From positions 1 through 64,000 of the forward strand of contig JAMPEU010000011.1 of the NCBI GenBank assembly GCA_023664865.1: a stretch of DNA of 64,000 bases. The letters are read 5' to 3'. This DNA is from Butyrivibrio sp. Its GTDB lineage: Bacteria > Bacillota > Clostridia > Lachnospirales > Lachnospiraceae. Position 1 is the stretch's first letter. Every line of letters begins with the position of its first letter. The notes below the pieces were generated by a model that worked only from the letters and a program-made list of their open reading frames with translations, did no database searches and was not told where the DNA came from. Made by a program: the position numbers and the translations under genes. Positions 1 to 64,000 of this stretch are shown piece by piece.

Positions 1-139
1 CTCATATGTTTTTGTGAGTGGTCCTTGGAAAACGCCGGTCCTTGGTGAAAAAGCTGTTTTTTAGCTTTTGAACCTAGTACCGCTGCGATTTTCCACGGAG
101 CGGGAGCGTGCCACTCATGAAAACATATGAGTTCATGCC
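1..139 (+). repeat. R1 structured repeat, copy 1 (cut by window edge)
   Basis: Member of a five-copy family (others at 18751, 29282, 42171, 63493). It forms one long hairpin: outer arms pair CTCATATG with CATATGAG, then GAGTGGT-type arms, an inner TGGAAAA/TTTTCCA stem, and an apical arm containing GGTCCTTGGTGA opposite GAACCTAGTACC. The 3' side holds GCGGGAGCG, where other copies have GCGAGAGCG. About 8 bases of the left arm lie outside the window. It sits just past the 3' end of ilvD. No reading frame of note. Confidence 0.9.
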
Positions 140-177
140 CCAGATAACTATGAATAGTAACACCAAATGTCTTTTAC

Positions 178-1854
178 TTAATGTCTGCCCGGCACTTCCA
201 GAATCGCGCCGCGGTTTCCGCTGGTTACGAGTTCACGATATCTTGCCAGATATCCTGTCGTAACTTTCGGCTCTCTTGGCTGCCATTTTGCCTTTCTTGC
301 CGCCAGTTCTTCATCGGACACTTTTATATCCAGCTTCATTTCAGGGATATTGATGCTGATAATATCGCCTTCTTCCACGAGAGCAATCGGACCGCCGACT
401 GCCGCTTCGGGAGAAACATGCCCTATAGAAGCTCCGCGCGATGCGCCTGAGAAACGTCCGTCTGTAATAAGCGCTACGCTTGAACCAAGTCCCATTCCGG
501 CAATCGCCGAAGTGGGATTCAACATCTCACGCATACCGGGACCGCCTTTAGGTCCTTCATAACGTATTACAACTACGTCGCCGGCTTTAATTTTACCGCC
601 TTTTATCGCATCAATGGCGTCTTCTTCACATTCAAATACACGCGCCGGACCTTCATGCACCATCATTTCTTCCACTACCGCGGAACGCTTTACCACGCTG
701 CCGTCGGGCGCAAGGTTTCCTTTCAGTACGGCAAGACCGCCTGTTTTAGAATAAGGGTTGTCAAGCGTCCTGATTACCTGCGGATTTTTATTTACGGCGT
801 CCGCTATATTTTCTCCGACAGTCTTACCCGTGACCGTCATACAGCCTGTATTTATCAAACCTGCATCGGCAAGCTCTTTCATAACCGCATATACGCCGCC
901 CGCTTCGTTCAGGTCTTCCATATATGTAGGACCTGCCGGCGCCAGATGGCATAAGTTCGGAGTCTTCGCGCTGATTTCGTTGGCAAAAGAAATATCAAAG
1001 TCAAAATCTATTTCATGCGCAATCGCCGGTAAATGCAGCATGGAATTGGTTGAGCAGCCTAATGCCATATCCACTGTAAGCGCATTTAAAATAGCGTCTT
1101 TTGTCATAATGTCCCTGGGCTTTATATCTTTACGATACATTTCCATAACCGCCATACCTGCATGTTTGGCAAGTTTGATTCTTTCAGAATATACCGCCGG
1201 AATAGTGCCGTTTCCGCGCAGTCCCATGCCGAGCGCCTCTGTCAGACAGTTCATGGAGTTGGCGGTATACATGCCTGAACATGAACCGCAGGTAGGGCAG
1301 ACTTTTTCTTCAAATTCCCTCACTTCTTCCTCGCTCATCGTGCCTGCCGCATGTGAACCCACAGCCTCAAACATTGAAGAAAGGCTGCGTTTCTGTCCCT
1401 TAACATGTCCGGCAAGCATAGGACCGCCCGATACAAATACCGTAGGCACGTTAATTCTTGCCGCCGCCATCAAAAGCCCCGGTACGTTCTTATCGCAGTT
1501 AGGAACCATTACCAGCGCGTCAAACTGATGCGCTAACGCCATACTCTCGGTTGAATCCGCAATCAAGTCTCTTGTCACAAGGGAATATTTCATGCCGATA
1601 TGTCCCATTGCAATCCCGTCGCATACGGCAATCGCCGGAAATACCACGGGAACTCCGCCGGCTTCCGCTACGCCGAGTTTTACCGCGTTTACTATCTTAT
1701 CGAGATTCATATGCCCCGGTACGATTTCATTATATGAACTTACTATACCGACCATCGGCTTTTTCATTTCTTCTTCCGTAAAGCCGAGTGCGTTAAACAG
1801 ACTCCTGTGCGGTGCCTGCTGTATGCCTTCTTTTACATTATCGCTCTTCATCAT
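178..1854 (-). CDS. ilvD: dihydroxy-acid dehydratase
   Basis: A 558-residue iron-sulfur dehydratase that converts 2,3-dihydroxy-3-methylbutanoate or the 3-methylpentanoate analogue to the 2-oxo acid, the third step of valine/isoleucine synthesis. Family hallmarks are visible: the PNCDKNVPG motif (Cys about 120), [18 protein letters not shown] (Cys about 186-192, cluster region), and GRFSGASRG near the C-terminus. Full family length. The start follows an AGGAG ribosome site; two adjacent ATG codons are possible. It lies 116 bases downstream of leuB on the same strand, so the two form a branched-chain amino-acid unit. I see no T-box or leader peptide in the 116-base gap. Confidence 0.97.
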
Positions 1855-1970
1855 TCATATCTCCTTTATTTTAGTATTCATTTCCCCTATTTTCGTTTGC
1901 TCTGGCTTTATTATCTTGACATTAAGCAAGCGGTTATATTCAGCAGGGTTATTGACTAATTATTCATAAA

Positions 1971-3071
1971 TCAGATGCGTTCCACAATTAAATCGCCCAT
2001 CTGCTTACATCCAACCTGCTTAACCGCCGCACGCTCCTTCTCCTCTTTGGGCATGATATCTATTGTACGGAAACCTTCCTTAAGCGCCTTTTTAACCGCC
2101 GCCTCGATTGCGTCAGCCTCATTATCCAAATCAAACGAGTATCTTAACATCATCGCCGCGCTAAGAATAGTTGCTATCGGATTCGCTATATCTTTGCCCG
2201 CAATATCAGGCGCAGAACCGTGGCTTGGCTCATATAAACCAAATTTCGAGTCATTTAACGAAACTGACGCAAGCATACCTATTGAACCTGTAACCATACT
2301 TGCCTCATCTGAAAGAATATCTCCGAACATATTCTCAGTTAAGATGACATCGAACTGCGCAGGATCTTTGACAAGCTGCATTGCGCAGTTGTCCACAAGC
2401 ATATGTTCTAAAGTGACTTCCGGATAGTCCTTTGCGACCTCTTCCACTATCTTACGCCACAATCTGGAAGAATCCAGCACATTCGCCTTATCGACGCTTG
2501 TAACCTTTTTTCTTCTCTTCATAGCAATGTCAAATCCTTTAATCGCGATGCGCCTTATCTCATTTTCGTCATAGACAAGCGTATCTATCGCTTTTAACAC
2601 TCCGTTCTCTTCCACTGTTTTGCGCTCGCCAAAGTAAAGTCCTCCGGTAAGCTCTCTCATAATCAGCATATCAAATCCGGCTGCGGAAATTTCTTCTTTC
2701 AGCGGGCAGGCTCCTGCCAATTCTTCATAGAGAACCGCCGGTCTTAAGTTTGCAAATAAATTAAGCGCTTTTCTTATACCCAGCAATCCCGCTTCAGGTC
2801 TTAATTCAGGCGGAAGTTTATACCACGGCGAAGTAGTAGTATTACCTCCGATAGAACCCATAAGCACAGCGTCCGCACCTTTAGCGGTCTTAATTGTTTC
2901 CTCGGTAAGCGGCGCTCCATACGCATCAATCGAAGCTCCCCCCATAAGTACATCCGTATATTTCATGGTATGTCCGTATTTTAATGCCACGGCATCTAAT
3001 ACTTTTTTGGCTTCCGCCACTATTTCCGGTCCGATTCCGTCTCCGGGAATACATGTAATATTAAGTTCCAT
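1971..3071 (-). CDS. leuB: 3-isopropylmalate dehydrogenase
   Basis: A 366-residue NAD-dependent dehydrogenase of leucine synthesis that oxidatively decarboxylates 3-isopropylmalate. Visible family features are the N-terminal IPGDGIGPE, the substrate arginine region [15 protein letters not shown], the [11 protein letters not shown] segment, catalytic Lys/Asp stretches ([26 protein letters not shown]) and the cofactor motif [12 protein letters not shown]. Starts with ATG after a GGAAGAG ribosome site. It is followed by ilvD; leuA, leuC and leuD are not in the window, so the leucine genes are split in this genome. Confidence 0.97.
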
Positions 3072-3141
3072 TATGTTCTCTTCCTTTCGGTAATCCTGAT
3101 ATTAAAGAAGATGCACCGAAATGCACCTTTTTTGTTTTTGT

Positions 3142-3474
3142 TTATTCAGCATCGGCTTTTTCAATCTGTGTAATTGCCGATTTCTGCATGGGGATACGGC
3201 AGTTTTTATTATTACCGAACTCTATAATAACGGTATCATCCGTTATGTCAATGATCGTTCCGTAAAAACCGCTGCTTGTCAAAACCGAATCGCCTACAGC
3301 CAACTCTGCAAGCATCGCCGCTATTCTTTTCTGCTCCTTCTTCTGTGGACGGAAAAGGATAAAATACATTACCGCAATCCACAGAACTATCGTTCCAATC
3401 ATTACAATTCCACTGCCTGCCGCTGCCTCAGGCGTCGCTGCCGCCGCATCTGTTGCTGCTAATAATATTCCCAT
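3142..3474 (-). CDS. yajC: preprotein translocase accessory subunit YajC
   Basis: A 110-residue protein with one N-terminal transmembrane segment (about residues 21-41, ending in the family signature ILFRPQKKEQK) and a small cytoplasmic domain with AVGDSVLTSSGFYGTI, all typical of YajC, which associates with SecDF at the translocon. The N-terminus before the membrane span is alanine-rich. It lies downstream of tgt on the same strand, the usual bacterial tgt-yajC order. secD and secF do not follow, which is a departure from the common gene order. Confidence 0.93.
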   Translation of the reverse strand: MGILLAATDAAAATPEAAAGSGIVMIGTIVLWIAVMYFILFRPQKKEQKRIAAMLAELAVGDSVLTSSGFYGTIIDITDDTVIIEFGNNKNCRIPMQKSAITQIEKADAE

Positions 3475-3573
3475 AATCAGTTATACTCCTTTACTATCAT
3501 ACATAGATGTATGAAAAATTTATTTTTACATTAATCTAAAGCTTACCATACTGCAAACAATAAAACAAGTATT

Positions 3574-4695
3574 TTATAACGCTTCCAGTTTCTTTTTCTT
3601 ATATTCTGCAAATGTTTCCGTATCAAGCGCCTGCCTGATTTCCGCCATCATCGTATTATAAAAATACAGATTATGCAGAACGCAGAACCTCATGCCTAAC
3701 ATTTCCCCTGCCTTAAGAAGATGCCTGATATATGCCCTTGAATATCCTTTAGAACATACCGGACAGCCGCATCCTTCTTCAATTGGACGCGCATCCAGCT
3801 CATACTTGGCATTGAAAAGATTAATCTTGCCGTGGTTAGTGTATAAATGCCCGTGCCTGCCGTTTCTTGACGGATATACACAGTCAAAGAAATCGACTCC
3901 CCTCTCTACCGCCTCAAGAATATTCGCCGGAGTCCCCACGCCCATAAGATAAACCGGCTTATTACACGGCAGATAAGGCGCTGTTTCTTCAATAATATGA
4001 TACATCTGTTCATGCGTCTCGCCTACGGCAAGACCGCCCAGCGCATAACCGTCTAAATCAAGTTCGGATATTCTTTTGGCATGTTCTATTCTAATATCAT
4101 CAAACACTGCTCCCTGATTGATGCCGAATAACATCTGATTAGGATTAATCGTATCTTCCAACGCGTTCAATCTGTCAAGCTCCTGCTTACACCGCTTAAG
4201 CCATCTGGTCGTGCGCTCCACGGAAGCTTCTACATAATCCCTCTGTGCCGTGCTTGGCGGACATTCATCGAAAGCCATCGCAATGGTTGAACCCAGATTA
4301 GACTGTATCTGCATACTTTCTTCCGGTCCCATGAAAATCTTTCTTCCATCCACATGAGAATTGAAATAGACGCCTTCTTCTTTGATTTTACGTAAGCTTG
4401 CCAATGAAAACACCTGAAAACCGCCTGAATCTGTCAGAATAGGCTTATCCCACAGCATAAATTTATGCAGACCGCCGAGTGACTTTATGACTTTATCCCC
4501 CGGTCTTACGTGTAAATGATAAGTATTAGACAGCTCTACCTGTGTACCTATCACATTAAGGTCCTGCGTAGAAACAGCCCCCTTGATTGCTGCCGCCGTT
4601 CCCACATTCATAAAAACAGGGGTTTGTATCGTTCCATGCACGGTTTCCAATTCTCCGCGCTTTGCCCTGCCTTCCTGCCTGATAATTCTAAACAT
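3574..4695 (-). CDS. tgt: queuine/preQ1 tRNA-guanine transglycosylase
   Basis: A 373-residue enzyme that swaps guanine-34 of GUN-anticodon tRNAs for the queuosine precursor preQ1. The general-base region LTDSGGFQVFSLA (about residue 90), the active-site stretch YALGGLAVGE, the nucleophile region DFFDCVYPSRNGRHG and the C-terminal zinc site CGCPVCSKGYSRAYIRHL with a downstream His are all present. Family-typical length. It begins 13 bases downstream of the vanY-like gene and is followed by yajC, so the three may share a transcript. Confidence 0.97.
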   Translation of the reverse strand: MFRIIRQEGRAKRGELETVHGTIQTPVFMNVGTAAAIKGAVSTQDLNVIGTQVELSNTYHLHVRPGDKVIKSLGGLHKFMLWDKPILTDSGGFQVFSLASLRKIKEEGVYFNSHVDGRKIFMGPEESMQIQSNLGSTIAMAFDECPPSTAQRDYVEASVERTTRWLKRCKQELDRLNALEDTINPNQMLFGINQGAVFDDIRIEHAKRISELDLDGYALGGLAVGETHEQMYHIIEETAPYLPCNKPVYLMGVGTPANILEAVERGVDFFDCVYPSRNGRHGHLYTNHGKINLFNAKYELDARPIEEGCGCPVCSKGYSRAYIRHLLKAGEMLGMRFCVLHNLYFYNTMMAEIRQALDTETFAEYKKKKLEAL

Positions 4696-4708
4696 TAACC
4701 TCTATCCC

Positions 4709-5806
4709 CTATAGATATTTATCCCAGAACTCTTCCAGACAAATATCTTCCTCTTTCATAACTGTCGCTGCATCTTTGCCTACATAGCGGAAATGCCACG
4801 GTTCAAATTTAATTCCTGTAATATATTCCTTTTCTTCCGGATATCTGAGTATAAATCCGTATTCACAGCTATGCTCCGCAAGCCACTTTCCCGCTTCTGT
4901 ATCGGCAAAGTCTGCTTCCAGCGGTTCACATGCGTCTGAAGTAATATCAAACGCCAAGCCAATCTGATGCTCACTGGTTCCCGGCACAGCATTTGTCCGT
5001 GAAGTAATCTTATAAGCCTCCATATAGGAATAACCCTGATTCATATACATTTTAATTTTATTATTAAACAGATATACCTGCCTGTCGTCACTCCTGTAAG
5101 GCGACTGAATCATAAGCGTAATGCCGTCCTCCTTCGCCGCCTGCATCATGGCTATTACATCCGGTATAACCCGCTTGTCGCATCTCATATTGCCTGTTAC
5201 GATACCCAGACTGAAACTGTAATCATCGGGGATGGGGTGCTGCGTATTCACCAATACCAGACGCCAATCGCTGCTGTCAAATACAAGTTCCTGTTCATCG
5301 ACTGCAGGCTCCTGCCCGTCAGATACATTTTCTTCTGAAGAAACTTCTTCGTTTCCGGCTATGCCGCCTTCTATTTCATAAGACTGACTTTCTTCCAAAA
5401 TATCATCAAGAGTATAAAAGTCTGTATCACCGCTATGCTCTATATCGCCAATCTCATCTAATTCTTCTTCTATTTCAGACAGCACGCTTTCATCCGGCGT
5501 TATCTCTTTCTCCACTGCCAGCTCTATATCCGAATCTTCCACAATCGCGTTGTAAGTCTCCTGAACATTGATAAATCCTGACTGCCCCGATAACACGGCA
5601 AAAGAAAAGCTGCAGCTTGACATAAAAAAGAATAGAGAAAAAGCTGCGCAAACATATCTTTTTGTATTTGTGGCAAAATGCCTGCATATATAATAAATGC
5701 TCAATATAACCGTCAGCGCAGCCAGACACGGCAGTCTCAACAGTTTGTGGCTTTTCATGATATTTGTAAATTTACGAATTACTTTTTCTTTAAAAGTTTT
5801 TTCCAT
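4709..5806 (-). CDS. membrane-anchored VanY-type D-alanyl-D-alanine carboxypeptidase
   Basis: A 365-residue protein with two hydrophobic N-terminal segments (about 23-43 and 50-72), a long acidic low-complexity linker rich in Glu, Asp and Ser (about 85-175), and a C-terminal peptidase M15B domain. The zinc-peptidase motifs are visible: SPYRSDDRQ, GTSEHQIGLAFDI (zinc His and Asp) and EPWHFRYVG (catalytic Glu region and zinc His). The family trims the terminal D-Ala of peptidoglycan stem peptides outside the cell. No van resistance genes lie beside it, so a housekeeping cell-wall role is more likely than glycopeptide resistance. Confidence 0.9.
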   Translation of the reverse strand: MEKTFKEKVIRKFTNIMKSHKLLRLPCLAALTVILSIYYICRHFATNTKRYVCAAFSLFFFMSSCSFSFAVLSGQSGFINVQETYNAIVEDSDIELAVEKEITPDESVLSEIEEELDEIGDIEHSGDTDFYTLDDILEESQSYEIEGGIAGNEEVSSEENVSDGQEPAVDEQELVFDSSDWRLVLVNTQHPIPDDYSFSLGIVTGNMRCDKRVIPDVIAMMQAAKEDGITLMIQSPYRSDDRQVYLFNNKIKMYMNQGYSYMEAYKITSRTNAVPGTSEHQIGLAFDITSDACEPLEADFADTEAGKWLAEHSCEYGFILRYPEEKEYITGIKFEPWHFRYVGKDAATVMKEEDICLEEFWDKYL

Positions 5807-5996
5807 TCTATTCGCGCACCGCTTTCAAATTATAAAACACCTACTTTATATAATATCACATAATTTTCATTTGTAAATCATTTTTATAAATTTATGTAAA
5901 TCTTTTTATGTAAATCACGAAAAATGCGGTAAATTTCATATCTTTTTTTATTGGGGAAAATGTGGTATGCTTGTTAGAGGAATTATTTGCTTTCAC

Positions 5997-6082
5997 GAGT
6001 TTAAGCAAAATGAACAAAAACGGGGCTCCAATGCCTGAAAAGCGGTAAGTCGCCCCTTATTTTGTTCATTTTGCTTAAACTC
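5997..6082 (+). repeat. R2 structured repeat, copy A
   Basis: An 86-base perfect hairpin between the divergently transcribed vanY-like gene and aroC. Arms of 23 bases run from GAGTTTAAGC inward to a GGGGC/GCCCC inner stem around the core CCAATGCCTGAAAAGCGGTA. The same core sits in a different, also perfect, outer stem at 35732-35817. The left flank TTTGCTTTCACGAGTTTA matches the 28-base unit repeated beside copy B. The rest of the 360-base gap (5807-6167) is A+T rich and presumably holds both promoters; I could not fix a convincing -35/-10 pair. Confidence 0.88.
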
Positions 6083-6167
6083 TGACTCTGACATAATTTC
6101 ATAATAAAGTAAATTTAAAGTAATTTTAAATTAAAGGAATTTATAATATACAGAAAGGAATTGGATT

Positions 6168-7268
6168 ATGGCAGGCTCATCTTACGGCAGAATTTTTCGC
6201 ATTACTACATGGGGGGAATCACACGGAAAGGCACTAGGCGTCATAATAGACGGCTGCCCGGCGGGACTTGCGCTCTGTGAAGAAGACATACAGGCTTTTC
6301 TCGACCGCCGCAAACCCGGCAGGACTAAGATATCCACCCCCAGAAAAGAAGATGATAAGGCGGAAATAATGTCCGGCGTTTTTGAAGGTAAGACAACGGG
6401 GACTCCGATTTCAATAATAGTGCATAATACTTCGCAGCGTTCGACTGATTACGGCGAGATTGCCGGTTACTACCGCCCCGGTCACGCCGACTATACTTTT
6501 GACGCAAAATACGGATTCAGGGACTACCGCGGCGGCGGACGTTCCTCCGGGCGTGAAACCATCGGGCGCGTGGCGGCAGGCGCAGTGGCGGCAAAATTAT
6601 TAGGAAGCCTCGGCATCACCGTTACGGCTTATACCCGCTCAATCGGTCCTGTAGAGATAGATTACGGCGCATTTGACAAACAAGCTATCCTCACCACCCC
6701 TACCTGTATGCCGGATTATGAAGCGTCGCAAAAAGCCGAAGCCTATCTTGCAGACTGCATGGAAAAGCATGATTCAGCGGGTGGAGTCATTGAATGTCTG
6801 ATAGAAGGCGTTCCCGCCGGAATCGGCGAGCCTGTTTTTGATAAATTAGACGCAGAACTTGCTAAAGCCGTCATGTCCATCGGCGCGGTAAAAGCCGTGG
6901 AAATCGGAGACGGCGTACAGGTTTCCAAATATAAAGGTTCTGAAAATAATGACACATTCATAATGAATGACGGCGAAGTAATGAAAGCAACCAACCATGC
7001 GGGCGGCATTTTAGGCGGAATAAGCGACGGCTCGCCGATTATTTTACGCGCCCATGTAAAACCTACGCCCTCTATCTTCCAAAAGCAGCAGACAGTAAAC
7101 AGGCAGGGCGAAGACATTGAAATAGCCATTAAGGGCAGGCATGATCCCGTCGTCGTTCCACGTGCCGTCGTGGTCGTGGAGTCAATGGCGGCAGTCGCCA
7201 TTTTAGACGCTATGCTTGTGAATATGGGGGCGAAGGTGGATAATCTTAAAAAGGTGTATGGTAAATGA
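6168..7268 (+). CDS. aroC: chorismate synthase
   Basis: A 366-residue FMN-dependent enzyme that makes chorismate from 5-enolpyruvylshikimate 3-phosphate, the last shared step of aromatic synthesis. Family signatures are clear: GESHGKALGVIIDG near the N-terminus, the GHADYTFDAKYGFRDYRGGGRSSGRET block, and the C-terminal KGRHDPVVVPRAVVVVESM region. ATG start after an AGAAAGGAA ribosome site. It is isolated: other shikimate genes are not adjacent and both neighbours lie on the opposite strand. Confidence 0.98.
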   Translation: MAGSSYGRIFRITTWGESHGKALGVIIDGCPAGLALCEEDIQAFLDRRKPGRTKISTPRKEDDKAEIMSGVFEGKTTGTPISIIVHNTSQRSTDYGEIAGYYRPGHADYTFDAKYGFRDYRGGGRSSGRETIGRVAAGAVAAKLLGSLGITVTAYTRSIGPVEIDYGAFDKQAILTTPTCMPDYEASQKAEAYLADCMEKHDSAGGVIECLIEGVPAGIGEPVFDKLDAELAKAVMSIGAVKAVEIGDGVQVSKYKGSENNDTFIMNDGEVMKATNHAGGILGGISDGSPIILRAHVKPTPSIFQKQQTVNRQGEDIEIAIKGRHDPVVVPRAVVVVESMAAVAILDAMLVNMGAKVDNLKKVYGK

Positions 7269-7284
7269 TGGTACTGGCTTGGAA

Positions 7285-7319
7285 AATCCCCTTCATTTTA
7301 AATAGAAATGAGAGGGATT
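7285..7319. terminator. bidirectional hairpin terminator between aroC and lipoprotein gene
   Basis: AATCCCCTTCATTT pairs with AAATGAGAGGGATT around a 7-base loop, with one small internal mismatch. T-rich stretches lie on both sides. It can serve aroC (plus) and the convergent lipoprotein gene (minus). Confidence 0.7.
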
Positions 7320-7350
7320 GTTGCTTTTATTTCAACAAAATGAAATTCTT

Positions 7351-8466
7351 TTAATTTGCATATACTTCGGCTGCAAAAATCCTGCTGCCTAATTCATAAT
7401 ATTCATCAGAAGATATTTCCGTTCCATTTAATGTATATTTCATTTCAGACTCTGGATTATCTGCATCAACAAGCTCCTCACCGAAATTCATTTCTAAAAC
7501 TAAGTTATCCGCCCCTTCAAATTTTTCCATATGATATGCTTTATATCCTACATTCATACAGTTACTGTACATAATCCATATATCTCCCTTATATACAGTA
7601 TAAGAAAGTGTAGCGCCGGTGCCCTCTCCCCGTGCAAATTCATATACCTTATTATCGCGCGCATCAAGGTATATTCCTCCATACGGACCACAAATAATCA
7701 GTTCATTTTCGCCGTCATTGTCAAGGTCGGTTTTCTCTCCAACAGAATAGGAATCCCATTCCCCTGAATCCATATTTAAGTCAGTGATATAAAATGTCTG
7801 CGTCGGATCTGCAGGGTTTACTGCGTTTATCTGTCCATTGATAAATGAATCTAATAGCTCGTCCGCGGTCATTTCCGTGGTTGTATTCACACTCTCCCGC
7901 GTATTGCTGCCAAACATCTCCATATCCGGCGTGTCGGATATTCTATCATACTTAAAACTGTTATGCCCTTCAAAGTATGTCCAGCCCGGATCAAAAGTTA
8001 CAGTCGCCACGTCTCCTTCCAAAGTTATCATGCCCGTCTGCACATTCCCATCCGGTGCTGTACAGGTAAACTTAATCCCGTCATCCGTAAGCGTCCCTAT
8101 TCCGTCGTCAATAGAAGCCAGCCTGAAAATACCGATATAAATCTGATACGTTCCGTCCGCGTTTTTCCATATTTCCAGATTCGGCTCCGGAATATCACGG
8201 TCATTGTACTCTCCCACATAATTGTCTGCCAGTGTCTTCGTACTGTTTCCGCTGCTTTCCGTATCTGCATGCGGCTGCGTTGTATCCTCTTCTATTCTTT
8301 CGCTCTCCTCCCCGCCCGTCTGGTTGCTTTTGGCAGAATCCGGCACTTCAATCGGCTCCCAGCCCACATAGTCAATCCCATCATCAATAGCGCCGTCACT
8401 GCTCCCACATGCCGACAGCATAAGCGCCATAAGACACAACAACCCAAACTCTAATAATTTCTTCAT
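7351..8466 (-). CDS. lipoprotein with one YVGEY/SDTP repeat domain
   Basis: A 371-residue predicted lipoprotein; the N-terminus is a short lipoprotein signal ending in the lipobox LSAC (Cys about 20). After a Ser/Glu-rich linker comes a roughly 110-residue domain (about 85-195) running from YVGEY through an LEI..GTYQIYI core to ISDTPDMEMF. That domain is also present, in tandem, in the lipoprotein encoded just upstream. The C-terminal 170 residues look like a separate globular part with a DLDNDGENELIICG stretch resembling an integrin/FG-GAP-type calcium loop. Family and function unknown. Only 43 bases separate it from the upstream lipoprotein, suggesting co-transcription. Confidence 0.85.
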   Translation of the reverse strand: MKKLLEFGLLCLMALMLSACGSSDGAIDDGIDYVGWEPIEVPDSAKSNQTGGEESERIEEDTTQPHADTESSGNSTKTLADNYVGEYNDRDIPEPNLEIWKNADGTYQIYIGIFRLASIDDGIGTLTDDGIKFTCTAPDGNVQTGMITLEGDVATVTFDPGWTYFEGHNSFKYDRISDTPDMEMFGSNTRESVNTTTEMTADELLDSFINGQINAVNPADPTQTFYITDLNMDSGEWDSYSVGEKTDLDNDGENELIICGPYGGIYLDARDNKVYEFARGEGTGATLSYTVYKGDIWIMYSNCMNVGYKAYHMEKFEGADNLVLEMNFGEELVDADNPESEMKYTLNGTEISSDEYYELGSRIFAAEVYAN

Positions 8467-8509
8467 TTCAACTTACATTCCTTTCCTCTATAATCCCAGC
8501 AGTTGATTG

Positions 8510-9757
8510 TCATTCTTCATTTTTTATAGCATGATATAAAACTTCACCTTCCTCATCTGCCGTTTTTGCGTAATACACATTTATTCCATCTGTACCATAC
8601 TCCAAAATATAATAGCTAAAAATAACTGTGTCGTCAGAAAATACCTGCTCAGGATACTTTATATATATCCTATTATTTTCTATAATGTCTATGTTAGATG
8701 AATTGGCTAAAAAACGATAAGAAGATTCTGATTCATAATCGGAAATATCATATCCATAAGCTGTTTTATTAATAATTAACTTACCGGTTCCATAATCTGA
8801 CGAATAATCATATTCCCCAATTAAATATTCCAGTCCGTTAAGTTGTTCCTCAATATTTGGGCTGTCGGATATCTTATGAAACAAATAGGTTGTTACGTTA
8901 GATTTCTCAAAATAACCAATCTGTTCAAACTTAACAACCGCAAGGTCATTGTCAAGAGTTATACTGCCGCTTACGCCGCCGCGCTGGTCTGATGTAAAAG
9001 ACATTTTTTCTTCCGACAGACTGCCAATACACGCATCGTATCCTATTTCACGGAAAATGCTAATCTGTATAAGATAAGAACCATTATCATTAAGCCTGAT
9101 TTCAAGGCTTGGATCATCGTTGGAATCGCAGTATTCTCCTACGAAAGAACTATAGTCGGGGCGTACATAAGGACAATTTTCCATGCGGGGAGTATCAGAT
9201 GTTTTATGGTATTGATAGGAGCTTTCCGTAGTGGCTGTCTGATACCAACCGGAAGTAAATGTCACTGTGGCGGAATCACCATCAAAAGAGATACTTCCTT
9301 CTACATTTTTGTCTGCACCCCATTCAGATGTGGAAAAAAGGATTTTATTTTCTGACTGATAACCTGTGCATTCATATAACTTGGTTAGAAACGGAATTTT
9401 AATCTGTATCCTATTAGCATCATCTTCATTTCTTTGAATCTCCAGACAGTCATAATTAGGATCGCTTATAGTATTACCGGTATACTCTCCTTCATAAATT
9501 TCCGAAATCTGTGCTGTTTCCGTCTGAGGCTCCGTTTCCGCTATTTCCTCTGCGGCTGCGGATTGCTCTGGTTCGTCCATTTCAGTTGGGGACATCTGTC
9601 GTATATCAGAAACGCTTTCTTTGGGCAGATTAATATCGCTGTCGGTATCCTCAATTTTAGTAGGGATAACATCTGTATATCCTGTATCCTTATTTGTAGA
9701 ACAGCCAGATAACAGAACAAGGCATATCAAACCCGGCAAAAAGATTTTTTTCATCAT
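8510..9757 (-). CDS. lipoprotein with tandem YVGEY/SDTP repeat domains
   Basis: A predicted lipoprotein of 415 residues. The start at 9757 is chosen because GGGGAG stands 6 bases ahead of ATG ATG and the signal peptide with lipobox LLSGC follows directly; the frame is open 22 codons further upstream without a better site. Two copies of a domain of about 100 residues follow: one ends in KTSDTPRMEN, the next starts FVGEYCDSNDDPSLEI and ends in KISDSPNIEE. A third, more divergent segment starts LIGEYDYSS. The same domain occurs once in the next gene. Function unknown; likely a surface protein controlled by the neighbouring LytTR system. Confidence 0.87.
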   Translation of the reverse strand: MMKKIFLPGLICLVLLSGCSTNKDTGYTDVIPTKIEDTDSDINLPKESVSDIRQMSPTEMDEPEQSAAAEEIAETEPQTETAQISEIYEGEYTGNTISDPNYDCLEIQRNEDDANRIQIKIPFLTKLYECTGYQSENKILFSTSEWGADKNVEGSISFDGDSATVTFTSGWYQTATTESSYQYHKTSDTPRMENCPYVRPDYSSFVGEYCDSNDDPSLEIRLNDNGSYLIQISIFREIGYDACIGSLSEEKMSFTSDQRGGVSGSITLDNDLAVVKFEQIGYFEKSNVTTYLFHKISDSPNIEEQLNGLEYLIGEYDYSSDYGTGKLIINKTAYGYDISDYESESSYRFLANSSNIDIIENNRIYIKYPEQVFSDDTVIFSYYILEYGTDGINVYYAKTADEEGEVLYHAIKNEE

Positions 9758-9830
9758 AACAATCTCCCCTATGATATAAATTTTTATTGCTTTTCTTATA
9801 TCATAACAAAGGAAATAATACAATACTATC

Positions 9831-9863
9831 TACGCAAACGACATAATTTTTGCGTAAACGACA
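9831..9863 (-). promoter_or_regulatory. candidate LytTR-type direct-repeat operator
   Basis: On the minus strand, TGTCGTTTACGCA and TGTCGTTTGCGTA occur as direct repeats with a 20-base period (11 of 13 identical). They lie a few bases upstream of the expected -35 region of the 9757 lipoprotein gene, whose likely -10 is TATGAT near 9795-9805 with no good -35. Paired direct repeats about two helical turns apart are the usual target of LytTR regulators, and a LytTR gene is immediately upstream. The match to any named consensus is loose. Confidence 0.55.
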
Positions 9864-9934
9864 CTCGCGGCAATCGTCAAATGTACAAACCAGCCCCTGA
9901 TTGATTTAGATATTTGGCTCGTTGCTTATGGGAA

Positions 9935-10651
9935 TCAATTATCGAACCACATTCTCCACTTAAAAAATTCCTTCTTAAACTCTTTATTATGGGCTCTCCC
10001 GATGATTAACCTTAATCCATTACAAAGTGTAATTTCGTGGCTTTGCACTTTTTCAATATATTTTAAATTGACGATATACGACCGGTGTATCTGAAAAAAG
10101 CCAAATTGGGATAAACTTCGCGCAGCTTCTGATATCTGTCCTTCACATAAATGCTCCTTTCCATCAAGCATAAGGTATCTTAATTTTCTTCCATATGTTT
10201 CAATAAGCAAAAGTTCGTTTAAGTTTATATTTATGTGTAGTCCGGCGGCATCATTACAGGATACAATCCGATCCTGAATCTTGGTTTTAAGGAAAAAATC
10301 AATCGCCTCACCTATTTCGTCCAAATGTTTTTTATCAATGTATCTGAACACATTTACCCTATAGCCTGCTCTGGCTAATTCTGTGTGTGAAGTTAAAAAA
10401 CAAACCTTACATTTATTGCCAAAATTCATCAACTGTTCCGCTATTTCAAAACCATCTTCACCCTCCGCAAGCTCGATATCCAAAAACAACAGGTCTGTAT
10501 CTGCATTTTTCATAAAATCTTTTCCGCTGCCATAGGAATTGATTTGAAATGGAATATTTTTTTCCATGCAATATTTTTCAATAATCGTCTGTATCTTATC
10601 TCTCCATACTGCTTCATCTTCTATGATGCTTATCTTCATACCCTTAACCAT
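9935..10651 (-). CDS. LytTR-family response regulator
   Basis: A two-domain regulator of about 238 residues. The N-terminal receiver has the acidic pair IIEDE and phospho-acceptor Asp in LLFLDIEL, and the C-terminal LytTR DNA-binding domain contains the FFQIHRSYIVNLKYIE signature. The frame is open back to 10699, inside the kinase gene, but the ATG at 10651 follows GGGAAGGGAG and lies just past the kinase stop; ATG at 10639 (MKISII) is an alternative. Partner of the upstream GHKL kinase, as in AgrAC/ComDE-type pairs. No peptide pheromone gene is visible nearby. Two lipoprotein genes downstream are the likely targets. Confidence 0.92.
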   Translation of the reverse strand: MVKGMKISIIEDEAVWRDKIQTIIEKYCMEKNIPFQINSYGSGKDFMKNADTDLLFLDIELAEGEDGFEIAEQLMNFGNKCKVCFLTSHTELARAGYRVNVFRYIDKKHLDEIGEAIDFFLKTKIQDRIVSCNDAAGLHININLNELLLIETYGRKLRYLMLDGKEHLCEGQISEAARSLSQFGFFQIHRSYIVNLKYIEKVQSHEITLCNGLRLIIGRAHNKEFKKEFFKWRMWFDN

Positions 10652-10674
10652 GCTCCCTTCCCGGTCTGCGCCGC

Positions 10675-11997
10675 TTATATACGGTGCTGCAAACGCCACT
10701 CTTTAGCAGTAGGTATGGCAATGCTGATTTTAAATAACGCTTCCCCATTTTCCACTAGGGATTCCATATAACATTCACCATGATACTTTTCGACGGTTGC
10801 AACGATATTTTTCAAGCCAAAACCGTGATTTTCTTTATCTTTTTTAGACGTCCTAAAGAAATTCATTTTTGTATTGATTTTCTCAGCAACGCTGTTGATT
10901 ACGACAATAAAAATTTCTTTTTTATGCTCTACAAGTTCCATATGTATTTTGGGAGTATCCGATTTTACCACCGCTTCCATAGCGTTCTGCAGTATATTTC
11001 CCATCAATGTTGTAATATCGAACATCTCAAGGGGCATTTTTTCAGTAAGCCTTCCTGAAACAACAAACTCTATATTTTCCTTTGCCGCCAGATACGAATA
11101 ATAATTGACGATAACATCGAGGAAACTATCTCCCGTATGAATTTTTAAATCAAACGTATTTTGAAGATTCCAGATAGTATCTACATACCCTTTGGCTTCT
11201 TCTGTCTTTTTTTCATTCAATAACTCCCTTAATACGCCAATATGATTTATCAAATCATGCTTAAAGCTCCGCATATCAACCGACTGCTGTAATTGGTAAT
11301 CGTATTGCTGTTTTTGCATATACATAAAGGATTGAAGTTCCTTATTCTGCCTGTTTGACAGTATATTTTTAACAGCAAGACCAAGCGTAAGGAAAATGGA
11401 ATATATAACTCCCGCTATACTGATAAAAAATACCGCATAGGCATCCCAGCCATACATTGTATGATTCTCATTGAAGAAGACAAAAACAAAATTGTAAAAC
11501 ATCTGGAAAATGCCGCCCTGCACCAAAAGCGCAGCCTTGTACTTAACCTCTATATCACACAAATAGACTTCATGTTTTTTTAGAATCCACAGGTATGCCA
11601 AAAGGTATATCAGGAATGAAATCAGATAAGCGGATTCCATCCACCAAGCGGGGGCTGTACTTGTAACTCCTCCGCCTATCATCACGACCTGTATCAACAT
11701 GACGCTGAATGTATCAATAACTCCGGTAAAATACATAAGTGCGGCGCTAAGTACAAGCAAACGCCCTAAACGCTCCTCGAAAAACAAGCAGATAGAAAAC
11801 ACGCTCCAAATGATATAAACAATCGGAGAATTGACGTCATAATATGCGTTGACCGCGCCTGCAAACAGCACAGACAATGCAGATACACCAATAAAAAATT
11901 TGTTTTTTCTTGGTCTTATCCTAAATCCACAATATATGATAAACAGATATATTAAATAATTTAATATGTTGTCTACAATATAAATCATAAGTTTCAC
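10675..11997 (-). CDS. GHKL-type sensor histidine kinase
   Basis: A 440-residue membrane kinase with about six hydrophobic segments in the first 205 residues, followed by a coiled dimerisation helix with the phospho-acceptor His about 247 in SFKHDLINHIG, and a C-terminal GHKL ATPase domain (N box MGNILQNAMEA, G box NHGFGLKNIV). This is the AgrC/ComD/VirS architecture, which pairs with LytTR regulators; the regulator gene follows directly. The sensed signal is unknown: no AgrB/AgrD or leader-peptide exporter is present. Confidence 0.93.
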   Translation of the reverse strand: MKLMIYIVDNILNYLIYLFIIYCGFRIRPRKNKFFIGVSALSVLFAGAVNAYYDVNSPIVYIIWSVFSICLFFEERLGRLLVLSAALMYFTGVIDTFSVMLIQVVMIGGGVTSTAPAWWMESAYLISFLIYLLAYLWILKKHEVYLCDIEVKYKAALLVQGGIFQMFYNFVFVFFNENHTMYGWDAYAVFFISIAGVIYSIFLTLGLAVKNILSNRQNKELQSFMYMQKQQYDYQLQQSVDMRSFKHDLINHIGVLRELLNEKKTEEAKGYVDTIWNLQNTFDLKIHTGDSFLDVIVNYYSYLAAKENIEFVVSGRLTEKMPLEMFDITTLMGNILQNAMEAVVKSDTPKIHMELVEHKKEIFIVVINSVAEKINTKMNFFRTSKKDKENHGFGLKNIVATVEKYHGECYMESLVENGEALFKISIAIPTAKEWRLQHRI

Positions 11998-12093
11998 TCT
12001 TCCCCATATTATCAGAGTCTATTAGATAATGCAAAACTCCTTCTCAAATAGGCTCATGGCAACAAGTAACGGTTTCTTACCTATCAGAACCGA

Positions 12094-12135
12094 TTTAAAA
12101 AGGAAAGGGCTTCGGAACATATCCAAACCCCTTTC
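12094..12135 (-). terminator. intrinsic terminator of the aldolase-like gene
   Basis: On the minus strand, GAAAGGGGTTTGGA and TTCCGAAGCCCTTTC form a stem around TATG, followed by CTTTTT. It lies 29 bases beyond the stop of the gene at 12164. Confidence 0.7.
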
Positions 12136-12163
12136 ATGCAGCCATGTCAAACGCAAACCACGT

Positions 12164-13141
12164 TTAGAAATTATCCAGCAGTTCCAGATAAAAATCATGG
12201 TAATCTTTTCTGTTCTCTTTCGTGAACTGAATCGCGGTCTTCGGGTGCTGGTTCAGGATGCCTGTCAAAAGGTAAGGCACATCGTACCCCCATACTACGC
12301 CGGACTCTTTCATCGGCACGATATGTTCCTCGATGAACTTAAGCAGCGGGTTGATGGTGTATTTAGGATTTTTCAAAAAGCCTAAAAGCAGTTCGCTCGG
12401 ACAGTTGCCGCAGCCGCGCCCTAAGCTGCTTACGGTAGCATCCAGATAACTTACGCCGCGCCTTAGAGCCTCGATAGTGTTGGCAAATGCAAGCTGTTGA
12501 TTATTATGCGCATGAATGCCTACCTTTTTGCCGTACTTTTCCGCCGCTTCCAGATATTTGTCCGAAAGCCTGCTTACTTGTTCGGGATACAAAGAACCGT
12601 AGCTGTCTACCAGATAAATGCAGCCTACGCTGCTCTGGCATAAGAGTTCTAACGCCGCGTCGATATCCACTTCGCTGGATTTGGAAATCGCCATAATGTT
12701 GACCGTGGTTTCATATCCTTTTTTGGTGCAGTCTTCAATCATTGCCACAGCTGCCGGAATCGTGTTGATATATGTCGCGATTCTTACAAGGTCAACCGGA
12801 CTGTCTTTTTTATTGATAATATCCTTTTTATAATCGCAGCGTCCCACGTCAGCCATAACCGATATTTTCATATCCGTTTTATTGTCGCCCACTATCTCGC
12901 GGATGTCCTTATCGTTACAGAATTTCCATTTGCCGAATTTGCTTTCATCAAACATCTCTTTAGACGCCTTATAGCCAAATTCCATATAGTCAACTCCGGC
13001 TTTGATGTTCGCCTTATACAAATCTTTTACAAATTCGTCCGTAAAATAAAAATCATTTACCAGTCCGCCGTCCCTGAGTGTACAGTCCAATACTTTGATT
13101 TCCGGTGTGTAGGACATCAATGTCCTTGTTTTTCCTGCCAT
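12164..13141 (-). CDS. DRE-TIM-metallolyase-like aldolase (HMGL-like)
   Basis: A 325-residue protein of the HMG-CoA-lyase-like TIM-barrel superfamily, which includes isopropylmalate and homocitrate synthases and 4-hydroxy-2-oxovalerate aldolase. The N-terminal VLDCTLRDGGLVNDF matches the superfamily RD(G/E)G motif, with Asp as a likely metal ligand. GIHAHNNQQLAFAN supplies the paired His metal ligands, and LDATVSSLGRGCGNCPSE is the late-barrel motif. RDGG rather than DRE(G), together with the length, fits the aldolase branch. The substrate cannot be told from sequence. ATG preceded by GAGGAAAAAGAT. It follows tyrS on the same strand. Confidence 0.8.
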   Translation of the reverse strand: MAGKTRTLMSYTPEIKVLDCTLRDGGLVNDFYFTDEFVKDLYKANIKAGVDYMEFGYKASKEMFDESKFGKWKFCNDKDIREIVGDNKTDMKISVMADVGRCDYKKDIINKKDSPVDLVRIATYINTIPAAVAMIEDCTKKGYETTVNIMAISKSSEVDIDAALELLCQSSVGCIYLVDSYGSLYPEQVSRLSDKYLEAAEKYGKKVGIHAHNNQQLAFANTIEALRRGVSYLDATVSSLGRGCGNCPSELLLGFLKNPKYTINPLLKFIEEHIVPMKESGVVWGYDVPYLLTGILNQHPKTAIQFTKENRKDYHDFYLELLDNF

Positions 13142-13253
13142 ATCTTTTTCCTCGCTTTTTTAATTTACAGTAGGCAATTGCAAAACTGCTTATTTGATAA
13201 CCAGAAATTGTGCAAAACAAACCTTTCACAATTGCCTGTTACATTTACACAAA

Positions 13254-14480
13254 CTACTCTACTACAATCTTCTTGAAGTTCTTCTTGCCTTTTCTAACAA
13301 CAAATTCCTCGGCGGCAATTTCGTCTTTACTATATGTCAGCTTTATGTCGCTTATCTTCTCGCCTTTTACGGTAACGCCGCCCTGTTCTACCGCCCTGCG
13401 TGCCTCAGAACGCGACGCCGCCAGTCCTGACGCTGTAAGAATACCGAGGATATCTATCCTGCCGTCGATAAATTTATCGTCCGTAATAACCGAAGTCGGC
13501 ATATTTTCAGAGTTAGCGCCGCCTGCAAAAAGCGCCTTCGCCGTCTCTTTCGCCTTATCCGCCTCTTCTGCTCCATGTACGAGATTGGTAAGCTCATAAG
13601 CTAAAATCTCTTTTGCCTCATTGAGCTGGCTGCCTTCCCACTTATCCATCTCGTCAATCTGCTCAATCGGCAGGAAGGTCAACATTCTTAGGCATTTCAA
13701 GACATCTGCGTCAGCCACGTTGCGCCAGTATTGATAAAACTCAAACGGCGACGTCTTGTTAGGATCAAGCCATACCGCGCCTTTCTGCGTCTTTCCCATC
13801 TTATTGCCTTCGGAATTTAAAAGCAGCGTAATTGTCATAGCATAAGCGTCTTTGCCAAGCTTACGGCGAATCAGCTCCGTGCCGCCCAACATATTGCTCC
13901 ACTGGTCGTCGCCGCCAAACTGCATGTTGCAGCCGTAGCGTTTAAAAAGCTCCAAAAAATCATAGCTCTGCATAATCATGTAGTTAAATTCCAAAAAACT
14001 AAGTCCCTTTTCCATTCGCTGCTTGTAGCACTCGGCGGTCAGCATGCGGTTGACGCTGAAATGCACCCCTATATCGCGGATAAATTCAATGTAGTTCAAA
14101 TCTGTCAGCCAGTCCGCATTGTTCACCATAAGCGCCTTGCCTTCTGAAAAGTCAATAAAACGACTCATTTGTTTCTTAAAACATTCGCAGTTATGCTCGA
14201 TGGTTTCCTTCGTCATCATGGTACGCAAATCGCTTCTCCCCGAAGGATCTCCAATCATTCCTGTGCCGCCGCCAATCAGGGCAATCGGCTTATTACCCGC
14301 CTCCTGTAATCTTTTCATTAGGCAGAGCGCCATAAAATGCCCCACATGAAGGCTGTCCGCAGTCGGATCAAATCCAATGTAAAAAGTCGCCTTCCCGTTA
14401 TTGATAAGTTCCCGGATTTCCTCAGCGTCCGTAAGCTGTGCAAGCAGTCCCCTTGCCTGCAGTTCTTCATAAATTTTCAT
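13254..14480 (-). CDS. tyrS: tyrosyl-tRNA synthetase
   Basis: A 408-residue class I aminoacyl-tRNA synthetase that charges tRNA-Tyr. The HIGH-type motif is HVGHF (about residue 46), the KMSKS-type loop is KMGKT, the tyrosine pocket stretch [22 protein letters not shown] is recognisable, and a C-terminal S4 RNA-binding domain ([16 protein letters not shown]) is present. Expression is controlled by the T-box leader directly upstream. Confidence 0.98.
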
Positions 14481-14611
14481 ACTATTGATACTCCTTTCTT
14501 ATTCGTGTCAAGTCAAAATATCACATAATAAGCTATGAAATATTTGCCCCACGCAATAGGTGCCTATAAGTCTCAAAGAAACAAACATCTTTGCAGGCGG
14601 TCTGTCGGAGA

Positions 14612-14975
14612 CGTTACACACAAAAAAACCCCGCCCTATTGAAAGGACGAGGTTAAAATCTCGTGTTACCACCTAACTTCATAAACAGCTCACACTGCCT
14701 ACCTTACCAAGTACAATCTCCCACCGCGGCATACCGCGAACTTCGATGATACTCTCCTGCTGTAACGTGCATTCCTACGTCATAACCTACTAATAAACCT
14801 GCTTACAATTAAATGCTAAAATGCAATCCCCTGCATAATGCAGTATTTATATTCTGTCATGAAGCTCCAAGATGTATTCATAAAAGACTTTCCGTTACGC
14901 CTCTCATCAACCGGCTGTTTTCTGTCCGTTCCCTCTTTTACTACTTGTTCTTTTCAACGCCTATATTATTTAACT
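14612..14975 (-). ncRNA. T-box riboswitch (tyrosine) leader of tyrS
   Basis: The minus strand carries the diagnostic T-box sequence AGGTGGTAACACGAG (14674-14660), followed by a terminator hairpin. Further upstream is a stem I with GGAACGG, the GATGAGAGG region and TACATCTTGGAGC; the likely specifier codon is UAC for tyrosine at 14876-14874. It senses uncharged tRNA-Tyr and lets transcription read into tyrS. The 5' end is placed from the promoter at 15010-14982; exact helix limits were not computed. The remaining stretch 14481-14611 is untranslated leader up to tyrS. Confidence 0.92.
14622..14653 (-). terminator. T-box attenuator terminator
   Basis: On the minus strand CCTCGTCCT pairs with AGGGCGGGG around TTCAAT, followed by a run of seven T. 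It is mutually exclusive with the antiterminator formed by the adjacent T-box sequence. Confidence 0.88.
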
Positions 14976-14981
14976 GTTTGT

Positions 14982-15010
14982 ATCGTATCTGAAACTTTGG
15001 CATTTGTCAA
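14982..15010 (-). promoter_or_regulatory. promoter of the tyrS T-box leader
   Basis: TTGACA (15010-15005), a 17-base spacer, then TACGAT (14987-14982) on the minus strand. This places the transcript start a few bases ahead of stem I of the T-box. Confidence 0.75.
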
Positions 15011-15144
15011 GCGAAATTTTTACTGCATTGCATATTCAAGCAATTATTCAGAAAATATCCTTGACAAATCAAGGCGAACGACTTACAATTTCTATAAAAG
15101 GAAATGTGGTTTTGTGCCGTACAGCTTTTAGCTCATGCGGGGTA

Positions 15145-15642
15145 CTACGTTTCTTTTTTTATGTCTATAATGTCATACAAGTATTTTTTTCCGTCATAAG
15201 CATGTCTGATAATCATTCTGCCCTGAAAATAATTCTTCCCAATGACATTACCCTTATCGTCACTAATAGGTAAAGTAAATCTTACCGTACATCTATACCA
15301 ACCATATTTCGCATTTTTAGCATGTTTGGGTTCTGTATTATTTTGAAAAGAGATATTTGTTGCAAATTTAATGAGTTCTGGAATCACCTGCGAAGCATTC
15401 GCTTTTGCCTTTCCTATCGTACCAAGTGCTTTTGCCGAATATTTACTATTAGCATACTCATCTGGAAAATCGAAACCTATGTAAACAACATCTTCAGTTT
15501 CATCTATCACATATTCATAACCAATATATTTCTTAAGATAATTTTCTACACCATTCCAATCTATTTTTCTTTTTCCACTAAAAATCACCGTATTTATTTC
15601 TACAACTTTATCCCCTTCGTCATTTGTGTAAATATTAGGCAT
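15145..15642 (-). CDS. hypothetical protein, possible phage-type BECR-fold domain
   Basis: A 165-residue soluble protein of unknown function. ATG follows GGAGG by six bases, so the start is sound. The C-terminal third (YGWYRCTVRFTLP to YFQGRMIIRHAYDGKKYLYDI) resembles the strand-rich, basic domains found on phage head proteins and polyvalent mobile proteins that are compared with barnase/EndoU/ColE5/RelE nucleases. This is from memory of the family's appearance and is tentative. Lower GC than tyrS. It lies downstream of the methyltransferase gene on the same strand with a 121-base gap. Confidence 0.6.
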   Translation of the reverse strand: MPNIYTNDEGDKVVEINTVIFSGKRKIDWNGVENYLKKYIGYEYVIDETEDVVYIGFDFPDEYANSKYSAKALGTIGKAKANASQVIPELIKFATNISFQNNTEPKHAKNAKYGWYRCTVRFTLPISDDKGNVIGKNYFQGRMIIRHAYDGKKYLYDIIDIKKET

Positions 15643-15763
15643 TCAAATCCTCCATGTAATTTATTATTTATTTTTCTCATAATCAAAATTCTATATCCTC
15701 GTACATTATTATTCATAATACATATGATTGTCTGTTTTCTACATAATTCCTTTATCTTATAAA

Positions 15764-16516
15764 TTATATTTTAACAAAAACAAAATTTCCCACATTAATA
15801 TGTTTAATCCATATCGTTCCATTGTCATTTGTTATATCATACAATGATTTATCCTTATCATCAGTTTTATTATATAACTGAATATATTCATCTTGTCTTG
15901 CAAAAGGAAATTTCATATCAGTAATAACCTGACTTTCCTTTATAAAACCATTATCGGTAAATAATTCGTTCAGTTCATCTATCGAATAAAGTTGAATATG
16001 CCCATCTTTCTTTACCTTCATAAAATTGTCGATTACTTTATTTTTATCTTTTTCATCTCTAATGGGATCAGAAATAAGCACTCGCCCATCTTTAGTCAAA
16101 ATCCTATTCATTTGCCGGATTGCATCTTTTGCATTTGGAAAATGATGAAACGCATATCTGGTAACTATCAAATCAAAACTTTCATCAGGAAATGGATATT
16201 TTAAACCATCAAAAACTTCAAATGTAAGATTTGAAATACCTTTTTCTTTAACAATTATATTATTTTTCTTAACAATCGTTTCTGCAATATCAATACCGCA
16301 AACCTTTGCTGTTGGAAATCTTTCAGCTAACGGAAATGCCAAATAACCTGTTCCTGTCCCAATGTCAAGAATATTATTAGGTGCGCCATTGTCTGCTAAA
16401 CTCAATAACAAAGCCAGATGTTTATCGTCTTTTATTATGCCGGCATATTTTTCATTATCCAAGATATGATTAAAACTCTTTCTAGCTTGTTCAACATTTT
16501 CTATAGCATTATCCAT
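15764..16516 (-). CDS. class I SAM-dependent methyltransferase
   Basis: About 250 residues with the Rossmann motif I ILDIGTGTGYLAF (SAM binding), motif II acidic residue in VCGIDIA, and DLIVTRYAFHHFPN followed by DGRVLISDP, as in UbiE/COQ5-like enzymes. The frame is open to a GTG at 16552 that overlaps the upstream stop, but ATG at 16516 has a GGAGA ribosome site and is preferred. Substrate unknown. It follows the moxR-VWA pair on the same strand. Confidence 0.82.
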   Translation of the reverse strand: MDNAIENVEQARKSFNHILDNEKYAGIIKDDKHLALLLSLADNGAPNNILDIGTGTGYLAFPLAERFPTAKVCGIDIAETIVKKNNIIVKEKGISNLTFEVFDGLKYPFPDESFDLIVTRYAFHHFPNAKDAIRQMNRILTKDGRVLISDPIRDEKDKNKVIDNFMKVKKDGHIQLYSIDELNELFTDNGFIKESQVITDMKFPFARQDEYIQLYNKTDDKDKSLYDITNDNGTIWIKHINVGNFVFVKI

Positions 16517-16548
16517 GATTATAATTCTCCAATGGCTAAAATTACATT

Positions 16549-17748
16549 TCACTTATTCGTCATCAGCTTAACCATAGCCTGATTCAATCCGTTCACGGTC
16601 AGCTTATACATCGGGAATATTTCCTTGATTGCGGTCTCCGCCTCACGCCACGGCGCGCGTCCGGGCGCCATTTTGGGATTCAGCCAGACAATCTTTTTAT
16701 AATGCTTCTTCATAAGCTGCAGCCATTCCATGCCGGAAAGCCCGCCGTTTGGTCCCCTGTAGTTACCGGACGTGGAATAAAGTTCCTCCGGCGCCATAGC
16801 CGCGTCTCCGACAATGATAACCTTATAATCGCTGTCCAAATTCCTAAACATCCACTCCGTATCAATCCAGTCGCCGTTTTCACACTCCGGCGTCTTATAG
16901 AGCTTGGAGTAAATGCAGTTGTGGAAATAGTAGGTTTTTACGTCTTTATAATGATTGGACTTATGCACCGACTGAAAAAGCTCATTAAGCAGGCTGCTAT
17001 AGGGAATCATCGTACCGCCGGAATCCATCAAAAGCAGCAGTTTTACCGCGTTTTTCCTCGGTCTTTCCATTACAATCTGCAGGCAGCCGCCGTTATTGCA
17101 GGTCTTGTCAATCGTAGCGTCGATATCAAGCTCTGTCTTGGGGATATCCAGCTTGGTTGAAAACTGGCGCAATCGCCTTAGCGCCACCTGAAACTGTCTG
17201 TTATCAAGAATCCTGTCGTCGCGGAAATCGCGGTATTTTCTCGCCCCTACCACCTGAAAGGCAGACTGGTAGCCGGTCGAGCCGCCTACCCTGACGCCGC
17301 CCATATTACCGCCCATATTGCCGAATGAAGTTTTTCCCATAGTTCCAATCCAGAAGCTTCCGCCGTTATGTTCAGAGTCTTGGTCGCGCAGACGGTCTTT
17401 GAATTTCTGCTCTACGTCCTCTTTATCCACCTGTATCTGCTCTTCATTCATGACATTACGCATCTCTTCATGGAACTCGTCTATAAACTCCGACTTATCC
17501 AGCCAGCGCATCATGTTTTTGCTTATCTCATTTTCGGACTGTATACCCTTAAATACTTCGTCAAACGCCATGTCGAACTTGTCAAACTCAGTCTCCGACT
17601 TAACCAAAATCATTCTTGCGGTATAATAAAAATCCGTCAGGCTGCTATTGCAAAGCCCCTGATTCAACGCTTCCTGCAAGGTCAGCCACTCAGTCAGGGT
17701 GACATGCAGCCCTTTTGCCTTTAAAGTATAGAAGAATTTACTAAACAT
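16549..17748 (-). CDS. VWA domain-containing protein (CoxE-like), MoxR partner
   Basis: A 399-residue cytoplasmic protein. The N-terminal half is helical and charged; the C-terminal half (about 225-399) is a von Willebrand A-type domain with VKLLLLMDSGGTM. The usual DxSxS metal site is altered to D-S-G-G-T, so metal binding may be weakened. A glycine-rich stretch (about 140-160, GNMGGNMGGVRVGG) separates the parts. MoxR ATPases and VWA proteins pair as chaperones that load or activate partner enzymes; the MoxR gene is 11 bases upstream. The client is unknown. Confidence 0.85.
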   Translation of the reverse strand: MFSKFFYTLKAKGLHVTLTEWLTLQEALNQGLCNSSLTDFYYTARMILVKSETEFDKFDMAFDEVFKGIQSENEISKNMMRWLDKSEFIDEFHEEMRNVMNEEQIQVDKEDVEQKFKDRLRDQDSEHNGGSFWIGTMGKTSFGNMGGNMGGVRVGGSTGYQSAFQVVGARKYRDFRDDRILDNRQFQVALRRLRQFSTKLDIPKTELDIDATIDKTCNNGGCLQIVMERPRKNAVKLLLLMDSGGTMIPYSSLLNELFQSVHKSNHYKDVKTYYFHNCIYSKLYKTPECENGDWIDTEWMFRNLDSDYKVIIVGDAAMAPEELYSTSGNYRGPNGGLSGMEWLQLMKKHYKKIVWLNPKMAPGRAPWREAETAIKEIFPMYKLTVNGLNQAMVKLMTNK

Positions 17749-17759
17749 ATTTTTCCCCT

Positions 17760-18581
17760 TTAATCCGCCCTATGACGTAAAGTTTCCAAATCTTCGTCTT
17801 TTTTAACAACCACGCCGATAAACGGCAGTTCTTCTTTTAATCTGTCCGTCGGAATGCCGCCTATCTGCAAGGCGTTAATCCAGTCAATAAGCTCGGAAGT
17901 GCTCGGTTTTTTACGGATATCCTTAATCGAGCGTATCCAGTAGAATACTTCCATCGCGTCTTTTAACAGCTTATCCTCCACATCAGGATAATGCGTTCTG
18001 ACGATTTCTTCCATCAGCTCCGGAGTTGGAAAATCAATGTAATGGAAAATACATCTTCTAAGGAATGCGTCCGGCAGCTCCTTCTCTGCATTGGAAGTAA
18101 TGATTACAATCGGTCTGTGCTTCGCTGTAACTGTACGCTTGGTCTCGTGGATATAAAATTCCATCTTATCAAGCTCCCACAACAAGTCATTAGGGAACTC
18201 CAAATCCGCCTTGTCTATTTCATCAATCAGCAGCACCACCTGCTCGTCGGAGTCAAAAGCCTCCCCCAGTTTTCCCAATTTAATGTATCTGGCAATATCG
18301 TCTACGCCCTCCTCGCCAAACTGCCCGTCGTAAAGCCTCTGTATCGTATCATATACGTACAGTCCTTCCTGCGCTTTTGTGGTAGACTTAATATTCCATA
18401 TGATGAGTTTCTTGCCAAGCGATTCCGCTACCGCCTGCGCAAGCATGGTCTTGCCGGTTCCCGGCTCTCCTTTAATAAGCAGCGGTTTCTGCAACGCTAT
18501 GGCGACGTTTACGCCCGATAGCAGTTCCTTTGACGCCACATATTGAGAAGTGTTTGTAAATGCTTTTTTCGTATCACTCAT
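17760..18581 (-). CDS. MoxR-family AAA+ ATPase
   Basis: A 273-residue AAA+ ATPase with Walker A GEPGTGKTMLA (about 37-47), Walker B VVLLIDEIDKAD, sensor 1 PIVIITSNAEKELPDAF and an arginine-finger-like RRC. Length and motifs fit the MoxR branch, which works with VWA proteins; its partner gene follows directly. First gene of a minus-strand unit with the VWA protein and possibly the methyltransferase. A 10-base inverted repeat brackets the likely promoter region upstream. Confidence 0.9.
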   Translation of the reverse strand: MSDTKKAFTNTSQYVASKELLSGVNVAIALQKPLLIKGEPGTGKTMLAQAVAESLGKKLIIWNIKSTTKAQEGLYVYDTIQRLYDGQFGEEGVDDIARYIKLGKLGEAFDSDEQVVLLIDEIDKADLEFPNDLLWELDKMEFYIHETKRTVTAKHRPIVIITSNAEKELPDAFLRRCIFHYIDFPTPELMEEIVRTHYPDVEDKLLKDAMEVFYWIRSIKDIRKKPSTSELIDWINALQIGGIPTDRLKEELPFIGVVVKKDEDLETLRHRAD

Positions 18582-18631
18582 GTTCTGATTTCCCTTTCTT
18601 ATATTTTCATAACTCTATTGAAAAATTTTAT

Positions 18632-18736
18632 ATGCCGTTTCTTGATATGCACCTGAATTTATGTTACGATATTTTAAGCTTAAAAGCAAGTGTCTGCTTA
18701 TTTTATTACTTTAAGTAAATAATTGCGAAACGGCAT
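18632..18736. promoter_or_regulatory. inverted-repeat pair upstream of moxR
   Basis: ATGCCGTTTC (18632-18641) and GAAACGGCAT (18727-18736) are exact inverted repeats 85 bases apart in the moxR/metF intergenic region (402 bases, 18582-18984). The remainder holds R1 copy 5 and A+T-rich DNA. A looping operator is possible; chance is not excluded. Confidence 0.35.
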
Positions 18737-18750
18737 TTTTAATAAGCCAC

Positions 18751-18916
18751 GTTGTACAATATATACAAAACAACGTAGGGCACGCTTTCGTTACGTTGCC
18801 AGATAATTTACGAAGTAAATTTTCTGTTGCGGTAAGCAGTACTAAGCTCGAAAATACCTCGCTAAGTACCGACGGCGGCATAATACCCTACTTATGTTTT
18901 GTATATATTGTACAAC
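18751..18916 (-). repeat. R1 structured repeat, copy 5 (divergent)
   Basis: On the minus strand this 166-base element has 22-base outer arms (GTTGTACAATATATACAAAA paired with its complement at the other end) and a GTAGGG/CCCTAC second stem. The apical arm CGGTACTTAGCGA opposite GAGCTTAGTACTG matches the core of the other R1 copies, including the U-U mismatch and tandem GA/AG. AACGAAAGCG replaces AGCGAGAGCG on the 3' side. An extra hairpin CAGAAAATTTAC-TTC-GTAAATT is inserted where others have TTTTCC. It lies about 70 bases ahead of metF. Confidence 0.82.
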
Positions 18917-18984
18917 TCACACTATGAAATTATGAATTTCACAATTACCCAATTATTTTAAGTTCAGAAAGGAATGACAAGCAT

Positions 18985-19839
18985 ATGATAACCGATTTAA
19001 TAAACAAAACCAAAACAAGCCTTTCTTTTGAGGTCTCGCCGCCGAAGACGGAAGAAGAATTTAACGCCATATTTGCAAAACTTGATACAATGGCGGCACT
19101 GAAACCTGATTTTATAAGCTGTACCTATGGCGCGGGTGGCTATAAAGCAGGTAAGACGATAGAAATTGCTTCTTATATCCAGAATAAATTACATATTGAC
19201 GCAATCGCGCATATGACTTGTGTAGGTTTCAAGCGTGCCGATCTGCAAAAAAACTGCGAACTGCTTGAAAAAGAAGGTATAACTCATGTTATGGCACTTC
19301 GCGGCGACAGACCACTGGCAATGACTGACGAGCAATATAACAGCAGGGAGTTTCTCCATGCGTCCGACATGATACGATATCTAAAGGCTAACACTTCATT
19401 ACAGATTGCGGGCGCATGTTATCCGGAAAAGCATTATGAGGCGGAAAGCTTTGACAGCGACCTTGCGCATTTAAAAGAAAAAGTAGAGGCAGGCGCTTCA
19501 TTCCTTACAACACAGCTCTTTTTCAGCAACGATATTTTCTATCGTTTCAGGGATATGGCTGATAAGGTCGGGATAAATGTGCCTATTTGTGCCGGCATCA
19601 TGCCGATAACTTCTGCTAAGCAGCTTGGAAAAAGCGTTACCCTCTCCGGTTCTTCGGTTCCAAAAGAGCTTTCGGACATTATCGCCAATTATGGGGATAA
19701 TCCTACAGATATGCGTAAAGCGGGGATTGACTATGCCGTGAAGCAGATTCTTGATTTAAAGGCGCATGGGGTAGATGGTATACATATTTATACGATGAAT
19801 TTGCCGAAGACGACGACGGAGATTGTGGGGCGGATATGA
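18985..19839 (+). CDS. metF: methylenetetrahydrofolate reductase
   Basis: A 284-residue flavoprotein TIM barrel that reduces 5,10-methylenetetrahydrofolate to 5-methyltetrahydrofolate for methionine synthesis or the acetyl-CoA pathway. Characteristic stretches are FEVSPPKTEEE, DFISCTYGAGG, AHMTCVG, VMALRGDRP, ACYPEKHYE and FLTTQLFFSND, then GIMPITSAKQL. ATG follows GAAAGGAATGACAAGC. Single gene; no metH or folate gene adjacent. Upstream is R1 copy 5. Confidence 0.96.
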   Translation: MITDLINKTKTSLSFEVSPPKTEEEFNAIFAKLDTMAALKPDFISCTYGAGGYKAGKTIEIASYIQNKLHIDAIAHMTCVGFKRADLQKNCELLEKEGITHVMALRGDRPLAMTDEQYNSREFLHASDMIRYLKANTSLQIAGACYPEKHYEAESFDSDLAHLKEKVEAGASFLTTQLFFSNDIFYRFRDMADKVGINVPICAGIMPITSAKQLGKSVTLSGSSVPKELSDIIANYGDNPTDMRKAGIDYAVKQILDLKAHGVDGIHIYTMNLPKTTTEIVGRI

Positions 19840-19889
19840 TGTGCGGAATGATACATTCCAATTATCAAATTCAAATTTCTCGACATTTT

Positions 19890-19918
19890 AATGGGATAGC
19901 TTTTACACCTATCCCATT
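19890..19918. terminator. hairpin terminator between metF and the AraC-type gene
   Basis: AATGGGATAG pairs perfectly with CTATCCCATT around a 9-base loop, between two convergent genes. T-rich flanks on the minus side. Confidence 0.65.
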
Positions 19919-19937
19919 ATTTAATGATTTTTTAAGT

Positions 19938-20909
19938 TCATTCCATTTTCCGTACCGGTCTGACATATTTCCAGAACCGTTCCGGATCGTGATAAAAGTA
20001 AAACACTCTGCCGGGAGTGGTATCAAGGCAATACCCGGCTGCCGCATAATCAAAGACCTTCATTGCCGTTTCTATCTTCTCTTCCACACTCTGATTTTCT
20101 TTCTCAAAGTCAAAGGAACCGTGTTCAAAAACAATATATTCCGCTTCCGGTACATCCATCATAAGCATTTGTGAAGGCACATCACCGTTATAATCTAACG
20201 GAAGCCGTACACCATAACATTCCGCCAGCGGAATCCCCCAACTGCATATTCTGCCTGATGGCTCATTGATATAAGCCATAATCTGACCGCTACCGCTATT
20301 TGCATCACTGCCTCCCATGTCGTCCAATTTATCTTTGATACTGTCCAATAAACCACATATCGTCTCGCAATCCTGCCCCGGAATGAGACTTTGTTTCTGC
20401 CAGAAGTCCCAATATCCAATACTTTCATAATTTCTAATATGCAAAAACTTGTGCGCCGGAATTGTCACAAAATATGTCTTGATATCTTTTGCGGTTTTCT
20501 CCATATCCCTTACTCCATTTTCTGATAAGTAACAGTCAAAAGGTTTCAGAATTGTACGAAGTACAACCGGTCTTGGATTCTGACGGTATTCCTTGGGCGA
20601 AATACCATAAGCTTCCTTAAAGGCGCGGGTAAAAGCTTCATGGGAAGAAAACCCGTACCGCAAAGCAATATCCAGTATTCCATCTTCCGTATCCCTGAGT
20701 TCTTTCAGGGCAAAAGCCAGCCGTCTGTACCGCAGGTAATCCCGAAACTGCATACCTGATGTTTCCCTGAATTTTCTGGAAAAATAAAATTCCGAATATC
20801 CCAATCTTCCGGCAAGATGGTGAAGCGACAATGCCTCGTTATCATTCTTTTTAATACAGGCGTCTATCTCATCAATGATCATCTGAATCTGCTTTTGCCA
20901 TTCGCACAT
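19938..20909 (-). CDS. AraC-family transcriptional regulator with GyrI-like ligand domain
   Basis: A 323-residue regulator. The N-terminal 110 residues hold two helix-turn-helix units (LSLHHLAGRLGYSEFYFSRKF and ILDIALRYGFSSHEAFTRAF, then YGISPKEYR), and residues about 140-323 form an effector-binding GyrI/SOUL-type domain with WGIPLAECYGVRLP and FEHGSFDFE stretches. This is the Rob/BltR-like arrangement in which small hydrophobic ligands are sensed. It is monocistronic here and its targets are not evident. Confidence 0.88.
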   Translation of the reverse strand: MCEWQKQIQMIIDEIDACIKKNDNEALSLHHLAGRLGYSEFYFSRKFRETSGMQFRDYLRYRRLAFALKELRDTEDGILDIALRYGFSSHEAFTRAFKEAYGISPKEYRQNPRPVVLRTILKPFDCYLSENGVRDMEKTAKDIKTYFVTIPAHKFLHIRNYESIGYWDFWQKQSLIPGQDCETICGLLDSIKDKLDDMGGSDANSGSGQIMAYINEPSGRICSWGIPLAECYGVRLPLDYNGDVPSQMLMMDVPEAEYIVFEHGSFDFEKENQSVEEKIETAMKVFDYAAAGYCLDTTPGRVFYFYHDPERFWKYVRPVRKME

Positions 20910-20988
20910 CTTTTTTCCCTCATTTCGACTATTCTATCTTGATTATACAAAGTTAGAAATGGAACCGCTTGATTTTAGTTGCGGATTT

Positions 20989-22068
20989 TCATAATGAAAA
21001 ATCCCTTTCTCTTAATAATTTTTTGGCATTTTCAGAAAAAATAAATGCTCTCTCACGTTCATTTTTAGTTGCCCGCAACACTGATAGAATAGAAAACGCT
21101 TGTGTCACAAACGGATAATCTGTTCCAAACAAAATTCTTTCATATCCTATTTTGTTTATAAGCCTTTTTATATGTTCTGCGGGTTGGAGACTAATATCTG
21201 TATATACGTTTTGATGTTTTTTTAATAAATCAATCATTTTTTCAAATTCATAACCTCCACTATGCGCCAAAATAAATGTAATATCAGGAAAAGTATTTAA
21301 TACGCGCTCATACTTATCCAGTCTTTGATTTAATACATCATTCTTTGTCTGCTTAGATGGAATATTTGTCAAAAGTACATCTTGGGGTAAACCTAACCCA
21401 CTGCAGCATAAAATTGGTAAACCAGTCTTGGACAATTTTTCTATGAGCGCTAATGATTTTTCACAATCAATGGAAAAGCCGCATACATGGGGATTTATTT
21501 TCCAACCTTTGATATGTAAATTCATATAATGCTTTATTTTATCGTCAATGCTTTCATCAAAAGGGTGGATTGCCCCAAATGTATATAATCGTTCATTTTG
21601 GGTTACGATTTCTTCCATAATGTCCGCACTGTTCTTATTAGGCGGATTTATTTGTTGAATAACTGCTTTACTAATGCAATTATTATCCATATCTTTTAAC
21701 AGCTTTTCTGTCGTGGCATAATTCAAGACAAATGCGCCTGTAAATAACTTTATCCTTGTTTGTAATCCGTCAAGACTAAACAGCTTTGTCGGGCAATCCG
21801 TAAAATAAATTTTATTCAGATCAAACAAATCAATAGAAAATGGAAAACAGCTTAAATCCATTAGTGATTTATGAAAATCAGTTTTCTTCTTTTGTAAAAA
21901 AGATGGGAATAATTGAAAAAGCCCTTCGTGGGAATGACAATGAAAATCAATAATTTCATAATTTTCCGCAAACTCCCTTTTAATTATAAAATCGCCGTTT
22001 GGTGTTAATTCCAATTCTTCATTCTCGGATAAAATAATGTTTTTCTTTTTCTTGTTATTTTGTATCAT
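20989..22068 (-). CDS. amidohydrolase-family metal-dependent hydrolase
   Basis: A 359-residue TIM-barrel hydrolase of the amidohydrolase-2 type. Metal and active-site motifs are IIDFHCHSHEG (about 41), GAIHPFDES, KGWKINPHVCGF, FILAHSGGYEF and RILFGTDYPF. The family includes decarboxylases and lactonases; the substrate is unknown. Good ribosome site GGAGAG. It lies 90 bases downstream of a TetR gene, and a TetR-type operator (22088-22111) stands just upstream of its start, so it is probably the regulated target. Confidence 0.85.
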   Translation of the reverse strand: MIQNNKKKKNIILSENEELELTPNGDFIIKREFAENYEIIDFHCHSHEGLFQLFPSFLQKKKTDFHKSLMDLSCFPFSIDLFDLNKIYFTDCPTKLFSLDGLQTRIKLFTGAFVLNYATTEKLLKDMDNNCISKAVIQQINPPNKNSADIMEEIVTQNERLYTFGAIHPFDESIDDKIKHYMNLHIKGWKINPHVCGFSIDCEKSLALIEKLSKTGLPILCCSGLGLPQDVLLTNIPSKQTKNDVLNQRLDKYERVLNTFPDITFILAHSGGYEFEKMIDLLKKHQNVYTDISLQPAEHIKRLINKIGYERILFGTDYPFVTQAFSILSVLRATKNERERAFIFSENAKKLLRERDFSL

Positions 22069-22087
22069 ATACTCTCCATATACTGTA

Positions 22088-22111
22088 TGACTAAATCAAT
22101 CTTAATAGTCA
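22088..22111. promoter_or_regulatory. TetR-type operator 1 (before amidohydrolase gene)
   Basis: TGACTA-N12-TAGTCA, a 24-base inverted repeat with the same half-sites and spacing as the site in the tetR promoter at 22766-22789. Confidence 0.75.
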
Positions 22112-22158
22112 ATGAAAAATTTGTTTTAAGTCCGGCTGATTGCCGGACTTTTATAAAA

Positions 22159-22749
22159 TTAAATAATCTGTGTTACAATACCATAAATCAATGTCCACAA
22201 TGCTTTGTCATACTGTTCTTCTCCAATATCTGATTTATGTAGTGTTGCATAATAAATTGCATGAAATGCCGCACTAATAACTTTTATTTCCACTTCTTCT
22301 TTTGTATGGAGCAAAGCAAGCATTTTTCCAATCGTATCTGTATCATTCTGCAAATGTTCTGATACGATTTCTTGTGGTAATTTGCGCTTGATTAACTCTA
22401 TTTCACCCGCGTCAGACAACTTCAATACCAACATTCTTTCTGTCTTTTTATAAAAGTCAAAAATCATATCCGTCAGCTTTTCTGCTGAAAGCTCTGTCTC
22501 GGCAATTTCAGAAAAGGCTTGATACAATTCAAGATTGATATTTTTTTGCTGCTCTTGAATAACCTCAAATAAAAGCATTTCCTTTGATTTATAAAAAAGA
22601 TAGAATGTTCCTTTTGGGATATTAACACGCTTCACGATTTCATCAACAGTTGTATGGCGAACTCCGTACTGCGCAAGACATTTTACGGCTTCTTCTTTCA
22701 ATCGCTGTCTGATATACTCCCGTTCCTGTTCTGAAAAACTTTTTGGCAC
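22159..22749 (-). CDS. TetR-family transcriptional regulator
   Basis: A 196-residue regulator with an N-terminal helix-turn-helix (about 20-60; HTTVDEIVKRVNIPKGTFYLFYKSKEMLL) and a helical ligand-binding C-terminus. It starts with GTG, 8 bases after AGGAG. Its promoter is consensus-like (TTGACA, 17 bases, TATAAT) and overlaps a TGACTA-N12-TAGTCA site, indicating autorepression. The same site lies in front of the downstream amidohydrolase gene. The ligand is presumably the hydrolase substrate or a toxic relative. Confidence 0.9.
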   Translation of the reverse strand: MPKSFSEQEREYIRQRLKEEAVKCLAQYGVRHTTVDEIVKRVNIPKGTFYLFYKSKEMLLFEVIQEQQKNINLELYQAFSEIAETELSAEKLTDMIFDFYKKTERMLVLKLSDAGEIELIKRKLPQEIVSEHLQNDTDTIGKMLALLHTKEEVEIKVISAAFHAIYYATLHKSDIGEEQYDKALWTLIYGIVTQII

Positions 22750-22765
22750 TCCAACCGCTCCTGTT

Positions 22766-22789
22766 TGACTATTTTTGATTATATAGTCA
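22766..22789. promoter_or_regulatory. TetR-type operator 2 (autoregulatory)
   Basis: TGACTA-N12-TAGTCA directly abutting the -10 of the tetR promoter, covering the expected transcript start. Confidence 0.78.
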
Positions 22790-22817
22790 TTATAAGTGGT
22801 ATCTCTATCTTTGTCAA
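22789..22817 (-). promoter_or_regulatory. tetR promoter
   Basis: Minus-strand TTGACA (22817-22812), exactly 17 bases, TATAAT (22794-22789). Both hexamers match the sigma-A consensus. Confidence 0.85.
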
Positions 22818-22822
22818 TGGCT

Positions 22823-23053
22823 TTACTGGAAAAGAAAATCCAGCCCCCATTCCTTTAAACATTCCTCAAGCGGTATTCCTTCTTTGTCTTCATCGGGAGA
22901 ATTTTCGTAATTTTCTAACATTCTTTGACAAAAAATATCATCTGCTTCCGCATCGGTTGCTACACCCTGAACATATGCTAATACATAACCGATTTTATAA
23001 TCTGGTATAACGTCTAATAGTTCAATAATTCTTTCCCTATTACTCATATTCAA
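22823..23053 (-). CDS. small acidic hypothetical protein, antitoxin-like
   Basis: A 74-76 residue acidic protein (NRERIIELLDVIPDYKIGYV and a DAEADDIFCQRMLENYE segment). Small proteins of this look are common in Clostridia and are often annotated as putative antitoxins, but I see no toxin beside it and do not assign a role. A TTG at 23053 is 6 bases from AAGAAAG, while the ATG at 23047 is 12 bases away; either could be used. Its 3' end reaches to just before the tetR promoter. Confidence 0.7.
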   Translation of the reverse strand: MNMSNRERIIELLDVIPDYKIGYVLAYVQGVATDAEADDIFCQRMLENYENSPDEDKEGIPLEECLKEWGLDFLFQ

Positions 23054-23180
23054 TACATTCTTTCTTAGGTTATAGACTAATTATAGCAGGTTTTCCTACA
23101 TATTCCATCGCAAAATCGAGTCGCCAAAAGAATTAAAGAAATGGTTTAATCACTCCCTCAAAGTCGCCTTATATTTATTA

Positions 23181-24812
23181 TTATTCCAATTCCAACCGAT
23201 ACGACTGTCCTTCCATATCCTCAATTATCACACTGCCGTCCCAGATGAAATATGACTCTATTTCCGTCTCCATAGTAAAAGCGCCTACACGCTTCCACAT
23301 TGACAACGCAGCGTCTGCGCGGTACAAGGCGTAAGAATCGACACATTCCAAAAGCAGATAAAAATTATCGTCTTCACTATTATATGTCGGCGCATAGCCA
23401 TATCGGCATTTTTCGATTGTCCCATCAATAATAACCGAATTCCAACTTGCTCCGCCGTCAACTGTCTCAAACAAGTATCCATCGCTGCGCATCTGCGCGC
23501 CAATATACAAATGCTTATCTGACAGTGCCGTTAAACTTGTGGGATAGCCGTCTATTTGAGCGCTGATATCAATTTCGTCGTATGTCTTCCATCTGTCTTT
23601 CGTGACATACATTAGCTTCATCATCTGTCCGGCTGCAGGGGTACTGCAATATAGAAGAACTCCGTTATTTTCGTCCGTCATGCTTAAATACAGACCGCCG
23701 CTGTCGTATTCTTCATCAAAAGACGCTAATTCTTTTTCTGCCTCTTCATCAAAAAGAACTATCTTGCCATCTTTAAATTCAGCGGACACAGAATAATAAA
23801 ATTCTGTACTCATTTGTTTTATATCGTCTATATCTGCCGCATCATCTGCAACTGGCTTTAAAGTAATTTCAGCAGTATCGCTAATTTGATTTTGATGGTT
23901 TTCTTCTTCAATAAGCAGACTAAGCTCCATATCCGGCAAAATCAAATCTGGATTGTCTCCGATAATATCTTCATTAGCCTTATAAAGCGCAGTCCATTTC
24001 ATGCCGTCGCCAAGTTTATTCTCCGCTATCGTCCAGAGACTATCCCCTGCTTTCACTACATAACTATCATAATTGTCCGTATCATTTTCGCTCTTAGAAT
24101 CTCCCTTTATTTCATCATCAGACTTATCCTGCTTAGACGATTCTTTTATTTTATCGCCTGTATCTGCCGCATACTCTTCTGTGGTTGCGTTTTGTACGTC
24201 CTGTTCCCATTTCACCACTTTTTCGTTATCTTCTTTAATCTGATAGTATTTTTCATTACACTCTTCTACTTTCTCCACGATATTTTCATTTTCCCAGATT
24301 TCCTTTAATTCACCCTCTACCGTTAAATTCCAACATAAACTCCATTTTCCATTCTCTTTACCGGCAAGAAAACATTCTAATCCGGGCAGAGCCACATCAA
24401 TATCTTTTACCCATAAATCATATGTAACGACAAAAAAGAACTTATCTTCACCATCGCCTACGGGATACCCGCAGACTTCAACCAGTTCATATCTTTCCAA
24501 ACCGCAGGACTTAGCTGCACGGTTTCGATATGCCCGCCACTTCCTGTCGGAATCGTTTTTTTCTCCAAAGATATCGCTTGCTTTTTCCGGATTTCCTTCT
24601 GAAAGCGCTTCAAAATACGATATAATACATTCTTCCGCCTCTTCATATGCGCTGCCTTTAGGAGCGTCGGCGTATGCGGTATCATATCTGCATATGCAAA
24701 GCAACATGCTCAGGCACAGCAGCAAGCCTAATCCGCGCATTTTATGAAAAATTCCTAACTGCCTTTTATTATTTACTTTTCCTAAATATCCGTTTCCTGT
24801 TAAATCAACCAT
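23181..24812 (-). CDS. LysM-domain envelope protein with C-terminal BNR-like region
   Basis: A 543-residue exported protein. A hydrophobic signal segment lies at about 26-48 (LGLLLCLSMLLCICRY). An NTF2-like region (about 55-170) follows, then a charged Lys/Asp/Glu linker. A LysM peptidoglycan-binding domain sits at about 250-300 (YVVKAGDSLWTIAENKLGDGM ... NPDLILPDMEL), and a C-terminal beta-rich half contains a Bacterial Neuraminidase Repeat-type motif VDGGASWN. Probably cell-wall attached; enzymatic activity unknown. An ATG at 24740 directly before the signal segment is an alternative start. It follows gpsA by 24 bases. Confidence 0.8.
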   Translation of the reverse strand: MVDLTGNGYLGKVNNKRQLGIFHKMRGLGLLLCLSMLLCICRYDTAYADAPKGSAYEEAEECIISYFEALSEGNPEKASDIFGEKNDSDRKWRAYRNRAAKSCGLERYELVEVCGYPVGDGEDKFFFVVTYDLWVKDIDVALPGLECFLAGKENGKWSLCWNLTVEGELKEIWENENIVEKVEECNEKYYQIKEDNEKVVKWEQDVQNATTEEYAADTGDKIKESSKQDKSDDEIKGDSKSENDTDNYDSYVVKAGDSLWTIAENKLGDGMKWTALYKANEDIIGDNPDLILPDMELSLLIEEENHQNQISDTAEITLKPVADDAADIDDIKQMSTEFYYSVSAEFKDGKIVLFDEEAEKELASFDEEYDSGGLYLSMTDENNGVLLYCSTPAAGQMMKLMYVTKDRWKTYDEIDISAQIDGYPTSLTALSDKHLYIGAQMRSDGYLFETVDGGASWNSVIIDGTIEKCRYGYAPTYNSEDDNFYLLLECVDSYALYRADAALSMWKRVGAFTMETEIESYFIWDGSVIIEDMEGQSYRLELE

Positions 24813-24836
24813 CTCGTCACCATTTTCCCAAATACT

Positions 24837-25853
24837 TTACTCTTCTTCCCACGGTATCAGCGGATTTTCAATCTTTTTATCACGCAGCATCAGACTCCCC
24901 ACGGCTTCTGCCGCTGACTTTCCGTTAAACAGGACTTCATTCACCTGCTCGATAATGGGAAGCTGAACTTCATATTTTTGCGCAAGCCCCATCGCCGCTT
25001 TTGCAGAATACACGCCTTCCACTACCATCTTGACTTCCGCCATCGCCTCGTCCATGGTATAGCCTTTGCCTATCAGGATTCCGGCACGCCTGTTCCTTGA
25101 GTGCATGGACGCGCAGGTCACGATTAAATCACCGATGCCGGTAAGTCCGGTAAAAGTCTCCAATCTGCCGCCCATCGCCATTCCAAGCCTTGCAATCTCG
25201 GCTATTCCTCTTGTAATAAGCGCCGCCTTAGTATTATCGCCGTATCCGAGTCCGTCCGCTATTCCGGCTGCAAGCGCAACCACGTTCTTAAGCGCCGCGC
25301 CAAGCTCAATACCCAGCACGTCGGGGCTTATATAGACTCTGAACACTTTATTCATGAAAATATTCTGCAGATATTCCGCGGTTTTCTTTCTCTTAGCTCC
25401 CACTACTATGGTAGTAGGGATGCCCCTTCCGACTTCCTCAGCATGCGAAGGTCCCGATAATACCGCTACTTCCGCCTGCGGAATTTCTTCCTCAATAATC
25501 TGCGACAGGGTAAGCAGCGTATCTTCCTCAATTCCCTTTGCCACATTGACGATTATCTGCCCCTCTTTTACATAAGGCGCCATGCTCTTTGAAGTGTTTC
25601 TCGTATATGGAGAAGGCACGGCAAGCACCAGAACGTCTTTTCCCTTTACCGCGCTTTCCAAATCAGTTGTAAACTCCATATCGTCCGGCAGCTTCACGCC
25701 GGGAAGTTTATCCTTATGCTCATGCTCTGTCTTAAGCATTTCGATTTCTTTCTCAACTATCGACCACACAGTTATACTATGCCCGTTACCGTGAAGTAAA
25801 ACCGCCAACGCAGTCCCCCAGCTCCCTGCCCCAATTATACCTATATCCGCCAT
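24837..25853 (-). CDS. gpsA: NAD(P)-dependent glycerol-3-phosphate dehydrogenase
   Basis: About 338 residues. It reduces dihydroxyacetone phosphate to sn-glycerol 3-phosphate for phospholipid synthesis. The Rossmann motif IGAGSWGTALA, the VLAVPS stretch, NVAKGIEEDTL, SGPSHAEEV, catalytic lysine in ELGAALKNVVALAAG and TFTGLTGIGDLIVTC are all present. ATG at 25853 is preferred over 25865 because the GGAG at the upstream ATG is only one base away. plsY precedes it on the same strand, so substrate and acyltransferase are made together. Confidence 0.95.
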   Translation of the reverse strand: MADIGIIGAGSWGTALAVLLHGNGHSITVWSIVEKEIEMLKTEHEHKDKLPGVKLPDDMEFTTDLESAVKGKDVLVLAVPSPYTRNTSKSMAPYVKEGQIIVNVAKGIEEDTLLTLSQIIEEEIPQAEVAVLSGPSHAEEVGRGIPTTIVVGAKRKKTAEYLQNIFMNKVFRVYISPDVLGIELGAALKNVVALAAGIADGLGYGDNTKAALITRGIAEIARLGMAMGGRLETFTGLTGIGDLIVTCASMHSRNRRAGILIGKGYTMDEAMAEVKMVVEGVYSAKAAMGLAQKYEVQLPIIEQVNEVLFNGKSAAEAVGSLMLRDKKIENPLIPWEEE

Positions 25854-25889
25854 ACTAATACCCATACTCCTTTCATTTCACAAATTAAC

Positions 25890-25915
25890 GGCGACTTACC
25901 TCTTTTCAAGCATTG
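25890..25915 (-). repeat. R2 core remnant at the plsY stop codon
   Basis: GGCGACTTACCTCTTTTCAAGCATTG matches the R2 core at 35760-35785 in 24 of 26 positions. The outer stems are missing. The plsY stop (TGA) lies within the matched core, so the end of PlsY is read into the element. Confidence 0.7.
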
Positions 25916-26562
25916 TTATCTTCCTTTTTATGCGTCAAATACGTCTTACGCTCTTCCCCTTTAATCAGTCGCGCAATATTCTCCCGATGTTTATAGTACG
26001 CCATAACAGTTAATGCCGCTGCGATGGCATATAGTTCATAAAGATGCGCCTGGCTCATGCCAAACTTCCCCATCTGCCCCATAACGACTACTTCTATTAT
26101 GAATCCTATATAGACAAGCAGCGAACCAAGCGAAACATAGTGCGTCGTAAAGAAAATGCCGAAGAAAATAATCACGCCCATCGGAATAAAATATGGGTGG
26201 TATGAAAGAATAAGCCCTGCCGTCGCTGCAATTCCTTTTCCGCCCTTAAAGTTAAGGTAAAAAGGAAAATTATGTCCAAGAATCGCTCCCGCCGCGGCAT
26301 ACATTTTAAGCAGGTATATCATGTCCGGATGGCTTTTGCCAAATAAAATCCCTGTAAGGACAACGGCAAGTATGCACTTAATTATATCCCCGAAAAGCAC
26401 AATCAGCCCCGCCTTAGTGCCAAGCACGCGTAGCGTGTTTGTCGTCCCCGCATTATGGCTGCCATAGTCCCTTATATCTATTCCATGCAGTTTCCCGTAA
26501 ATATACGCGGTCTGGAACAAGCCGAACACATAACCGATTACCAAGCAAATAATACGTTCCAC
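25906..26562 (-). CDS. plsY: acyl-phosphate glycerol-3-phosphate acyltransferase
   Basis: A 218-residue integral membrane enzyme that transfers an acyl chain from acyl-phosphate to glycerol 3-phosphate, the first step of phosphatidate synthesis in most Gram-positives. Conserved loops are GLFQTAYIYGKL, DYGSHNAGTTNTLRVLG (motif 1 with catalytic Ser/His/Asn), GHNFPFYLNFKGGKGIAAT and a late membrane segment. The cytoplasmic tail is Lys/Glu/Asp-rich. The last residues and the stop are supplied by an R2-like repeat core. One base separates it from der. Confidence 0.95.
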   Translation of the reverse strand: MERIICLVIGYVFGLFQTAYIYGKLHGIDIRDYGSHNAGTTNTLRVLGTKAGLIVLFGDIIKCILAVVLTGILFGKSHPDMIYLLKMYAAAGAILGHNFPFYLNFKGGKGIAATAGLILSYHPYFIPMGVIIFFGIFFTTHYVSLGSLLVYIGFIIEVVVMGQMGKFGMSQAHLYELYAIAAALTVMAYYKHRENIARLIKGEERKTYLTHKKEDNNA

Positions 26563-26563
26563 C

Positions 26564-27901
26564 TTACTTTTCTCCTTTTCTTTCCCTTATTATAAATTTA
26601 AGCGGAGTTCCCCTAAATCCGAAAGCTGCCCTTATCTGATTTTCAATATATCTCGTATATGAAAAATGCATTAAATTTTTATCATTGACAAAGATTACAA
26701 ACGTCGGCGGCTTGACCGAAACCTGAGTAATGTAAAACAGTCTGAGCCTTCTTCCCTTATCCGACGGCGGCTGCTGCAATGCCACTGCCTCCGACATGAT
26801 TTCATTGAGGACTCCTGTAGATATACGCATAGCATGGTTCTCATATATGATGTCAATCAACTCGTACAGCTTAAACAACCGCTGTCCTGTCACCGCTGAA
26901 ATAAAAGTAATCTCGGCATAGGGCATGAAGGAAAGCACTTGTCTGATTTTCTGGGTAAATTGATCCACAGTCTTATTGTCCTTTTCAATCATATCCCACT
27001 TGTTGACGGCAATAATCGTCGCCTTGCCCCTGTCATGCGCAATCCCCGCTATCTTAGCGTCCTGCTCGGTAGCCCCTTCATTAGCGTCAATAATCAGGAT
27101 TACTATGTCAGCGCGTTCCACGGCGGAAACGGTACGGATAATCATATACCGCTCAAGTTCTTCTTTTATCTTGTTCTTGCGCCTTAAACCCGCCGTATCA
27201 ATAAAGACATATTCCTTTCCCTTGTAGGTAATTTCCGTATCCACGGCATCCCTCGTCGTTCCTGCAATATCTGATACAATCAGCCTGTTCTCGCCGATAA
27301 GCCTGTTGATGATAGACGATTTGCCGACATTTGGCTTGCCGACGATTGCCACCCTGATGCGCTCGTCTTCTTCTTCCTGCGCCGCCTCCATATCAAAATG
27401 CGAGGTGACTTCGTCAAGCAGTTCCCCAAATCCCAGCTTATTTACAGAAGAAATCGGAAAAGGCTCGCCGATTCCAAGCTGATAAAACTCATATACGTCA
27501 GCCATGTATTTATTAAAATCGTCAACCTTATTGACGGTAAGCACTACAGGCTTTTTTGAACGGCGCAGCATGTCTGCGACTTTGGAATCCGCATCCACAA
27601 GCCCCTGCTTTACATCCACCATAAAAATAATAACGTCCGCCGTATCAATGGCAATCTGCGCCTGCTCCCGCATCTGCGACAAGATTATGTCCTTGCTTTC
27701 CGGCTCAATTCCACCGGTATCAATCAAGGTAAAATTCATATCCAGCCATGTAATGTCTGCATATATCCTGTCTCTGGTAATGCCCGGCGTATCCTTTACA
27801 ATAGATATTTTTGCCTTCGCCAATGCGTTAAACAAGGTAGATTTACCTACATTAGGCCTTCCTACCACAGCCACGATTGGTCTGGATTTTTTCTTTCCCA
27901 T
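26564..27901 (-). CDS. der: ribosome biogenesis GTPase Der (EngA)
   Basis: About 445 residues. Two tandem GTPase domains are present: the first has GRPNVGKSTLFN, DTPGI and NKVD, the second GKPNVGKSSIIN, DTAGLRRKNK and NKWD. A C-terminal KH-like domain follows (RLRLFYITQVSVKPPTFVIFVN). It acts in 50S subunit assembly. The frame is open to a GTG at 27919 overlapping the upstream stop, but ATG at 27901 follows GGGGGA and gives the normal N-terminus. Confidence 0.96.
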   Translation of the reverse strand: MGKKKSRPIVAVVGRPNVGKSTLFNALAKAKISIVKDTPGITRDRIYADITWLDMNFTLIDTGGIEPESKDIILSQMREQAQIAIDTADVIIFMVDVKQGLVDADSKVADMLRRSKKPVVLTVNKVDDFNKYMADVYEFYQLGIGEPFPISSVNKLGFGELLDEVTSHFDMEAAQEEEDERIRVAIVGKPNVGKSSIINRLIGENRLIVSDIAGTTRDAVDTEITYKGKEYVFIDTAGLRRKNKIKEELERYMIIRTVSAVERADIVILIIDANEGATEQDAKIAGIAHDRGKATIIAVNKWDMIEKDNKTVDQFTQKIRQVLSFMPYAEITFISAVTGQRLFKLYELIDIIYENHAMRISTGVLNEIMSEAVALQQPPSDKGRRLRLFYITQVSVKPPTFVIFVNDKNLMHFSYTRYIENQIRAAFGFRGTPLKFIIRERKGEK

Positions 27902-27915
27902 AACGTCCCCCATTC

Positions 27916-29250
27916 TCACTCATACTTCTCATAATGTAATATAGACTCAACAAAGTCATGTCCGCTTGATTTTACAATATCTACCTTAACTTGTAAAGCT
28001 TTTTCCATCTCTGAAACGGTTATATCGTCCAGAAAATAATCTTCGCCGCTGCGCAGTACATTCTGCGGCAGCAAAAGCCTTTCCCCAAGTTTCTTATCTT
28101 TTAGCTGACTGATAATGTCCTGTCCTGTCAAAAGCCCCGATACCGTAATAAGCCTGCCGAAAAAATTATTGGTTATCGCATATACATGGATATCAAGCTG
28201 CGGAAAACGCTGCATCATCGTGTCTGCCATCTTCTTTATATAAGGATAGGCAAGCTGCCCTGTAGCTATAGACACTTCTCCGCCTTCATACTGCGTCTGC
28301 GCTCCACAGGAAAATTCCGCCATAGCCTCGTCAAACTCATTCAGCATAAGCCGCAGCATGCCTACGCCGTTCTCTAGCTGCAAGTAACCGTCATAACGCC
28401 CCTCTTCCGGCAGTTCTTCTCCCGCCATAATATACCATTCGTCGGAAGCATGTACAAAATGCGTGCCATGCTCCTTATAAATTTTTTCCTGCCACCTATG
28501 TATGCACTCCAGCACACAGACGGCGTCCTCCTTGGTAAAAGGCTCTAATTCAAACAGCCCTTCCCGATAATCCGTAAGCCCCACAGGCACTACCGACACG
28601 CTCTCAAGCTGCGGCATATATTCATATAAATCGGCAATGGAACGCTCCAGCTCTGCACCGTCGTTTATGCCCTTGCATAAAACAATCTGCCCATTCATCG
28701 TGATTCCGGCTTCGTAAAGCCTCTTCACATGCTTAAGCGCCTCTCCCGCGAAACGGTTATTCAGCATCCTGCACCTTAACTCAGGGTTAGTCGTATGGAA
28801 GGAAATGTTTATCGGCGACAGATGATACTTTATTATTCTCCCGATATCGTCATCGACCATATTAGTCAATGTAACATAATTCCCCTGTAAAAAGGATAAT
28901 CTCGAATCATCATCCTTGAAATACAGCGTATCCCGCATCCCCTTAGGCATCTGGTCGATAAAACAGAATATACATTTATTCCTGCACGAGCGGTACTCAT
29001 CCATAAGACCGTTTTCAAATTCCACGCCCAGCTCTTCGTCATATTCCTTATCAATTTCCAAAAGCCACTCTTCGCCGCCTTTCTTACGCACCAGAACTTC
29101 TATATATTCATCCTGAATCAGATACTGGTAGTCAAAAATATCCCTTATTTCATTATTATTAATCTTAAGAATAACGTCTCCTTCTTCTATCCCCATCTCC
29201 TGCGCAATCGAATCAGGGTATACGGTTTTAACTATATGCTGTACATTCAT
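27916..29250 (-). CDS. DUF512 radical-SAM protein with N-terminal PDZ-like domain
   Basis: A 444-residue protein. An N-terminal PDZ-like segment (about 5-65, YPDSIAQEMGIEEGDVILKI) is followed by a degenerate radical-SAM core with the CRNKCIFCFIDQMP cluster motif (about 87-100) and a C-terminal DUF512 domain (about 225-440). The family is conserved in Clostridia and usually sits beside der, as here; its reaction is not established. ATG with AAGGTGGAA upstream. R1 copy 2 lies between this gene and the divergent prs. Confidence 0.9.
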   Translation of the reverse strand: MNVQHIVKTVYPDSIAQEMGIEEGDVILKINNNEIRDIFDYQYLIQDEYIEVLVRKKGGEEWLLEIDKEYDEELGVEFENGLMDEYRSCRNKCIFCFIDQMPKGMRDTLYFKDDDSRLSFLQGNYVTLTNMVDDDIGRIIKYHLSPINISFHTTNPELRCRMLNNRFAGEALKHVKRLYEAGITMNGQIVLCKGINDGAELERSIADLYEYMPQLESVSVVPVGLTDYREGLFELEPFTKEDAVCVLECIHRWQEKIYKEHGTHFVHASDEWYIMAGEELPEEGRYDGYLQLENGVGMLRLMLNEFDEAMAEFSCGAQTQYEGGEVSIATGQLAYPYIKKMADTMMQRFPQLDIHVYAITNNFFGRLITVSGLLTGQDIISQLKDKKLGERLLLPQNVLRSGEDYFLDDITVSEMEKALQVKVDIVKSSGHDFVESILHYEKYE

Positions 29251-29281
29251 AAATCTATTTCCACCTTTTTGCTAATCTCTA

Positions 29282-29428
29282 GGCATGAACTCATATGTTT
29301 TCGTGAGTGGTCCTTGGAAAACGCCGGTCCTTGGTGAAAAAGCTGCTTTTTAGCTTTTGAACCTAGTACCGCTGCGATTTTCCACGGAGCGAGAGCGTAC
29401 CACTCAGGGAAACATATGAGTTCATGCC
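29282..29428 (+). repeat. R1 structured repeat, copy 2 (best-paired reference copy)
   Basis: A 147-base hairpin. The outer stem is 19 perfect pairs (GGCATGAACTCATATGTTT and complement); a short internal loop (TCG/GGG) and TGAGTGGT/ACCACTCA follow. The third stem is CCTTGGAAAACG with CG-A-TTTTCCACGG. The apical arm GGTCCTTGGTGA-AAAAGCT pairs with AGCTTTT-GAACCTAGTACC, leaving a U-U mismatch and tandem GA/AG. AGCGAGAGCG stays unpaired on the 3' side. Located between the divergent DUF512 gene and prs. Confidence 0.92.
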
Positions 29429-29434
29429 TTATGC

Positions 29435-29481
29435 ATCTGTAAATAGCAAACCCTATATAAAATTATGCACAATTTACAGAT
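29435..29481. promoter_or_regulatory. inverted repeat upstream of prs
   Basis: ATCTGTAAAT (29435-29444) and ATTTACAGAT (29472-29481) are exact inverted repeats 27 bases apart, about 40 bases ahead of the prs promoter. Could be an operator or a terminator remnant. The 353-base gap 29251-29603 otherwise holds R1 copy 2 and the prs promoter. Confidence 0.4.
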
Positions 29482-29521
29482 ATAAAGCAAGCCCAACCGT
29501 CTAAATTGTACACTAAATATC

Positions 29522-29551
29522 TTGACTACATACCTGTCAAAATGTTATAAA
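29522..29551 (+). promoter_or_regulatory. prs promoter
   Basis: TTGACT, 18 bases, TATAAA, about 50 bases ahead of the prs start codon. Confidence 0.65.
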
Positions 29552-29603
29552 ATAAGTGATATATATTTTTAGCAACTTGTGTTTTTACAGATAGGAGAAA
29601 ATT

Positions 29604-30797
29604 ATGCCTAACATACAAGAATTAGAAACATCCATGCCTGTTGCGCCTATAAAGATTCTGACTACGGACGCCGCGCTCCCGCTTACACGTTTAATTAACG
29701 GATATCTGGTTGAATTCAGGCAGCATCTGAACAACAGTTTCAAAAACGATCCTGCCTTTTACGGATATATGGAAGACAACTATCTTATCAAGGTAGACTG
29801 TCCTCGCTCCGGCAACGGCGAAGGCAAGGCGGTTCTCGATACTTCGGTAAGGGGAAAAGATATTTTTATACTTACCGACGTATGCAACCACAGCATAACC
29901 TATCAAATGAACGGTTTTACCAACCACATGTCTCCCGACGACCATTATCAGGATTTAAAGAGGATTATTTCCGCCATCAACGGAAAGGCGCACAGAATCA
30001 ATGTAATTATGCCCTTTTTGTATGAAGGCAGACAGCATAAAAGGAGCGGCAGGGAATCCCTTGACTGCGCTTATGCAATCGAAGAGCTTATGAATATGGG
30101 GGTTGCCAATTTCATTACTTTTGACGCACACGACCCAAGGGTGCAGAACTCCGTGCCGTTAAAAGGATTTGACAACTATACTCCGCACTATCAGTTCATG
30201 CGCGCGCTCCTTCATTCAGAGGGCGATTTAATAATAGATAAAGAACATACGATTGTAATAAGCCCGGACGAAGGCGCGCTCGACAGAGCCGTATATTTTG
30301 CCAACGTACTCGGCGTGGATACCGGCATGTTCTATAAACGCCGCGACTACTCCACTATCGTAAACGGTAAGAATCCGATAGTCGCTCATGAATTTTTAGG
30401 AGATAATATCGACGGCAAAGACGTAATAATTATAGACGATATGATTTCTTCCGGCGGCAGCATGATTGACACAGCCAAGCAGTTAAAGAAAAGAAATGCC
30501 AAGCGCGTCTTTATCTGCGCTACCTTTGGTCTTTTTACAGACGGTTTGTCTGCGTTTGACGAAGCTTATGAAAAATGCTACTTTGACCGCATAATCACTA
30601 CCAATTTATGCTATCAGCCCCCTGAGTTAAAGGATAAACCTTATTATCAGGAGGCCGATATGAGTAAGTTTATTGCATCGATTATTAATTTTATGAATCA
30701 TGATGCTTCCATGTCGAATATTTATACGCCTACGGACAAGATTCATAATATTCTTGCAAGATACAATAATCGTGAAGAAGACGCTTTGGATAATTAA
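29604..30797 (+). CDS. prs: ribose-phosphate pyrophosphokinase, long form
   Basis: A 397-residue enzyme making PRPP from ribose 5-phosphate and ATP. It has the flexible-loop and ribose-binding features YEGRQHKRSGRESLDCAYAIEEL and the PRPP loop VIIIDDMISSGGSMIDTA. It is about 80 residues longer than the common 315-residue form, with extra N- and C-terminal segments; a long variant like this occurs in Clostridia. ATG after ATAGGAG. Its stop codon overlaps that of the convergent kinase gene. Confidence 0.92.
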   Translation: MPNIQELETSMPVAPIKILTTDAALPLTRLINGYLVEFRQHLNNSFKNDPAFYGYMEDNYLIKVDCPRSGNGEGKAVLDTSVRGKDIFILTDVCNHSITYQMNGFTNHMSPDDHYQDLKRIISAINGKAHRINVIMPFLYEGRQHKRSGRESLDCAYAIEELMNMGVANFITFDAHDPRVQNSVPLKGFDNYTPHYQFMRALLHSEGDLIIDKEHTIVISPDEGALDRAVYFANVLGVDTGMFYKRRDYSTIVNGKNPIVAHEFLGDNIDGKDVIIIDDMISSGGSMIDTAKQLKKRNAKRVFICATFGLFTDGLSAFDEAYEKCYFDRIITTNLCYQPPELKDKPYYQEADMSKFIASIINFMNHDASMSNIYTPTDKIHNILARYNNREEDALDN

Positions 30798-33526
30798 ATA
30801 AGCGGGAAGGCTATAATCACTTTGAACAAATCACCGTCTAGGCGGATTTCAAAAGTGCCGTTGAGTGCTTCGGTTAAATTCTTGGCAATCGAAAGGCCAA
30901 GCCCGCTGCCTTCCGTCGTTCTGGATTCGTCACCCCTTATGAATCTTTCAGTCAGTTCTTCCGGATTGCAGTTAAGTTCACTGGCTGAAATATTCTTTAA
31001 GGATATTTCAATCCAGGCTTTTCCTGCAGCGTCTTTATTCTTTATCTCTTCTGCCGTGACATAAACCCTTGTACCTTCTAACGCATATTTATAGATATTG
31101 TTAAACAGATTTTCCATAATGCGCCAGATTCTTCTGCTGTCCGCCTCTATTACTACATTAGAAGCGCTTATGTTCATAACTATATTTAAGTTTTTCTCCT
31201 CAAATTTCTCCGAAAACTCTCCAACAGTCTGATTCAGCAGCTCCGTCAAATTGATTCTTTCAAAACTCAGGCTGATATTGCCCGAAGATATCTTGCTCGC
31301 CTCTACCAAATCGTCGGTAAGCTGTTTCAGCCTCTGCGACTTCTCATCAAGTATCTTAATATATCCGTTTACACGCTCGTTGTCTATATCCTCACGCTTA
31401 ATCAAATCCACGTAATTGATAATAGATGTAAGCGGCGTCTTGATATCATGCGATACGTTGGTAATCAGCTCAGTCTTCGTCCTTTCGTCTTTCATACTGT
31501 TCTCAACCGCAGTTTTGATGCCGTTGCCAATACTGTTTACAGATTTTGCCAACGCCGTATTATATCCGTGTACCTTCTCCGGCTCTACCTGATGCGAGAA
31601 ATCCCCGTCTGCTATTTTTTCAATAATATTTACAATGTCCTGCCTCTCCTTAACATCACGGTAGAGAATCATTCCGATTACCACGTCCACAACAAGCATT
31701 ATAAATATTACCAAAAGCATCCCCATCGAGCGAAAAGCTACAATTGCCATAAACGCCATAAAAATATTAAAAATCAGGAACAAGAGATAAGGCACGCACG
31801 TCCTTACCGCTATATTGCTGTGTGAATATAACTCCGATGCCACACTCACGCATTTTCCTACAATACGATTAATAAAGCTGTTCTTCCATAATGTTTTCGC
31901 CTTTATCCTTCTTACAAGACTGTAATAGAAGTACAATAACACTATATCCGACACAAATACTGTCACGCCAAAGCCAATCCTGAACCATGTAGTATACAGG
32001 AAATCATAAGAAACTGCGTCCAAGCCCAGAACAAACGCCGCTGCTATTACTACGCCGGAAACCACTCCCATAACAAGCGCCACTTCTGTCGGTATCTTGT
32101 CAAAGCCTGTCAGATGGATGCTTACATTGCCGCCTTCATCAACATGCCGCCCTATAGTAATAGTCAGGCGTATGAAGATAATCAGGTACAGGATAATCGC
32201 CAAAACTGCAATTATCAGCCACTTATATATGTTAGGAGCATAATGTTGAAATCCGTCATATCCTTCTGCAAGAGCGTCATTAGCCGCATAAGAACCATCT
32301 ACCCCAATCCATAACTTGATATCCTCCGGATAGGCATAACTATACTTTTTTAAAATCTGCCGAACCCATTCTTCATCTATATTTGAGTTAGTCTCGTATA
32401 ACATTCTGTCAGGGTCATAATAAATGTACCGGCCCACCTTTCCATTCATTTTTCCGGCAAAGACTTCGCTAAAAAATGCCTCTTTATCTATACGGTTTTC
32501 TTCCGTCGTACCGTCTGTGGAGTCATCTATCATATTAGTAAAATATTCCGTATATCCGTTTACAGTTCTTTCAAGGCAATAGCGAATATTGGTATTATTT
32601 CCTGCATAATACTCGCTGAATTTCAAATATTCATCATAATTATAACTAAGATCCTGCATAGCCATAGCAACATTATCGCATAGCTGTATATAACTTCCCC
32701 ATTTAGACGTGAAATCTTCAATATTCCTGCCTTCAATAGTCTTATAGCGATTAGATAAAATATCATAATACTGAGCTGATGCGTCTTCATCTGATTTCTG
32801 TTCCGCCAGTCCACTTGTGTCTATGCTGATTTCATAATTATTTTCATAACCTGAATATGAGGACGTCGTGCCATCATAACCTGTTGGACCGCCATATATA
32901 AGCGAATTGCCGGATACATCAATCTTATATGCGTCTGCCGGCACCTTCATATAGTAATAATCGGCAGGATAGTCCTGGGGAATATCACGGTTTAGCGTAG
33001 TTACTATGGTTATCGGGCTTAAGAAATTCTCCAATTCCTTACTGTCCGAACGATAGGTGGAATACTCAAGACCATAATTCTGCCATTTTAATAAATCCTT
33101 CAGATAATATCTTGCCGTCAGATAAGTTTCAGACATGGCGCTTGTACGGTTATTGTACGCGGTTACATCTATGACCTTCTTACCGTCGAATTCACCGTCT
33201 GTTTCCATCTGGCTTCTGATAACACAAAATCTCATGATATCCGAAATAGCATTTGCATATACGGAATTAAAAATATCCGACTCCTCATAGCTTTCTTTAT
33301 CGCTTACATTCCACAGTGAATATGTATAACGACTGTTCCCATATAAGTCATGCACAGTAATGATTGAACCGGAAAGCACGGCTAATAGGGTGACCGCTGC
33401 AACGGTAATCAGCACATGCTGCAAAAACTGCAAAAAACCCTGCAGCCCGCGTTTATTTTTATTCTTGGTTTTCTTTTCATTTACTTCTACCTTTTCATCA
33501 ACTTCTGTATTTGAATTTTCGCTCAT
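30794..33526 (-). CDS. large membrane sensor histidine kinase (VanS-like)
   Basis: A 910-residue kinase. It has one transmembrane helix near residues 37-58, a large extracellular domain of about 370 residues, a second cluster of membrane helices (about 435-655), a HAMP-like stretch, the phospho-acceptor motif TNVSHDIKTPLTSIINY, N box NLFNNIYKYA and G box EGSGLGLSIAKNL. It is translated from 13 bases after its regulator. The extracellular sensor domain is not one I recognise. Its 3' end overlaps the prs stop codon by 3 bases, leaving no room for a conventional terminator. Confidence 0.9.
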   Translation of the reverse strand: MSENSNTEVDEKVEVNEKKTKNKNKRGLQGFLQFLQHVLITVAAVTLLAVLSGSIITVHDLYGNSRYTYSLWNVSDKESYEESDIFNSVYANAISDIMRFCVIRSQMETDGEFDGKKVIDVTAYNNRTSAMSETYLTARYYLKDLLKWQNYGLEYSTYRSDSKELENFLSPITIVTTLNRDIPQDYPADYYYMKVPADAYKIDVSGNSLIYGGPTGYDGTTSSYSGYENNYEISIDTSGLAEQKSDEDASAQYYDILSNRYKTIEGRNIEDFTSKWGSYIQLCDNVAMAMQDLSYNYDEYLKFSEYYAGNNTNIRYCLERTVNGYTEYFTNMIDDSTDGTTEENRIDKEAFFSEVFAGKMNGKVGRYIYYDPDRMLYETNSNIDEEWVRQILKKYSYAYPEDIKLWIGVDGSYAANDALAEGYDGFQHYAPNIYKWLIIAVLAIILYLIIFIRLTITIGRHVDEGGNVSIHLTGFDKIPTEVALVMGVVSGVVIAAAFVLGLDAVSYDFLYTTWFRIGFGVTVFVSDIVLLYFYYSLVRRIKAKTLWKNSFINRIVGKCVSVASELYSHSNIAVRTCVPYLLFLIFNIFMAFMAIVAFRSMGMLLVIFIMLVVDVVIGMILYRDVKERQDIVNIIEKIADGDFSHQVEPEKVHGYNTALAKSVNSIGNGIKTAVENSMKDERTKTELITNVSHDIKTPLTSIINYVDLIKREDIDNERVNGYIKILDEKSQRLKQLTDDLVEASKISSGNISLSFERINLTELLNQTVGEFSEKFEEKNLNIVMNISASNVVIEADSRRIWRIMENLFNNIYKYALEGTRVYVTAEEIKNKDAAGKAWIEISLKNISASELNCNPEELTERFIRGDESRTTEGSGLGLSIAKNLTEALNGTFEIRLDGDLFKVIIAFPLI

Positions 33527-33539
33527 TGTAATCCCCTTT

Positions 33540-34241
33540 CTACTGTTTTTCGATTTTGTACCCTACCCCCCAAACAACCTTCAAATAGCGCGGCTCCTTG
33601 GGATTAATCTCAATCTTCTCCCTGATATGCCTGATATGTACGGATACGGTATTGTCCGCCCCCACTGCTTCCTCATTCCAGATGCTCTCATATATCTGCG
33701 AGATTGAGAACACCCTGCCGCAGTTTCGCACAAGCAAAAGCAGAATATTATACTCTATAGGTGTCAGTTTCACGATTTCACCGTCCACAGTGACCTCTTT
33801 CTTATCATCGTCAATACACAAACCGCCCACCTGAAATAATGCGTTATTATCGACATTGAGATTGCCAAGCATCGTATACCGCCTTAGGTTCGATTTTACC
33901 CTTGCCACAAGCTCTAACGGATTAAAAGGTTTCGTCACATAATCATCAGCCCCGATATTTAATCCCAGAATCTTATCATTGTCTTCTGATTTCGCCGAGA
34001 TAATGATAATCGGTATACTGGAATATTCCCTGATTTTTAAGGTAGCGCGGATACCGTCAAGCTTAGGCATCATCACGTCTATTATCAGAAGATGAATATC
34101 CGTTTCCTTTAAAACCTTTATCGCCTGTTCCCCGTCATACGCCTTGAATATCTGATAACCTTCCTGAATCAGATAAATCTCTATTGCATCAACTATTTCT
34201 TTATCATCATCGCATATCAGAATGTTAGCCATGTCTTCCAC
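33540..34241 (-). CDS. OmpR/VanR-family response regulator
   Basis: A 233-residue regulator with receiver (phospho-acceptor Asp in HLLIIDVMMPKLDG, conserved Lys in YVTKPFNPLEL) and a winged-helix DNA-binding domain (LTPIEYNILLLLVRNCGRVFS ... NTVSVHIRHIREKIE ... VWGVGYKIE). Partner of the downstream kinase. TTAAGAAAACCTTAAAA just upstream resembles the direct repeats many OmpR-type regulators use for self-control; this is weak evidence. Confidence 0.93.
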   Translation of the reverse strand: MEDMANILICDDDKEIVDAIEIYLIQEGYQIFKAYDGEQAIKVLKETDIHLLIIDVMMPKLDGIRATLKIREYSSIPIIIISAKSEDNDKILGLNIGADDYVTKPFNPLELVARVKSNLRRYTMLGNLNVDNNALFQVGGLCIDDDKKEVTVDGEIVKLTPIEYNILLLLVRNCGRVFSISQIYESIWNEEAVGADNTVSVHIRHIREKIEINPKEPRYLKVVWGVGYKIEKQ

Positions 34242-34303
34242 CTCCCAAGGATATTACAACATATAAAAGCAAAGAAATTCATACGAACTTTTTTAAGGTT
34301 TTC

Positions 34304-35176
34304 TTAATATTTTAAACCCATAAACGCACCCAGATTGCCGCGTTTCCCCTTACTCGCCCTATGTGAAAAAAGGTATTCGGGATTGCAGCATGTGCATATA
34401 TCAGTCACCTGAATCTTATCGGGCGCTATCCCCGCCTCTGTAAGCACAATTTCGTTAGCCCGCCACAAATCCAGCAGAAACTTGCCATTTCCCTTATCTG
34501 TGAGGATTTCTTCCCTCTGCCCCGGCTTGCAGAATTCTTTTGCAAAAGCCTCCGCCACGTCCTCACTCACCTCATAGCAATCGCGGCAGATGGACGGTCC
34601 TATCGCCGCCGTCAAATCCTCTGGCTTTGTGCCGTATTCCCTTGCCATCGCTTCTACCATGCGAAGCCCCATTCTTGCCACAGTCCCACGCCAGCCGGAA
34701 TGTGCAAGCCCTATTGCCTTATGCTTTGCATCAACAAAAAAAAGCGGTACACAATCCGCATAAAAAGTTGCCAGCACTATATTTTTTTCATCGGTAATCA
34801 AACCGTCAATATCCGTGTAATCCTTCGGATATAAAATTCCTTTGCCGCCATCTTTACGGCTTACCGTCCTGATATTGGTAGTATGAGTCTGGTCTGAGCA
34901 GACTATATCAGATACCTGGCAATCCAGCGCCTTCGCAATCCTTCGATAATTCTCATCGACTGCCGCCTTTTCATCTCCCCTTGTATAGCTTAGATTCATG
35001 GAAGAAAATATCCCTTCGCTCACTCCGCCAAGCCTTGTTGTAAACATATGCTTCACAATTCCTGTATCCGTAAGAATGGGAAAAGTCAGATATTCCATAT
35101 CGCCGTCTACATTCTGCTTCATTTGCAGTTTAGAAGGCTTTCTTTTTATTTTCACCAAATCATATACCCCCATCAC
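34304..35176 (-). CDS. pgeF: multicopper-polyphenol-oxidase-like (laccase-domain) protein
   Basis: A 290-residue protein of the YfiH/LACC1/PgeF family with metal-site motifs VCSDQTHT, FYADCVPLFF and LAHSGWRGTVARMG, and CTCCNPEYLFSHRASKGKRGNLGAF at the C-terminus. Family members act as purine nucleoside phosphorylases/deaminases or remove misincorporated L-Ser from peptidoglycan precursors. The start is uncertain: ATG ATG at 35176 lies at the end of a 30-base tandem repeat with no clear ribosome site; GTG at about 35155 (KIKRKPS) has GGGGG upstream. Confidence 0.88.
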   Translation of the reverse strand: MMGVYDLVKIKRKPSKLQMKQNVDGDMEYLTFPILTDTGIVKHMFTTRLGGVSEGIFSSMNLSYTRGDEKAAVDENYRRIAKALDCQVSDIVCSDQTHTTNIRTVSRKDGGKGILYPKDYTDIDGLITDEKNIVLATFYADCVPLFFVDAKHKAIGLAHSGWRGTVARMGLRMVEAMAREYGTKPEDLTAAIGPSICRDCYEVSEDVAEAFAKEFCKPGQREEILTDKGNGKFLLDLWRANEIVLTEAGIAPDKIQVTDICTCCNPEYLFSHRASKGKRGNLGAFMGLKY

Positions 35177-35264
35177 ATATATTCAAACATACTCTTCATT
35201 CATTACACATATTCAAACATACTCTTCATTCACTACACATATTCAAACGCATTCTTTATCCACT
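35175..35264. repeat. three 30-bp tandem repeats covering the yraN 3' end
   Basis: Units 35175-35204, 35205-35234 and 35235-35264 share CACATATTCAAAC and CTTCATTCACT-like halves. The third unit encodes the last residues of YraN (WIKNAFEYV); the other two lie between its stop and pgeF. Probably slippage duplication of the gene end. Confidence 0.85.
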
Positions 35265-35586
35265 GTATGCTGTCTCCGTCAATCGCCACTACGTCGAAGC
35301 GAATCGGCATATCCGAAGGACATCTGTGTATCATTCTGTAATAATCCGCCACCCTGCATATTTTCTTCTGTTTAAAAAATCCTACCGCTTCAAGCGCACT
35401 GCCTTTATCCGAACCGCTCTTCCTATACTTGACCTCAAAAAACACCAGATACTCTCCATCATACCCAATAACATCTATCTCACCACTCCTGCACCTGAAA
35501 TTCCGCTCCTTTATCCTGACTCCATTCTGTTCCAGATACCTGCAGGCTACCTCTTCCTTCCTCGCACCTATCTCCCTCGTATTCAA
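35233..35586 (-). CDS. YraN family (UPF0102) nuclease-like protein
   Basis: A 117-residue protein with a restriction-endonuclease-like core: GARKEEVACRYLEQNGVRIKERNF, then the acidic residue in GEIDVIGYDG and FEVKYRKS (E-x-K), followed by KQKKICRVADYYR. The family often sits with rnhB, as nearby here, and is thought to act on nucleic acid; the role is unproven. Its final residues lie within the first unit of a 30-base tandem repeat. Confidence 0.92.
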   Translation of the reverse strand: MNTREIGARKEEVACRYLEQNGVRIKERNFRCRSGEIDVIGYDGEYLVFFEVKYRKSGSDKGSALEAVGFFKQKKICRVADYYRMIHRCPSDMPIRFDVVAIDGDSIQWIKNAFEYV

Positions 35587-35612
35587 ATCTTTTCCATTCC
35601 CCTACTTTCTTT

Positions 35613-35723
35613 ACACCAGCCAACTACCAATCTCATTACTTACCTTCATAATACCATACAACTGCCAATCTCCATTCCTTACCTTCTATAAATACCAGCC
35701 AACTGCCAATCTCTATTTATTCC
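35613..35723. repeat. three imperfect 38-41 bp tandem repeats
   Basis: Units begin at about 35613, 35651 and 35692, each with ACCA(G/T)(C/A)CAACT(A/G)CCAATCTC followed by an ATTACTTACCTTC-like half. They fill the gap between yraN and R2 copy B. Non-coding. Confidence 0.75.
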
Positions 35724-35731
35724 AATACCCA

Positions 35732-35817
35732 GAGTTTAGTCTAAATGAATAAAATAAGGGGCGACTTACCGCTTTTCAGGCATTGGAGCCCCGTTTTTAT
35801 TCATTTAGACTAAACTC
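35732..35817 (-). repeat. R2 structured repeat, copy B
   Basis: An 86-base hairpin in reverse orientation to copy A. The core (35755-35790 region, GGGGCGACTTACCGCTTTTC onward) is identical to copy A. The 23-base arms start GAGTTTAGTCTAAATGAAT, differ from copy A at several positions and still pair perfectly. Confidence 0.88.
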
Positions 35818-35894
35818 GTGACAGCAAAACTAACTGTCTAAACTCGTGACAGCAAATCATACTTACTAAACTCGTGACAGCAAATCATATTTAC
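35811..35894. repeat. three 28-bp tandem repeats at the edge of R2 copy B
   Basis: Units at 35811-35838, 35839-35866 and 35867-35894, each starting TAAACTCGTGACAGCAAA. The first begins inside the right arm of R2 copy B, the last covers the stop codon of the flhB-like gene. The same 18 bases flank R2 copy A with one change. Confidence 0.88.
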
Positions 35895-36178
35895 ATTCCC
35901 ATCTTCGCCTTAATCTTATCCATCGCATCAACAAACACCAAAATCTCCGCCACTACCTCATACAGTTCCGGGGGAATCGTCTCTCCGATATCCAACCTGG
36001 ACAAAGTATCGGCAAGCTTATCGTCCCTATGCACGGGAACATCCGCTTCCTTCGCCTTCTCGATAATTTTCTCCGCCAGAGCGCCTTTGCCGGAAGCTAT
36101 GACTCTCGGCGCTTCGTCATTAGGATCATACTCTAAGGCGATTGCCTGTTTTATTTTATTTTTCTTTTCTTCCGCCAC
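35891..36178 (-). CDS. FlhB C-terminal-domain homologue (YlqH/FlhX-like)
   Basis: A 95-residue protein matching the cytoplasmic domain of the flagellar/type III export switch FlhB (IALEYDPNDEAPRVIASGKG ... AEKIIEKAKEADVPVHRDDKLADTLSRLDIGETIP ... VVAEILVFV). It lacks the membrane domain and the NPTH self-cleavage site. It follows the FliK-like gene, as ylqG-ylqH do in Bacillus. GTG start after GAAGGAAGG. A truncated FlhB can support export in some systems; no flagellar genes are in the window. Confidence 0.9.
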   Translation of the reverse strand: MAEEKKNKIKQAIALEYDPNDEAPRVIASGKGALAEKIIEKAKEADVPVHRDDKLADTLSRLDIGETIPPELYEVVAEILVFVDAMDKIKAKMGM

Positions 36179-36219
36179 AGTGATTCCTTCCTTCTTTATA
36201 TAACTCTCTGACTCTTAAT

Positions 36220-38028
36220 CTATGCGCGCATATCGAACGACGTCTTGCTAAGCACAGAAATATTCTTATTCTGCTCCAATATTTTCTGCATAATATTGGT
36301 TTCTTCCTCTTCTTCATCCTTAAGTTTAAAGTTAGCGCTCATGGAATAACCCCTTTTCTCCAATCTCTCATTTAAAATATGAATATGTTCCGCAATCAGG
36401 TCAAGGGAGTCCTCGTCTCTCAGCGTAAAATTAGTGCTTACCTTATTCTGGCTTGGCTGCATGGTGATATATACATCCATAGGTCCTAAGTTTTCCATGT
36501 CAAGATGCAGAAGGGCGCTTATATTGCCGTCTTTTCTCGCCAGACTTTTCTTATTGGTATATACGTATAAATCGCCGTGCGCCTGATTTCCACTCATCAT
36601 AAGCGGAAGCTGGACATAGGGGAAAAGATGGTTCATCTGATTGATAAAATCCACGTTGTTCTGCAGATTTTGCACACTTTTCGCCCCAACGCTGTCAGCC
36701 TTTCCTGCCATCTGAAAAGCTTCGCTTATTCTTGCCGTCTGCTCCCTTATCCTTTCATAGAGCTGCTCCACTTTCTCTTTCAAATCAGTTTCGTCTGCTC
36801 CTATCGTCCAATCCTTCGCCATCTGCGTATGGAGAAGATTTTGAAAAGCCCTGCTCCCGAAAAGTTCCTTAACATGCTCATGCAAACGGCTCCCCACTAT
36901 ATCGGGCTGATTTGAAAGCAGCTCGTTTATCTGTGAAAGCGTCTCCTTTGGTGAAAGATTTCCCTTTCCTACTTGCTCTGCAGTCTCTTCATTTACACCA
37001 AGCTTCCTTAACATGCCCTCTAACTCTTTCCACGATTCCTGTGAAAGTATGGGTTTGGACGTTTCTGTCTTCTCTTGCCCTATAATGCCTTTTTCTTCCG
37101 AGATTACAACTTTTCCTTCTGAAATGGTAGAGTTATCCGTCCCCGCCGCATCATTAATAAGCGCTCCCTGTAAAAGCGTTTTATCCGCATTAATATTATC
37201 TGACTGCATACTTTCAGACAAAGTATTAACGGCAGCATTTATCTGCGCATTTTCCCCCGCCTGTGTTTCCACAATCGTATTCTGCGCCGCCTGTGTATCT
37301 ACATTCAAGGCTTCCGCATTTCCCCCGCCGACAAACGCCTTAATAAGCTGGCTATAGAACATGACAGCATCCGCTTCTTTACCTTCTGCCAACAGTTCAT
37401 TATATGCCTGTGGTATTTCCTGCATAAGCTGATTTGTACTCTGCAAAATCTGATGTTCATTATTCTTATACAATTCAAACTGTTCTATATTAAGTTCCGA
37501 TATGGGCAGCCCCAGCCTGACCATCTGCATAATAGACGCCGGATTGGCATTCGGAAAATCCACAAGCTGCCTGTTCACATAAGCTATGGAATCCCTATCT
37601 ATCGGCAGCCCCTCCTGCATCATGTCCGACACCATTTTTATATTCTCCGCCGTCTGTGAGAGTCCTGCCGCCGACAACGCCTTAAGAATGGTAGCCTCAT
37701 TTGCCATATTGGCATAAAGCGGCGTCAGCGAAAGCAGCGAGCCGTTATTGGTCTTTACCTCAAAGCTCATGCTCTGTCCAAGCGCGATATTCAAATCCCG
37801 TTCCAGCCTGGCGGTAAGCACGACATCCGGCTCGATGGCTATTTGCACGGTATTGCCGTCTTTAGCGACCACCTCGCCCTGAATGGTCTGACCGGGCGCA
37901 ACGTTTCGCATCTCATTCATCGCCCTATAGTTTTTATCCTCAGCTGAAACCGCAGCAGCCGTCTGCCGCCCTGAGTCTGCCTGACTTATATTACCGGTTA
38001 TTGCTTTAAAAACATCTCCGAGATTCAA
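36220..38028 (-). CDS. YlqG/FliK-like protein (hook-length-control-type C-terminus)
   Basis: About 602 residues. The start is placed at TTG 38028 because GGAGG stands 7 bases ahead of it, giving an N-terminus (M)NLGDVFKAITGN; ATG 38046 overlaps the rnhB stop but has no ribosome site. An OB-like segment (GQTIQGEVVAKDGNTVQIAI) is followed by a long Ala/Gln/Asn-rich middle and a C-terminal domain like FliK (MENLGPMDVYITMQ ... VSTNFTLRDEDSLDLI ... HILNERLEKRGYSM). Partner of the FlhB-like gene downstream. Function outside flagella unknown. Confidence 0.82.
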   Translation of the reverse strand: MNLGDVFKAITGNISQADSGRQTAAAVSAEDKNYRAMNEMRNVAPGQTIQGEVVAKDGNTVQIAIEPDVVLTARLERDLNIALGQSMSFEVKTNNGSLLSLTPLYANMANEATILKALSAAGLSQTAENIKMVSDMMQEGLPIDRDSIAYVNRQLVDFPNANPASIMQMVRLGLPISELNIEQFELYKNNEHQILQSTNQLMQEIPQAYNELLAEGKEADAVMFYSQLIKAFVGGGNAEALNVDTQAAQNTIVETQAGENAQINAAVNTLSESMQSDNINADKTLLQGALINDAAGTDNSTISEGKVVISEEKGIIGQEKTETSKPILSQESWKELEGMLRKLGVNEETAEQVGKGNLSPKETLSQINELLSNQPDIVGSRLHEHVKELFGSRAFQNLLHTQMAKDWTIGADETDLKEKVEQLYERIREQTARISEAFQMAGKADSVGAKSVQNLQNNVDFINQMNHLFPYVQLPLMMSGNQAHGDLYVYTNKKSLARKDGNISALLHLDMENLGPMDVYITMQPSQNKVSTNFTLRDEDSLDLIAEHIHILNERLEKRGYSMSANFKLKDEEEEETNIMQKILEQNKNISVLSKTSFDMRA

Positions 38029-38045
38029 ATAATGACCTCCATTCA

Positions 38046-38804
38046 TTAAACAAAATGTGTTATAAAGGATTTCCTGTGAATCGGACATGGACCGTATTTT
38101 TCAAGCACCTCTATATGCTCTTTTGAACCATATCCTTTATTGGACGCAAAGCCGTATTCGGGAAAAACACTGTCGTACTGTACCATCAGACGGTCCCTTG
38201 TCACCTTTGCCACGATGCTTGCCGCGCCGATGGATATGCTCTTAGCGTCTCCCTTAATAATGCCTATCTGCTTTATATCCACCTGCGGTATGGTAACGGC
38301 GTCATTTAGAAGTAAATCCGGTTTAACCTTAAGCTTAGATATAGCCTCGCGCATTGCTTCATACGTCGCCTGAAGAATGTTTATCTCGTCAATCCGTTCC
38401 GGAGTATTATAGCCGATGCCAACCGCGACCGCCTTATCCATTATCACATCATAAAGCTCCTCTCTCTTTTTTTCGGAGAGTTTCTTTGAATCATTGATAT
38501 ATAAAATATCACAACTTTTTGGCAAAATAACGGCTCCCGCCACTACCGGCCCTGCAAGCGGTCCTCTGCCCACCTCGTCGATGCCGCATATATATGAATA
38601 CTCATCGTATTTCTTCTCAAAAAATTTTAGCTGCTCAGTTCTTTCCAGCTCACGCCTATATGCCTCAAGCCGCTTTCTCGCCGCATTGACAGCCTGTATG
38701 ACTCCGCCTCTTTCATCATTCTCATAAACAGATAATAATTCAGGCAGCTTCATGTAATCCGCTGCCTGTAAATTCTTCTTGATTTCCTGAATTGTTTCCG
38801 CCAT
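38046..38804 (-). CDS. rnhB: ribonuclease HII
   Basis: A 252-residue enzyme that removes RNA from RNA-DNA hybrids. The catalytic motif GIDEVGRGPLAGPVVAGA (Asp-Glu), the DSKKLSEKKRE stretch, LLNDAVTIPQV (Asp) and SIAAASIVAKVTRDRLM-like SIGAASIVAKVTRD (final Asp) are present, and an N-terminal extension of about 70 residues is usual in Firmicutes. It lies in the sip-rbgA-rnhB-ylqG run. Confidence 0.96.
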   Translation of the reverse strand: MAETIQEIKKNLQAADYMKLPELLSVYENDERGGVIQAVNAARKRLEAYRRELERTEQLKFFEKKYDEYSYICGIDEVGRGPLAGPVVAGAVILPKSCDILYINDSKKLSEKKREELYDVIMDKAVAVGIGYNTPERIDEINILQATYEAMREAISKLKVKPDLLLNDAVTIPQVDIKQIGIIKGDAKSISIGAASIVAKVTRDRLMVQYDSVFPEYGFASNKGYGSKEHIEVLEKYGPCPIHRKSFITHFV

Positions 38805-38824
38805 TTGTACTTCCCCTATAAAAT

Positions 38825-39355
38825 TTACCTGTGCTTTATAAATCCGAACTTGTCAAACGGCCATATCCTAAGCCATGCCCTGCCGACAATAATGTCTCTT
38901 TTTACATTCCCGACCACTGGATCGCGGCTATCGGAACTGTTGTTTCTATTATCTCCCATAACAAAATATTCATCATCACCCAGAATAATCGGCACAAACG
39001 CCCGCCCCGGATTTTCAATGACTTCCTTGCCGTAGCCTTCTTCAAGAACTTCACCGTCAATATAAATGTTGCCTTCTTCATCAATATAAATCGTCTCGCC
39101 GGGCAAACCTATAATGCGCTTGATTAAAAACTTCTCCCCGAAGGGAAAAACAATGATATCGTAACGCTCCGGCTCCTTGAATTTATATGTAATTTTATCC
39201 ACAATCAGGTTATCCTGATCGCTGAGTTTCGGTTCCATAGAGCTCCCGGTAACTTCCGTGCGCTGCCCCACAAAATGAATTACCAGATAAGACAGGCATA
39301 GCACAACCAAAAGATACAGACTTGTACTCAATATTTCACTCAAAACCTTCTTCAT
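38825..39355 (-). CDS. lepB: type I signal peptidase (second copy)
   Basis: A 176-residue membrane serine protease that removes Sec signal peptides. It has one N-terminal transmembrane helix (about 8-28), the nucleophile in VTGSSMEPKL, general base Lys in FLIKRIIGLPGETI, and the C-terminal GDNRNNSSDSRDPVVGNV box. Its start overlaps the rbgA stop by 4 bases. A close paralogue lies on the other side of rbgA. Confidence 0.95.
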   Translation of the reverse strand: MKKVLSEILSTSLYLLVVLCLSYLVIHFVGQRTEVTGSSMEPKLSDQDNLIVDKITYKFKEPERYDIIVFPFGEKFLIKRIIGLPGETIYIDEEGNIYIDGEVLEEGYGKEVIENPGRAFVPIILGDDEYFVMGDNRNNSSDSRDPVVGNVKRDIIVGRAWLRIWPFDKFGFIKHR

Positions 39356-40221
39356 TGCAATACATTACCTCCAAAATCAGCAGGCGTCTCCAAGGTAATT
39401 CTTCCGATTCTACCGTTTCTAAAATCATCGAGAAGAAGCGCCGCTCCTTTCTCATAGTCGATTTCTCCGCCCTTTTTAACGCATTTCCTGTTATTGCAGA
39501 TATCTTCAAGAATCTTAAGCGGTACGTCCATTCCTTCCTGAATCTGATACCGTTCAATCAAAGCTTTTCTATAGTGTACCACTAAATAGGCAAGTAAGTC
39601 TATGGCAAGTTCAGTCATCTGTATAATTTCATCATTCATAGAGCCTATGAACGCAAGTTTCTTTCCTACATCCTGACTCTCAAACTTCGGCCACAAAATG
39701 CCCGGCGTATCCAAAAGCTCTAACTCCTTGCTTAGACGAATCCACTGTTTTCCTTTGGTCACTCCCGGCTTATTTCCGGTCTTCGCACATGCCTTGCCGG
39801 CATAGGAATTGATAAAAGTGGATTTGCCGACGTTCGGAATACCGGCAACAAGCGCCCGCAGCGGCCTGTTTATAATGCCCCTTTGCCTGTTCCGTTCTAT
39901 TTTCTCACGGCACGCCTCTCTTACCGCAGGTTGGATTGCTTTGATGCCGCCCCCGGTCTTTGAATTAACTTCAAGTACACTGTACCCTTTTTCCTTAAAA
40001 AATTCAATCCATTCTTTATTAAATCTTGCGTCTGCCAAATCGGATTTATTTAATAGGATAAGTCTGGATTTATTTTTTCCAAGCTCATCAATATCAGGAT
40101 TCCGGCTGCTTATCGGAATTCTGGCATCCAATAATTCTATTACTAAATCAACCAGCTTAATATTTTCCTGCATCATACGTTTTGCCTTCATCATATGACC
40201 GGGATACCATTGATAATTCAT
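39352..40221 (-). CDS. rbgA: ribosome biogenesis GTPase RbgA (YlqF)
   Basis: A 289-residue circularly permuted GTPase for late 50S assembly. The motif order is G4 LLNKSDLAD first, then G1 GIPNVGKSTFIN and G3 DTPGILWPKF, with the N-terminal WYPGHMMKAKR signature. It sits between two signal peptidase genes downstream of rplS. Confidence 0.96.
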   Translation of the reverse strand: MNYQWYPGHMMKAKRMMQENIKLVDLVIELLDARIPISSRNPDIDELGKNKSRLILLNKSDLADARFNKEWIEFFKEKGYSVLEVNSKTGGGIKAIQPAVREACREKIERNRQRGIINRPLRALVAGIPNVGKSTFINSYAGKACAKTGNKPGVTKGKQWIRLSKELELLDTPGILWPKFESQDVGKKLAFIGSMNDEIIQMTELAIDLLAYLVVHYRKALIERYQIQEGMDVPLKILEDICNNRKCVKKGGEIDYEKGAALLLDDFRNGRIGRITLETPADFGGNVLQ

Positions 40222-40246
40222 ATAACGCCTTCCTCCTTATGCCAAC

Positions 40247-40834
40247 TTATTCTATAAATCCCATCTCGCTATCATCATTCTTAAACTTAAACCATGCCTT
40301 CCCGATGATATTACCTTTTTTAACAGCCCCTATATTTCCCGAACGGCTGTCCTCACCGTTATTACGGCTGTCCCCTAATACAAAATATTCATCCGAACCC
40401 AAAGTTATTTCATTTTCGGCAATGCCGGGATTGGCTATTTTATCAAAATCCCCGCTTTCATCAAGCATCATGCCGTCCACATAAACCCTTCCATTAATAA
40501 TCTGCACGGTTTCACCCGGCAGCGCAACCACTCTTTTCACATAATAATGCGTCTTCTGATTGCCATTAGGAAGAAACACAACAATATCCCCCCGTTTCGG
40601 GGAAGAAAAACTATAGATAAAACGGTTTATTAAAATTTCCTGCCCATTATACAGCGTCGGCTCCATTGATTCCCCAATCACGCTCGTCCTCATGCCCACA
40701 AAATAAATAATTGCCGCCGCAATAAAAATAACGACAAACGTACTGAATATCATTTCAAATATTTCCTGTATGAGCTTAGGGCTTAATTTCTTTTCCTTCT
40801 GATAAAACTGAAGTCCTTTTCGTCTCTTGAACAA
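40247..40834 (-). CDS. lepB: type I signal peptidase (first copy)
   Basis: A 195-residue signal peptidase with a basic N-terminus, transmembrane helix (about 31-49), nucleophile in VIGESMEPTLYNGQ, Lys in YYVKRVVALPGETV and box GDSRNNGEDSR. It and the copy at 38825 are clearly related but diverged; the two probably differ in substrate preference. Located between rplS and rbgA. Confidence 0.95.
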   Translation of the reverse strand: MFKRRKGLQFYQKEKKLSPKLIQEIFEMIFSTFVVIFIAAAIIYFVGMRTSVIGESMEPTLYNGQEILINRFIYSFSSPKRGDIVVFLPNGNQKTHYYVKRVVALPGETVQIINGRVYVDGMMLDESGDFDKIANPGIAENEITLGSDEYFVLGDSRNNGEDSRSGNIGAVKKGNIIGKAWFKFKNDDSEMGFIE

Positions 40835-40916
40835 ACCTATACCCCTTCAACGTACTCATAATCTAAAACAGCTACCTCAAATTGCTTTAAGGTAACTGCC
40901 ATGATTAACTCCTATT

Positions 40917-41258
40917 TTACAACTCTTTTACTTTAGCCTTCTTACCGACACGGTTTCTCAGGTAATTCAGTTTTGCACGCCTTACCTTGCCTCTTCTTAC
41001 CACTTCAACCTTCTCTACGTTAGGAGAATGAAGCGGCCATGTTTTTTCAACGCCTACTCCGTTTGATAACTTTCTTACGGTAAAAGTCTCCCTATTGCTT
41101 CCGCCCTGCCTCTTTAAGACAATGCCTTCAAAAACCTGGATTCTTTCACGGTTTCCTTCTTTAATCTTACCGTAAACTTTAACCGTATCACCTACATTAA
41201 ACTCCGGAACAACCTCTTTTACCTGAGCTGCTTCGATTTCTTTAATAATTTCATTCAT
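40917..41258 (-). CDS. rplS: 50S ribosomal protein L19
   Basis: A 113-residue ribosomal protein with [29 protein letters not shown] and [29 protein letters not shown], all typical of L19. Strong AAAGGAGGCGG ribosome site. A candidate promoter (TTGCAA, 17 bases, TAAATT) lies in the 118-base gap to trmD, so it may be transcribed separately from the upstream genes. Confidence 0.98.
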
Positions 41259-41376
41259 ATTAATCTTCCGCCTCCTTTAAACATGAGATGTTCTTAATAC
41301 TATCTGTAACAGAGGACCATCTTTTCACAACATTAATAATTTATCATATTATAGGGATAATTGCAAGCACTAATTT

Positions 41377-42147
41377 TTAAATATGACTTTCATGGTTTTT
41401 CTTCCACTTCTCATATAAATCCGGCCGCAGTTTCTTAGTCCTCTCTATGGACTGCTCAAGCCGCCACTTATCCACCTTTGCATGGTCTCCGGACAGAAGA
41501 ATTTCAGGAACGCTCTTCCCCTTCCAGATTTCCGGACGCGAATACTGCGGATATTCCAACAGGCCATTATAAAAAGACTCGGTAGTTGCCGACTCATCAT
41601 TATGCAGCACGCCGGGAACAAGCCTTGCTATTGAATCAATCATCACCATCGCCGGAAGCTCCCCGCCTGTCAGCACATAGTCGCCGATAGATACATAATC
41701 CGTTACCACCTCTTCCAATACCCTCTCGTCTATGCCCTCATAATGCCCGCATAAGAATATTAACTCCTTTTCCTTAGCAAACTCCCTTGCCATTTCCTGA
41801 TTGAAAGTCCTGCCTTGGGGCGTAACATATATTACTCTGGGGACGCTGACTGATTTCCCTCCCTGATTGTCGTTATCAATATCTCCGGAAATGTCTGGAC
41901 TTGATTTCTTATTAATCGAGTCAAATACAGCCATACACGCATCATAAACAGGCTGCGCCTGCATAAGCATGCCTGCGCCGCCGCCGTAAGTATAATCGTC
42001 TACCTTCCCATGCTTATCGATAGTGTAGTCTCTGATATTAACCGCATCTATGGAAATAAGCCCACGTTCAGCCGCCTTGCCAAGTATGCTGGTATTAAGC
42101 CCTTGAAGCACCATTTCCGGAAATAGAGTCAGTACATGAAAATTCAT
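41377..42147 (-). CDS. trmD: tRNA (guanine-37-N1)-methyltransferase
   Basis: A 256-residue SPOUT enzyme that methylates G37 of tRNAs. It shows the N-terminal [11 protein letters not shown], the substrate loop [14 protein letters not shown], the knot sequences [12 protein letters not shown] and [17 protein letters not shown], and the C-terminal domain [19 protein letters not shown]. Preceded by rimM, but the usual tight rimM-trmD junction is here opened by an R1 repeat. Confidence 0.97.
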
Positions 42148-42170
42148 TTATGTCCTCCATATAGTCTATA

Positions 42171-42324
42171 AGCGGCATGGACACATATGTTTCCGTGAGC
42201 AGCCCTTGGAAAACGTCGGTACTTAGTGAAAAAGCCTGTTTTATGGCTTTTGAACTTAGTACCGCTACGATTTTCCACGGAGCGAGAGCGTGCTGCTTAT
42301 GGAAACATATGTGTTCATGCCGCT
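42171..42324 (+). repeat. R1 structured repeat, copy 3 (inside rimM-trmD)
   Basis: A 154-base copy with outer stem AGCGGCATG/CATGCCGCT extended beyond the other copies, and GAGCAGC/GCTGCTT where copies 1-2 have GAGTGGT/ACCACTC. The third stem has ACGT/ACG-A where others have ACGC/GCG-A, and the apical arm uses GGTACTTAGTGA with GAACTTAGTACC and GCC/GGC. It fills almost the whole gap between rimM and trmD. Confidence 0.92.
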
Positions 42325-42330
42325 CCATTT

Positions 42331-42840
42331 CTATGCCAGCAACCCATCCATAATATGAACAGTCATTACCGCATTTTCCATATCTATATTCAATATACAT
42401 TCCTTAATAGCCGGCAGCAGCGCTTCCTTGCCGTCTTCCATTTCTACCACGTATACGTCGTTTGCTCCGCTCGTAATCACGTCTTTCAATGTGCCAAAAG
42501 ATTTGCCGTCTTCCGTCTCGACCTTCATTCCAAGCATGTCCGCTATAAAATACTCGTCCTTTTCCAACTTTACCGCATTCTCCCTTGTCACAAGGAGTTT
42601 GGCATTTTTATATTTCTCAATGTCGTCAATGGAATCAATGCCTTTGAATTTTAGAATAACAAACTGCTTAAAGAATCTGACGTTCTCTATTGTCATCGTC
42701 AGCCTTTTCTTCCCATCGTCCAGAATAACTTCTTTTAATTTTTTATAGCGCCCCGCATCGTCAGTCGTCGGGAAAACTTTCACTTCCCCGCGCAAGCCGT
42801 GAGTCTGCGTAATGACGCCGATTTGAAATTCAGATGTCAT
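42331..42840 (-). CDS. rimM: ribosome maturation factor RimM
   Basis: A 169-residue 30S maturation factor that binds S19. It has the N-terminal GVITQTHGLRGEVKVFPTTDD, the linker and the PRC-barrel C-terminal half (EYFIADMLGMKV ... ANDVYVVEM ... LLPAIKECILNID). It sits in the conserved rpsP-khpA-rimM-trmD order. Confidence 0.96.
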   Translation of the reverse strand: MTSEFQIGVITQTHGLRGEVKVFPTTDDAGRYKKLKEVILDDGKKRLTMTIENVRFFKQFVILKFKGIDSIDDIEKYKNAKLLVTRENAVKLEKDEYFIADMLGMKVETEDGKSFGTLKDVITSGANDVYVVEMEDGKEALLPAIKECILNIDMENAVMTVHIMDGLLA

Positions 42841-42909
42841 ATTGTCCTCTCCAATACCGGATTTCTTTTTAAAAACAGCCCCACGAATAATATCATGAGG
42901 CTGCCGTAC

Positions 42910-43137
42910 TTAGATGATTTCTACATCAACTCTCATATTATCTTTGGAAGATGCTGCTTTCACCACGGAACGGATTGCCTTTGCGATACGTCCCTGTTTT
43001 CCAATGACCTTCCCCATATCGGTCGGTGCAACATGAAGCTCTATAGTAATGTTTCTTCCGTCTTCCTTCTGCGTTACAACAACCTCGTCCGGATTATCAA
43101 CGAGCGCCTTTGCGATTACTTCAACTAATTCTTTCAT
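42910..43137 (-). CDS. khpA: KH-domain RNA-binding protein KhpA (YlqC)
   Basis: A 75-residue single KH domain with the GxxG loop in MGKVIGKQGRIAKAIR. ATG at 43137 follows GGAGG by 4-5 bases; the frame is open 9 codons further without a ribosome site. Family members bind RNA with KhpB/Jag and affect cell size; genes lie between rpsP and rimM as here. Confidence 0.94.
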   Translation of the reverse strand: MKELVEVIAKALVDNPDEVVVTQKEDGRNITIELHVAPTDMGKVIGKQGRIAKAIRSVVKAASSKDNMRVDVEII

Positions 43138-43172
43138 AATCCACCTCCAAAAATGAATTAACAAGTTTTACC

Positions 43173-43421
43173 TTATTTCTCAATTACTCCGGTATTCTTA
43201 AAAATCTTGCTAACAATTTCCGTAGGCTGCGCACCATTTGCCAACCACTTCTTAGCTGCTTCTACATCAACCTTGTAAGTGCTTGGATCCGTGTTAGGAT
43301 CGTAAGTGCCGATTTCATCGATACATTTTCCATCTCTGGGGGATCTTGAATCCGCAACTACAATTCTGTAAAAAGGAACTTTCTTCTTTCCCATTCTTCT
43401 TAATCTGATTTTTACTGCCAT
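43173..43421 (-). CDS. rpsP: 30S ribosomal protein S16
   Basis: An 82-residue ribosomal protein with [29 protein letters not shown] and [21 protein letters not shown], the standard S16 sequence. Follows ffh in the operon. Confidence 0.98.
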
Positions 43422-43509
43422 TTTTCTGCCTCCATTGTAAAAATATTTTTATTGTTTTATTTGAATAGAAAGTATATCAAGCAGATATCTCTCTATACCT
43501 GACTATTTA

Positions 43510-44868
43510 TTAAAAAGGTAATTTGCCCATTCCGCCGAACATGCCCCTTCCGCGTTTGCCGCCGAGCATTCCGGGCATCTGCTTCATCATTTTCTGCGAC
43601 TGTTCAAATTGCTTGATAAACCTGTTCACCACGCTGATATCAACGCCCGCACCTTTGGCAATGCGATGCTTTCTGCTTGGGTTGAGCAGCTTAGGGTTCT
43701 GACGCTCCTTAGGAGTCATGCTTAAAACGATTGCTTCCATCCTCGCAAGCTGTTTCTCATCTACCATAGAGTCTATATCGCCTAACTGCTTACCCATACC
43801 GAGCATACCCAGTATACTCGATATTCCGCCCATATTCCGCATCTGCTTCATGCTCTCCAGATAGTCCTCAAAATCGAACTTACCCTTCTTCATGCGCTCT
43901 GCCATCTGCTTTTCTTTGTCTTCGTCAATGTCTATATTCTGCTGCGCTTTCTCTATAAGCGTCAGGACATCGCCCATTCCCAGAATACGGTTAGCCATAC
44001 GGTCCGGATAAAACTGCTCTAAATCCGCAAGTTTCTCGCCCATACCGACATACAGAATCGGCTTGCCTGTAACCGCTTTGACTGACAACGCCGCACCGCC
44101 TCTGGAATCGCCGTCCATCTTGGATAAGATAACGCCGTCAACACCTACTTTTTCATCAAAATCCTTGGCGACATTCACCGCATCCTGACCGGTCATGGCA
44201 TCCACCACGAGCAAGGTCTGATGGACTTCAACATTTTCCTTGATTTCCCTTAACTCCTCCATCATCTCTTCATCGATGTGGAGACGCCCTGCAGTATCCA
44301 GAATCACGACATTGTGCCCATTCTTCTGCGCATGCTCATACGCCGCCTTGGCAATGTCCGCAGGCTTGTGGTTCTCCCCCATTGAAAAGACGTCAACCTG
44401 CTGTTTCTCACCATTTATCTGCAGCTGCTTAATTGCTGCCGGTCTGTATACATCGCAGGCAACAAGCAACGATTTCTTTCCTTTTAATTTAAGCTTACCG
44501 GCTATCTTCGCCGTAGTGGTCGTCTTACCTGCACCCTGAAGGCCGCACATCATTATAACGGTAATCGCTTTGCCAGGCTGCATCTGAATCTCGGTAGTCT
44601 CTGAACCCATGAGGTTTACCATCTCTTCATTGACGATTTTAATAACCATCTGTCCGGGGTTCAAGCCGTTTAAAACATCTACGCCCACTGCCCTTTCTTC
44701 CACGGATTTTACGAACTGCTTTACGACCTTAAAGTTTACGTCTGCTTCCAACAGCGCCATTTTGACTTCTTTTAAGGCTGACTTAACATCATCCTCCGTA
44801 AGACGCCCCTTGCCTCTTAAATTCTTAAATACATTCTGCAGTTTGTCCGTTAAGCTCTCAAATGCCAT
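43510..44868 (-). CDS. ffh: signal recognition particle protein Ffh
   Basis: A 452-residue SRP54 GTPase that targets membrane proteins. It has an N domain, G domain (GLQGAGKTTTTAKIA, DTAGRLHID, SKMDGDSRGGAAL) and a methionine-rich M domain with SRKHRIAKGAG. The C-terminal tail is rich in Met, Gly, Lys and Arg. Preceded by ylxM, 9 bases away. The SRP RNA gene is not in the window as far as I can see. Confidence 0.97.
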   Translation of the reverse strand: MAFESLTDKLQNVFKNLRGKGRLTEDDVKSALKEVKMALLEADVNFKVVKQFVKSVEERAVGVDVLNGLNPGQMVIKIVNEEMVNLMGSETTEIQMQPGKAITVIMMCGLQGAGKTTTTAKIAGKLKLKGKKSLLVACDVYRPAAIKQLQINGEKQQVDVFSMGENHKPADIAKAAYEHAQKNGHNVVILDTAGRLHIDEEMMEELREIKENVEVHQTLLVVDAMTGQDAVNVAKDFDEKVGVDGVILSKMDGDSRGGAALSVKAVTGKPILYVGMGEKLADLEQFYPDRMANRILGMGDVLTLIEKAQQNIDIDEDKEKQMAERMKKGKFDFEDYLESMKQMRNMGGISSILGMLGMGKQLGDIDSMVDEKQLARMEAIVLSMTPKERQNPKLLNPSRKHRIAKGAGVDISVVNRFIKQFEQSQKMMKQMPGMLGGKRGRGMFGGMGKLPF

Positions 44869-44877
44869 ATACGCCCT

Positions 44878-45231
44878 CTATAATTCTTCCAAAATCTTTG
44901 ACGATAGCTGCCTTACCTTACGGCAATACGCCATTTTATCCCCTGATTCATCCTTCTCAAAAAGCCCTGTCAGCTCGTCGATTTCCCTAATTTTCGCCTT
45001 CATTTTCATGAATCTCTCGACAAGCCTAAGCCTCTCTTCATATCCTATCAGCGCCTTATCGCACCGCTTTACGATATCATGTACGCCCTGTCTGCTGATT
45101 CCCTGTTCCGCAGCAATCTCTCCCAGAGAAAGATTTTCATAAACTATTCCTTCATATATCTGTTTCTGATGTTCTGTAAGTAACTCTCCGTAAAAATCAT
45201 ATAGCAAACCCTGTTCTACGATTTTCTCCAT
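44878..45231 (-). CDS. ylxM: YlxM family helix-turn-helix protein
   Basis: About 117 residues. A sigma-factor region 4-like helix-turn-helix (LLTEHQKQIYEGIVYENLSLGEIAAEQGISRQGVHDIVKRC). The family sits upstream of ffh and is thought to regulate SRP expression or activity. ATG 45231 follows GGGGG by 5 bases and begins MEKIVEQG; the frame is open five codons further up. First gene after a strong promoter. Confidence 0.92.
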   Translation of the reverse strand: MEKIVEQGLLYDFYGELLTEHQKQIYEGIVYENLSLGEIAAEQGISRQGVHDIVKRCDKALIGYEERLRLVERFMKMKAKIREIDELTGLFEKDESGDKMAYCRKVRQLSSKILEEL

Positions 45232-45252
45232 AATTGCCCCCTGCAAGTTGCT

Positions 45253-45281
45253 ATTTTACTATAATGGGAAAAGGGTGTCAA
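45253..45281 (-). promoter_or_regulatory. promoter of the ylxM-ffh-rpsP operon
   Basis: TTGACA (45281-45276), 17 bases, TAAAAT (45258-45253) on the minus strand. The -35 lies over the last codons of the vanZ-like gene. Confidence 0.82.
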
Positions 45282-45826
45282 GTATTTTTTCTTGACAGAG
45301 AGTTTTTACATGAAAAAAACACCCAAAAGATGAGGCGGCTTATGGCATAGCCAATCAACGCGCCCAGAACATTTGCCAGCACATCATCAATCTCCGATTT
45401 GCCACATGAAAACGCATACTGCAGAAATTCTATCGACACGCTTGCCAAAAGCGCGGTAAGCAGAATCGTTTTTATGTTGCACTTTCTGCCATATATATAC
45501 AGATTCACATACAACAGAACTCCAAACGGAACAAATAACAGCATATTTTCTATCAGATAATGAAAATCGCCCCTTGATAACTCATAGCTGTTAAATGGCA
45601 AAAACTCAACTTCCCGCCGCGAGCCGATTGACCTCATAAGCAGCGTCACATACAACAAATAATAAATGAATACGCCGTTAGCAAAAAGCAGAATACGCGG
45701 AGACTTATGTTTGTTAAATATGTAGCTAATCTGCCTGCCGGCAACCATAAGCAAAAAACCGGCAAGAACTGCTTCTTTCCAGCAGTTGGCCCATTGTTTT
45801 AATATGTCTGCATATATAAGTTTCAT
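45278..45826 (-). CDS. VanZ-like membrane protein
   Basis: A 182-residue protein with about five membrane segments and the VanZ signatures NLLLFVPFGVLLY (as ENMLLFVPFGVLLY) and SVSIEFLQY ... SEIDDVLANVLGALIGY. VanZ proteins can raise teicoplanin resistance; most genomic copies have no known role. Not accompanied by van genes. The operon promoter for ylxM lies over its 3' end. Confidence 0.88.
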   Translation of the reverse strand: MKLIYADILKQWANCWKEAVLAGFLLMVAGRQISYIFNKHKSPRILLFANGVFIYYLLYVTLLMRSIGSRREVEFLPFNSYELSRGDFHYLIENMLLFVPFGVLLYVNLYIYGRKCNIKTILLTALLASVSIEFLQYAFSCGKSEIDDVLANVLGALIGYAISRLIFWVFFSCKNSLSRKNT

Positions 45827-45875
45827 ATCTTTTATAATTCTTTCTATTGGTTTGAAATACGCTTATAAGAAATAA

Positions 45876-45906
45876 CTGCCAAACCTCGAAAGAATCCGGC
45901 AGTTAA
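45876..45906 (-). terminator. hairpin after the Rpn-type gene
   Basis: AACTGCC pairs with GGCAGTT around a 17-base loop, 36 bases beyond the stop of the nuclease gene. The T tract is poor, so efficiency is uncertain. Confidence 0.45.
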
Positions 45907-45941
45907 TATATTTTGCGGAAGGATGAAACAAAGCATAAACT

Positions 45942-46904
45942 TTACTTATAATATTTCTTCACCTGTTCCCTTGACACATTCCTGTAGTCTTCGTTCCTTA
46001 TGACCGCCTGATGCACTGCATCAAGGCTTGGCAACAACAGGCTCAAAGAGAATACTAGGGCGCGCAGACCTTCTTCTCTACCCTCAAGCCTGCCTTCTTC
46101 TCTGCCTTCAAGCCTTCCATCTTCAATCAGCTCTTTAAGCGCTTTACACATATCCACTTTACCGTCCTTTCCATAATAATCTTCTTTCGCCTCTATCAGT
46201 TCAGTCGCGTTGGTATACTGCGCCACCACATCGTAGGCATCTTCTTCCATGCTCTTATATGTATCGTCCCCTTCAATAAGGTTCTTAAGCGCATCCTTAT
46301 TTCCTGAGCATCGTATGAAGTCAAATACCTGCCGTACATCTGTCTTAAATACGCTTGTGTCCTTCAACTTCCTTATTTCAACCAGGTTAACCCTGTAGTC
46401 CTGCACCATGCCTGCCAAGTTTTCCGGTATGTCCGTAAAGTCTATTATTTCATGCAGCGACTCCGCCCCGTTCCACTCATCTTCGCCAGAATATATGATG
46501 AGCGTTATTACAGGGTGCAGCTTATCTTCTCTCCCGAAACTATACAGGTATTCTCCGTCAGTGTTTATGCCGTTATGTTTCTTTCTGTTTTTCCTGCGTT
46601 CTCTGCGTATCCTTGCCGCCTGTTTCTCATACTCACCAGTATCATATGACATGCCCCTAAGCGGCATTGAATAATCGATGTTATCCTGGTTTTCAAGCCC
46701 GATAATTGCAAAGTTTACCCCAAATGCGGCTTTCCTTAATGTGTCACGCATCCTATTTTTCCTGCGTGAGCCCGTCTGCGTGTCAAGCTCTTTAAGGTCG
46801 CTGCCTGCCACCATCTGCACACCTTTGCAGCAGACTCCGTTGATAATGTCGGCATACCTGTCGTTGTCCGCAAGGTATCCCTTCCACCCAATGTCCTTGT
46901 TCAA
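45942..46904 (-). CDS. Rpn/YhgA-like PD-(D/E)XK nuclease-transposase family protein
   Basis: About 320 residues. The TTG at 46904 is chosen because AGGAGG lies 7 bases upstream and the family N-terminus (NKDIGWKGYLADNDRYADIINGV) starts there; the frame is open another 40 codons without a site. The nuclease-like core includes IIGLENQDNIDYSMPLRGMSYD and HPVITLIIYSG. The C-terminus carries a short Glu/Gly/Arg repeat (EGRLEGREEG twice) that is encoded by 24-base tandem repeats. Recombination-promoting nuclease family; the actual role here is unknown. Confidence 0.85.
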   Translation of the reverse strand: MNKDIGWKGYLADNDRYADIINGVCCKGVQMVAGSDLKELDTQTGSRRKNRMRDTLRKAAFGVNFAIIGLENQDNIDYSMPLRGMSYDTGEYEKQAARIRRERRKNRKKHNGINTDGEYLYSFGREDKLHPVITLIIYSGEDEWNGAESLHEIIDFTDIPENLAGMVQDYRVNLVEIRKLKDTSVFKTDVRQVFDFIRCSGNKDALKNLIEGDDTYKSMEEDAYDVVAQYTNATELIEAKEDYYGKDGKVDMCKALKELIEDGRLEGREEGRLEGREEGLRALVFSLSLLLPSLDAVHQAVIRNEDYRNVSREQVKKYYK

Positions 46905-47153
46905 TTCTTTTCCTCCTGTAATCCGCAGGAGTACCCAATTCTGAAAACCCCTGCTTTTTGTTATGTTTGGTTTTAGCATGGATTTTCCGAATCTAAAGAA
47001 TTTGTTCAGAATACAAATCAGCATCCGTGCTGTTTGTATATAGAAAATATATGCTGTACGTAGAATAACATACTTTTATTCAGAATACAATACCTTTTTT
47101 CTCTAAGCACTTTTGCTGTGTTTTAGATAAGAATTTTCATCTTAAAAATAGTC

Positions 47154-47204
47154 ACTTTACTATTGTTGACTTCATTCAAGGAATTGGATATAATATAGTA
47201 AAGT
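47154..47204. promoter_or_regulatory. inverted repeats bracketing the abiE promoter
   Basis: ACTTTACTAT (47154-47163) and ATAGTAAAGT (47195-47204) are perfect inverted repeats that lie just outside the -35 and -10 of the abiE promoter. They are probable AbiEi operators. The rest of the 346-base gap (46905-47251) is A+T rich and otherwise featureless to me. Confidence 0.7.
47166..47194 (+). promoter_or_regulatory. abiE promoter
   Basis: TTGACT, 17 bases, TATAAT, ending 57 bases ahead of the abiEi start codon. Confidence 0.85.
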
Positions 47205-47251
47205 ACCCACTTGATGATTGTATTTGAGGTTAGTTAAGTAGAGGCGACAAA

Positions 47252-47860
47252 ATGTTTCATAAAAATGATATGAAAAATGTGGAAAAGCTGTTCAATCAGC
47301 ATCACTATATAATGACTACTGCTGAACTGTTGGAAGCAAAGTTATACTATGCGGACATTAAACAGCTTTTGGATGCGGGGCTAATTGAAAGAGTTAAAAG
47401 AGGATACTATCACTGGATTGAGGATTGTGGAGAAAGCGAAGTTGTAATGATTAACCACTTATTCTCCGATGCAGTGTTTTGTATGGAAACCGCACTGTTC
47501 TATTATGGGTATAGTGATAGAAATCCTACAGAATGGAATTTTGCAATTGATAGAAATGTTTCTAAGCAGAGGACCAAAATTGATTACCCCTTTATAAAAG
47601 CATACCGTGTTGAATCGGAACTGGTTACACTAGGCGAAACCGAAGGACAAATTGATTTTCAGAAGGTTCGTATCTATGACCGTGACCGCACTATCTGCGA
47701 TGTACTGCGAAATATGAATAAAATGGATAAAGAAATTTTTAATAAGGCAATACAGGGTTATGTGAAAGACCCCAAAAAAAACATATCGAATCTTATGGAA
47801 TATGCAAAAATATTGCGTGTGCAAAAACGAGTAAAAGATTTGATTGGAGTGTGGTTATGA
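47252..47860 (+). CDS. AbiEi-family antitoxin (type IV TA)
   Basis: A 202-residue protein with an N-terminal winged helix-turn-helix (MTTAELLEAKLYYADIKQLLDAGLIERVKRGYY) and the family C-terminal domain (YRVESELVTLGETEG ... VRIYDRDRTICDVLRNMNKMD). AbiEi represses its own promoter through inverted repeats and neutralises AbiEii. It overlaps the toxin gene by 4 bases (ATGA). ATG start 5 bases after a purine-rich GAGGCGAC stretch. Confidence 0.9.
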   Translation: MFHKNDMKNVEKLFNQHHYIMTTAELLEAKLYYADIKQLLDAGLIERVKRGYYHWIEDCGESEVVMINHLFSDAVFCMETALFYYGYSDRNPTEWNFAIDRNVSKQRTKIDYPFIKAYRVESELVTLGETEGQIDFQKVRIYDRDRTICDVLRNMNKMDKEIFNKAIQGYVKDPKKNISNLMEYAKILRVQKRVKDLIGVWL

Positions 47861-48774
47861 CGGCTGATGTAGCGGCATCTGTTTTGGCAAAACTTAAGAA
47901 TAAATCGAAAGCAGCTGGTATCAGCTATCAGCAATGCTTACAGCTTTTTGTGCAGGAAGAATTTTTGCGGAAACTTTCAAAATCCGGTTGTGAGGATAAT
48001 CTGATTCTTAAGGGTGGATTATTCATTTATACGCTCACCAATTTTGAAAGCCGAGCTACAATTGATGTAGATTTTCTCTTGCGGTCAGCGTCCAATTCGA
48101 TTAATGATGTGAAAGCTCTTATCATTCGTATTCTTAACACATCCACGGGAAATGATTATATTTCTATGAGGGCGAAAGGGTTTGAGGAAATCTCGCCGCA
48201 GAGAAAATATCATGGTGTCAGTACACAGATTATCGCTCAGATAAAAAATGTCCGTGTTCCGTTTAATGTGGATATTGGAGTCGGAGATGTTATCGTTCCA
48301 CGAGCCGAGAAACGCAAAATCAATACCCAACTCCCAGGCTTTGAATCTCCTGTCATTATGACCTACTCTCTCGAAAGTACGATTGCTGAAAAGTTTGATG
48401 CTATCCTGCAACGCTTTGAACTGACAAGCAGAATGAAAGATTTTTACGATATATACTATCTGGCAAGGACTTTTGACTTTGATGGTGCAAAATTGCAGAC
48501 AGCAATATCCAGAACATTGGAGCAACGAGGAACGCCCTATGCTAGAGATAGTTTCAAACGGATTCTCGCACTTACCGAGGATGTGGATATGCAGAAACGT
48601 TGGAAATTCTTTTTGAAGAATATTAAGGATAATGCGCTTGAGTTTTCGGTAGTCATTGATGAAATACAGAAATTCCTCGAGCCTGTATTCGATGTAATTG
48701 TGAATGAGGATGAGTGGCAAAAAGAATGGAGTTTTATTGAAAAATGGCATAAAAAAGAAAGGAGCCTTGGATGA
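47857..48774 (+). CDS. AbiEii/AbiGii-family nucleotidyltransferase toxin
   Basis: About 305 residues. A nucleotidyltransferase-like toxin with LILKGGLFIYTL and RATIDVDFLLR (catalytic Asp pair) and the KFDAILQRFELTSRMKDFYDIYYLA stretch typical of the family. It blocks growth upon phage attack by modifying tRNA in characterised members. ATG 47857 overlaps the antitoxin stop and has GGAG 7 bases ahead; an in-frame ATG two codons earlier lacks that spacing. Confidence 0.9.
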   Translation: MTADVAASVLAKLKNKSKAAGISYQQCLQLFVQEEFLRKLSKSGCEDNLILKGGLFIYTLTNFESRATIDVDFLLRSASNSINDVKALIIRILNTSTGNDYISMRAKGFEEISPQRKYHGVSTQIIAQIKNVRVPFNVDIGVGDVIVPRAEKRKINTQLPGFESPVIMTYSLESTIAEKFDAILQRFELTSRMKDFYDIYYLARTFDFDGAKLQTAISRTLEQRGTPYARDSFKRILALTEDVDMQKRWKFFLKNIKDNALEFSVVIDEIQKFLEPVFDVIVNEDEWQKEWSFIEKWHKKERSLG

Positions 48775-48877
48775 TGAGCAAAGAGCGCGTCAGGCATAGG
48801 ATGAGTATCTTAAACAAAAAGCGCTTGCGGAACTTGAGGAATCGAAAGCAGTTTTACGCGAAAACCACACGAACTGA
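48771..48877 (+). pseudogene. decayed small gene after abiEii, with a DinJ-like end
   Basis: AAAGGAG stands 6 bases ahead of an ATG overlapping the abiEii stop, opening a 36-codon basic frame. A different frame over 48800-48874 reads DEYLKQKALAELEESKAVLRE-N, which looks more protein-like but begins after a TAG. Its KAVLREN is encoded by 17 bases identical to the truncated dinJ at 50986-51002. This suggests a frameshifted remnant of a small toxin-antitoxin gene; the evidence is slight. Confidence 0.4.
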
Positions 48878-48954
48878 TTGAGATAGACAATTATGTGGAT
48901 AAATAGTAAGCATGGTACATTTCCTCAAATACAGTCATTGGCAATTGCACTTTG

Positions 48955-49120
48955 ATTGCTTACATTCGTTTTTACGTTTTGTAAGTAACCATACATGGAA
49001 AAACCACCCCTAAACAGAGCGACGGGGTGGTTTTTCTACTCTTAAATTGGTCAACCCACCTTGTGGGCGGTTGTTCCTTTTAATTACACACTTACTTATA
49101 ACATGTTTCCTTTAATTTTC
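48955..49120 (+). repeat. R3 direct repeat, copy 1 (multi-hairpin)
   Basis: 166 bases nearly identical to 51125-51295. It holds CTTACA/TGTAAG, the strong hairpin AAAAACCACCCC/GGGGTGGTTTTT and the hairpin CAACCCACC-TTGT-GGGCGGTTG. The middle hairpin with its T run would work as a terminator. The 462-base gap 48775-49237 otherwise contains the decayed gene above and A+T-rich DNA. Confidence 0.9.
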
Positions 49121-49237
49121 AACAAAAAGTTTCTTCTGTCTTACCGAATAGTCTGAAATTTAATGTTTCATAATACCGAAACGGTTCATAATAAAGAATT
49201 TCATTATTTAGCAGTTTGTTATTCATTTGTCCTACAG

Positions 49238-50608
49238 CTAAACCAATTCCGGTTTATATTTTGCCTTCAGTAAATAATATGCTGTTTCACAATATGCATA
49301 TACTCTATTATCCGGATCAGTATTATTAATATCTTTTTTATAGTTTCTATTTACAAAAGACTTTTTCCATTCTTCTACAAGCTTAATGTCTTCTTCCGTC
49401 AAAATATCCCTCAAATGAACCAGCGCATGAGCAATAGGCTCAGAATATTGACTTTTATTTATCACTTCTTCAATAAGAAAATCTTTATATTCTTCCCTTT
49501 GAGCCATATTAGCAATTACACCATAAGTATATACATATTCACTCGTTTCAGTATTATCCTCAGATGAATATGTTATTTCTTTTTCCCTGGATATTTTATT
49601 CATTATTTTTTCTTTAAGAATATTTTCCAAGCATTTCATTCCAATATTACTTAGACTTCGCACTTCTTGATGTGCTTCCTTCCTTTTATCAATATCACGG
49701 TCTATACATTTGTTTAATATTCCTTTCAATTTATCACCGGGATATTTAGTAGAATCTCTCAATATTTCAGGTATATCCCCAAAATCATTTACATAAATAA
49801 AATTTAGTCCATAGCGCAATCTATATAACGTATCATTCTTAGTTTTTTCATCCTTATGCTTTATTACAATATGTTCTTGAATGGGAGAACCAAATACACT
49901 GAATATATTTTGAAGCAACATATCAAAATCCGGATCAGATAATCCAAATCCAATGATTAATAATTGAAAATTCGTAAATATATATTGCATAAATGCCTTA
50001 TAATACGGATTATTAAACAGTTCCCTATATGATTCCCTTGTAAGAACCATCGTATTTTCATCATCCACCGTACCGTGCGCCTTGAATAGGAATTGCTCTG
50101 TAAAATTCTTACGAATTATATCAGCAATTTTATCATTTTCAAAAGGAAGAACAATTGACCATTTATCCCTCTCATCAGCTTCATTTATAGCATTTTCATG
50201 AGCAACGTCATAATTATATGTCAAAATTCCCCTTGGGCTTAATTCTAATAATGCTTTATGTACATCAGAGGTTGTATTGTTTGCCAAATCTGCACTCTCT
50301 TTTAGAACTTGTAAAAATTCTTTCTTATTAGCATTGTATAAAATACTTGACGCCTCTATAAGTTGTTCGCCTATAGGTTTCCCAGATAATAGTTCTGTTA
50401 CATCCTTAGTTTCTTCCTTAGAAAGATTATTCCCTATAGAGTCCTTTATAGCAGTTAATAGCCCTAGCCAATTTGATGATGTTTTTCCATTTTTTAATGG
50501 TAATCCCTCAGAAATTCCAGCGCCAGTTAAACATACCATTCGATTTAAGGCTACAATGTCACACAGTTTTATAAAGTTTTTATCATTAATCCAATATTTA
50601 TCATCCAT
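49238..50608 (-). CDS. SIR2-domain protein, candidate anti-phage NADase
   Basis: A 456-residue protein with an N-terminal SIR2-like NAD-binding fold: VCLTGAGISEGLPLK (about 25-39), TYNYDVAHENAI, the catalytic-His-type LFKAHGTVDDENTMVLTRESY, and LLIIGFGLSDPDFDMLL. The remaining 170 residues are helical and match nothing I recognise. SIR2 domains with such extensions act as NAD-depleting effectors in several phage-defence systems. No Argonaute, HerA or TIR partner is beside it. Low GC, opposite strand to abiE, bracketed by the R3 repeats. Confidence 0.85.
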   Translation of the reverse strand: MDDKYWINDKNFIKLCDIVALNRMVCLTGAGISEGLPLKNGKTSSNWLGLLTAIKDSIGNNLSKEETKDVTELLSGKPIGEQLIEASSILYNANKKEFLQVLKESADLANNTTSDVHKALLELSPRGILTYNYDVAHENAINEADERDKWSIVLPFENDKIADIIRKNFTEQFLFKAHGTVDDENTMVLTRESYRELFNNPYYKAFMQYIFTNFQLLIIGFGLSDPDFDMLLQNIFSVFGSPIQEHIVIKHKDEKTKNDTLYRLRYGLNFIYVNDFGDIPEILRDSTKYPGDKLKGILNKCIDRDIDKRKEAHQEVRSLSNIGMKCLENILKEKIMNKISREKEITYSSEDNTETSEYVYTYGVIANMAQREEYKDFLIEEVINKSQYSEPIAHALVHLRDILTEEDIKLVEEWKKSFVNRNYKKDINNTDPDNRVYAYCETAYYLLKAKYKPELV

Positions 50609-50710
50609 AGCGTTCTCCCCCCTAATAATATTTATTATATAACACGGCTATAATATATTGTACTGCCAAAATTGACGCAATTCGTGCTTTTTTTGCTATA
50701 TCACACTTAA

Positions 50711-50782
50711 TGTGTTAGACTTAAATCAGATGAACAGTTACGCGCAGAAATCCAGCAATTAAAGGAAACACACAAAATATAA
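50711..50782 (+). pseudogene. possible C-terminal gene fragment
   Basis: Twenty-three sense codons reading CVRLKSDEQLRAEIQQLKE then THKI and stop, directly after an in-frame stop. Helical, coiled-coil-like and unlike random DNA here, but without a start or a recognised family. It lies between the SIR2 gene and dinJ. The rest of the 263-base gap is A+T rich. Confidence 0.3.
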
Positions 50783-50871
50783 ATTTATTCCTTGTTGTAA
50801 TACAATCACTTGCTTTTAGCACACAATAGATATATAATAGAAACTAAACGAACACGAAAGGAGACATATCT

Positions 50872-51066
50872 ATGGCACTAGCGACTATAACCGCAAGAGT
50901 AGATGAAAAAGACAAAGCCAGCTTTGATACATTCTGTAACAATGTTGGATTAAATACATCCACAGCAATCAACCTTTTTGTGAAGGCAGTTTTACGCGAA
51001 AATCGCATCCCTTTTGAGATTAGCCAGACCTCTGAAATGGAAGTGGATACCAAGGTCATAATTTGA
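50872..51066 (+). CDS. truncated RelB/DinJ-type antitoxin without toxin
   Basis: A 64-residue protein. The ribbon-helix-helix part TITARVDEKDKASFDTFCNNVGLNTSTAINLFVKAVLRENRIPFEI is typical of DinJ/RelB, but these proteins usually run to about 85-95 residues. Here the sequence turns to EMEVDTKVII and stops, and no RelE/YafQ toxin follows. AAAGGAG gives a good ribosome site. An R3 repeat lies 58 bases downstream. A decayed toxin-antitoxin locus is likely. Confidence 0.8.
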   Translation: MALATITARVDEKDKASFDTFCNNVGLNTSTAINLFVKAVLRENRIPFEISQTSEMEVDTKVII

Positions 51067-51124
51067 CCTTGAAAAATTATTTTGATTTTAAGGATATAAT
51101 GACATTTGCTCTTTTCCTTTTGGC

Positions 51125-51295
51125 ATTGCTTACATTCGTTTTTACGTTTTGCAAGTAACCATACATAGAAAAACCACCCCTAACTTTGACCGAGCGACGG
51201 GGTGGATTTTCTACTCTTAAATTAGTCAACCCACCTTGTGGGCGGTTGTTCCTTTTAATTACACACTTACTATAACATGTTTCCTTTAATTTTTC
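51125..51295 (+). repeat. R3 direct repeat, copy 2
   Basis: Same orientation as copy 1 (48955-49120), with a few substitutions and a 5-base longer loop (TAACTTTGACCGAGCGA) in the middle hairpin. Serves as a likely terminator for dinJ and marks the edge of the accessory island. Confidence 0.9.
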
Positions 51296-51360
51296 AGATA
51301 CAAATGTGTGCTATTAATTAATTATAGTCTATTTAAATTATTTTCTATTCTTTAAATTAA

Positions 51361-52464
51361 TTATTTCATTTCTTTGTCTCTAATTGCAATATTTTTAGCC
51401 CATCCGATAACAATAACAGAAATTTTATCAACAGCCTTTATGTAATATTTCTCAATGAAATATATCCTTATTAACTCAATTACCGTACATACAATATATA
51501 CAAGAACAATTACTGCTATTGAATATGGTATTAAAAAATCACTTTCTGCAAACGCAGCGTTTTTAAAGAGCGTTTTCCAAATATATTGCCTAACGTTAGG
51601 ATCATCATGAATCAAATATACGCCAAACGTTGCAGAAGCTATAACATTAATTGCTCTATTAGGCGCTATGTCTATTTTTTCAAATCCTGCAAACATTAAA
51701 TAGGCAATTATCGGTACCGGAAGCCTTTGCATATCAGTAAAAGACAAAGCATGCGTACCAACAAACGCAAATCTTGTTCCGATAAAATCCAAAATAACAA
51801 TAAGCAGAAAAGCAGCAACGCTTAAAGCCAAAGCTGACATAAGATACACTCTGCCCTTTACTTTTCGTTGTGGAACATATATTCTGAAATACCCTGCAAC
51901 AGCATATAAATAAATGAACCATAAAAGATCATTACACTGCCATGCCTCACTCAAAAATGTTGGGATAATGCACCAGCAAAATGTCAAAAGTATCAATAGA
52001 CGCTGATAGGTTTCTTGCTCTAACGTGCGCAAAAATTTATTAATATATGGTGAAAGAAGATACATCATAAAATATGTACTGGCAAACCACCAGTACGAAG
52101 ACGTAATGGGAAACAGACATTTAAGCAACCCTCCAATGTTAAGAGATTGTTCCCCCCATATTATAAATATTAAATATAATGTCATCGAGTATGTAAACAT
52201 CTGCAGCCATAATTTAAGTAATTTACTCAATTTAAATTCAGATTCTATAAGAAAATATCCTGAAATAAGGACAAATATATCTACGCCTAATTTCCCTCCA
52301 CTTTGAAGGAATTGAACCCACAACCTATTTGCAGAAACTGTTTCTGTAGAAAAATCAAATCCTCCATGTATAACGAAATGATGCGCCACCACCATAAACA
52401 TTGCAATAATGCGCAATAATTCAATATTGGATTGGCGTGATATAGTTTTATTTCCAATCTCCAT
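51361..52464 (-). CDS. acyltransferase 3 family membrane protein
   Basis: A 367-residue protein with about ten membrane segments and the family N-terminus NIELLRIIAMFMVVAHHFVIHGG (catalytic His), then IFVLISGYFLI. These enzymes O-acetylate or otherwise acylate extracellular sugars. Last gene of the exopolysaccharide operon, so it probably modifies the exported repeat unit. Confidence 0.9.
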   Translation of the reverse strand: MEIGNKTISRQSNIELLRIIAMFMVVAHHFVIHGGFDFSTETVSANRLWVQFLQSGGKLGVDIFVLISGYFLIESEFKLSKLLKLWLQMFTYSMTLYLIFIIWGEQSLNIGGLLKCLFPITSSYWWFASTYFMMYLLSPYINKFLRTLEQETYQRLLILLTFCWCIIPTFLSEAWQCNDLLWFIYLYAVAGYFRIYVPQRKVKGRVYLMSALALSVAAFLLIVILDFIGTRFAFVGTHALSFTDMQRLPVPIIAYLMFAGFEKIDIAPNRAINVIASATFGVYLIHDDPNVRQYIWKTLFKNAAFAESDFLIPYSIAVIVLVYIVCTVIELIRIYFIEKYYIKAVDKISVIVIGWAKNIAIRDKEMK

Positions 52465-52498
52465 TATATATCCCTCGTAATTCTTTTTGCTATTTGCC

Positions 52499-53284
52499 TT
52501 AATTCCGGTAAGAACTTATTGATAAATATTTTGAAAGTTTTCTTTTACATATATCATATATTTTCGTTCCTTTATATCTTCTTGTCTTTTCAGCAACAAT
52601 TTTTGCCACAATCATCCTTCTTGAATACTGCATTTTTGTCTCCCTGGCATTTCTATTCCATGTATCTAAATATATTGATAGCAGTCGTTCAGATAAAAAG
52701 GCGCAGTACCTTTTATGATATTTGGGTTTCTGATTATTTCCTATCCTTAATCTTAATTCAGCGCATACACCAAATACAAATTTGCAATATTTTGTGAACT
52801 CTTCTTTTGAGGTAATAAACATATTTGCCGGATTGCATGAATTTGACGAACCATCATCGGAATATATCTTAAAGAGGCTGTTACAATATTCAGGATATTT
52901 TTCGCAAATTACTTCACAAAAAATTTTCCACTCATTTATGTCAGAATGAGGGGGGATTCTTCGCCTACTTGCAACAATCCATCCACCTTGATTATCAGTC
53001 AGATAGTGGATAATTTGTTTCTTACTAACTTTCAGTTTTTTATTATAATGGCTAAATCCGATATAATCATAACTATCCGGATTTACATTCTTCCAGATAT
53101 AATATAGTCCGGTTAATTCCCCATAATATTCATTCTCTGCAGATATGTTGTCTCCATTATCATCTCTACATTTATAAATAAAATTTTTTCTGTTTTTGGC
53201 TCCAACTTCAATAGGAACCGCATTACTTGTATGTATGCAGCACCTACCAAACGTCGAAACATATATTACCAGATGCTTCTTCAT
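52499..53284 (-). CDS. DUF4422 glycosyltransferase
   Basis: A 261-residue protein of the DUF4422 glycosyltransferase family, shown by VPIEVGAKN, ENEYYGELTGLYYIWKN and YIGFSHYNKKL. Shorter than some members. Its start overlaps the flippase stop by 4 bases (ATGA), so the two are translationally coupled. Confidence 0.85.
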   Translation of the reverse strand: MKKHLVIYVSTFGRCCIHTSNAVPIEVGAKNRKNFIYKCRDDNGDNISAENEYYGELTGLYYIWKNVNPDSYDYIGFSHYNKKLKVSKKQIIHYLTDNQGGWIVASRRRIPPHSDINEWKIFCEVICEKYPEYCNSLFKIYSDDGSSNSCNPANMFITSKEEFTKYCKFVFGVCAELRLRIGNNQKPKYHKRYCAFLSERLLSIYLDTWNRNARETKMQYSRRMIVAKIVAEKTRRYKGTKIYDICKRKLSKYLSISSYRN

Positions 53285-54822
53285 TCCTTATTAATTTCCC
53301 CCACCTTTTGCTTTACGCTGCTCATTATATGCCGTATTCTCCCAATCAAACTTTTATATTCATACGTCCTTCCATATACAGCATATGTAATAACTATACA
53401 TAATCCCCCACTTATCACGCACTTTATAATCATCTGCAATAGAATGTTGGAAAATATTATTTTCTGGCATATTATCAAAATCAATGCGGAAGATGTAAAA
53501 AGTAATATGCCGTTTTTCAACATTGTAGATATTGAAAAAAATATACTTGTCCTAAATCCATATTTGCATAATATATATGGTTCCATAACACACCCCACAC
53601 AAATTTCCGAGATGAAAGTTCCAATTATAATTCCAGATAACCCTAACCGTGAAGCTAATATAATAGATATAACCAAATTTAATGTTCCTTCTAAAATGCC
53701 GCGATATTTTCCCCGCCAATATAATCCCATGGCATTTAGAAAAGTGATATTCGCTGTTCGGATTCCTGCAATATAAAAATTTAAAAGATGTAGATAAACA
53801 ACAACCATATTGAGCATTGTGCTTTCTTCAAACCAAAAACAAATAAAATCGGAAATGCAATTAAGTATTATTATAAAGCAAAGCGAATACATAAAATGAC
53901 CGCAGAACATAAGCTCTTTATATGTTTTTTTAACTTTTTCTAAATTTTCAAGAACATTCAGATTTCCTATACCAGCCTGCACAGCGCCATATACCTGCAC
54001 TAAAATCTGACCTATCCCACTGGTTATATATGTATAATTTGAAAAAATACCAGTTACTTCTAAACCCACATAACGTGAAATTAATATGTTGTCTGTCGCA
54101 TTTAAAATTGATAACTTATTTAATGCCGTGCCAACAACATTATGTTTAATCTCCTTTAAAACCTTTTCTTCGGGCAGTTTATTTTTCTTTTCCTTTAAGT
54201 ACGGAAACATTTTATTTGCTGCCATTGATATACATATATTTTCGCCCAATGTAAAACTTATCTGTAAAACAAGGAACAGAAAATAATTTGAGAAAAATAA
54301 TAAAGAAACAATTTGTACAATTCCCAACATGCAAACGCACACATAATGAATTAATATTTTAATATACCTGTCCTGATTAGCTTCAATCAGAGTTGCTTTA
54401 TACACATAAAAATATGAAACTGCAGTATTAATCACGAATAACCCATAATAAACATAAATATTTTCATAATTATTTATTTCTTTTACCAATATATGTAAAA
54501 AAGGAATCAAACCTATTCCTGCCATCAAAATTAATATGCCAATACATCTGTACACTAATTTAAAGAGATACATTACAGACTGTATACAGTCTGTATCCTG
54601 TTCTGCCAATGGTTTATACAAGCTATAGCATATTGCTGATGCAATCCCAAGTTCTGCAAATGACAGCATTGATATTATATTTGAAAACAGACCGCTAATT
54701 CCCAATACATCCAAGCCAAGCCGCGCCACAAAAACTTTTCTAACATATAAGTTTATAATTATATATGCTAGCTGCCCTATCCAGCTTATCAATAAGTTTC
54801 TAATCGATTTTTGAAATCGCAT
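53281..54822 (-). CDS. Wzx-type polysaccharide flippase
   Basis: A 513-residue MATE-like/MOP-superfamily exporter with 12-14 membrane segments (starts RNLLISWIGQLAYIIINLYVRKVFVARLG). It would carry the lipid-linked repeat unit across the membrane to the Wzy polymerase. Typical length for Gram-positive capsule/EPS flippases. Confidence 0.9.
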   Translation of the reverse strand: MRFQKSIRNLLISWIGQLAYIIINLYVRKVFVARLGLDVLGISGLFSNIISMLSFAELGIASAICYSLYKPLAEQDTDCIQSVMYLFKLVYRCIGILILMAGIGLIPFLHILVKEINNYENIYVYYGLFVINTAVSYFYVYKATLIEANQDRYIKILIHYVCVCMLGIVQIVSLLFFSNYFLFLVLQISFTLGENICISMAANKMFPYLKEKKNKLPEEKVLKEIKHNVVGTALNKLSILNATDNILISRYVGLEVTGIFSNYTYITSGIGQILVQVYGAVQAGIGNLNVLENLEKVKKTYKELMFCGHFMYSLCFIIILNCISDFICFWFEESTMLNMVVVYLHLLNFYIAGIRTANITFLNAMGLYWRGKYRGILEGTLNLVISIILASRLGLSGIIIGTFISEICVGCVMEPYILCKYGFRTSIFFSISTMLKNGILLFTSSALILIICQKIIFSNILLQMIIKCVISGGLCIVITYAVYGRTYEYKSLIGRIRHIMSSVKQKVGEINKE

Positions 54823-54878
54823 AAATTTTCTCTTTCTTATATCTTGTTTTGAATAATATTTTTAATCGTGACAGCCAA

Positions 54879-55652
54879 TCAGAAATCCCTACAACTATAA
54901 AACTCTTTCGTGTTGATTATTCTTTTTAAATTATGGTTTCTCATATAAGCCCCCACTCTTCTTTCAAAGCAATTACCGCCATAATATGGATACTCCTGTT
55001 CTGTTTTTTCATTTTTTTCATTTAATAATCCTTTTATATTTCTTATTTGATTAACATTTACCAGAAAGCATTGATCTGAGAAATTATCCCCCCAAACCCA
55101 TTCTTCCCCACCGCCTTTATATGTTAAGTGGGAAAAATGTTCTATCCATAAGGGATTGGCTGCCAAAATGCTTTTGTCGCGACTCATTAATTCCTGCGCC
55201 TTATCAACCCACTGATAATTTTCCAATGATGCATCCCCTGTAATATATAGGAGCCATTTCGTCTTACATTTCATTATTGCCGTCATTGGCGCTATCGAAT
55301 ACCAATATCCGTCATACTTACACAGTCCGTACGGAAGGCGTCTTTTGTTTTTTACATACCTAAGCATGTTAATTGGATTTTTATCAATTCTGTAGAAGGA
55401 TTCACGGGTTATCCCCCAACTAGGAAAAATTTCCTGTTCTACTTCTTTGGAATAATATACGTCTATTGGTTTTACAGATATTTCCCGCAGCATATGTTCA
55501 ATGCAATCCGAATTATTTACATTATTAATAATCAACATCCGCGCAGCAAACAACTTGTTATTATCCGCAAAATGTTTTTTACTGTATAAATTATTTAGTA
55601 TTACTTTATAATCTTTTTCAAACACTGCACTCGCTAATGTAATTTCTTCCAT
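54879..55652 (-). CDS. putative glycosyltransferase, family unclear
   Basis: A 257-residue soluble protein. WLLYITGDASLEN resembles the nucleotide-sugar/acceptor stretch of GT-A enzymes but lacks a standard DxD. It sits between the polymerase and flippase genes, so a glycosyltransferase or modifying role in the same repeat unit is likely. I do not recognise the family. Confidence 0.6.
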   Translation of the reverse strand: MEEITLASAVFEKDYKVILNNLYSKKHFADNNKLFAARMLIINNVNNSDCIEHMLREISVKPIDVYYSKEVEQEIFPSWGITRESFYRIDKNPINMLRYVKNKRRLPYGLCKYDGYWYSIAPMTAIMKCKTKWLLYITGDASLENYQWVDKAQELMSRDKSILAANPLWIEHFSHLTYKGGGEEWVWGDNFSDQCFLVNVNQIRNIKGLLNEKNEKTEQEYPYYGGNCFERRVGAYMRNHNLKRIINTKEFYSCRDF

Positions 55653-55680
55653 ATCAAACTCCTTATGCTTTTATATTTGG

Positions 55681-56799
55681 TTATAGTACAAATCTTCGCA
55701 ACGCAATCATTACCTGCAAAACAACTATAACTATAATTTCAATGCTTTTTCTTTCTCTTAGATGCAAAGAGCCTTTTCTCATAAAATAAATTCCAGCACA
55801 TGTAACAAAAAAAATAAGAAAAAAATCTACAATACGATATGAGTTCATAATATATTCAACAGCAAATGCTAAAAATACTCCAAGAAAATAACTCGTCAAT
55901 ATTTTATCATTAGTATTACTTCCACTACTCTTCATCAATATAAAAACCAAACAACATATTAAAAAAAAGAGTTCCTTTTTACCCCAAAAAGCATCAAATC
56001 TAATCGCTGACGCATAAAATACTGTATAGCGTTCAAAGCTAAATATTTTTGTTATTTCATACAGCTTATGGGTTACAATCGGTACAATTTGAATTACTCT
56101 AAAACCAATTTTTGATATCCATATTGCAACAACAATTCCCCATAATATTAAATATTTCTTCTTTTCATGTACTGTAAACATATCACATATTATTAACAAC
56201 AGCCCCAATATTGCACTGGAATGGAACAGCATTGCAATGACTATAAACAATATGTACGCAAAATAGTTTCGCCGGCATAAATATAAATAAGAAAGCAGTA
56301 TAAAAGATATAGCTATTCCACCTCTCAGTACCTCTCCACTATAATATATACCAAAATATGGTATGAAAAGTGCCGAAAACACACATGGTTGAAATATCAT
56401 ATCCGTTTTTTCTACTTTTACCCCATATAATATTATAGCTTCTTCTGTAGAACAATCTTTAAGAAAATTCTTACAAGCATAATAAGCAATGCAATAATTT
56501 AAAATTGCAATAAATCCGAAAAAAAAACGTACATTAATCCGTAAAGCTTTAAATATACATACTAAAATAATAAACCCTATATTCATATCCCCTTGCTGCA
56601 TATTGGTAAAACTGATTTCGTTATACCCTTCAATATATCCCCTTGTATCTGACAGCATAGGACTTCTTGTTGCAATACATATTACAAAAAAACATAAAGA
56701 AATAAATGCCAATAAATAATTAGAACGATATGTCAAAATCTCATATGTACTTCCAACACATAATACCAAAACTAAAATTATTATCAGATAAACATTCAT
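55681..56799 (-). CDS. EpsG/Wzy-type polysaccharide polymerase
   Basis: A 372-residue integral membrane protein with about ten hydrophobic segments and the EpsG-like RSPMLSDTRGYIEGYNE extracellular stretch. It would join flipped repeat units on the outer face. It overlaps the preceding gene by 4 bases (ATGA). Confidence 0.85.
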   Translation of the reverse strand: MNVYLIIILVLVLCVGSTYEILTYRSNYLLAFISLCFFVICIATRSPMLSDTRGYIEGYNEISFTNMQQGDMNIGFIILVCIFKALRINVRFFFGFIAILNYCIAYYACKNFLKDCSTEEAIILYGVKVEKTDMIFQPCVFSALFIPYFGIYYSGEVLRGGIAISFILLSYLYLCRRNYFAYILFIVIAMLFHSSAILGLLLIICDMFTVHEKKKYLILWGIVVAIWISKIGFRVIQIVPIVTHKLYEITKIFSFERYTVFYASAIRFDAFWGKKELFFLICCLVFILMKSSGSNTNDKILTSYFLGVFLAFAVEYIMNSYRIVDFFLIFFVTCAGIYFMRKGSLHLRERKSIEIIVIVVLQVMIALRRFVL

Positions 56800-57821
56800 T
56801 TATAAACTCCCAAGTCCAGTATAACTCGCTCCTCATAGTGATTATCATTCATTATATTTGCGAACTTAGAGCCATTCGCTATTGACGCAACAAGATAGTG
56901 ACATTTTGATAGTAATAACAATTTTGTCAAATAACATAATCCAATCTGATATGTATTTCCTTTGCAATATTTATAAATATAATCATCACCTCTATATTGC
57001 GAGAACCTGATATCATCAATTTCAATTAATGCGCCTTGCAATTTTTCTTTTAAAAAAACATATATCTTTTCATCTTCCGTAACAAGAAATACTTTACTCT
57101 CCAAATATTTTTTGCGTAACATCATAACCTTTTCATAAAGCTGCTCTTTGCTTGGCTGAACCGGATGCCCTTTAGGACAAAACGCCGTATAATCAGTTCC
57201 TCTTATAAATACTCCTATTATTTTTCCCTGAGCAAAGTGTTCCTTCCATATGCTTTTTACCCTCTCATAAATATATGGTTTTACATCCATATTCCTTTTT
57301 ATAAATTCATATAATTTATGCGTATCATCAAAATTATTAAAATCGTAGTTTTTGTACAACTGATAAATTTCTCCGTTATGTTTTTCTTTATCTGCCTGTA
57401 TATTCTTTCCAGATAAAATAACATTCTTACTGCTATAAATTTCATCAATGCTATACTTTGAAGGTTGGCTCCAAAAATATTCCCACGCATTACGAGTACC
57501 CTGAATCAGTTCTCCTGTTGTATACTGCGTAGTATTATTCTGTAAATCAATAAATGGCACATATCCATGTCTTAATGCGTACTCAATTTCTATGAGAATG
57601 CTAAAATATATCGATATCAACCCTGTTTCCATTGAGTGATATCTGATTACATAAAATGTAATTTCCTTATTCTTCTCACCGTAATCCTTTTTTATCAATC
57701 TTTCACCTTGATGAAATAAAGTATTGTTTATATATAATAAAACCTTATAAAAAAATTTTTCTGAGAGAGCATTTTTTCTTAAAAAATTGGCAATATTATG
57801 CTTTAATTCCCTTATTGACAT
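56796..57821 (-). CDS. GT-B fold glycosyltransferase, fucosyltransferase-like
   Basis: About 341 residues. GVFIRGTDYTAFCPKGHPVQP resembles the HxRRTD nucleotide-sugar site of alpha-1,6-fucosyltransferase/NodZ-like enzymes (GT23), with VFLVTEDEKIYVFLKEK following. ATG 57821 is preferred (GAGG 13 bases upstream); the frame opens at GTG 57845. It overlaps the end of the upstream gene. Donor sugar not proven. Confidence 0.7.
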   Translation of the reverse strand: MSIRELKHNIANFLRKNALSEKFFYKVLLYINNTLFHQGERLIKKDYGEKNKEITFYVIRYHSMETGLISIYFSILIEIEYALRHGYVPFIDLQNNTTQYTTGELIQGTRNAWEYFWSQPSKYSIDEIYSSKNVILSGKNIQADKEKHNGEIYQLYKNYDFNNFDDTHKLYEFIKRNMDVKPYIYERVKSIWKEHFAQGKIIGVFIRGTDYTAFCPKGHPVQPSKEQLYEKVMMLRKKYLESKVFLVTEDEKIYVFLKEKLQGALIEIDDIRFSQYRGDDYIYKYCKGNTYQIGLCYLTKLLLLSKCHYLVASIANGSKFANIMNDNHYEERVILDLGVYK

Positions 57822-58750
57822 ATAATATTCTTTTCCTCTAGACACAATTTTTTATGAACTCGTTTTATAATCCTTTTCGCAAATTCCAAGTATCTTATCA
57901 CTATAAGAAATATCCTATTGGATTTCTTATATATCATAGACATAATAGCTTTACTTGAACCCTGACAATGAACAATCACTGCTTCTACTAATTCCCCCCT
58001 TACTGTCTTAAAATACAACCTGTCATTTACATAATACAACTTCTTTATTCTTAAAATTTTGTCAAAACAAAATTCGTTTGGAAAATAATTTGCGCTGCTT
58101 TGCAAAGAACAGTCAAACACTATATTATTCTTTATGATTGCTAAATTTAGAACATCTTTCCGCTCTTTTCCCCATAAATATAAAGCAGTCATATCACATA
58201 TACCGCCTTTTTTATTCTTTGATTTCCCATATTTATATTTTTCTTCCAACATATCGATATATGTATCATAAAAACTTCCTAGATACTCTATAAAACTATG
58301 TAAACTATTAAGAGTCCAATAACAGCATTGTGGACCTGCAACCCATATATATGGCTCTTGCTTATATGGTATGGAAAAAGCACAACCACAATTATATTGT
58401 TTAAAATACTGATGTAAATTGCCATAAACTAGAACATCGCTATCTACCATAATTGCAGTTTGAAGTCGTTCCTTTTTCATAAACTCATATAAGTAAAAAT
58501 ACCGCTGAAAACACATGAGTTCAAACGATTCGCTGTTACTGCTCATGTGCTTATAGTTATTTTTAAAATTTTCAAATTTAATATTTTGGTAATCATCAAT
58601 ACAAAACCAGTTTGCACAATAATCCCTATTGCTATTATCTCCGATTAACAAAATATCATTATTTTTCTGTGCCACATAAATTGCAGTTTTCAAATAATTT
58701 TGTCTTCCACAATGTAAGAAAACAACTGGTACTCTACCAATTTCTTTCAA
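57812..58750 (-). CDS. GT-A type glycosyltransferase
   Basis: A 312-residue enzyme with the metal motif TAIMVDSDVLVYGN (DxD-type) and a downstream CDMTALYLW stretch typical of nucleotide-diphosphosugar transferases. Coupled by a 4-base overlap with the ATP-grasp gene upstream. Sugar unknown. Confidence 0.75.
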   Translation of the reverse strand: MKEIGRVPVVFLHCGRQNYLKTAIYVAQKNNDILLIGDNSNRDYCANWFCIDDYQNIKFENFKNNYKHMSSNSESFELMCFQRYFYLYEFMKKERLQTAIMVDSDVLVYGNLHQYFKQYNCGCAFSIPYKQEPYIWVAGPQCCYWTLNSLHSFIEYLGSFYDTYIDMLEEKYKYGKSKNKKGGICDMTALYLWGKERKDVLNLAIIKNNIVFDCSLQSSANYFPNEFCFDKILRIKKLYYVNDRLYFKTVRGELVEAVIVHCQGSSKAIMSMIYKKSNRIFLIVIRYLEFAKRIIKRVHKKLCLEEKNIICQ

Positions 58751-59670
58751 TGCCTTAACTCCTTTAGTTCCAATAACTCCCCTAATTTTTCATCAACACC
58801 AGCCTCATTATATTTTATCAGACCACCCGTAGGACATACTGTAAATTCCGAAAAATATACTTTTCCATAGCAACTATACAAATCAACACGCACAAAAGGC
58901 AACGGTTTGGAAAGTCTTCTTGCTGTATTTACCAGTTCACTCCAGTTATCCGGTTTTTTAATGGAATAATCCTGTCCTTCGTGTTTTCTACTCATTTTAA
59001 TTGGTATAAATTCCATATCATAACAATTTATAATTGATTCACCATTTTTTATAAAAGCAGCATACAAGAACCGCGGAACGCCATAAAAACAAAAAAACTT
59101 ATATGTAATAAGCCCTTCGTACCCATCTTCTAAATACTCTTCACAAATAATTTTTCTTTTATTGATATATTTATATTGAATTTCTACATGCCTAGTCCAA
59201 TAGTCGTTCTTTAGCGCTTTTCTTAATTTTTCCTTGGTACTTTTCCAATCAAAGTTGTCCTTGTCATGGCATATTATAATTGAACCGCTATCATGATTGC
59301 ATTTTAATACAAATCTTTTAGGTAACTTGTCCAAATCCTGCTCTAATTCTTCCACGGAATCATACGCACCATATAATTTAGCCAGAGCCCCCCCCGCACC
59401 TGATTTTGTTAAATACTCTCTTACCCTATATTTATCAACCATAGTGCTAATCAGCTCATTATTTTTATAATCGTTTAATTTTAAATACTGTATTTTTTCA
59501 TTCAATGTCTTGGGATTCTTTAAATCTAATTTCTTTTCCATCGTTATGTAATAAACCAGTTTTGTTCCAAGCGTGGGACTGATACGAGAGACTATAGATA
59601 TTCCATTGCTTACTATATTTTTCAACCATTTATATTTTTTCAATGCCTTAATTTTTTTAAGTTTTTCCAT
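58747..59670 (-). CDS. TupA-like ATP-grasp protein
   Basis: About 307 residues with LNEKIQYLKLNDY, the VDKYRVREYL segment and FVLKCNHDSGSIIICHDK, as in TupA-like ATP-grasp proteins of polysaccharide clusters. These may attach amino acids or peptides to sugars. The ATG at 59670 (MEKLKKIKAL) begins just past the stop of the upstream gene; the frame is open to 59748 inside that gene but without a ribosome site. Confidence 0.82.
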   Translation of the reverse strand: MEKLKKIKALKKYKWLKNIVSNGISIVSRISPTLGTKLVYYITMEKKLDLKNPKTLNEKIQYLKLNDYKNNELISTMVDKYRVREYLTKSGAGGALAKLYGAYDSVEELEQDLDKLPKRFVLKCNHDSGSIIICHDKDNFDWKSTKEKLRKALKNDYWTRHVEIQYKYINKRKIICEEYLEDGYEGLITYKFFCFYGVPRFLYAAFIKNGESIINCYDMEFIPIKMSRKHEGQDYSIKKPDNWSELVNTARRLSKPLPFVRVDLYSCYGKVYFSEFTVCPTGGLIKYNEAGVDEKLGELLELKELRH

Positions 59671-59686
59671 TCTTACACTTTTCCCT

Positions 59687-60838
59687 TTATTTTTCTTGTA
59701 TACTTTTCCTTGCAATATTCCCATACCGAAACTGTTCTGCACACCCATCCGCCGCTTGTTTCATTGCCTGATATTTATCCGGATTTTTTAACAGCTCTTC
59801 CAATTTTTCTTGTATTTCCTCACTGGAATCTTCATAAAGAAATTCAACATTACCGTTCACATCAACATGATGTGTCCCTTCCCAGTGCTTTACAATCATT
59901 GGCACCGCCTGTCCTGCTGTCTGTTCCCACAATGTAGAATGTCTTCCAGGATAAACCGCAAGGTCAGATGCGGCAATCAAATCATAAGTTTCTTCTCGCG
60001 AGAGCCACCCTACATAAACTATATGTTCATTACATAAGCTCATTACTTTATCTTTCAATTCATTTATAATCGAACCAAAAATAATCAGCCTCACATTTAC
60101 TTCCTGCAGACTCTCCACAGCTTCTTCCAGCAAAATCGTCTGTGTCTTCCAACAGTCAATTTTTCCGCCGGTCACAATCAGGAAATCAGCCTTGCCAATA
60201 TTATACTTTTTTCTTGTTTCTTCCCTATTCCCCTTTGCGCTTATAACAAGCTCGCCATCAGCCCCCATTATAAGTAATTCACATTTTTCCTTTGGGAGCT
60301 TATATACATCTGTCAAAAAATCAACCCTGGCGGGCAAGACTCCGTAAAATTTATCAGTATATGGCTCAATCATATGCGCATAATGTCTCCAAATTATCTT
60401 ATGGAGAACATTCTTTGAAAGCCAGTTCGTTGCAGAGTTGGAAAAGTCTGCATGGTTATCCACATATACCCTGCTTACTTTGTGCGTCTTGATATACTTC
60501 ACAATAACCGATATATCAATATATTGACTTCCATGGATAAACAAGATATCCGGTTTCTCCTCACAAAGTACATCATACACCCCGCTAAATTTTCTAAACT
60601 TCCTGCGAATATTATTTTTACCTTTTATCGGAAGCCTTCTGACACATACTCCATATGGATTTATATATGCAGTTCTTCTATCTTCCGCCAGTTTCCCTTC
60701 TATATCATATTTCCACATAGATGTAATAACTGTTACATCATATCCCATTTTAGCATGATACTTTGTTAGGATATTTTCCTGATATGCCATTGAATCAGTA
60801 AAAACAGTCATACACAAATGCACAATCTTTTCTTTCAC
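59687..60838 (-). CDS. GT4-type glycosyltransferase
   Basis: About 383 residues with GT-B architecture: KIVHLCMTVFTDSMAYQENILTKY at the N-terminus and YVGWLSREETYDLIAASDLAVYPGRHSTLWEQTAGQ at the donor site. The GTG at 60838 overlaps the stop of the methyltransferase gene (GTGA), which favours translational coupling over the open frame reaching 60919. Confidence 0.85.
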   Translation of the reverse strand: MKEKIVHLCMTVFTDSMAYQENILTKYHAKMGYDVTVITSMWKYDIEGKLAEDRRTAYINPYGVCVRRLPIKGKNNIRRKFRKFSGVYDVLCEEKPDILFIHGSQYIDISVIVKYIKTHKVSRVYVDNHADFSNSATNWLSKNVLHKIIWRHYAHMIEPYTDKFYGVLPARVDFLTDVYKLPKEKCELLIMGADGELVISAKGNREETRKKYNIGKADFLIVTGGKIDCWKTQTILLEEAVESLQEVNVRLIIFGSIINELKDKVMSLCNEHIVYVGWLSREETYDLIAASDLAVYPGRHSTLWEQTAGQAVPMIVKHWEGTHHVDVNGNVEFLYEDSSEEIQEKLEELLKNPDKYQAMKQAADGCAEQFRYGNIARKSIQEK

Positions 60839-61476
60839 CTTTTTATACAAACCACCCTCGTCTGATATCTTCTTCTTAATTTTCCATACAGGTAACATAG
60901 CAAGTTGAAAATTTTCCAACCTACCACTCGCTGAATTTTATAATAGTAAGGCATCCACGCATTGCACAAACTTTCACAACTTTCAACTTCCCAACCGCAT
61001 AATTTGCACAAATTATACATATTCTGAGGAGTCCATGTATATAAATGTTTATGCCTGTCCTCGTCTTTAATCGTTCTGGACATTTCGTGCGGTACAACTA
61101 GCACCATTTTCCCACCGGTTTTAACAACCCTTTTAAATTCAGTTATATAATAAAATGGATTTTCTACATGCTCTAAAGCATGGTTAGATACCACGATATC
61201 AACGCTGTTATCATCAATATTTGATATCTGTTCATAGCACAGAATTCCCTTTCCTTCAGCCTCTTCCCTTGCACTGGGATTTATTTCAACCCCTATTTTT
61301 TTACCATCAGTTTCTATTTGCTTTAAAAGAAATCCCCCCCCGCAGCCAAAATCCAATACATCCATATTTCTTTCTATATATGATTCAAATTTGAATAAAT
61401 TTGCTTTGCCCCCAAATTCTCCTACCTTTTTTTGCCATGTAAAATATTCCTTATCATAGTGTTGATTAGCTTCCAT
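60835..61476 (-). CDS. class I SAM-dependent methyltransferase
   Basis: A 213-residue methyltransferase with motif I MDVLDFGCGGGFLL, VVSNHALEHVENPF and GGKMVLVVPHE. Within the EPS operon it probably methylates a sugar or intermediate. Confidence 0.85.
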   Translation of the reverse strand: MEANQHYDKEYFTWQKKVGEFGGKANLFKFESYIERNMDVLDFGCGGGFLLKQIETDGKKIGVEINPSAREEAEGKGILCYEQISNIDDNSVDIVVSNHALEHVENPFYYITEFKRVVKTGGKMVLVVPHEMSRTIKDEDRHKHLYTWTPQNMYNLCKLCGWEVESCESLCNAWMPYYYKIQRVVGWKIFNLLCYLYGKLRRRYQTRVVCIKR

Positions 61477-61495
61477 ATTAGATTACCATTCCTCT

Positions 61496-62599
61496 CTATG
61501 TTAAAATCATTCCTATCCTTCTTTTCACTTCTTCAACATTCCCAACACTAACCAAATTCCCCTTGCTTTTTTCATCAAGAGTCTCTTTCATGCCTCCTGT
61601 ATCATAGGCAACCACGGTAGTCCCGCATGTCTGTGCTTCAAGATTTACTGTGGGATAATTCTCCTCATACGATAAGTTCACGAATACATCCGCCGCCGTA
61701 TAGATTTCTGCCAGTTGCTCCGCACTCTCAGTTTTCGCCAGACCAAGTACATTATCAGGCAGGTTTTTCATCTGTCTTTTATTCAATCCTACCAGCACGA
61801 TTTTATAATCGCTGCTTAACATTCCTGCAAGCTTCAGATAATCGTCTAATCCCTTTCTTTCATCCCATGTACTTGCCACCCCTAGTAATATCTTTTTATT
61901 CTCCAATCCATACTTAGCGCGGAAACTTCCCATTGTTGGTTTGAATATACTTTTGTCTATATCATTTCTGACTATTTCTGCCAGATAATCTTTTAGAAAA
62001 CTTTCCTTTACTAAATCGGCAAGCCATTGCGAAGGCACAATCAATGTCATATTTTTTATGCCGCAGAATGTCTTGCGTTTTCGCTCATAATTCTCTTTAC
62101 TGTGATCGCATATGATGCTTTTAGGATAACAGTTTTTCTGAACGCACTGGTAACAGCCTATCTTCCATTTATCACATTTTGCATATGTAAAATGTGCGCA
62201 GTGTCCTGTAAAACTCCAGCAGTCGTGCAGAGTCCAGAATACTTTTTTATCTGCTTTCTTTAGATAGTCGAACAGCATTTCTATGTTTATATAATAACCG
62301 TGGAGGTTATGCAGCCATATTACGTCAGGATTATAGTTTTCCACCCATTTTAAAAATTTCCTTGTAGCAACCTTGGAACCGAAACCGTGTCTATCAGAAA
62401 TCCTCGTATACATTCCATGCAGCCTATAGTCTAACGCCGTTCCTATCCGGTATGTTTCTATATCATCGCAGTTGGCTTTCCATCTTCCATATGCCAGTAC
62501 GCATTGATGTCCCTGCTTTTGCAAGTCCCGACACTGGTTTGCGGCAATCTTGCCTGTACTTCCGCTTCCTGCCACGGTATTAATAAACAAATACTTCAT
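61496..62599 (-). CDS. GT4-type glycosyltransferase
   Basis: A 367-residue GT-B enzyme. Visible parts are NTVAGSGSTGKIAANQ at the acceptor side, VASTWDERKGLDDYLKLA, and the EX7E-type donor motif VFVNLSYEENYPTVNLEAQTCGTTVVAYDTGG. Second gene of the operon. Confidence 0.93.
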   Translation of the reverse strand: MKYLFINTVAGSGSTGKIAANQCRDLQKQGHQCVLAYGRWKANCDDIETYRIGTALDYRLHGMYTRISDRHGFGSKVATRKFLKWVENYNPDVIWLHNLHGYYINIEMLFDYLKKADKKVFWTLHDCWSFTGHCAHFTYAKCDKWKIGCYQCVQKNCYPKSIICDHSKENYERKRKTFCGIKNMTLIVPSQWLADLVKESFLKDYLAEIVRNDIDKSIFKPTMGSFRAKYGLENKKILLGVASTWDERKGLDDYLKLAGMLSSDYKIVLVGLNKRQMKNLPDNVLGLAKTESAEQLAEIYTAADVFVNLSYEENYPTVNLEAQTCGTTVVAYDTGGMKETLDEKSKGNLVSVGNVEEVKRRIGMILT

Positions 62600-62633
62600 A
62601 TGCCATATACCTAATCCTGCTTTTCTTCATCCT

Positions 62634-63383
62634 TCACACCACCATCTTCGCAATCTCCATCCCATAACACTCCACCACATACAGCCTGCCGTACCCATTC
62701 TCCCTGTATATCCTGTACTTTATCCGGGCGCGCTCCACGGCTTTATGGATTCCTTTCTCATGGCTTACGCCGTTCCTGCGGAAGTTGGCAAGCACCTCGT
62801 TTACCACACATACACGGCAGTCCGGGATTCCTTTGCGTATGCGCAGTATCAGATCCCAGTCGTCGTGGATGTTTTCATTTCTATATAAATATCTTGCGTA
62901 TACACGTTTCGGTATGAATGTTGTGGGGTGGTTCCAGTATCTTGATGTCACCCACTTACTGTTTCTCGATTTTTTAATAAAGCTCCCGCCCTCACTGATA
63001 ATCCTTAAGTCCGCATAGAATAAATCATATTCCTGCCTGCTATAGTGTGACGCGGCGCACCTGACCGCATCAGGCTCATACCAGTCGTCACTGTTTATTA
63101 TGCCGACAATTTCGCCCGACGTCATCCGTATTCCTTTATTCATCGCATCATATATGCCCTCGTCAGGCTCGGATATATATCTGTATGTAATATGCCTGTC
63201 TGCAAATTTCCCCTCATAGTTATGCAGAATTTCCAGCGTGCTGTCCGTGGACTGTCCATCGACCACAATGTATTCCAGTTCATCATATGTCTGATTCAGC
63301 ACGGACTCGATTGTATCCCTTATTGTTTTTTCACTGTTTCTGCACACTGTGATGATGCTCACTAACGGTTTCCCTGTTTCCAC
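62634..63383 (-). CDS. GT2-type glycosyltransferase
   Basis: A 249-residue GT-A enzyme with LVSIITVCRNSEKTIRDTIESVL, the DGQSTDSTLEIL stretch, DxD-type INSDDWYEP and SEPDEGIYDAMNKG. GTG start, 5 bases after AGGGTGG. First gene of the polysaccharide operon; a 280-base leader separates it from the LoaP-like gene. Confidence 0.93.
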   Translation of the reverse strand: METGKPLVSIITVCRNSEKTIRDTIESVLNQTYDELEYIVVDGQSTDSTLEILHNYEGKFADRHITYRYISEPDEGIYDAMNKGIRMTSGEIVGIINSDDWYEPDAVRCAASHYSRQEYDLFYADLRIISEGGSFIKKSRNSKWVTSRYWNHPTTFIPKRVYARYLYRNENIHDDWDLILRIRKGIPDCRVCVVNEVLANFRRNGVSHEKGIHKAVERARIKYRIYRENGYGRLYVVECYGMEIAKMVV

Positions 63384-63492
63384 TTAAACCACCCTGCCAA
63401 TTATCTGAATTATCTGTAATCTTTATTTCCGTATCCGCCACCGTTTCCAGTAAAAGACAATCAAACACACTCTGGCGATATCCACAGCCTCC

Positions 63493-63645
63493 TGCGTCAT
63501 GTACTCATATGTTTCCTCTTGAGGTCCTTGGGAAACGCCGGTCCTTGGTGAAAAAGCTGCTTTTTAGCTTTTGAACCTAGTACCGCTGCGCTTTCCCACG
63601 GAGCGAGAGCGTACCTCAAGTGGAAGCATATGAGTACATGACGCA
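63493..63645 (+). repeat. R1 structured repeat, copy 4 (EPS leader)
   Basis: A 153-base copy. Outer arms TGCGTCATGTACTCATATG and complement differ from other copies but still pair. TTGAGGT/ACCTCAA replaces GAGTGGT/ACCACTC, and TTGGGAAA/TTTCCCA replaces TTGGAAAA/TTTTCCA. The apical arm is as in copy 2. It occupies over half of the gap between the LoaP-like gene and the first EPS glycosyltransferase. Confidence 0.92.
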
Positions 63646-63663
63646 TCCAGCAACCTGTTTCCA

Positions 63664-64000
63664 TCAACTCTTCTCCGTAATCTCTAGCCCAGCCTCCATC
63701 TTCACCATGCGCCCAAACAAATCAAGCTCCAGCCACGCCTTCCTCTTATGCCTGTCTATCTTCCTGATATAACTTTCCAGTCCCGTAAGCGGTCCCTTTG
63801 TGACATGAACAACCCCATTTCTTATAACGCCTGTAGAAATATCCAGCGCGTTCTCCCTTACTCCCATATGTTCCAACAGTTCCTCTTCGCTTTCCTTAAG
63901 CGGCACAATCTCATCCCCCGTGCCGAGCATCTTTACCAGTCCGATTACATTTTCAAGGCTCCTATTCAGTTCTTCCGCATGACTGCTTATCATGAACACA
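63664..64000 (-). CDS. LoaP/NusG-family antiterminator (partial, N-terminus outside window)
   Basis: The C-terminal 111 residues are visible: the end of the NGN domain (ENVIGLVKMLGTGDEIVPLKESEEELLEHMG) and a KOW domain (VHVTKGPLTGLESYIRKIDRHKRKAWLELDLFGRMVKMEAGLEI). NusG paralogues placed directly ahead of long polysaccharide or antibiotic operons are LoaP-type processive antiterminators. The gene runs past the right edge, so the ATG near 63999 need not be its start. Confidence 0.82.
   Translation of the reverse strand, partial: VFMISSHAEELNRSLENVIGLVKMLGTGDEIVPLKESEEELLEHMGVRENALDISTGVIRNGVVHVTKGPLTGLESYIRKIDRHKRKAWLELDLFGRMVKMEAGLEITEKS

What the first reader, a model, noticed from the sequence alone, without database searches (positions are those of the whole stretch)
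29282..29428. R1: a five-copy intergenic hairpin family with compensatory changes around a fixed tandem-GA core
Copies at 1-139, 18751-18916, 29282-29428, 42171-42324 and 63493-63645. Seen directly: stem segments swap as pairs between copies (GAGTGGT/ACCACTC, GAGCAGC/GCTGCTT, TTGAGGT/ACCTCAA; TTGGAAAA/TTTTCCA and TTGGGAAA/TTTCCCA; CGC/GCG and CGT/ACG; AGT/ACT and GGT/ACC; GCT/AGC and GCC/GGC). The apical arm keeps one U-U mismatch and a 5'-GA/3'-AG tandem in every copy, and most copies keep GCGAGAGCG on the 3' side (GCGGGAGCG in copy 1, AACGAAAGCG in copy 5). Paired change with fixed non-canonical spots points to selection on a folded RNA or single-stranded DNA. I know of no named family that fits.
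Basis: partly seen in the sequence, partly recalled or inferred. Interest (0 to 1): 0.88.

Follow-up and report, generated by a model that had tools for sequence, protein, structure and literature searches.

The report
Mobile hairpin with conserved RNA core
Five look-alike hairpins in this bacterial DNA belong to a jumping element found at well over a hundred places in its genome, whose middle keeps a precise RNA-like fold in many related bacteria while its transposon-like ends keep changing.

Summary
Family level: 60 of 150 genomes, 59 of 149 genera. The element is a miniature transposon, not a fixed RNA gene: intact copies have inverted-repeat ends and 8-bp target duplications, copy 4 is missing from six of six syntenic relatives, and in two relatives IS66-family transposons share its ends. 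Yet the ~100-nt core keeps one fold across genera: 29 of 31 pairs show double-sided compensated changes in 51 sequences from 49 genomes, and the side hairpin has a GNRA loop in 51 of 51. G.U exceeds A.C 59 to 7 (own genome) and 67 to 26 (cross-genus), fixing the strand. No Rfam family matches. Corrections: the tandem GA is common, not fixed (41 of 51); and much stem-swapping between copies is replacement of whole interiors, sometimes inverted, at one locus. Most likely an IS66-type MITE carrying a selected structured-RNA core. Transcription and function of that RNA are not shown.

The parts
1..161 (+). copy 1 (subfamily A), left end cut by the contig end; core 9-123; right terminal repeat CTATGAATAGTAAC 148-161
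18751..18916 (-). copy 2 (subfamily B), arms GTTGTACAATATATACAAAACA, extra hairpin inserted in the core; core match 18768-18898
29282..29428 (+). copy 3 (subfamily A), the finding; core 29298-29412; the orthologous place in G020 holds an element of another stem type
29325..29371 (+). apical arm of copy 3: U.U mismatch 29332/29364, tandem GA 29336-29337/29359-29360
   Evidence: cross-genus 49/51 and 41/51
29372..29373 (+). CU bulge of copy 3 (CU in 42 of 51 sequences)
29389..29396 (+). side hairpin of copy 3, GC-GAGA-GC (GNRA loop)
42171..42324 (+). copy 4 (subfamily A); core 42190-42305; absent in six of six syntenic relatives
63493..63645 (+). copy 5 (subfamily A); core 63512-63626

Best explanation
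R1 is a high-copy, non-autonomous miniature transposon (MITE), found almost only in one bacterial family (Clostridia, probably Lachnospiraceae; the name is my inference). Its outer ends are inverted repeats that an IS66-family transposase supplied in trans recognises, and it inserts with an 8-bp target duplication. Between the arms it carries a ~100-nt core that is selected as a folded RNA: a long stem, a three-way junction, a side hairpin with a GNRA loop, and an apical arm with a U.U mismatch and usually a tandem GA. Shown: ends, duplications, an empty site, IS66 ends shared in two genomes, core conservation, covariation, strand asymmetry, exchange of interiors between copies. Inferred: that IS66 moves it (no IS66 gene was found in the own genome, so there it may be immobile now); that the selected molecule is RNA rather than single-stranded DNA; that the core acts when transcribed, most likely in cis on the transcripts it lands in (stability or processing), which is the weakest step. 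Arms of different copies are homologous in both orientations, so recombination between copies can swap and invert cores and keep arms matched.
For: 8-bp duplication peak for both end types: flank identity 0.475 (20 copies) and 0.462 (23 copies) against 0.317 and 0.306 in mismatched pairs. In G022, 5 of 6 R1-bearing elements with both ends printed have 8 of 8 matching flank bases and the sixth 7 of 8; in the own genome 4 of 12 distinct paired elements printed are exact. Copy 4 absent in 6 of 6 syntenic relatives. An IS66 element of G111 has 23-bp perfect ends; R1 loci of the same genome match them at 24, 23, 21, 21 and 16 of 25 against 14-16 in seven control loci; G022 R1 ends match its IS66 ends at 16-20 of 22 over six loci (no control run). 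Core, 51 sequences: 91.6% of cells paired, 29 of 31 pairs with double-sided change; GNRA 51 of 51. G.U against A.C: 59 to 7 (own genome) and 67 to 26 (cross-genus) in unfitted alignments; 176 to 51 and 75 to 20 in model-fitted ones. At 14 loci shared with G020 interiors are often swapped; at the 12 without inverted core 65 pairs changed on both sides against 11.8 expected, 59 still paired.
Against: No IS66 gene in G000, G020 or G156 (2 of 5 genomes positive; G000 is 96.6% complete). The IS66 copies with matching ends show no clear duplication of their own. Flank identity is also raised at 3 bp (0.45 and 0.41), and at 7 bp for T2 (0.398 against 0.313). Subfamily B has other ends and its duplication was not tested. 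One G111 R1 locus matches the IS66 end no better than controls (16 of 25). Subfamily A cores run against both neighbouring co-directional genes more often than with them (53 to 27, p 0.005), B the other way (13 to 5, p 0.10), so simple read-through would often make the other strand. In one search, 60 pairs changed on one side only, 32 of them broken. No expression data.
Confidence: 0.72

Rival explanations
1. The folded molecule under selection is single-stranded DNA: a hairpin transposition or replication intermediate recognised by a protein; core inversion would be a flip-flop product.
For: Very long matched arms; core inverted at 2 of 14 loci shared with G020; G.T is also tolerated better than A.C in DNA (recalled).
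Against: GNRA in 51 of 51 with N and R free follows an RNA loop rule (recalled); 8-bp duplications point to a transposase acting on double strands (inference); other interiors with the same ends lack the core, so the core is not needed for movement.
Confidence: 0.17
2. No selection on a fold: a palindromic MITE whose arms stay matched by hairpin-templated repair and conversion between copies.
For: Interiors are exchanged between copies at shared loci; arms of some species pair over tens of bases.
Against: Such repair should erase the bulge, U.U mismatch and side hairpin, which persist across genera; wobble asymmetry; the core aligns across genera, the arms do not.
Confidence: 0.1
3. A cis-regulatory RNA (riboswitch-like) kept at particular genes.
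For: Subfamily B often lies just before start codons, sense (13 of 18 co-directional cases).
Against: At least 150 places in one genome, copy 4 missing from six relatives, both orientations in subfamily A. Identity of the neighbour genes was not compared.
Confidence: 0.06

Closest known systems
bcr1 (and bcr1-bcr18) repeats of the Bacillus cereus group
   Same: Intergenic, folded repeats; bcr1-bcr3 called MITE-like and often part of transcripts (PMC3446304, passages seen); bcr1 size 147-167 in a table of PMC2267715 (passages seen)
   Different: No sequence comparison was made; bcr1 is called specific to one species group (title in a reference list); an 8-bp IS66-type end or a core kept across many genera is not mentioned in the passages I saw
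IS66-family insertion sequences
   Same: Ends shared in G111 and G022; 8-bp duplication (IS66 value recalled)
   Different: No coding gene, long self-complementary arms, structured core; several unrelated interiors use the same ends
REP/BIME/REPIN elements
   Same: Abundant, intergenic, palindromic repeats
   Different: 20-40 bp with GTAG/CGTC tags (title and start of abstract of PMC3733652 in listings), tyrosine transposases (title of PMC2817692); here ~190 nt with 8-bp duplications
Correia/NEMIS, ERIC, RUP, Efa-1 type repeats
   Same: Recalled as folded MITE-like repeats (Efa-1 appears in a table passage of PMC2267715)
   Different: Not compared by sequence here

Membership tests
MITE (non-autonomous DNA transposon) | terminal inverted repeats | tested here: met
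MITE (non-autonomous DNA transposon) | target-site duplication of fixed length | tested here: met
   8 bp; 5 of 6 exact in G022; many own-genome copies have decayed flanks
MITE (non-autonomous DNA transposon) | insertion polymorphism / empty sites | tested here: met
   copy 4, 6 of 6 relatives; other window copies not settled (copy 3 locus occupied in G020)
MITE (non-autonomous DNA transposon) | no transposase gene inside | tested here: met
   elements of ~190-230 nt
IS66-mobilised element | ends shared with an IS66 element of the same genome | tested here: met
   G111 up to 24 of 25 against controls 14-16; G022 16-20 of 22
IS66-mobilised element | IS66 transposase present in the own genome | tested here: not met
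   0 matches in G000 and G020; so IS66 mobility is claimed for the element family, not for the own genome today
IS66-mobilised element | transposition by IS66 shown | not testable with these tools
   needs an assay
structured non-coding RNA family | covariation above controls | tested here: met
   (structure predicted on the same alignment)
structured non-coding RNA family | match to a named Rfam family | tested here: not met
   (one miRNA hit at E 0.21, 25.5 bits against a gathering score of 200)
structured non-coding RNA family | transcription | not testable with these tools
   no expression data
REP/BIME | 20-40 bp palindromes with GTAG/CGTC tag and tyrosine transposase | tested here: not met
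   size; tag and transposase not searched
bcr1 | bcr1 sequence match | not tested
   only paper passages seen

The most novel reading that the evidence does not exclude
The core is itself the selfish unit: a mobile RNA module, older than its carriers, that has repeatedly changed transposon ends and arms while its three-way junction with a GNRA side hairpin (perhaps docking into the apical arm) stayed fixed, and that spreads both by transposition and by overwriting resident hairpins in either orientation. Its RNA may have an active role, such as binding a host protein or catalysis.
Probability: 0.25. Interest if true: 0.88.

Novelty: new variant of a known kind. Interest (0 to 1): 0.68.

Why it matters
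Bacterial MITEs are mostly seen as decaying transposon ends (recalled). Here the inside is recognisable in 59 of 149 genera searched while the ends are not, which implies a function for the folded core. It is abundant, has no match in Rfam 15, and now has a covariance model, so what a mobile RNA does for itself or its host becomes directly testable by RNA-seq, probing and simple mutants.

Tried and rejected
Plasmid and phage collections searched with copy 3: no match. A 15-base core pattern hit 53 viral stretches, but model R2 matched none of them at E 0.01: read as chance hits. A hand-written structure for A6 was out of register and is disregarded (it did not beat shuffles on two of five measures); the RNAalifold structure was used. 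A 5-kb span in G022 was first taken as one transposon; it holds an IS4-like gene and an IS66 gene, and only the IS66 part has close matching ends. Of ten IS66 loci ends like those of R1 on both sides were seen in two (L281, L284). An autonomous element with GTAACAGTTCAGCC ends was not found in the cut listing and not looked for further. Considered and dropped without a test: integron attC sites (because of the 8-bp duplications) and a kink-turn (no 3-nt bulge beside the tandem GA). Papers: five searches (listings and starts of abstracts seen) and passages of two papers; nothing I saw describes this element, which does not prove that it is not in print.

Rows dropped and choices: antisense or overlapping model hits (133 of 150 and 42 of 46 rows kept); one search used 43 of 147 rows (both ends at 10 of 14 or better); one search used 124 A-type and 19 B-type places with a simple longest-ORF gene caller; A6 holds 51 sequences from 49 genomes (21 genomes of the own genus, 28 of other genera; G000 and G022 twice), chosen from best matches, some same-genus loci left out (L091, L094, L102, L105, L106, L108, L111-L113); all were retrieved by model R1. 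One search queried 137 copies against 42 held G020 loci only; 16 places were aligned, two of them (L189) only in part; one search counted 14 and totalled 12 (two inverted cores left out).

Full report
Observation. Four lie on the + strand (subfamily A); 18751-18916 lies on the - strand (subfamily B).

Full element. Aligning copies with flanks shows that the 147-nt hairpin sits inside a longer palindrome of about 190 nt ending GTTACTATTCACAG...CTGTGAATAGTAAC (T1) or GTAACAGTTCAGCC...GGCTGAACTGTTAC (T2). Flank identity outside these ends peaks at 8 bp for both types (0.475 of 20 copies and 0.462 of 23 copies against 0.317 and 0.306 for mismatched pairs). It is also raised at 3 bp (0.45 and 0.41) and for T2 at 7 bp (0.398). 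Exact 8-bp repeats flank 4 of 12 distinct paired elements and 5 of 6 R1-bearing elements in the relative G022. Forms with internal deletions, 69-71 and 37 nt long, exist.

Empty site. Window 25000-44900 is syntenic in six same-genus genomes. Copy 4 is absent from all six. Copy 3 has an element at the same place in G020, but of a different stem type. The contig lengths of G020 are those of MAG JAMPHY01, 'Clostridiales bacterium isolate NALB_7961_5'.

Who moves it. G022 has 94 T1-like ends at up to one mismatch, and an IS66-family gene lies between two of them (PF03050, E 1e-14; NCBIfam IS66 at 138 bits, below its cut-off of 180). In G111 an IS66 element has 23-bp perfect ends; R1 loci of that genome match them at 24, 23, 21, 21 and 16 of 25, against 14-16 in seven control loci from other genomes; G022 R1 ends match its IS66 ends at 16-20 of 22 over six loci, without a control. 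Against this, IS66 was found in 2 of 5 genomes searched and not in the own one, and the IS66 copies have no clear duplication of their own. Unrelated interiors share the same ends, so the core is not required for movement.

The core is conserved, the ends are not. With R1, 34 of 37 same-genus genomes and 0 of 24 others had matches; in a family-level draw 60 of 150 genomes, 59 of 149 genera. With R2 a phylum draw gave 5 of 398, one of them (G569) outside the family, and an order draw 13 of 196, all 13 in the family. The tools give no family name; Lachnospiraceae is my inference. Outer arms differ between genera while the core stays alignable.

Fold. On an unfitted MAFFT alignment of 51 sequences from 49 genomes, 29 of 31 pairs change on both sides, 91.6% of cells pair, and 332 cells carry double-sided compensated changes against 101 in shuffles and at most 100 in slid controls. 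The structure was predicted from the same alignment and the sequences were retrieved with a model that holds the fold; both favour it. The side hairpin loop is GNRA in 51 of 51 (GAGA 22, GAAA 16, GGGA 4, GGAA 3, GCAA 3, GCGA 3) and in 125 of 130 own-genome cores; a U.U mismatch stands in 49 of 51, tandem GA in 41 of 51, a CU bulge in 42 of 51. G.U outnumbers A.C 59 to 7 (own genome) and 67 to 26 (cross-genus) in unfitted alignments, 176 to 51 and 75 to 20 in fitted ones, so the GNRA strand is the selected one. No Rfam family was found.

How the covariation arises. At 14 loci shared with G020 and aligned over both flanks (two more only in part) the flanks match but the interior often does not: the core is inverted at two, the apex type is swapped at several, the stem type at three, and one is unchanged. 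At the 12 without inversion, 65 pairs changed on both sides against 11.8 expected under independence and 59 of these still pair; 60 pairs changed on one side, 32 of them broken. I read this as exchange of whole interiors between copies, arms serving as homology in both orientations. So some of what looked like compensatory mutation in the window is subfamily replacement; the cross-genus signal is not explained that way alone.

Position. Subfamily A copies lie close to stop codons. Between co-directional genes the core strand runs against the genes in 53 cases and with them in 27 (p 0.005); subfamily B runs with them in 13 and against in 5 (p 0.10), often just before a start codon. Gene calls were a simple longest-ORF method, and neighbour identities were not compared.

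Reading. The element is a MITE, of IS66 type in at least two genomes, whose core is selected as a folded strand, most likely RNA. Function is open; a cis effect on transcripts is my best guess and unproven. The nearest published kind that I saw described is bcr1 of the Bacillus cereus group (passages).

Noticed in passing
window 5986-6084, 25882-25915, 35730-35828: A second dispersed hairpin repeat, ~99 nt with 23-bp perfect arms; nine further places in G020 match window ~35714-35856 in the listing.
   Followed up: partly
window 48955-49096 and 51125-51271: Two near-identical intergenic stretches of ~142 nt (96-97%).
   Followed up: no
window 35171-35260: Three tandem copies of a 30-nt unit.
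   Followed up: no
L036 (194 nt), L236/L246 (145 nt), L238-L241 (67-144 nt): Unrelated interiors bounded by the same kind of ends as R1: several MITE kinds share one set of ends.
   Followed up: partly
L042, L046, L187:1501, L214:12430; L057, L198, L204: Core variants with an extra hairpin (GACCACT...AGTGGTC) or a longer insert in the core.
   Followed up: no
L121, L142: Exact core matches on scaffolds binned as Muribaculaceae from the same isolate series as G020; possibly mis-binned scaffolds.
   Followed up: no
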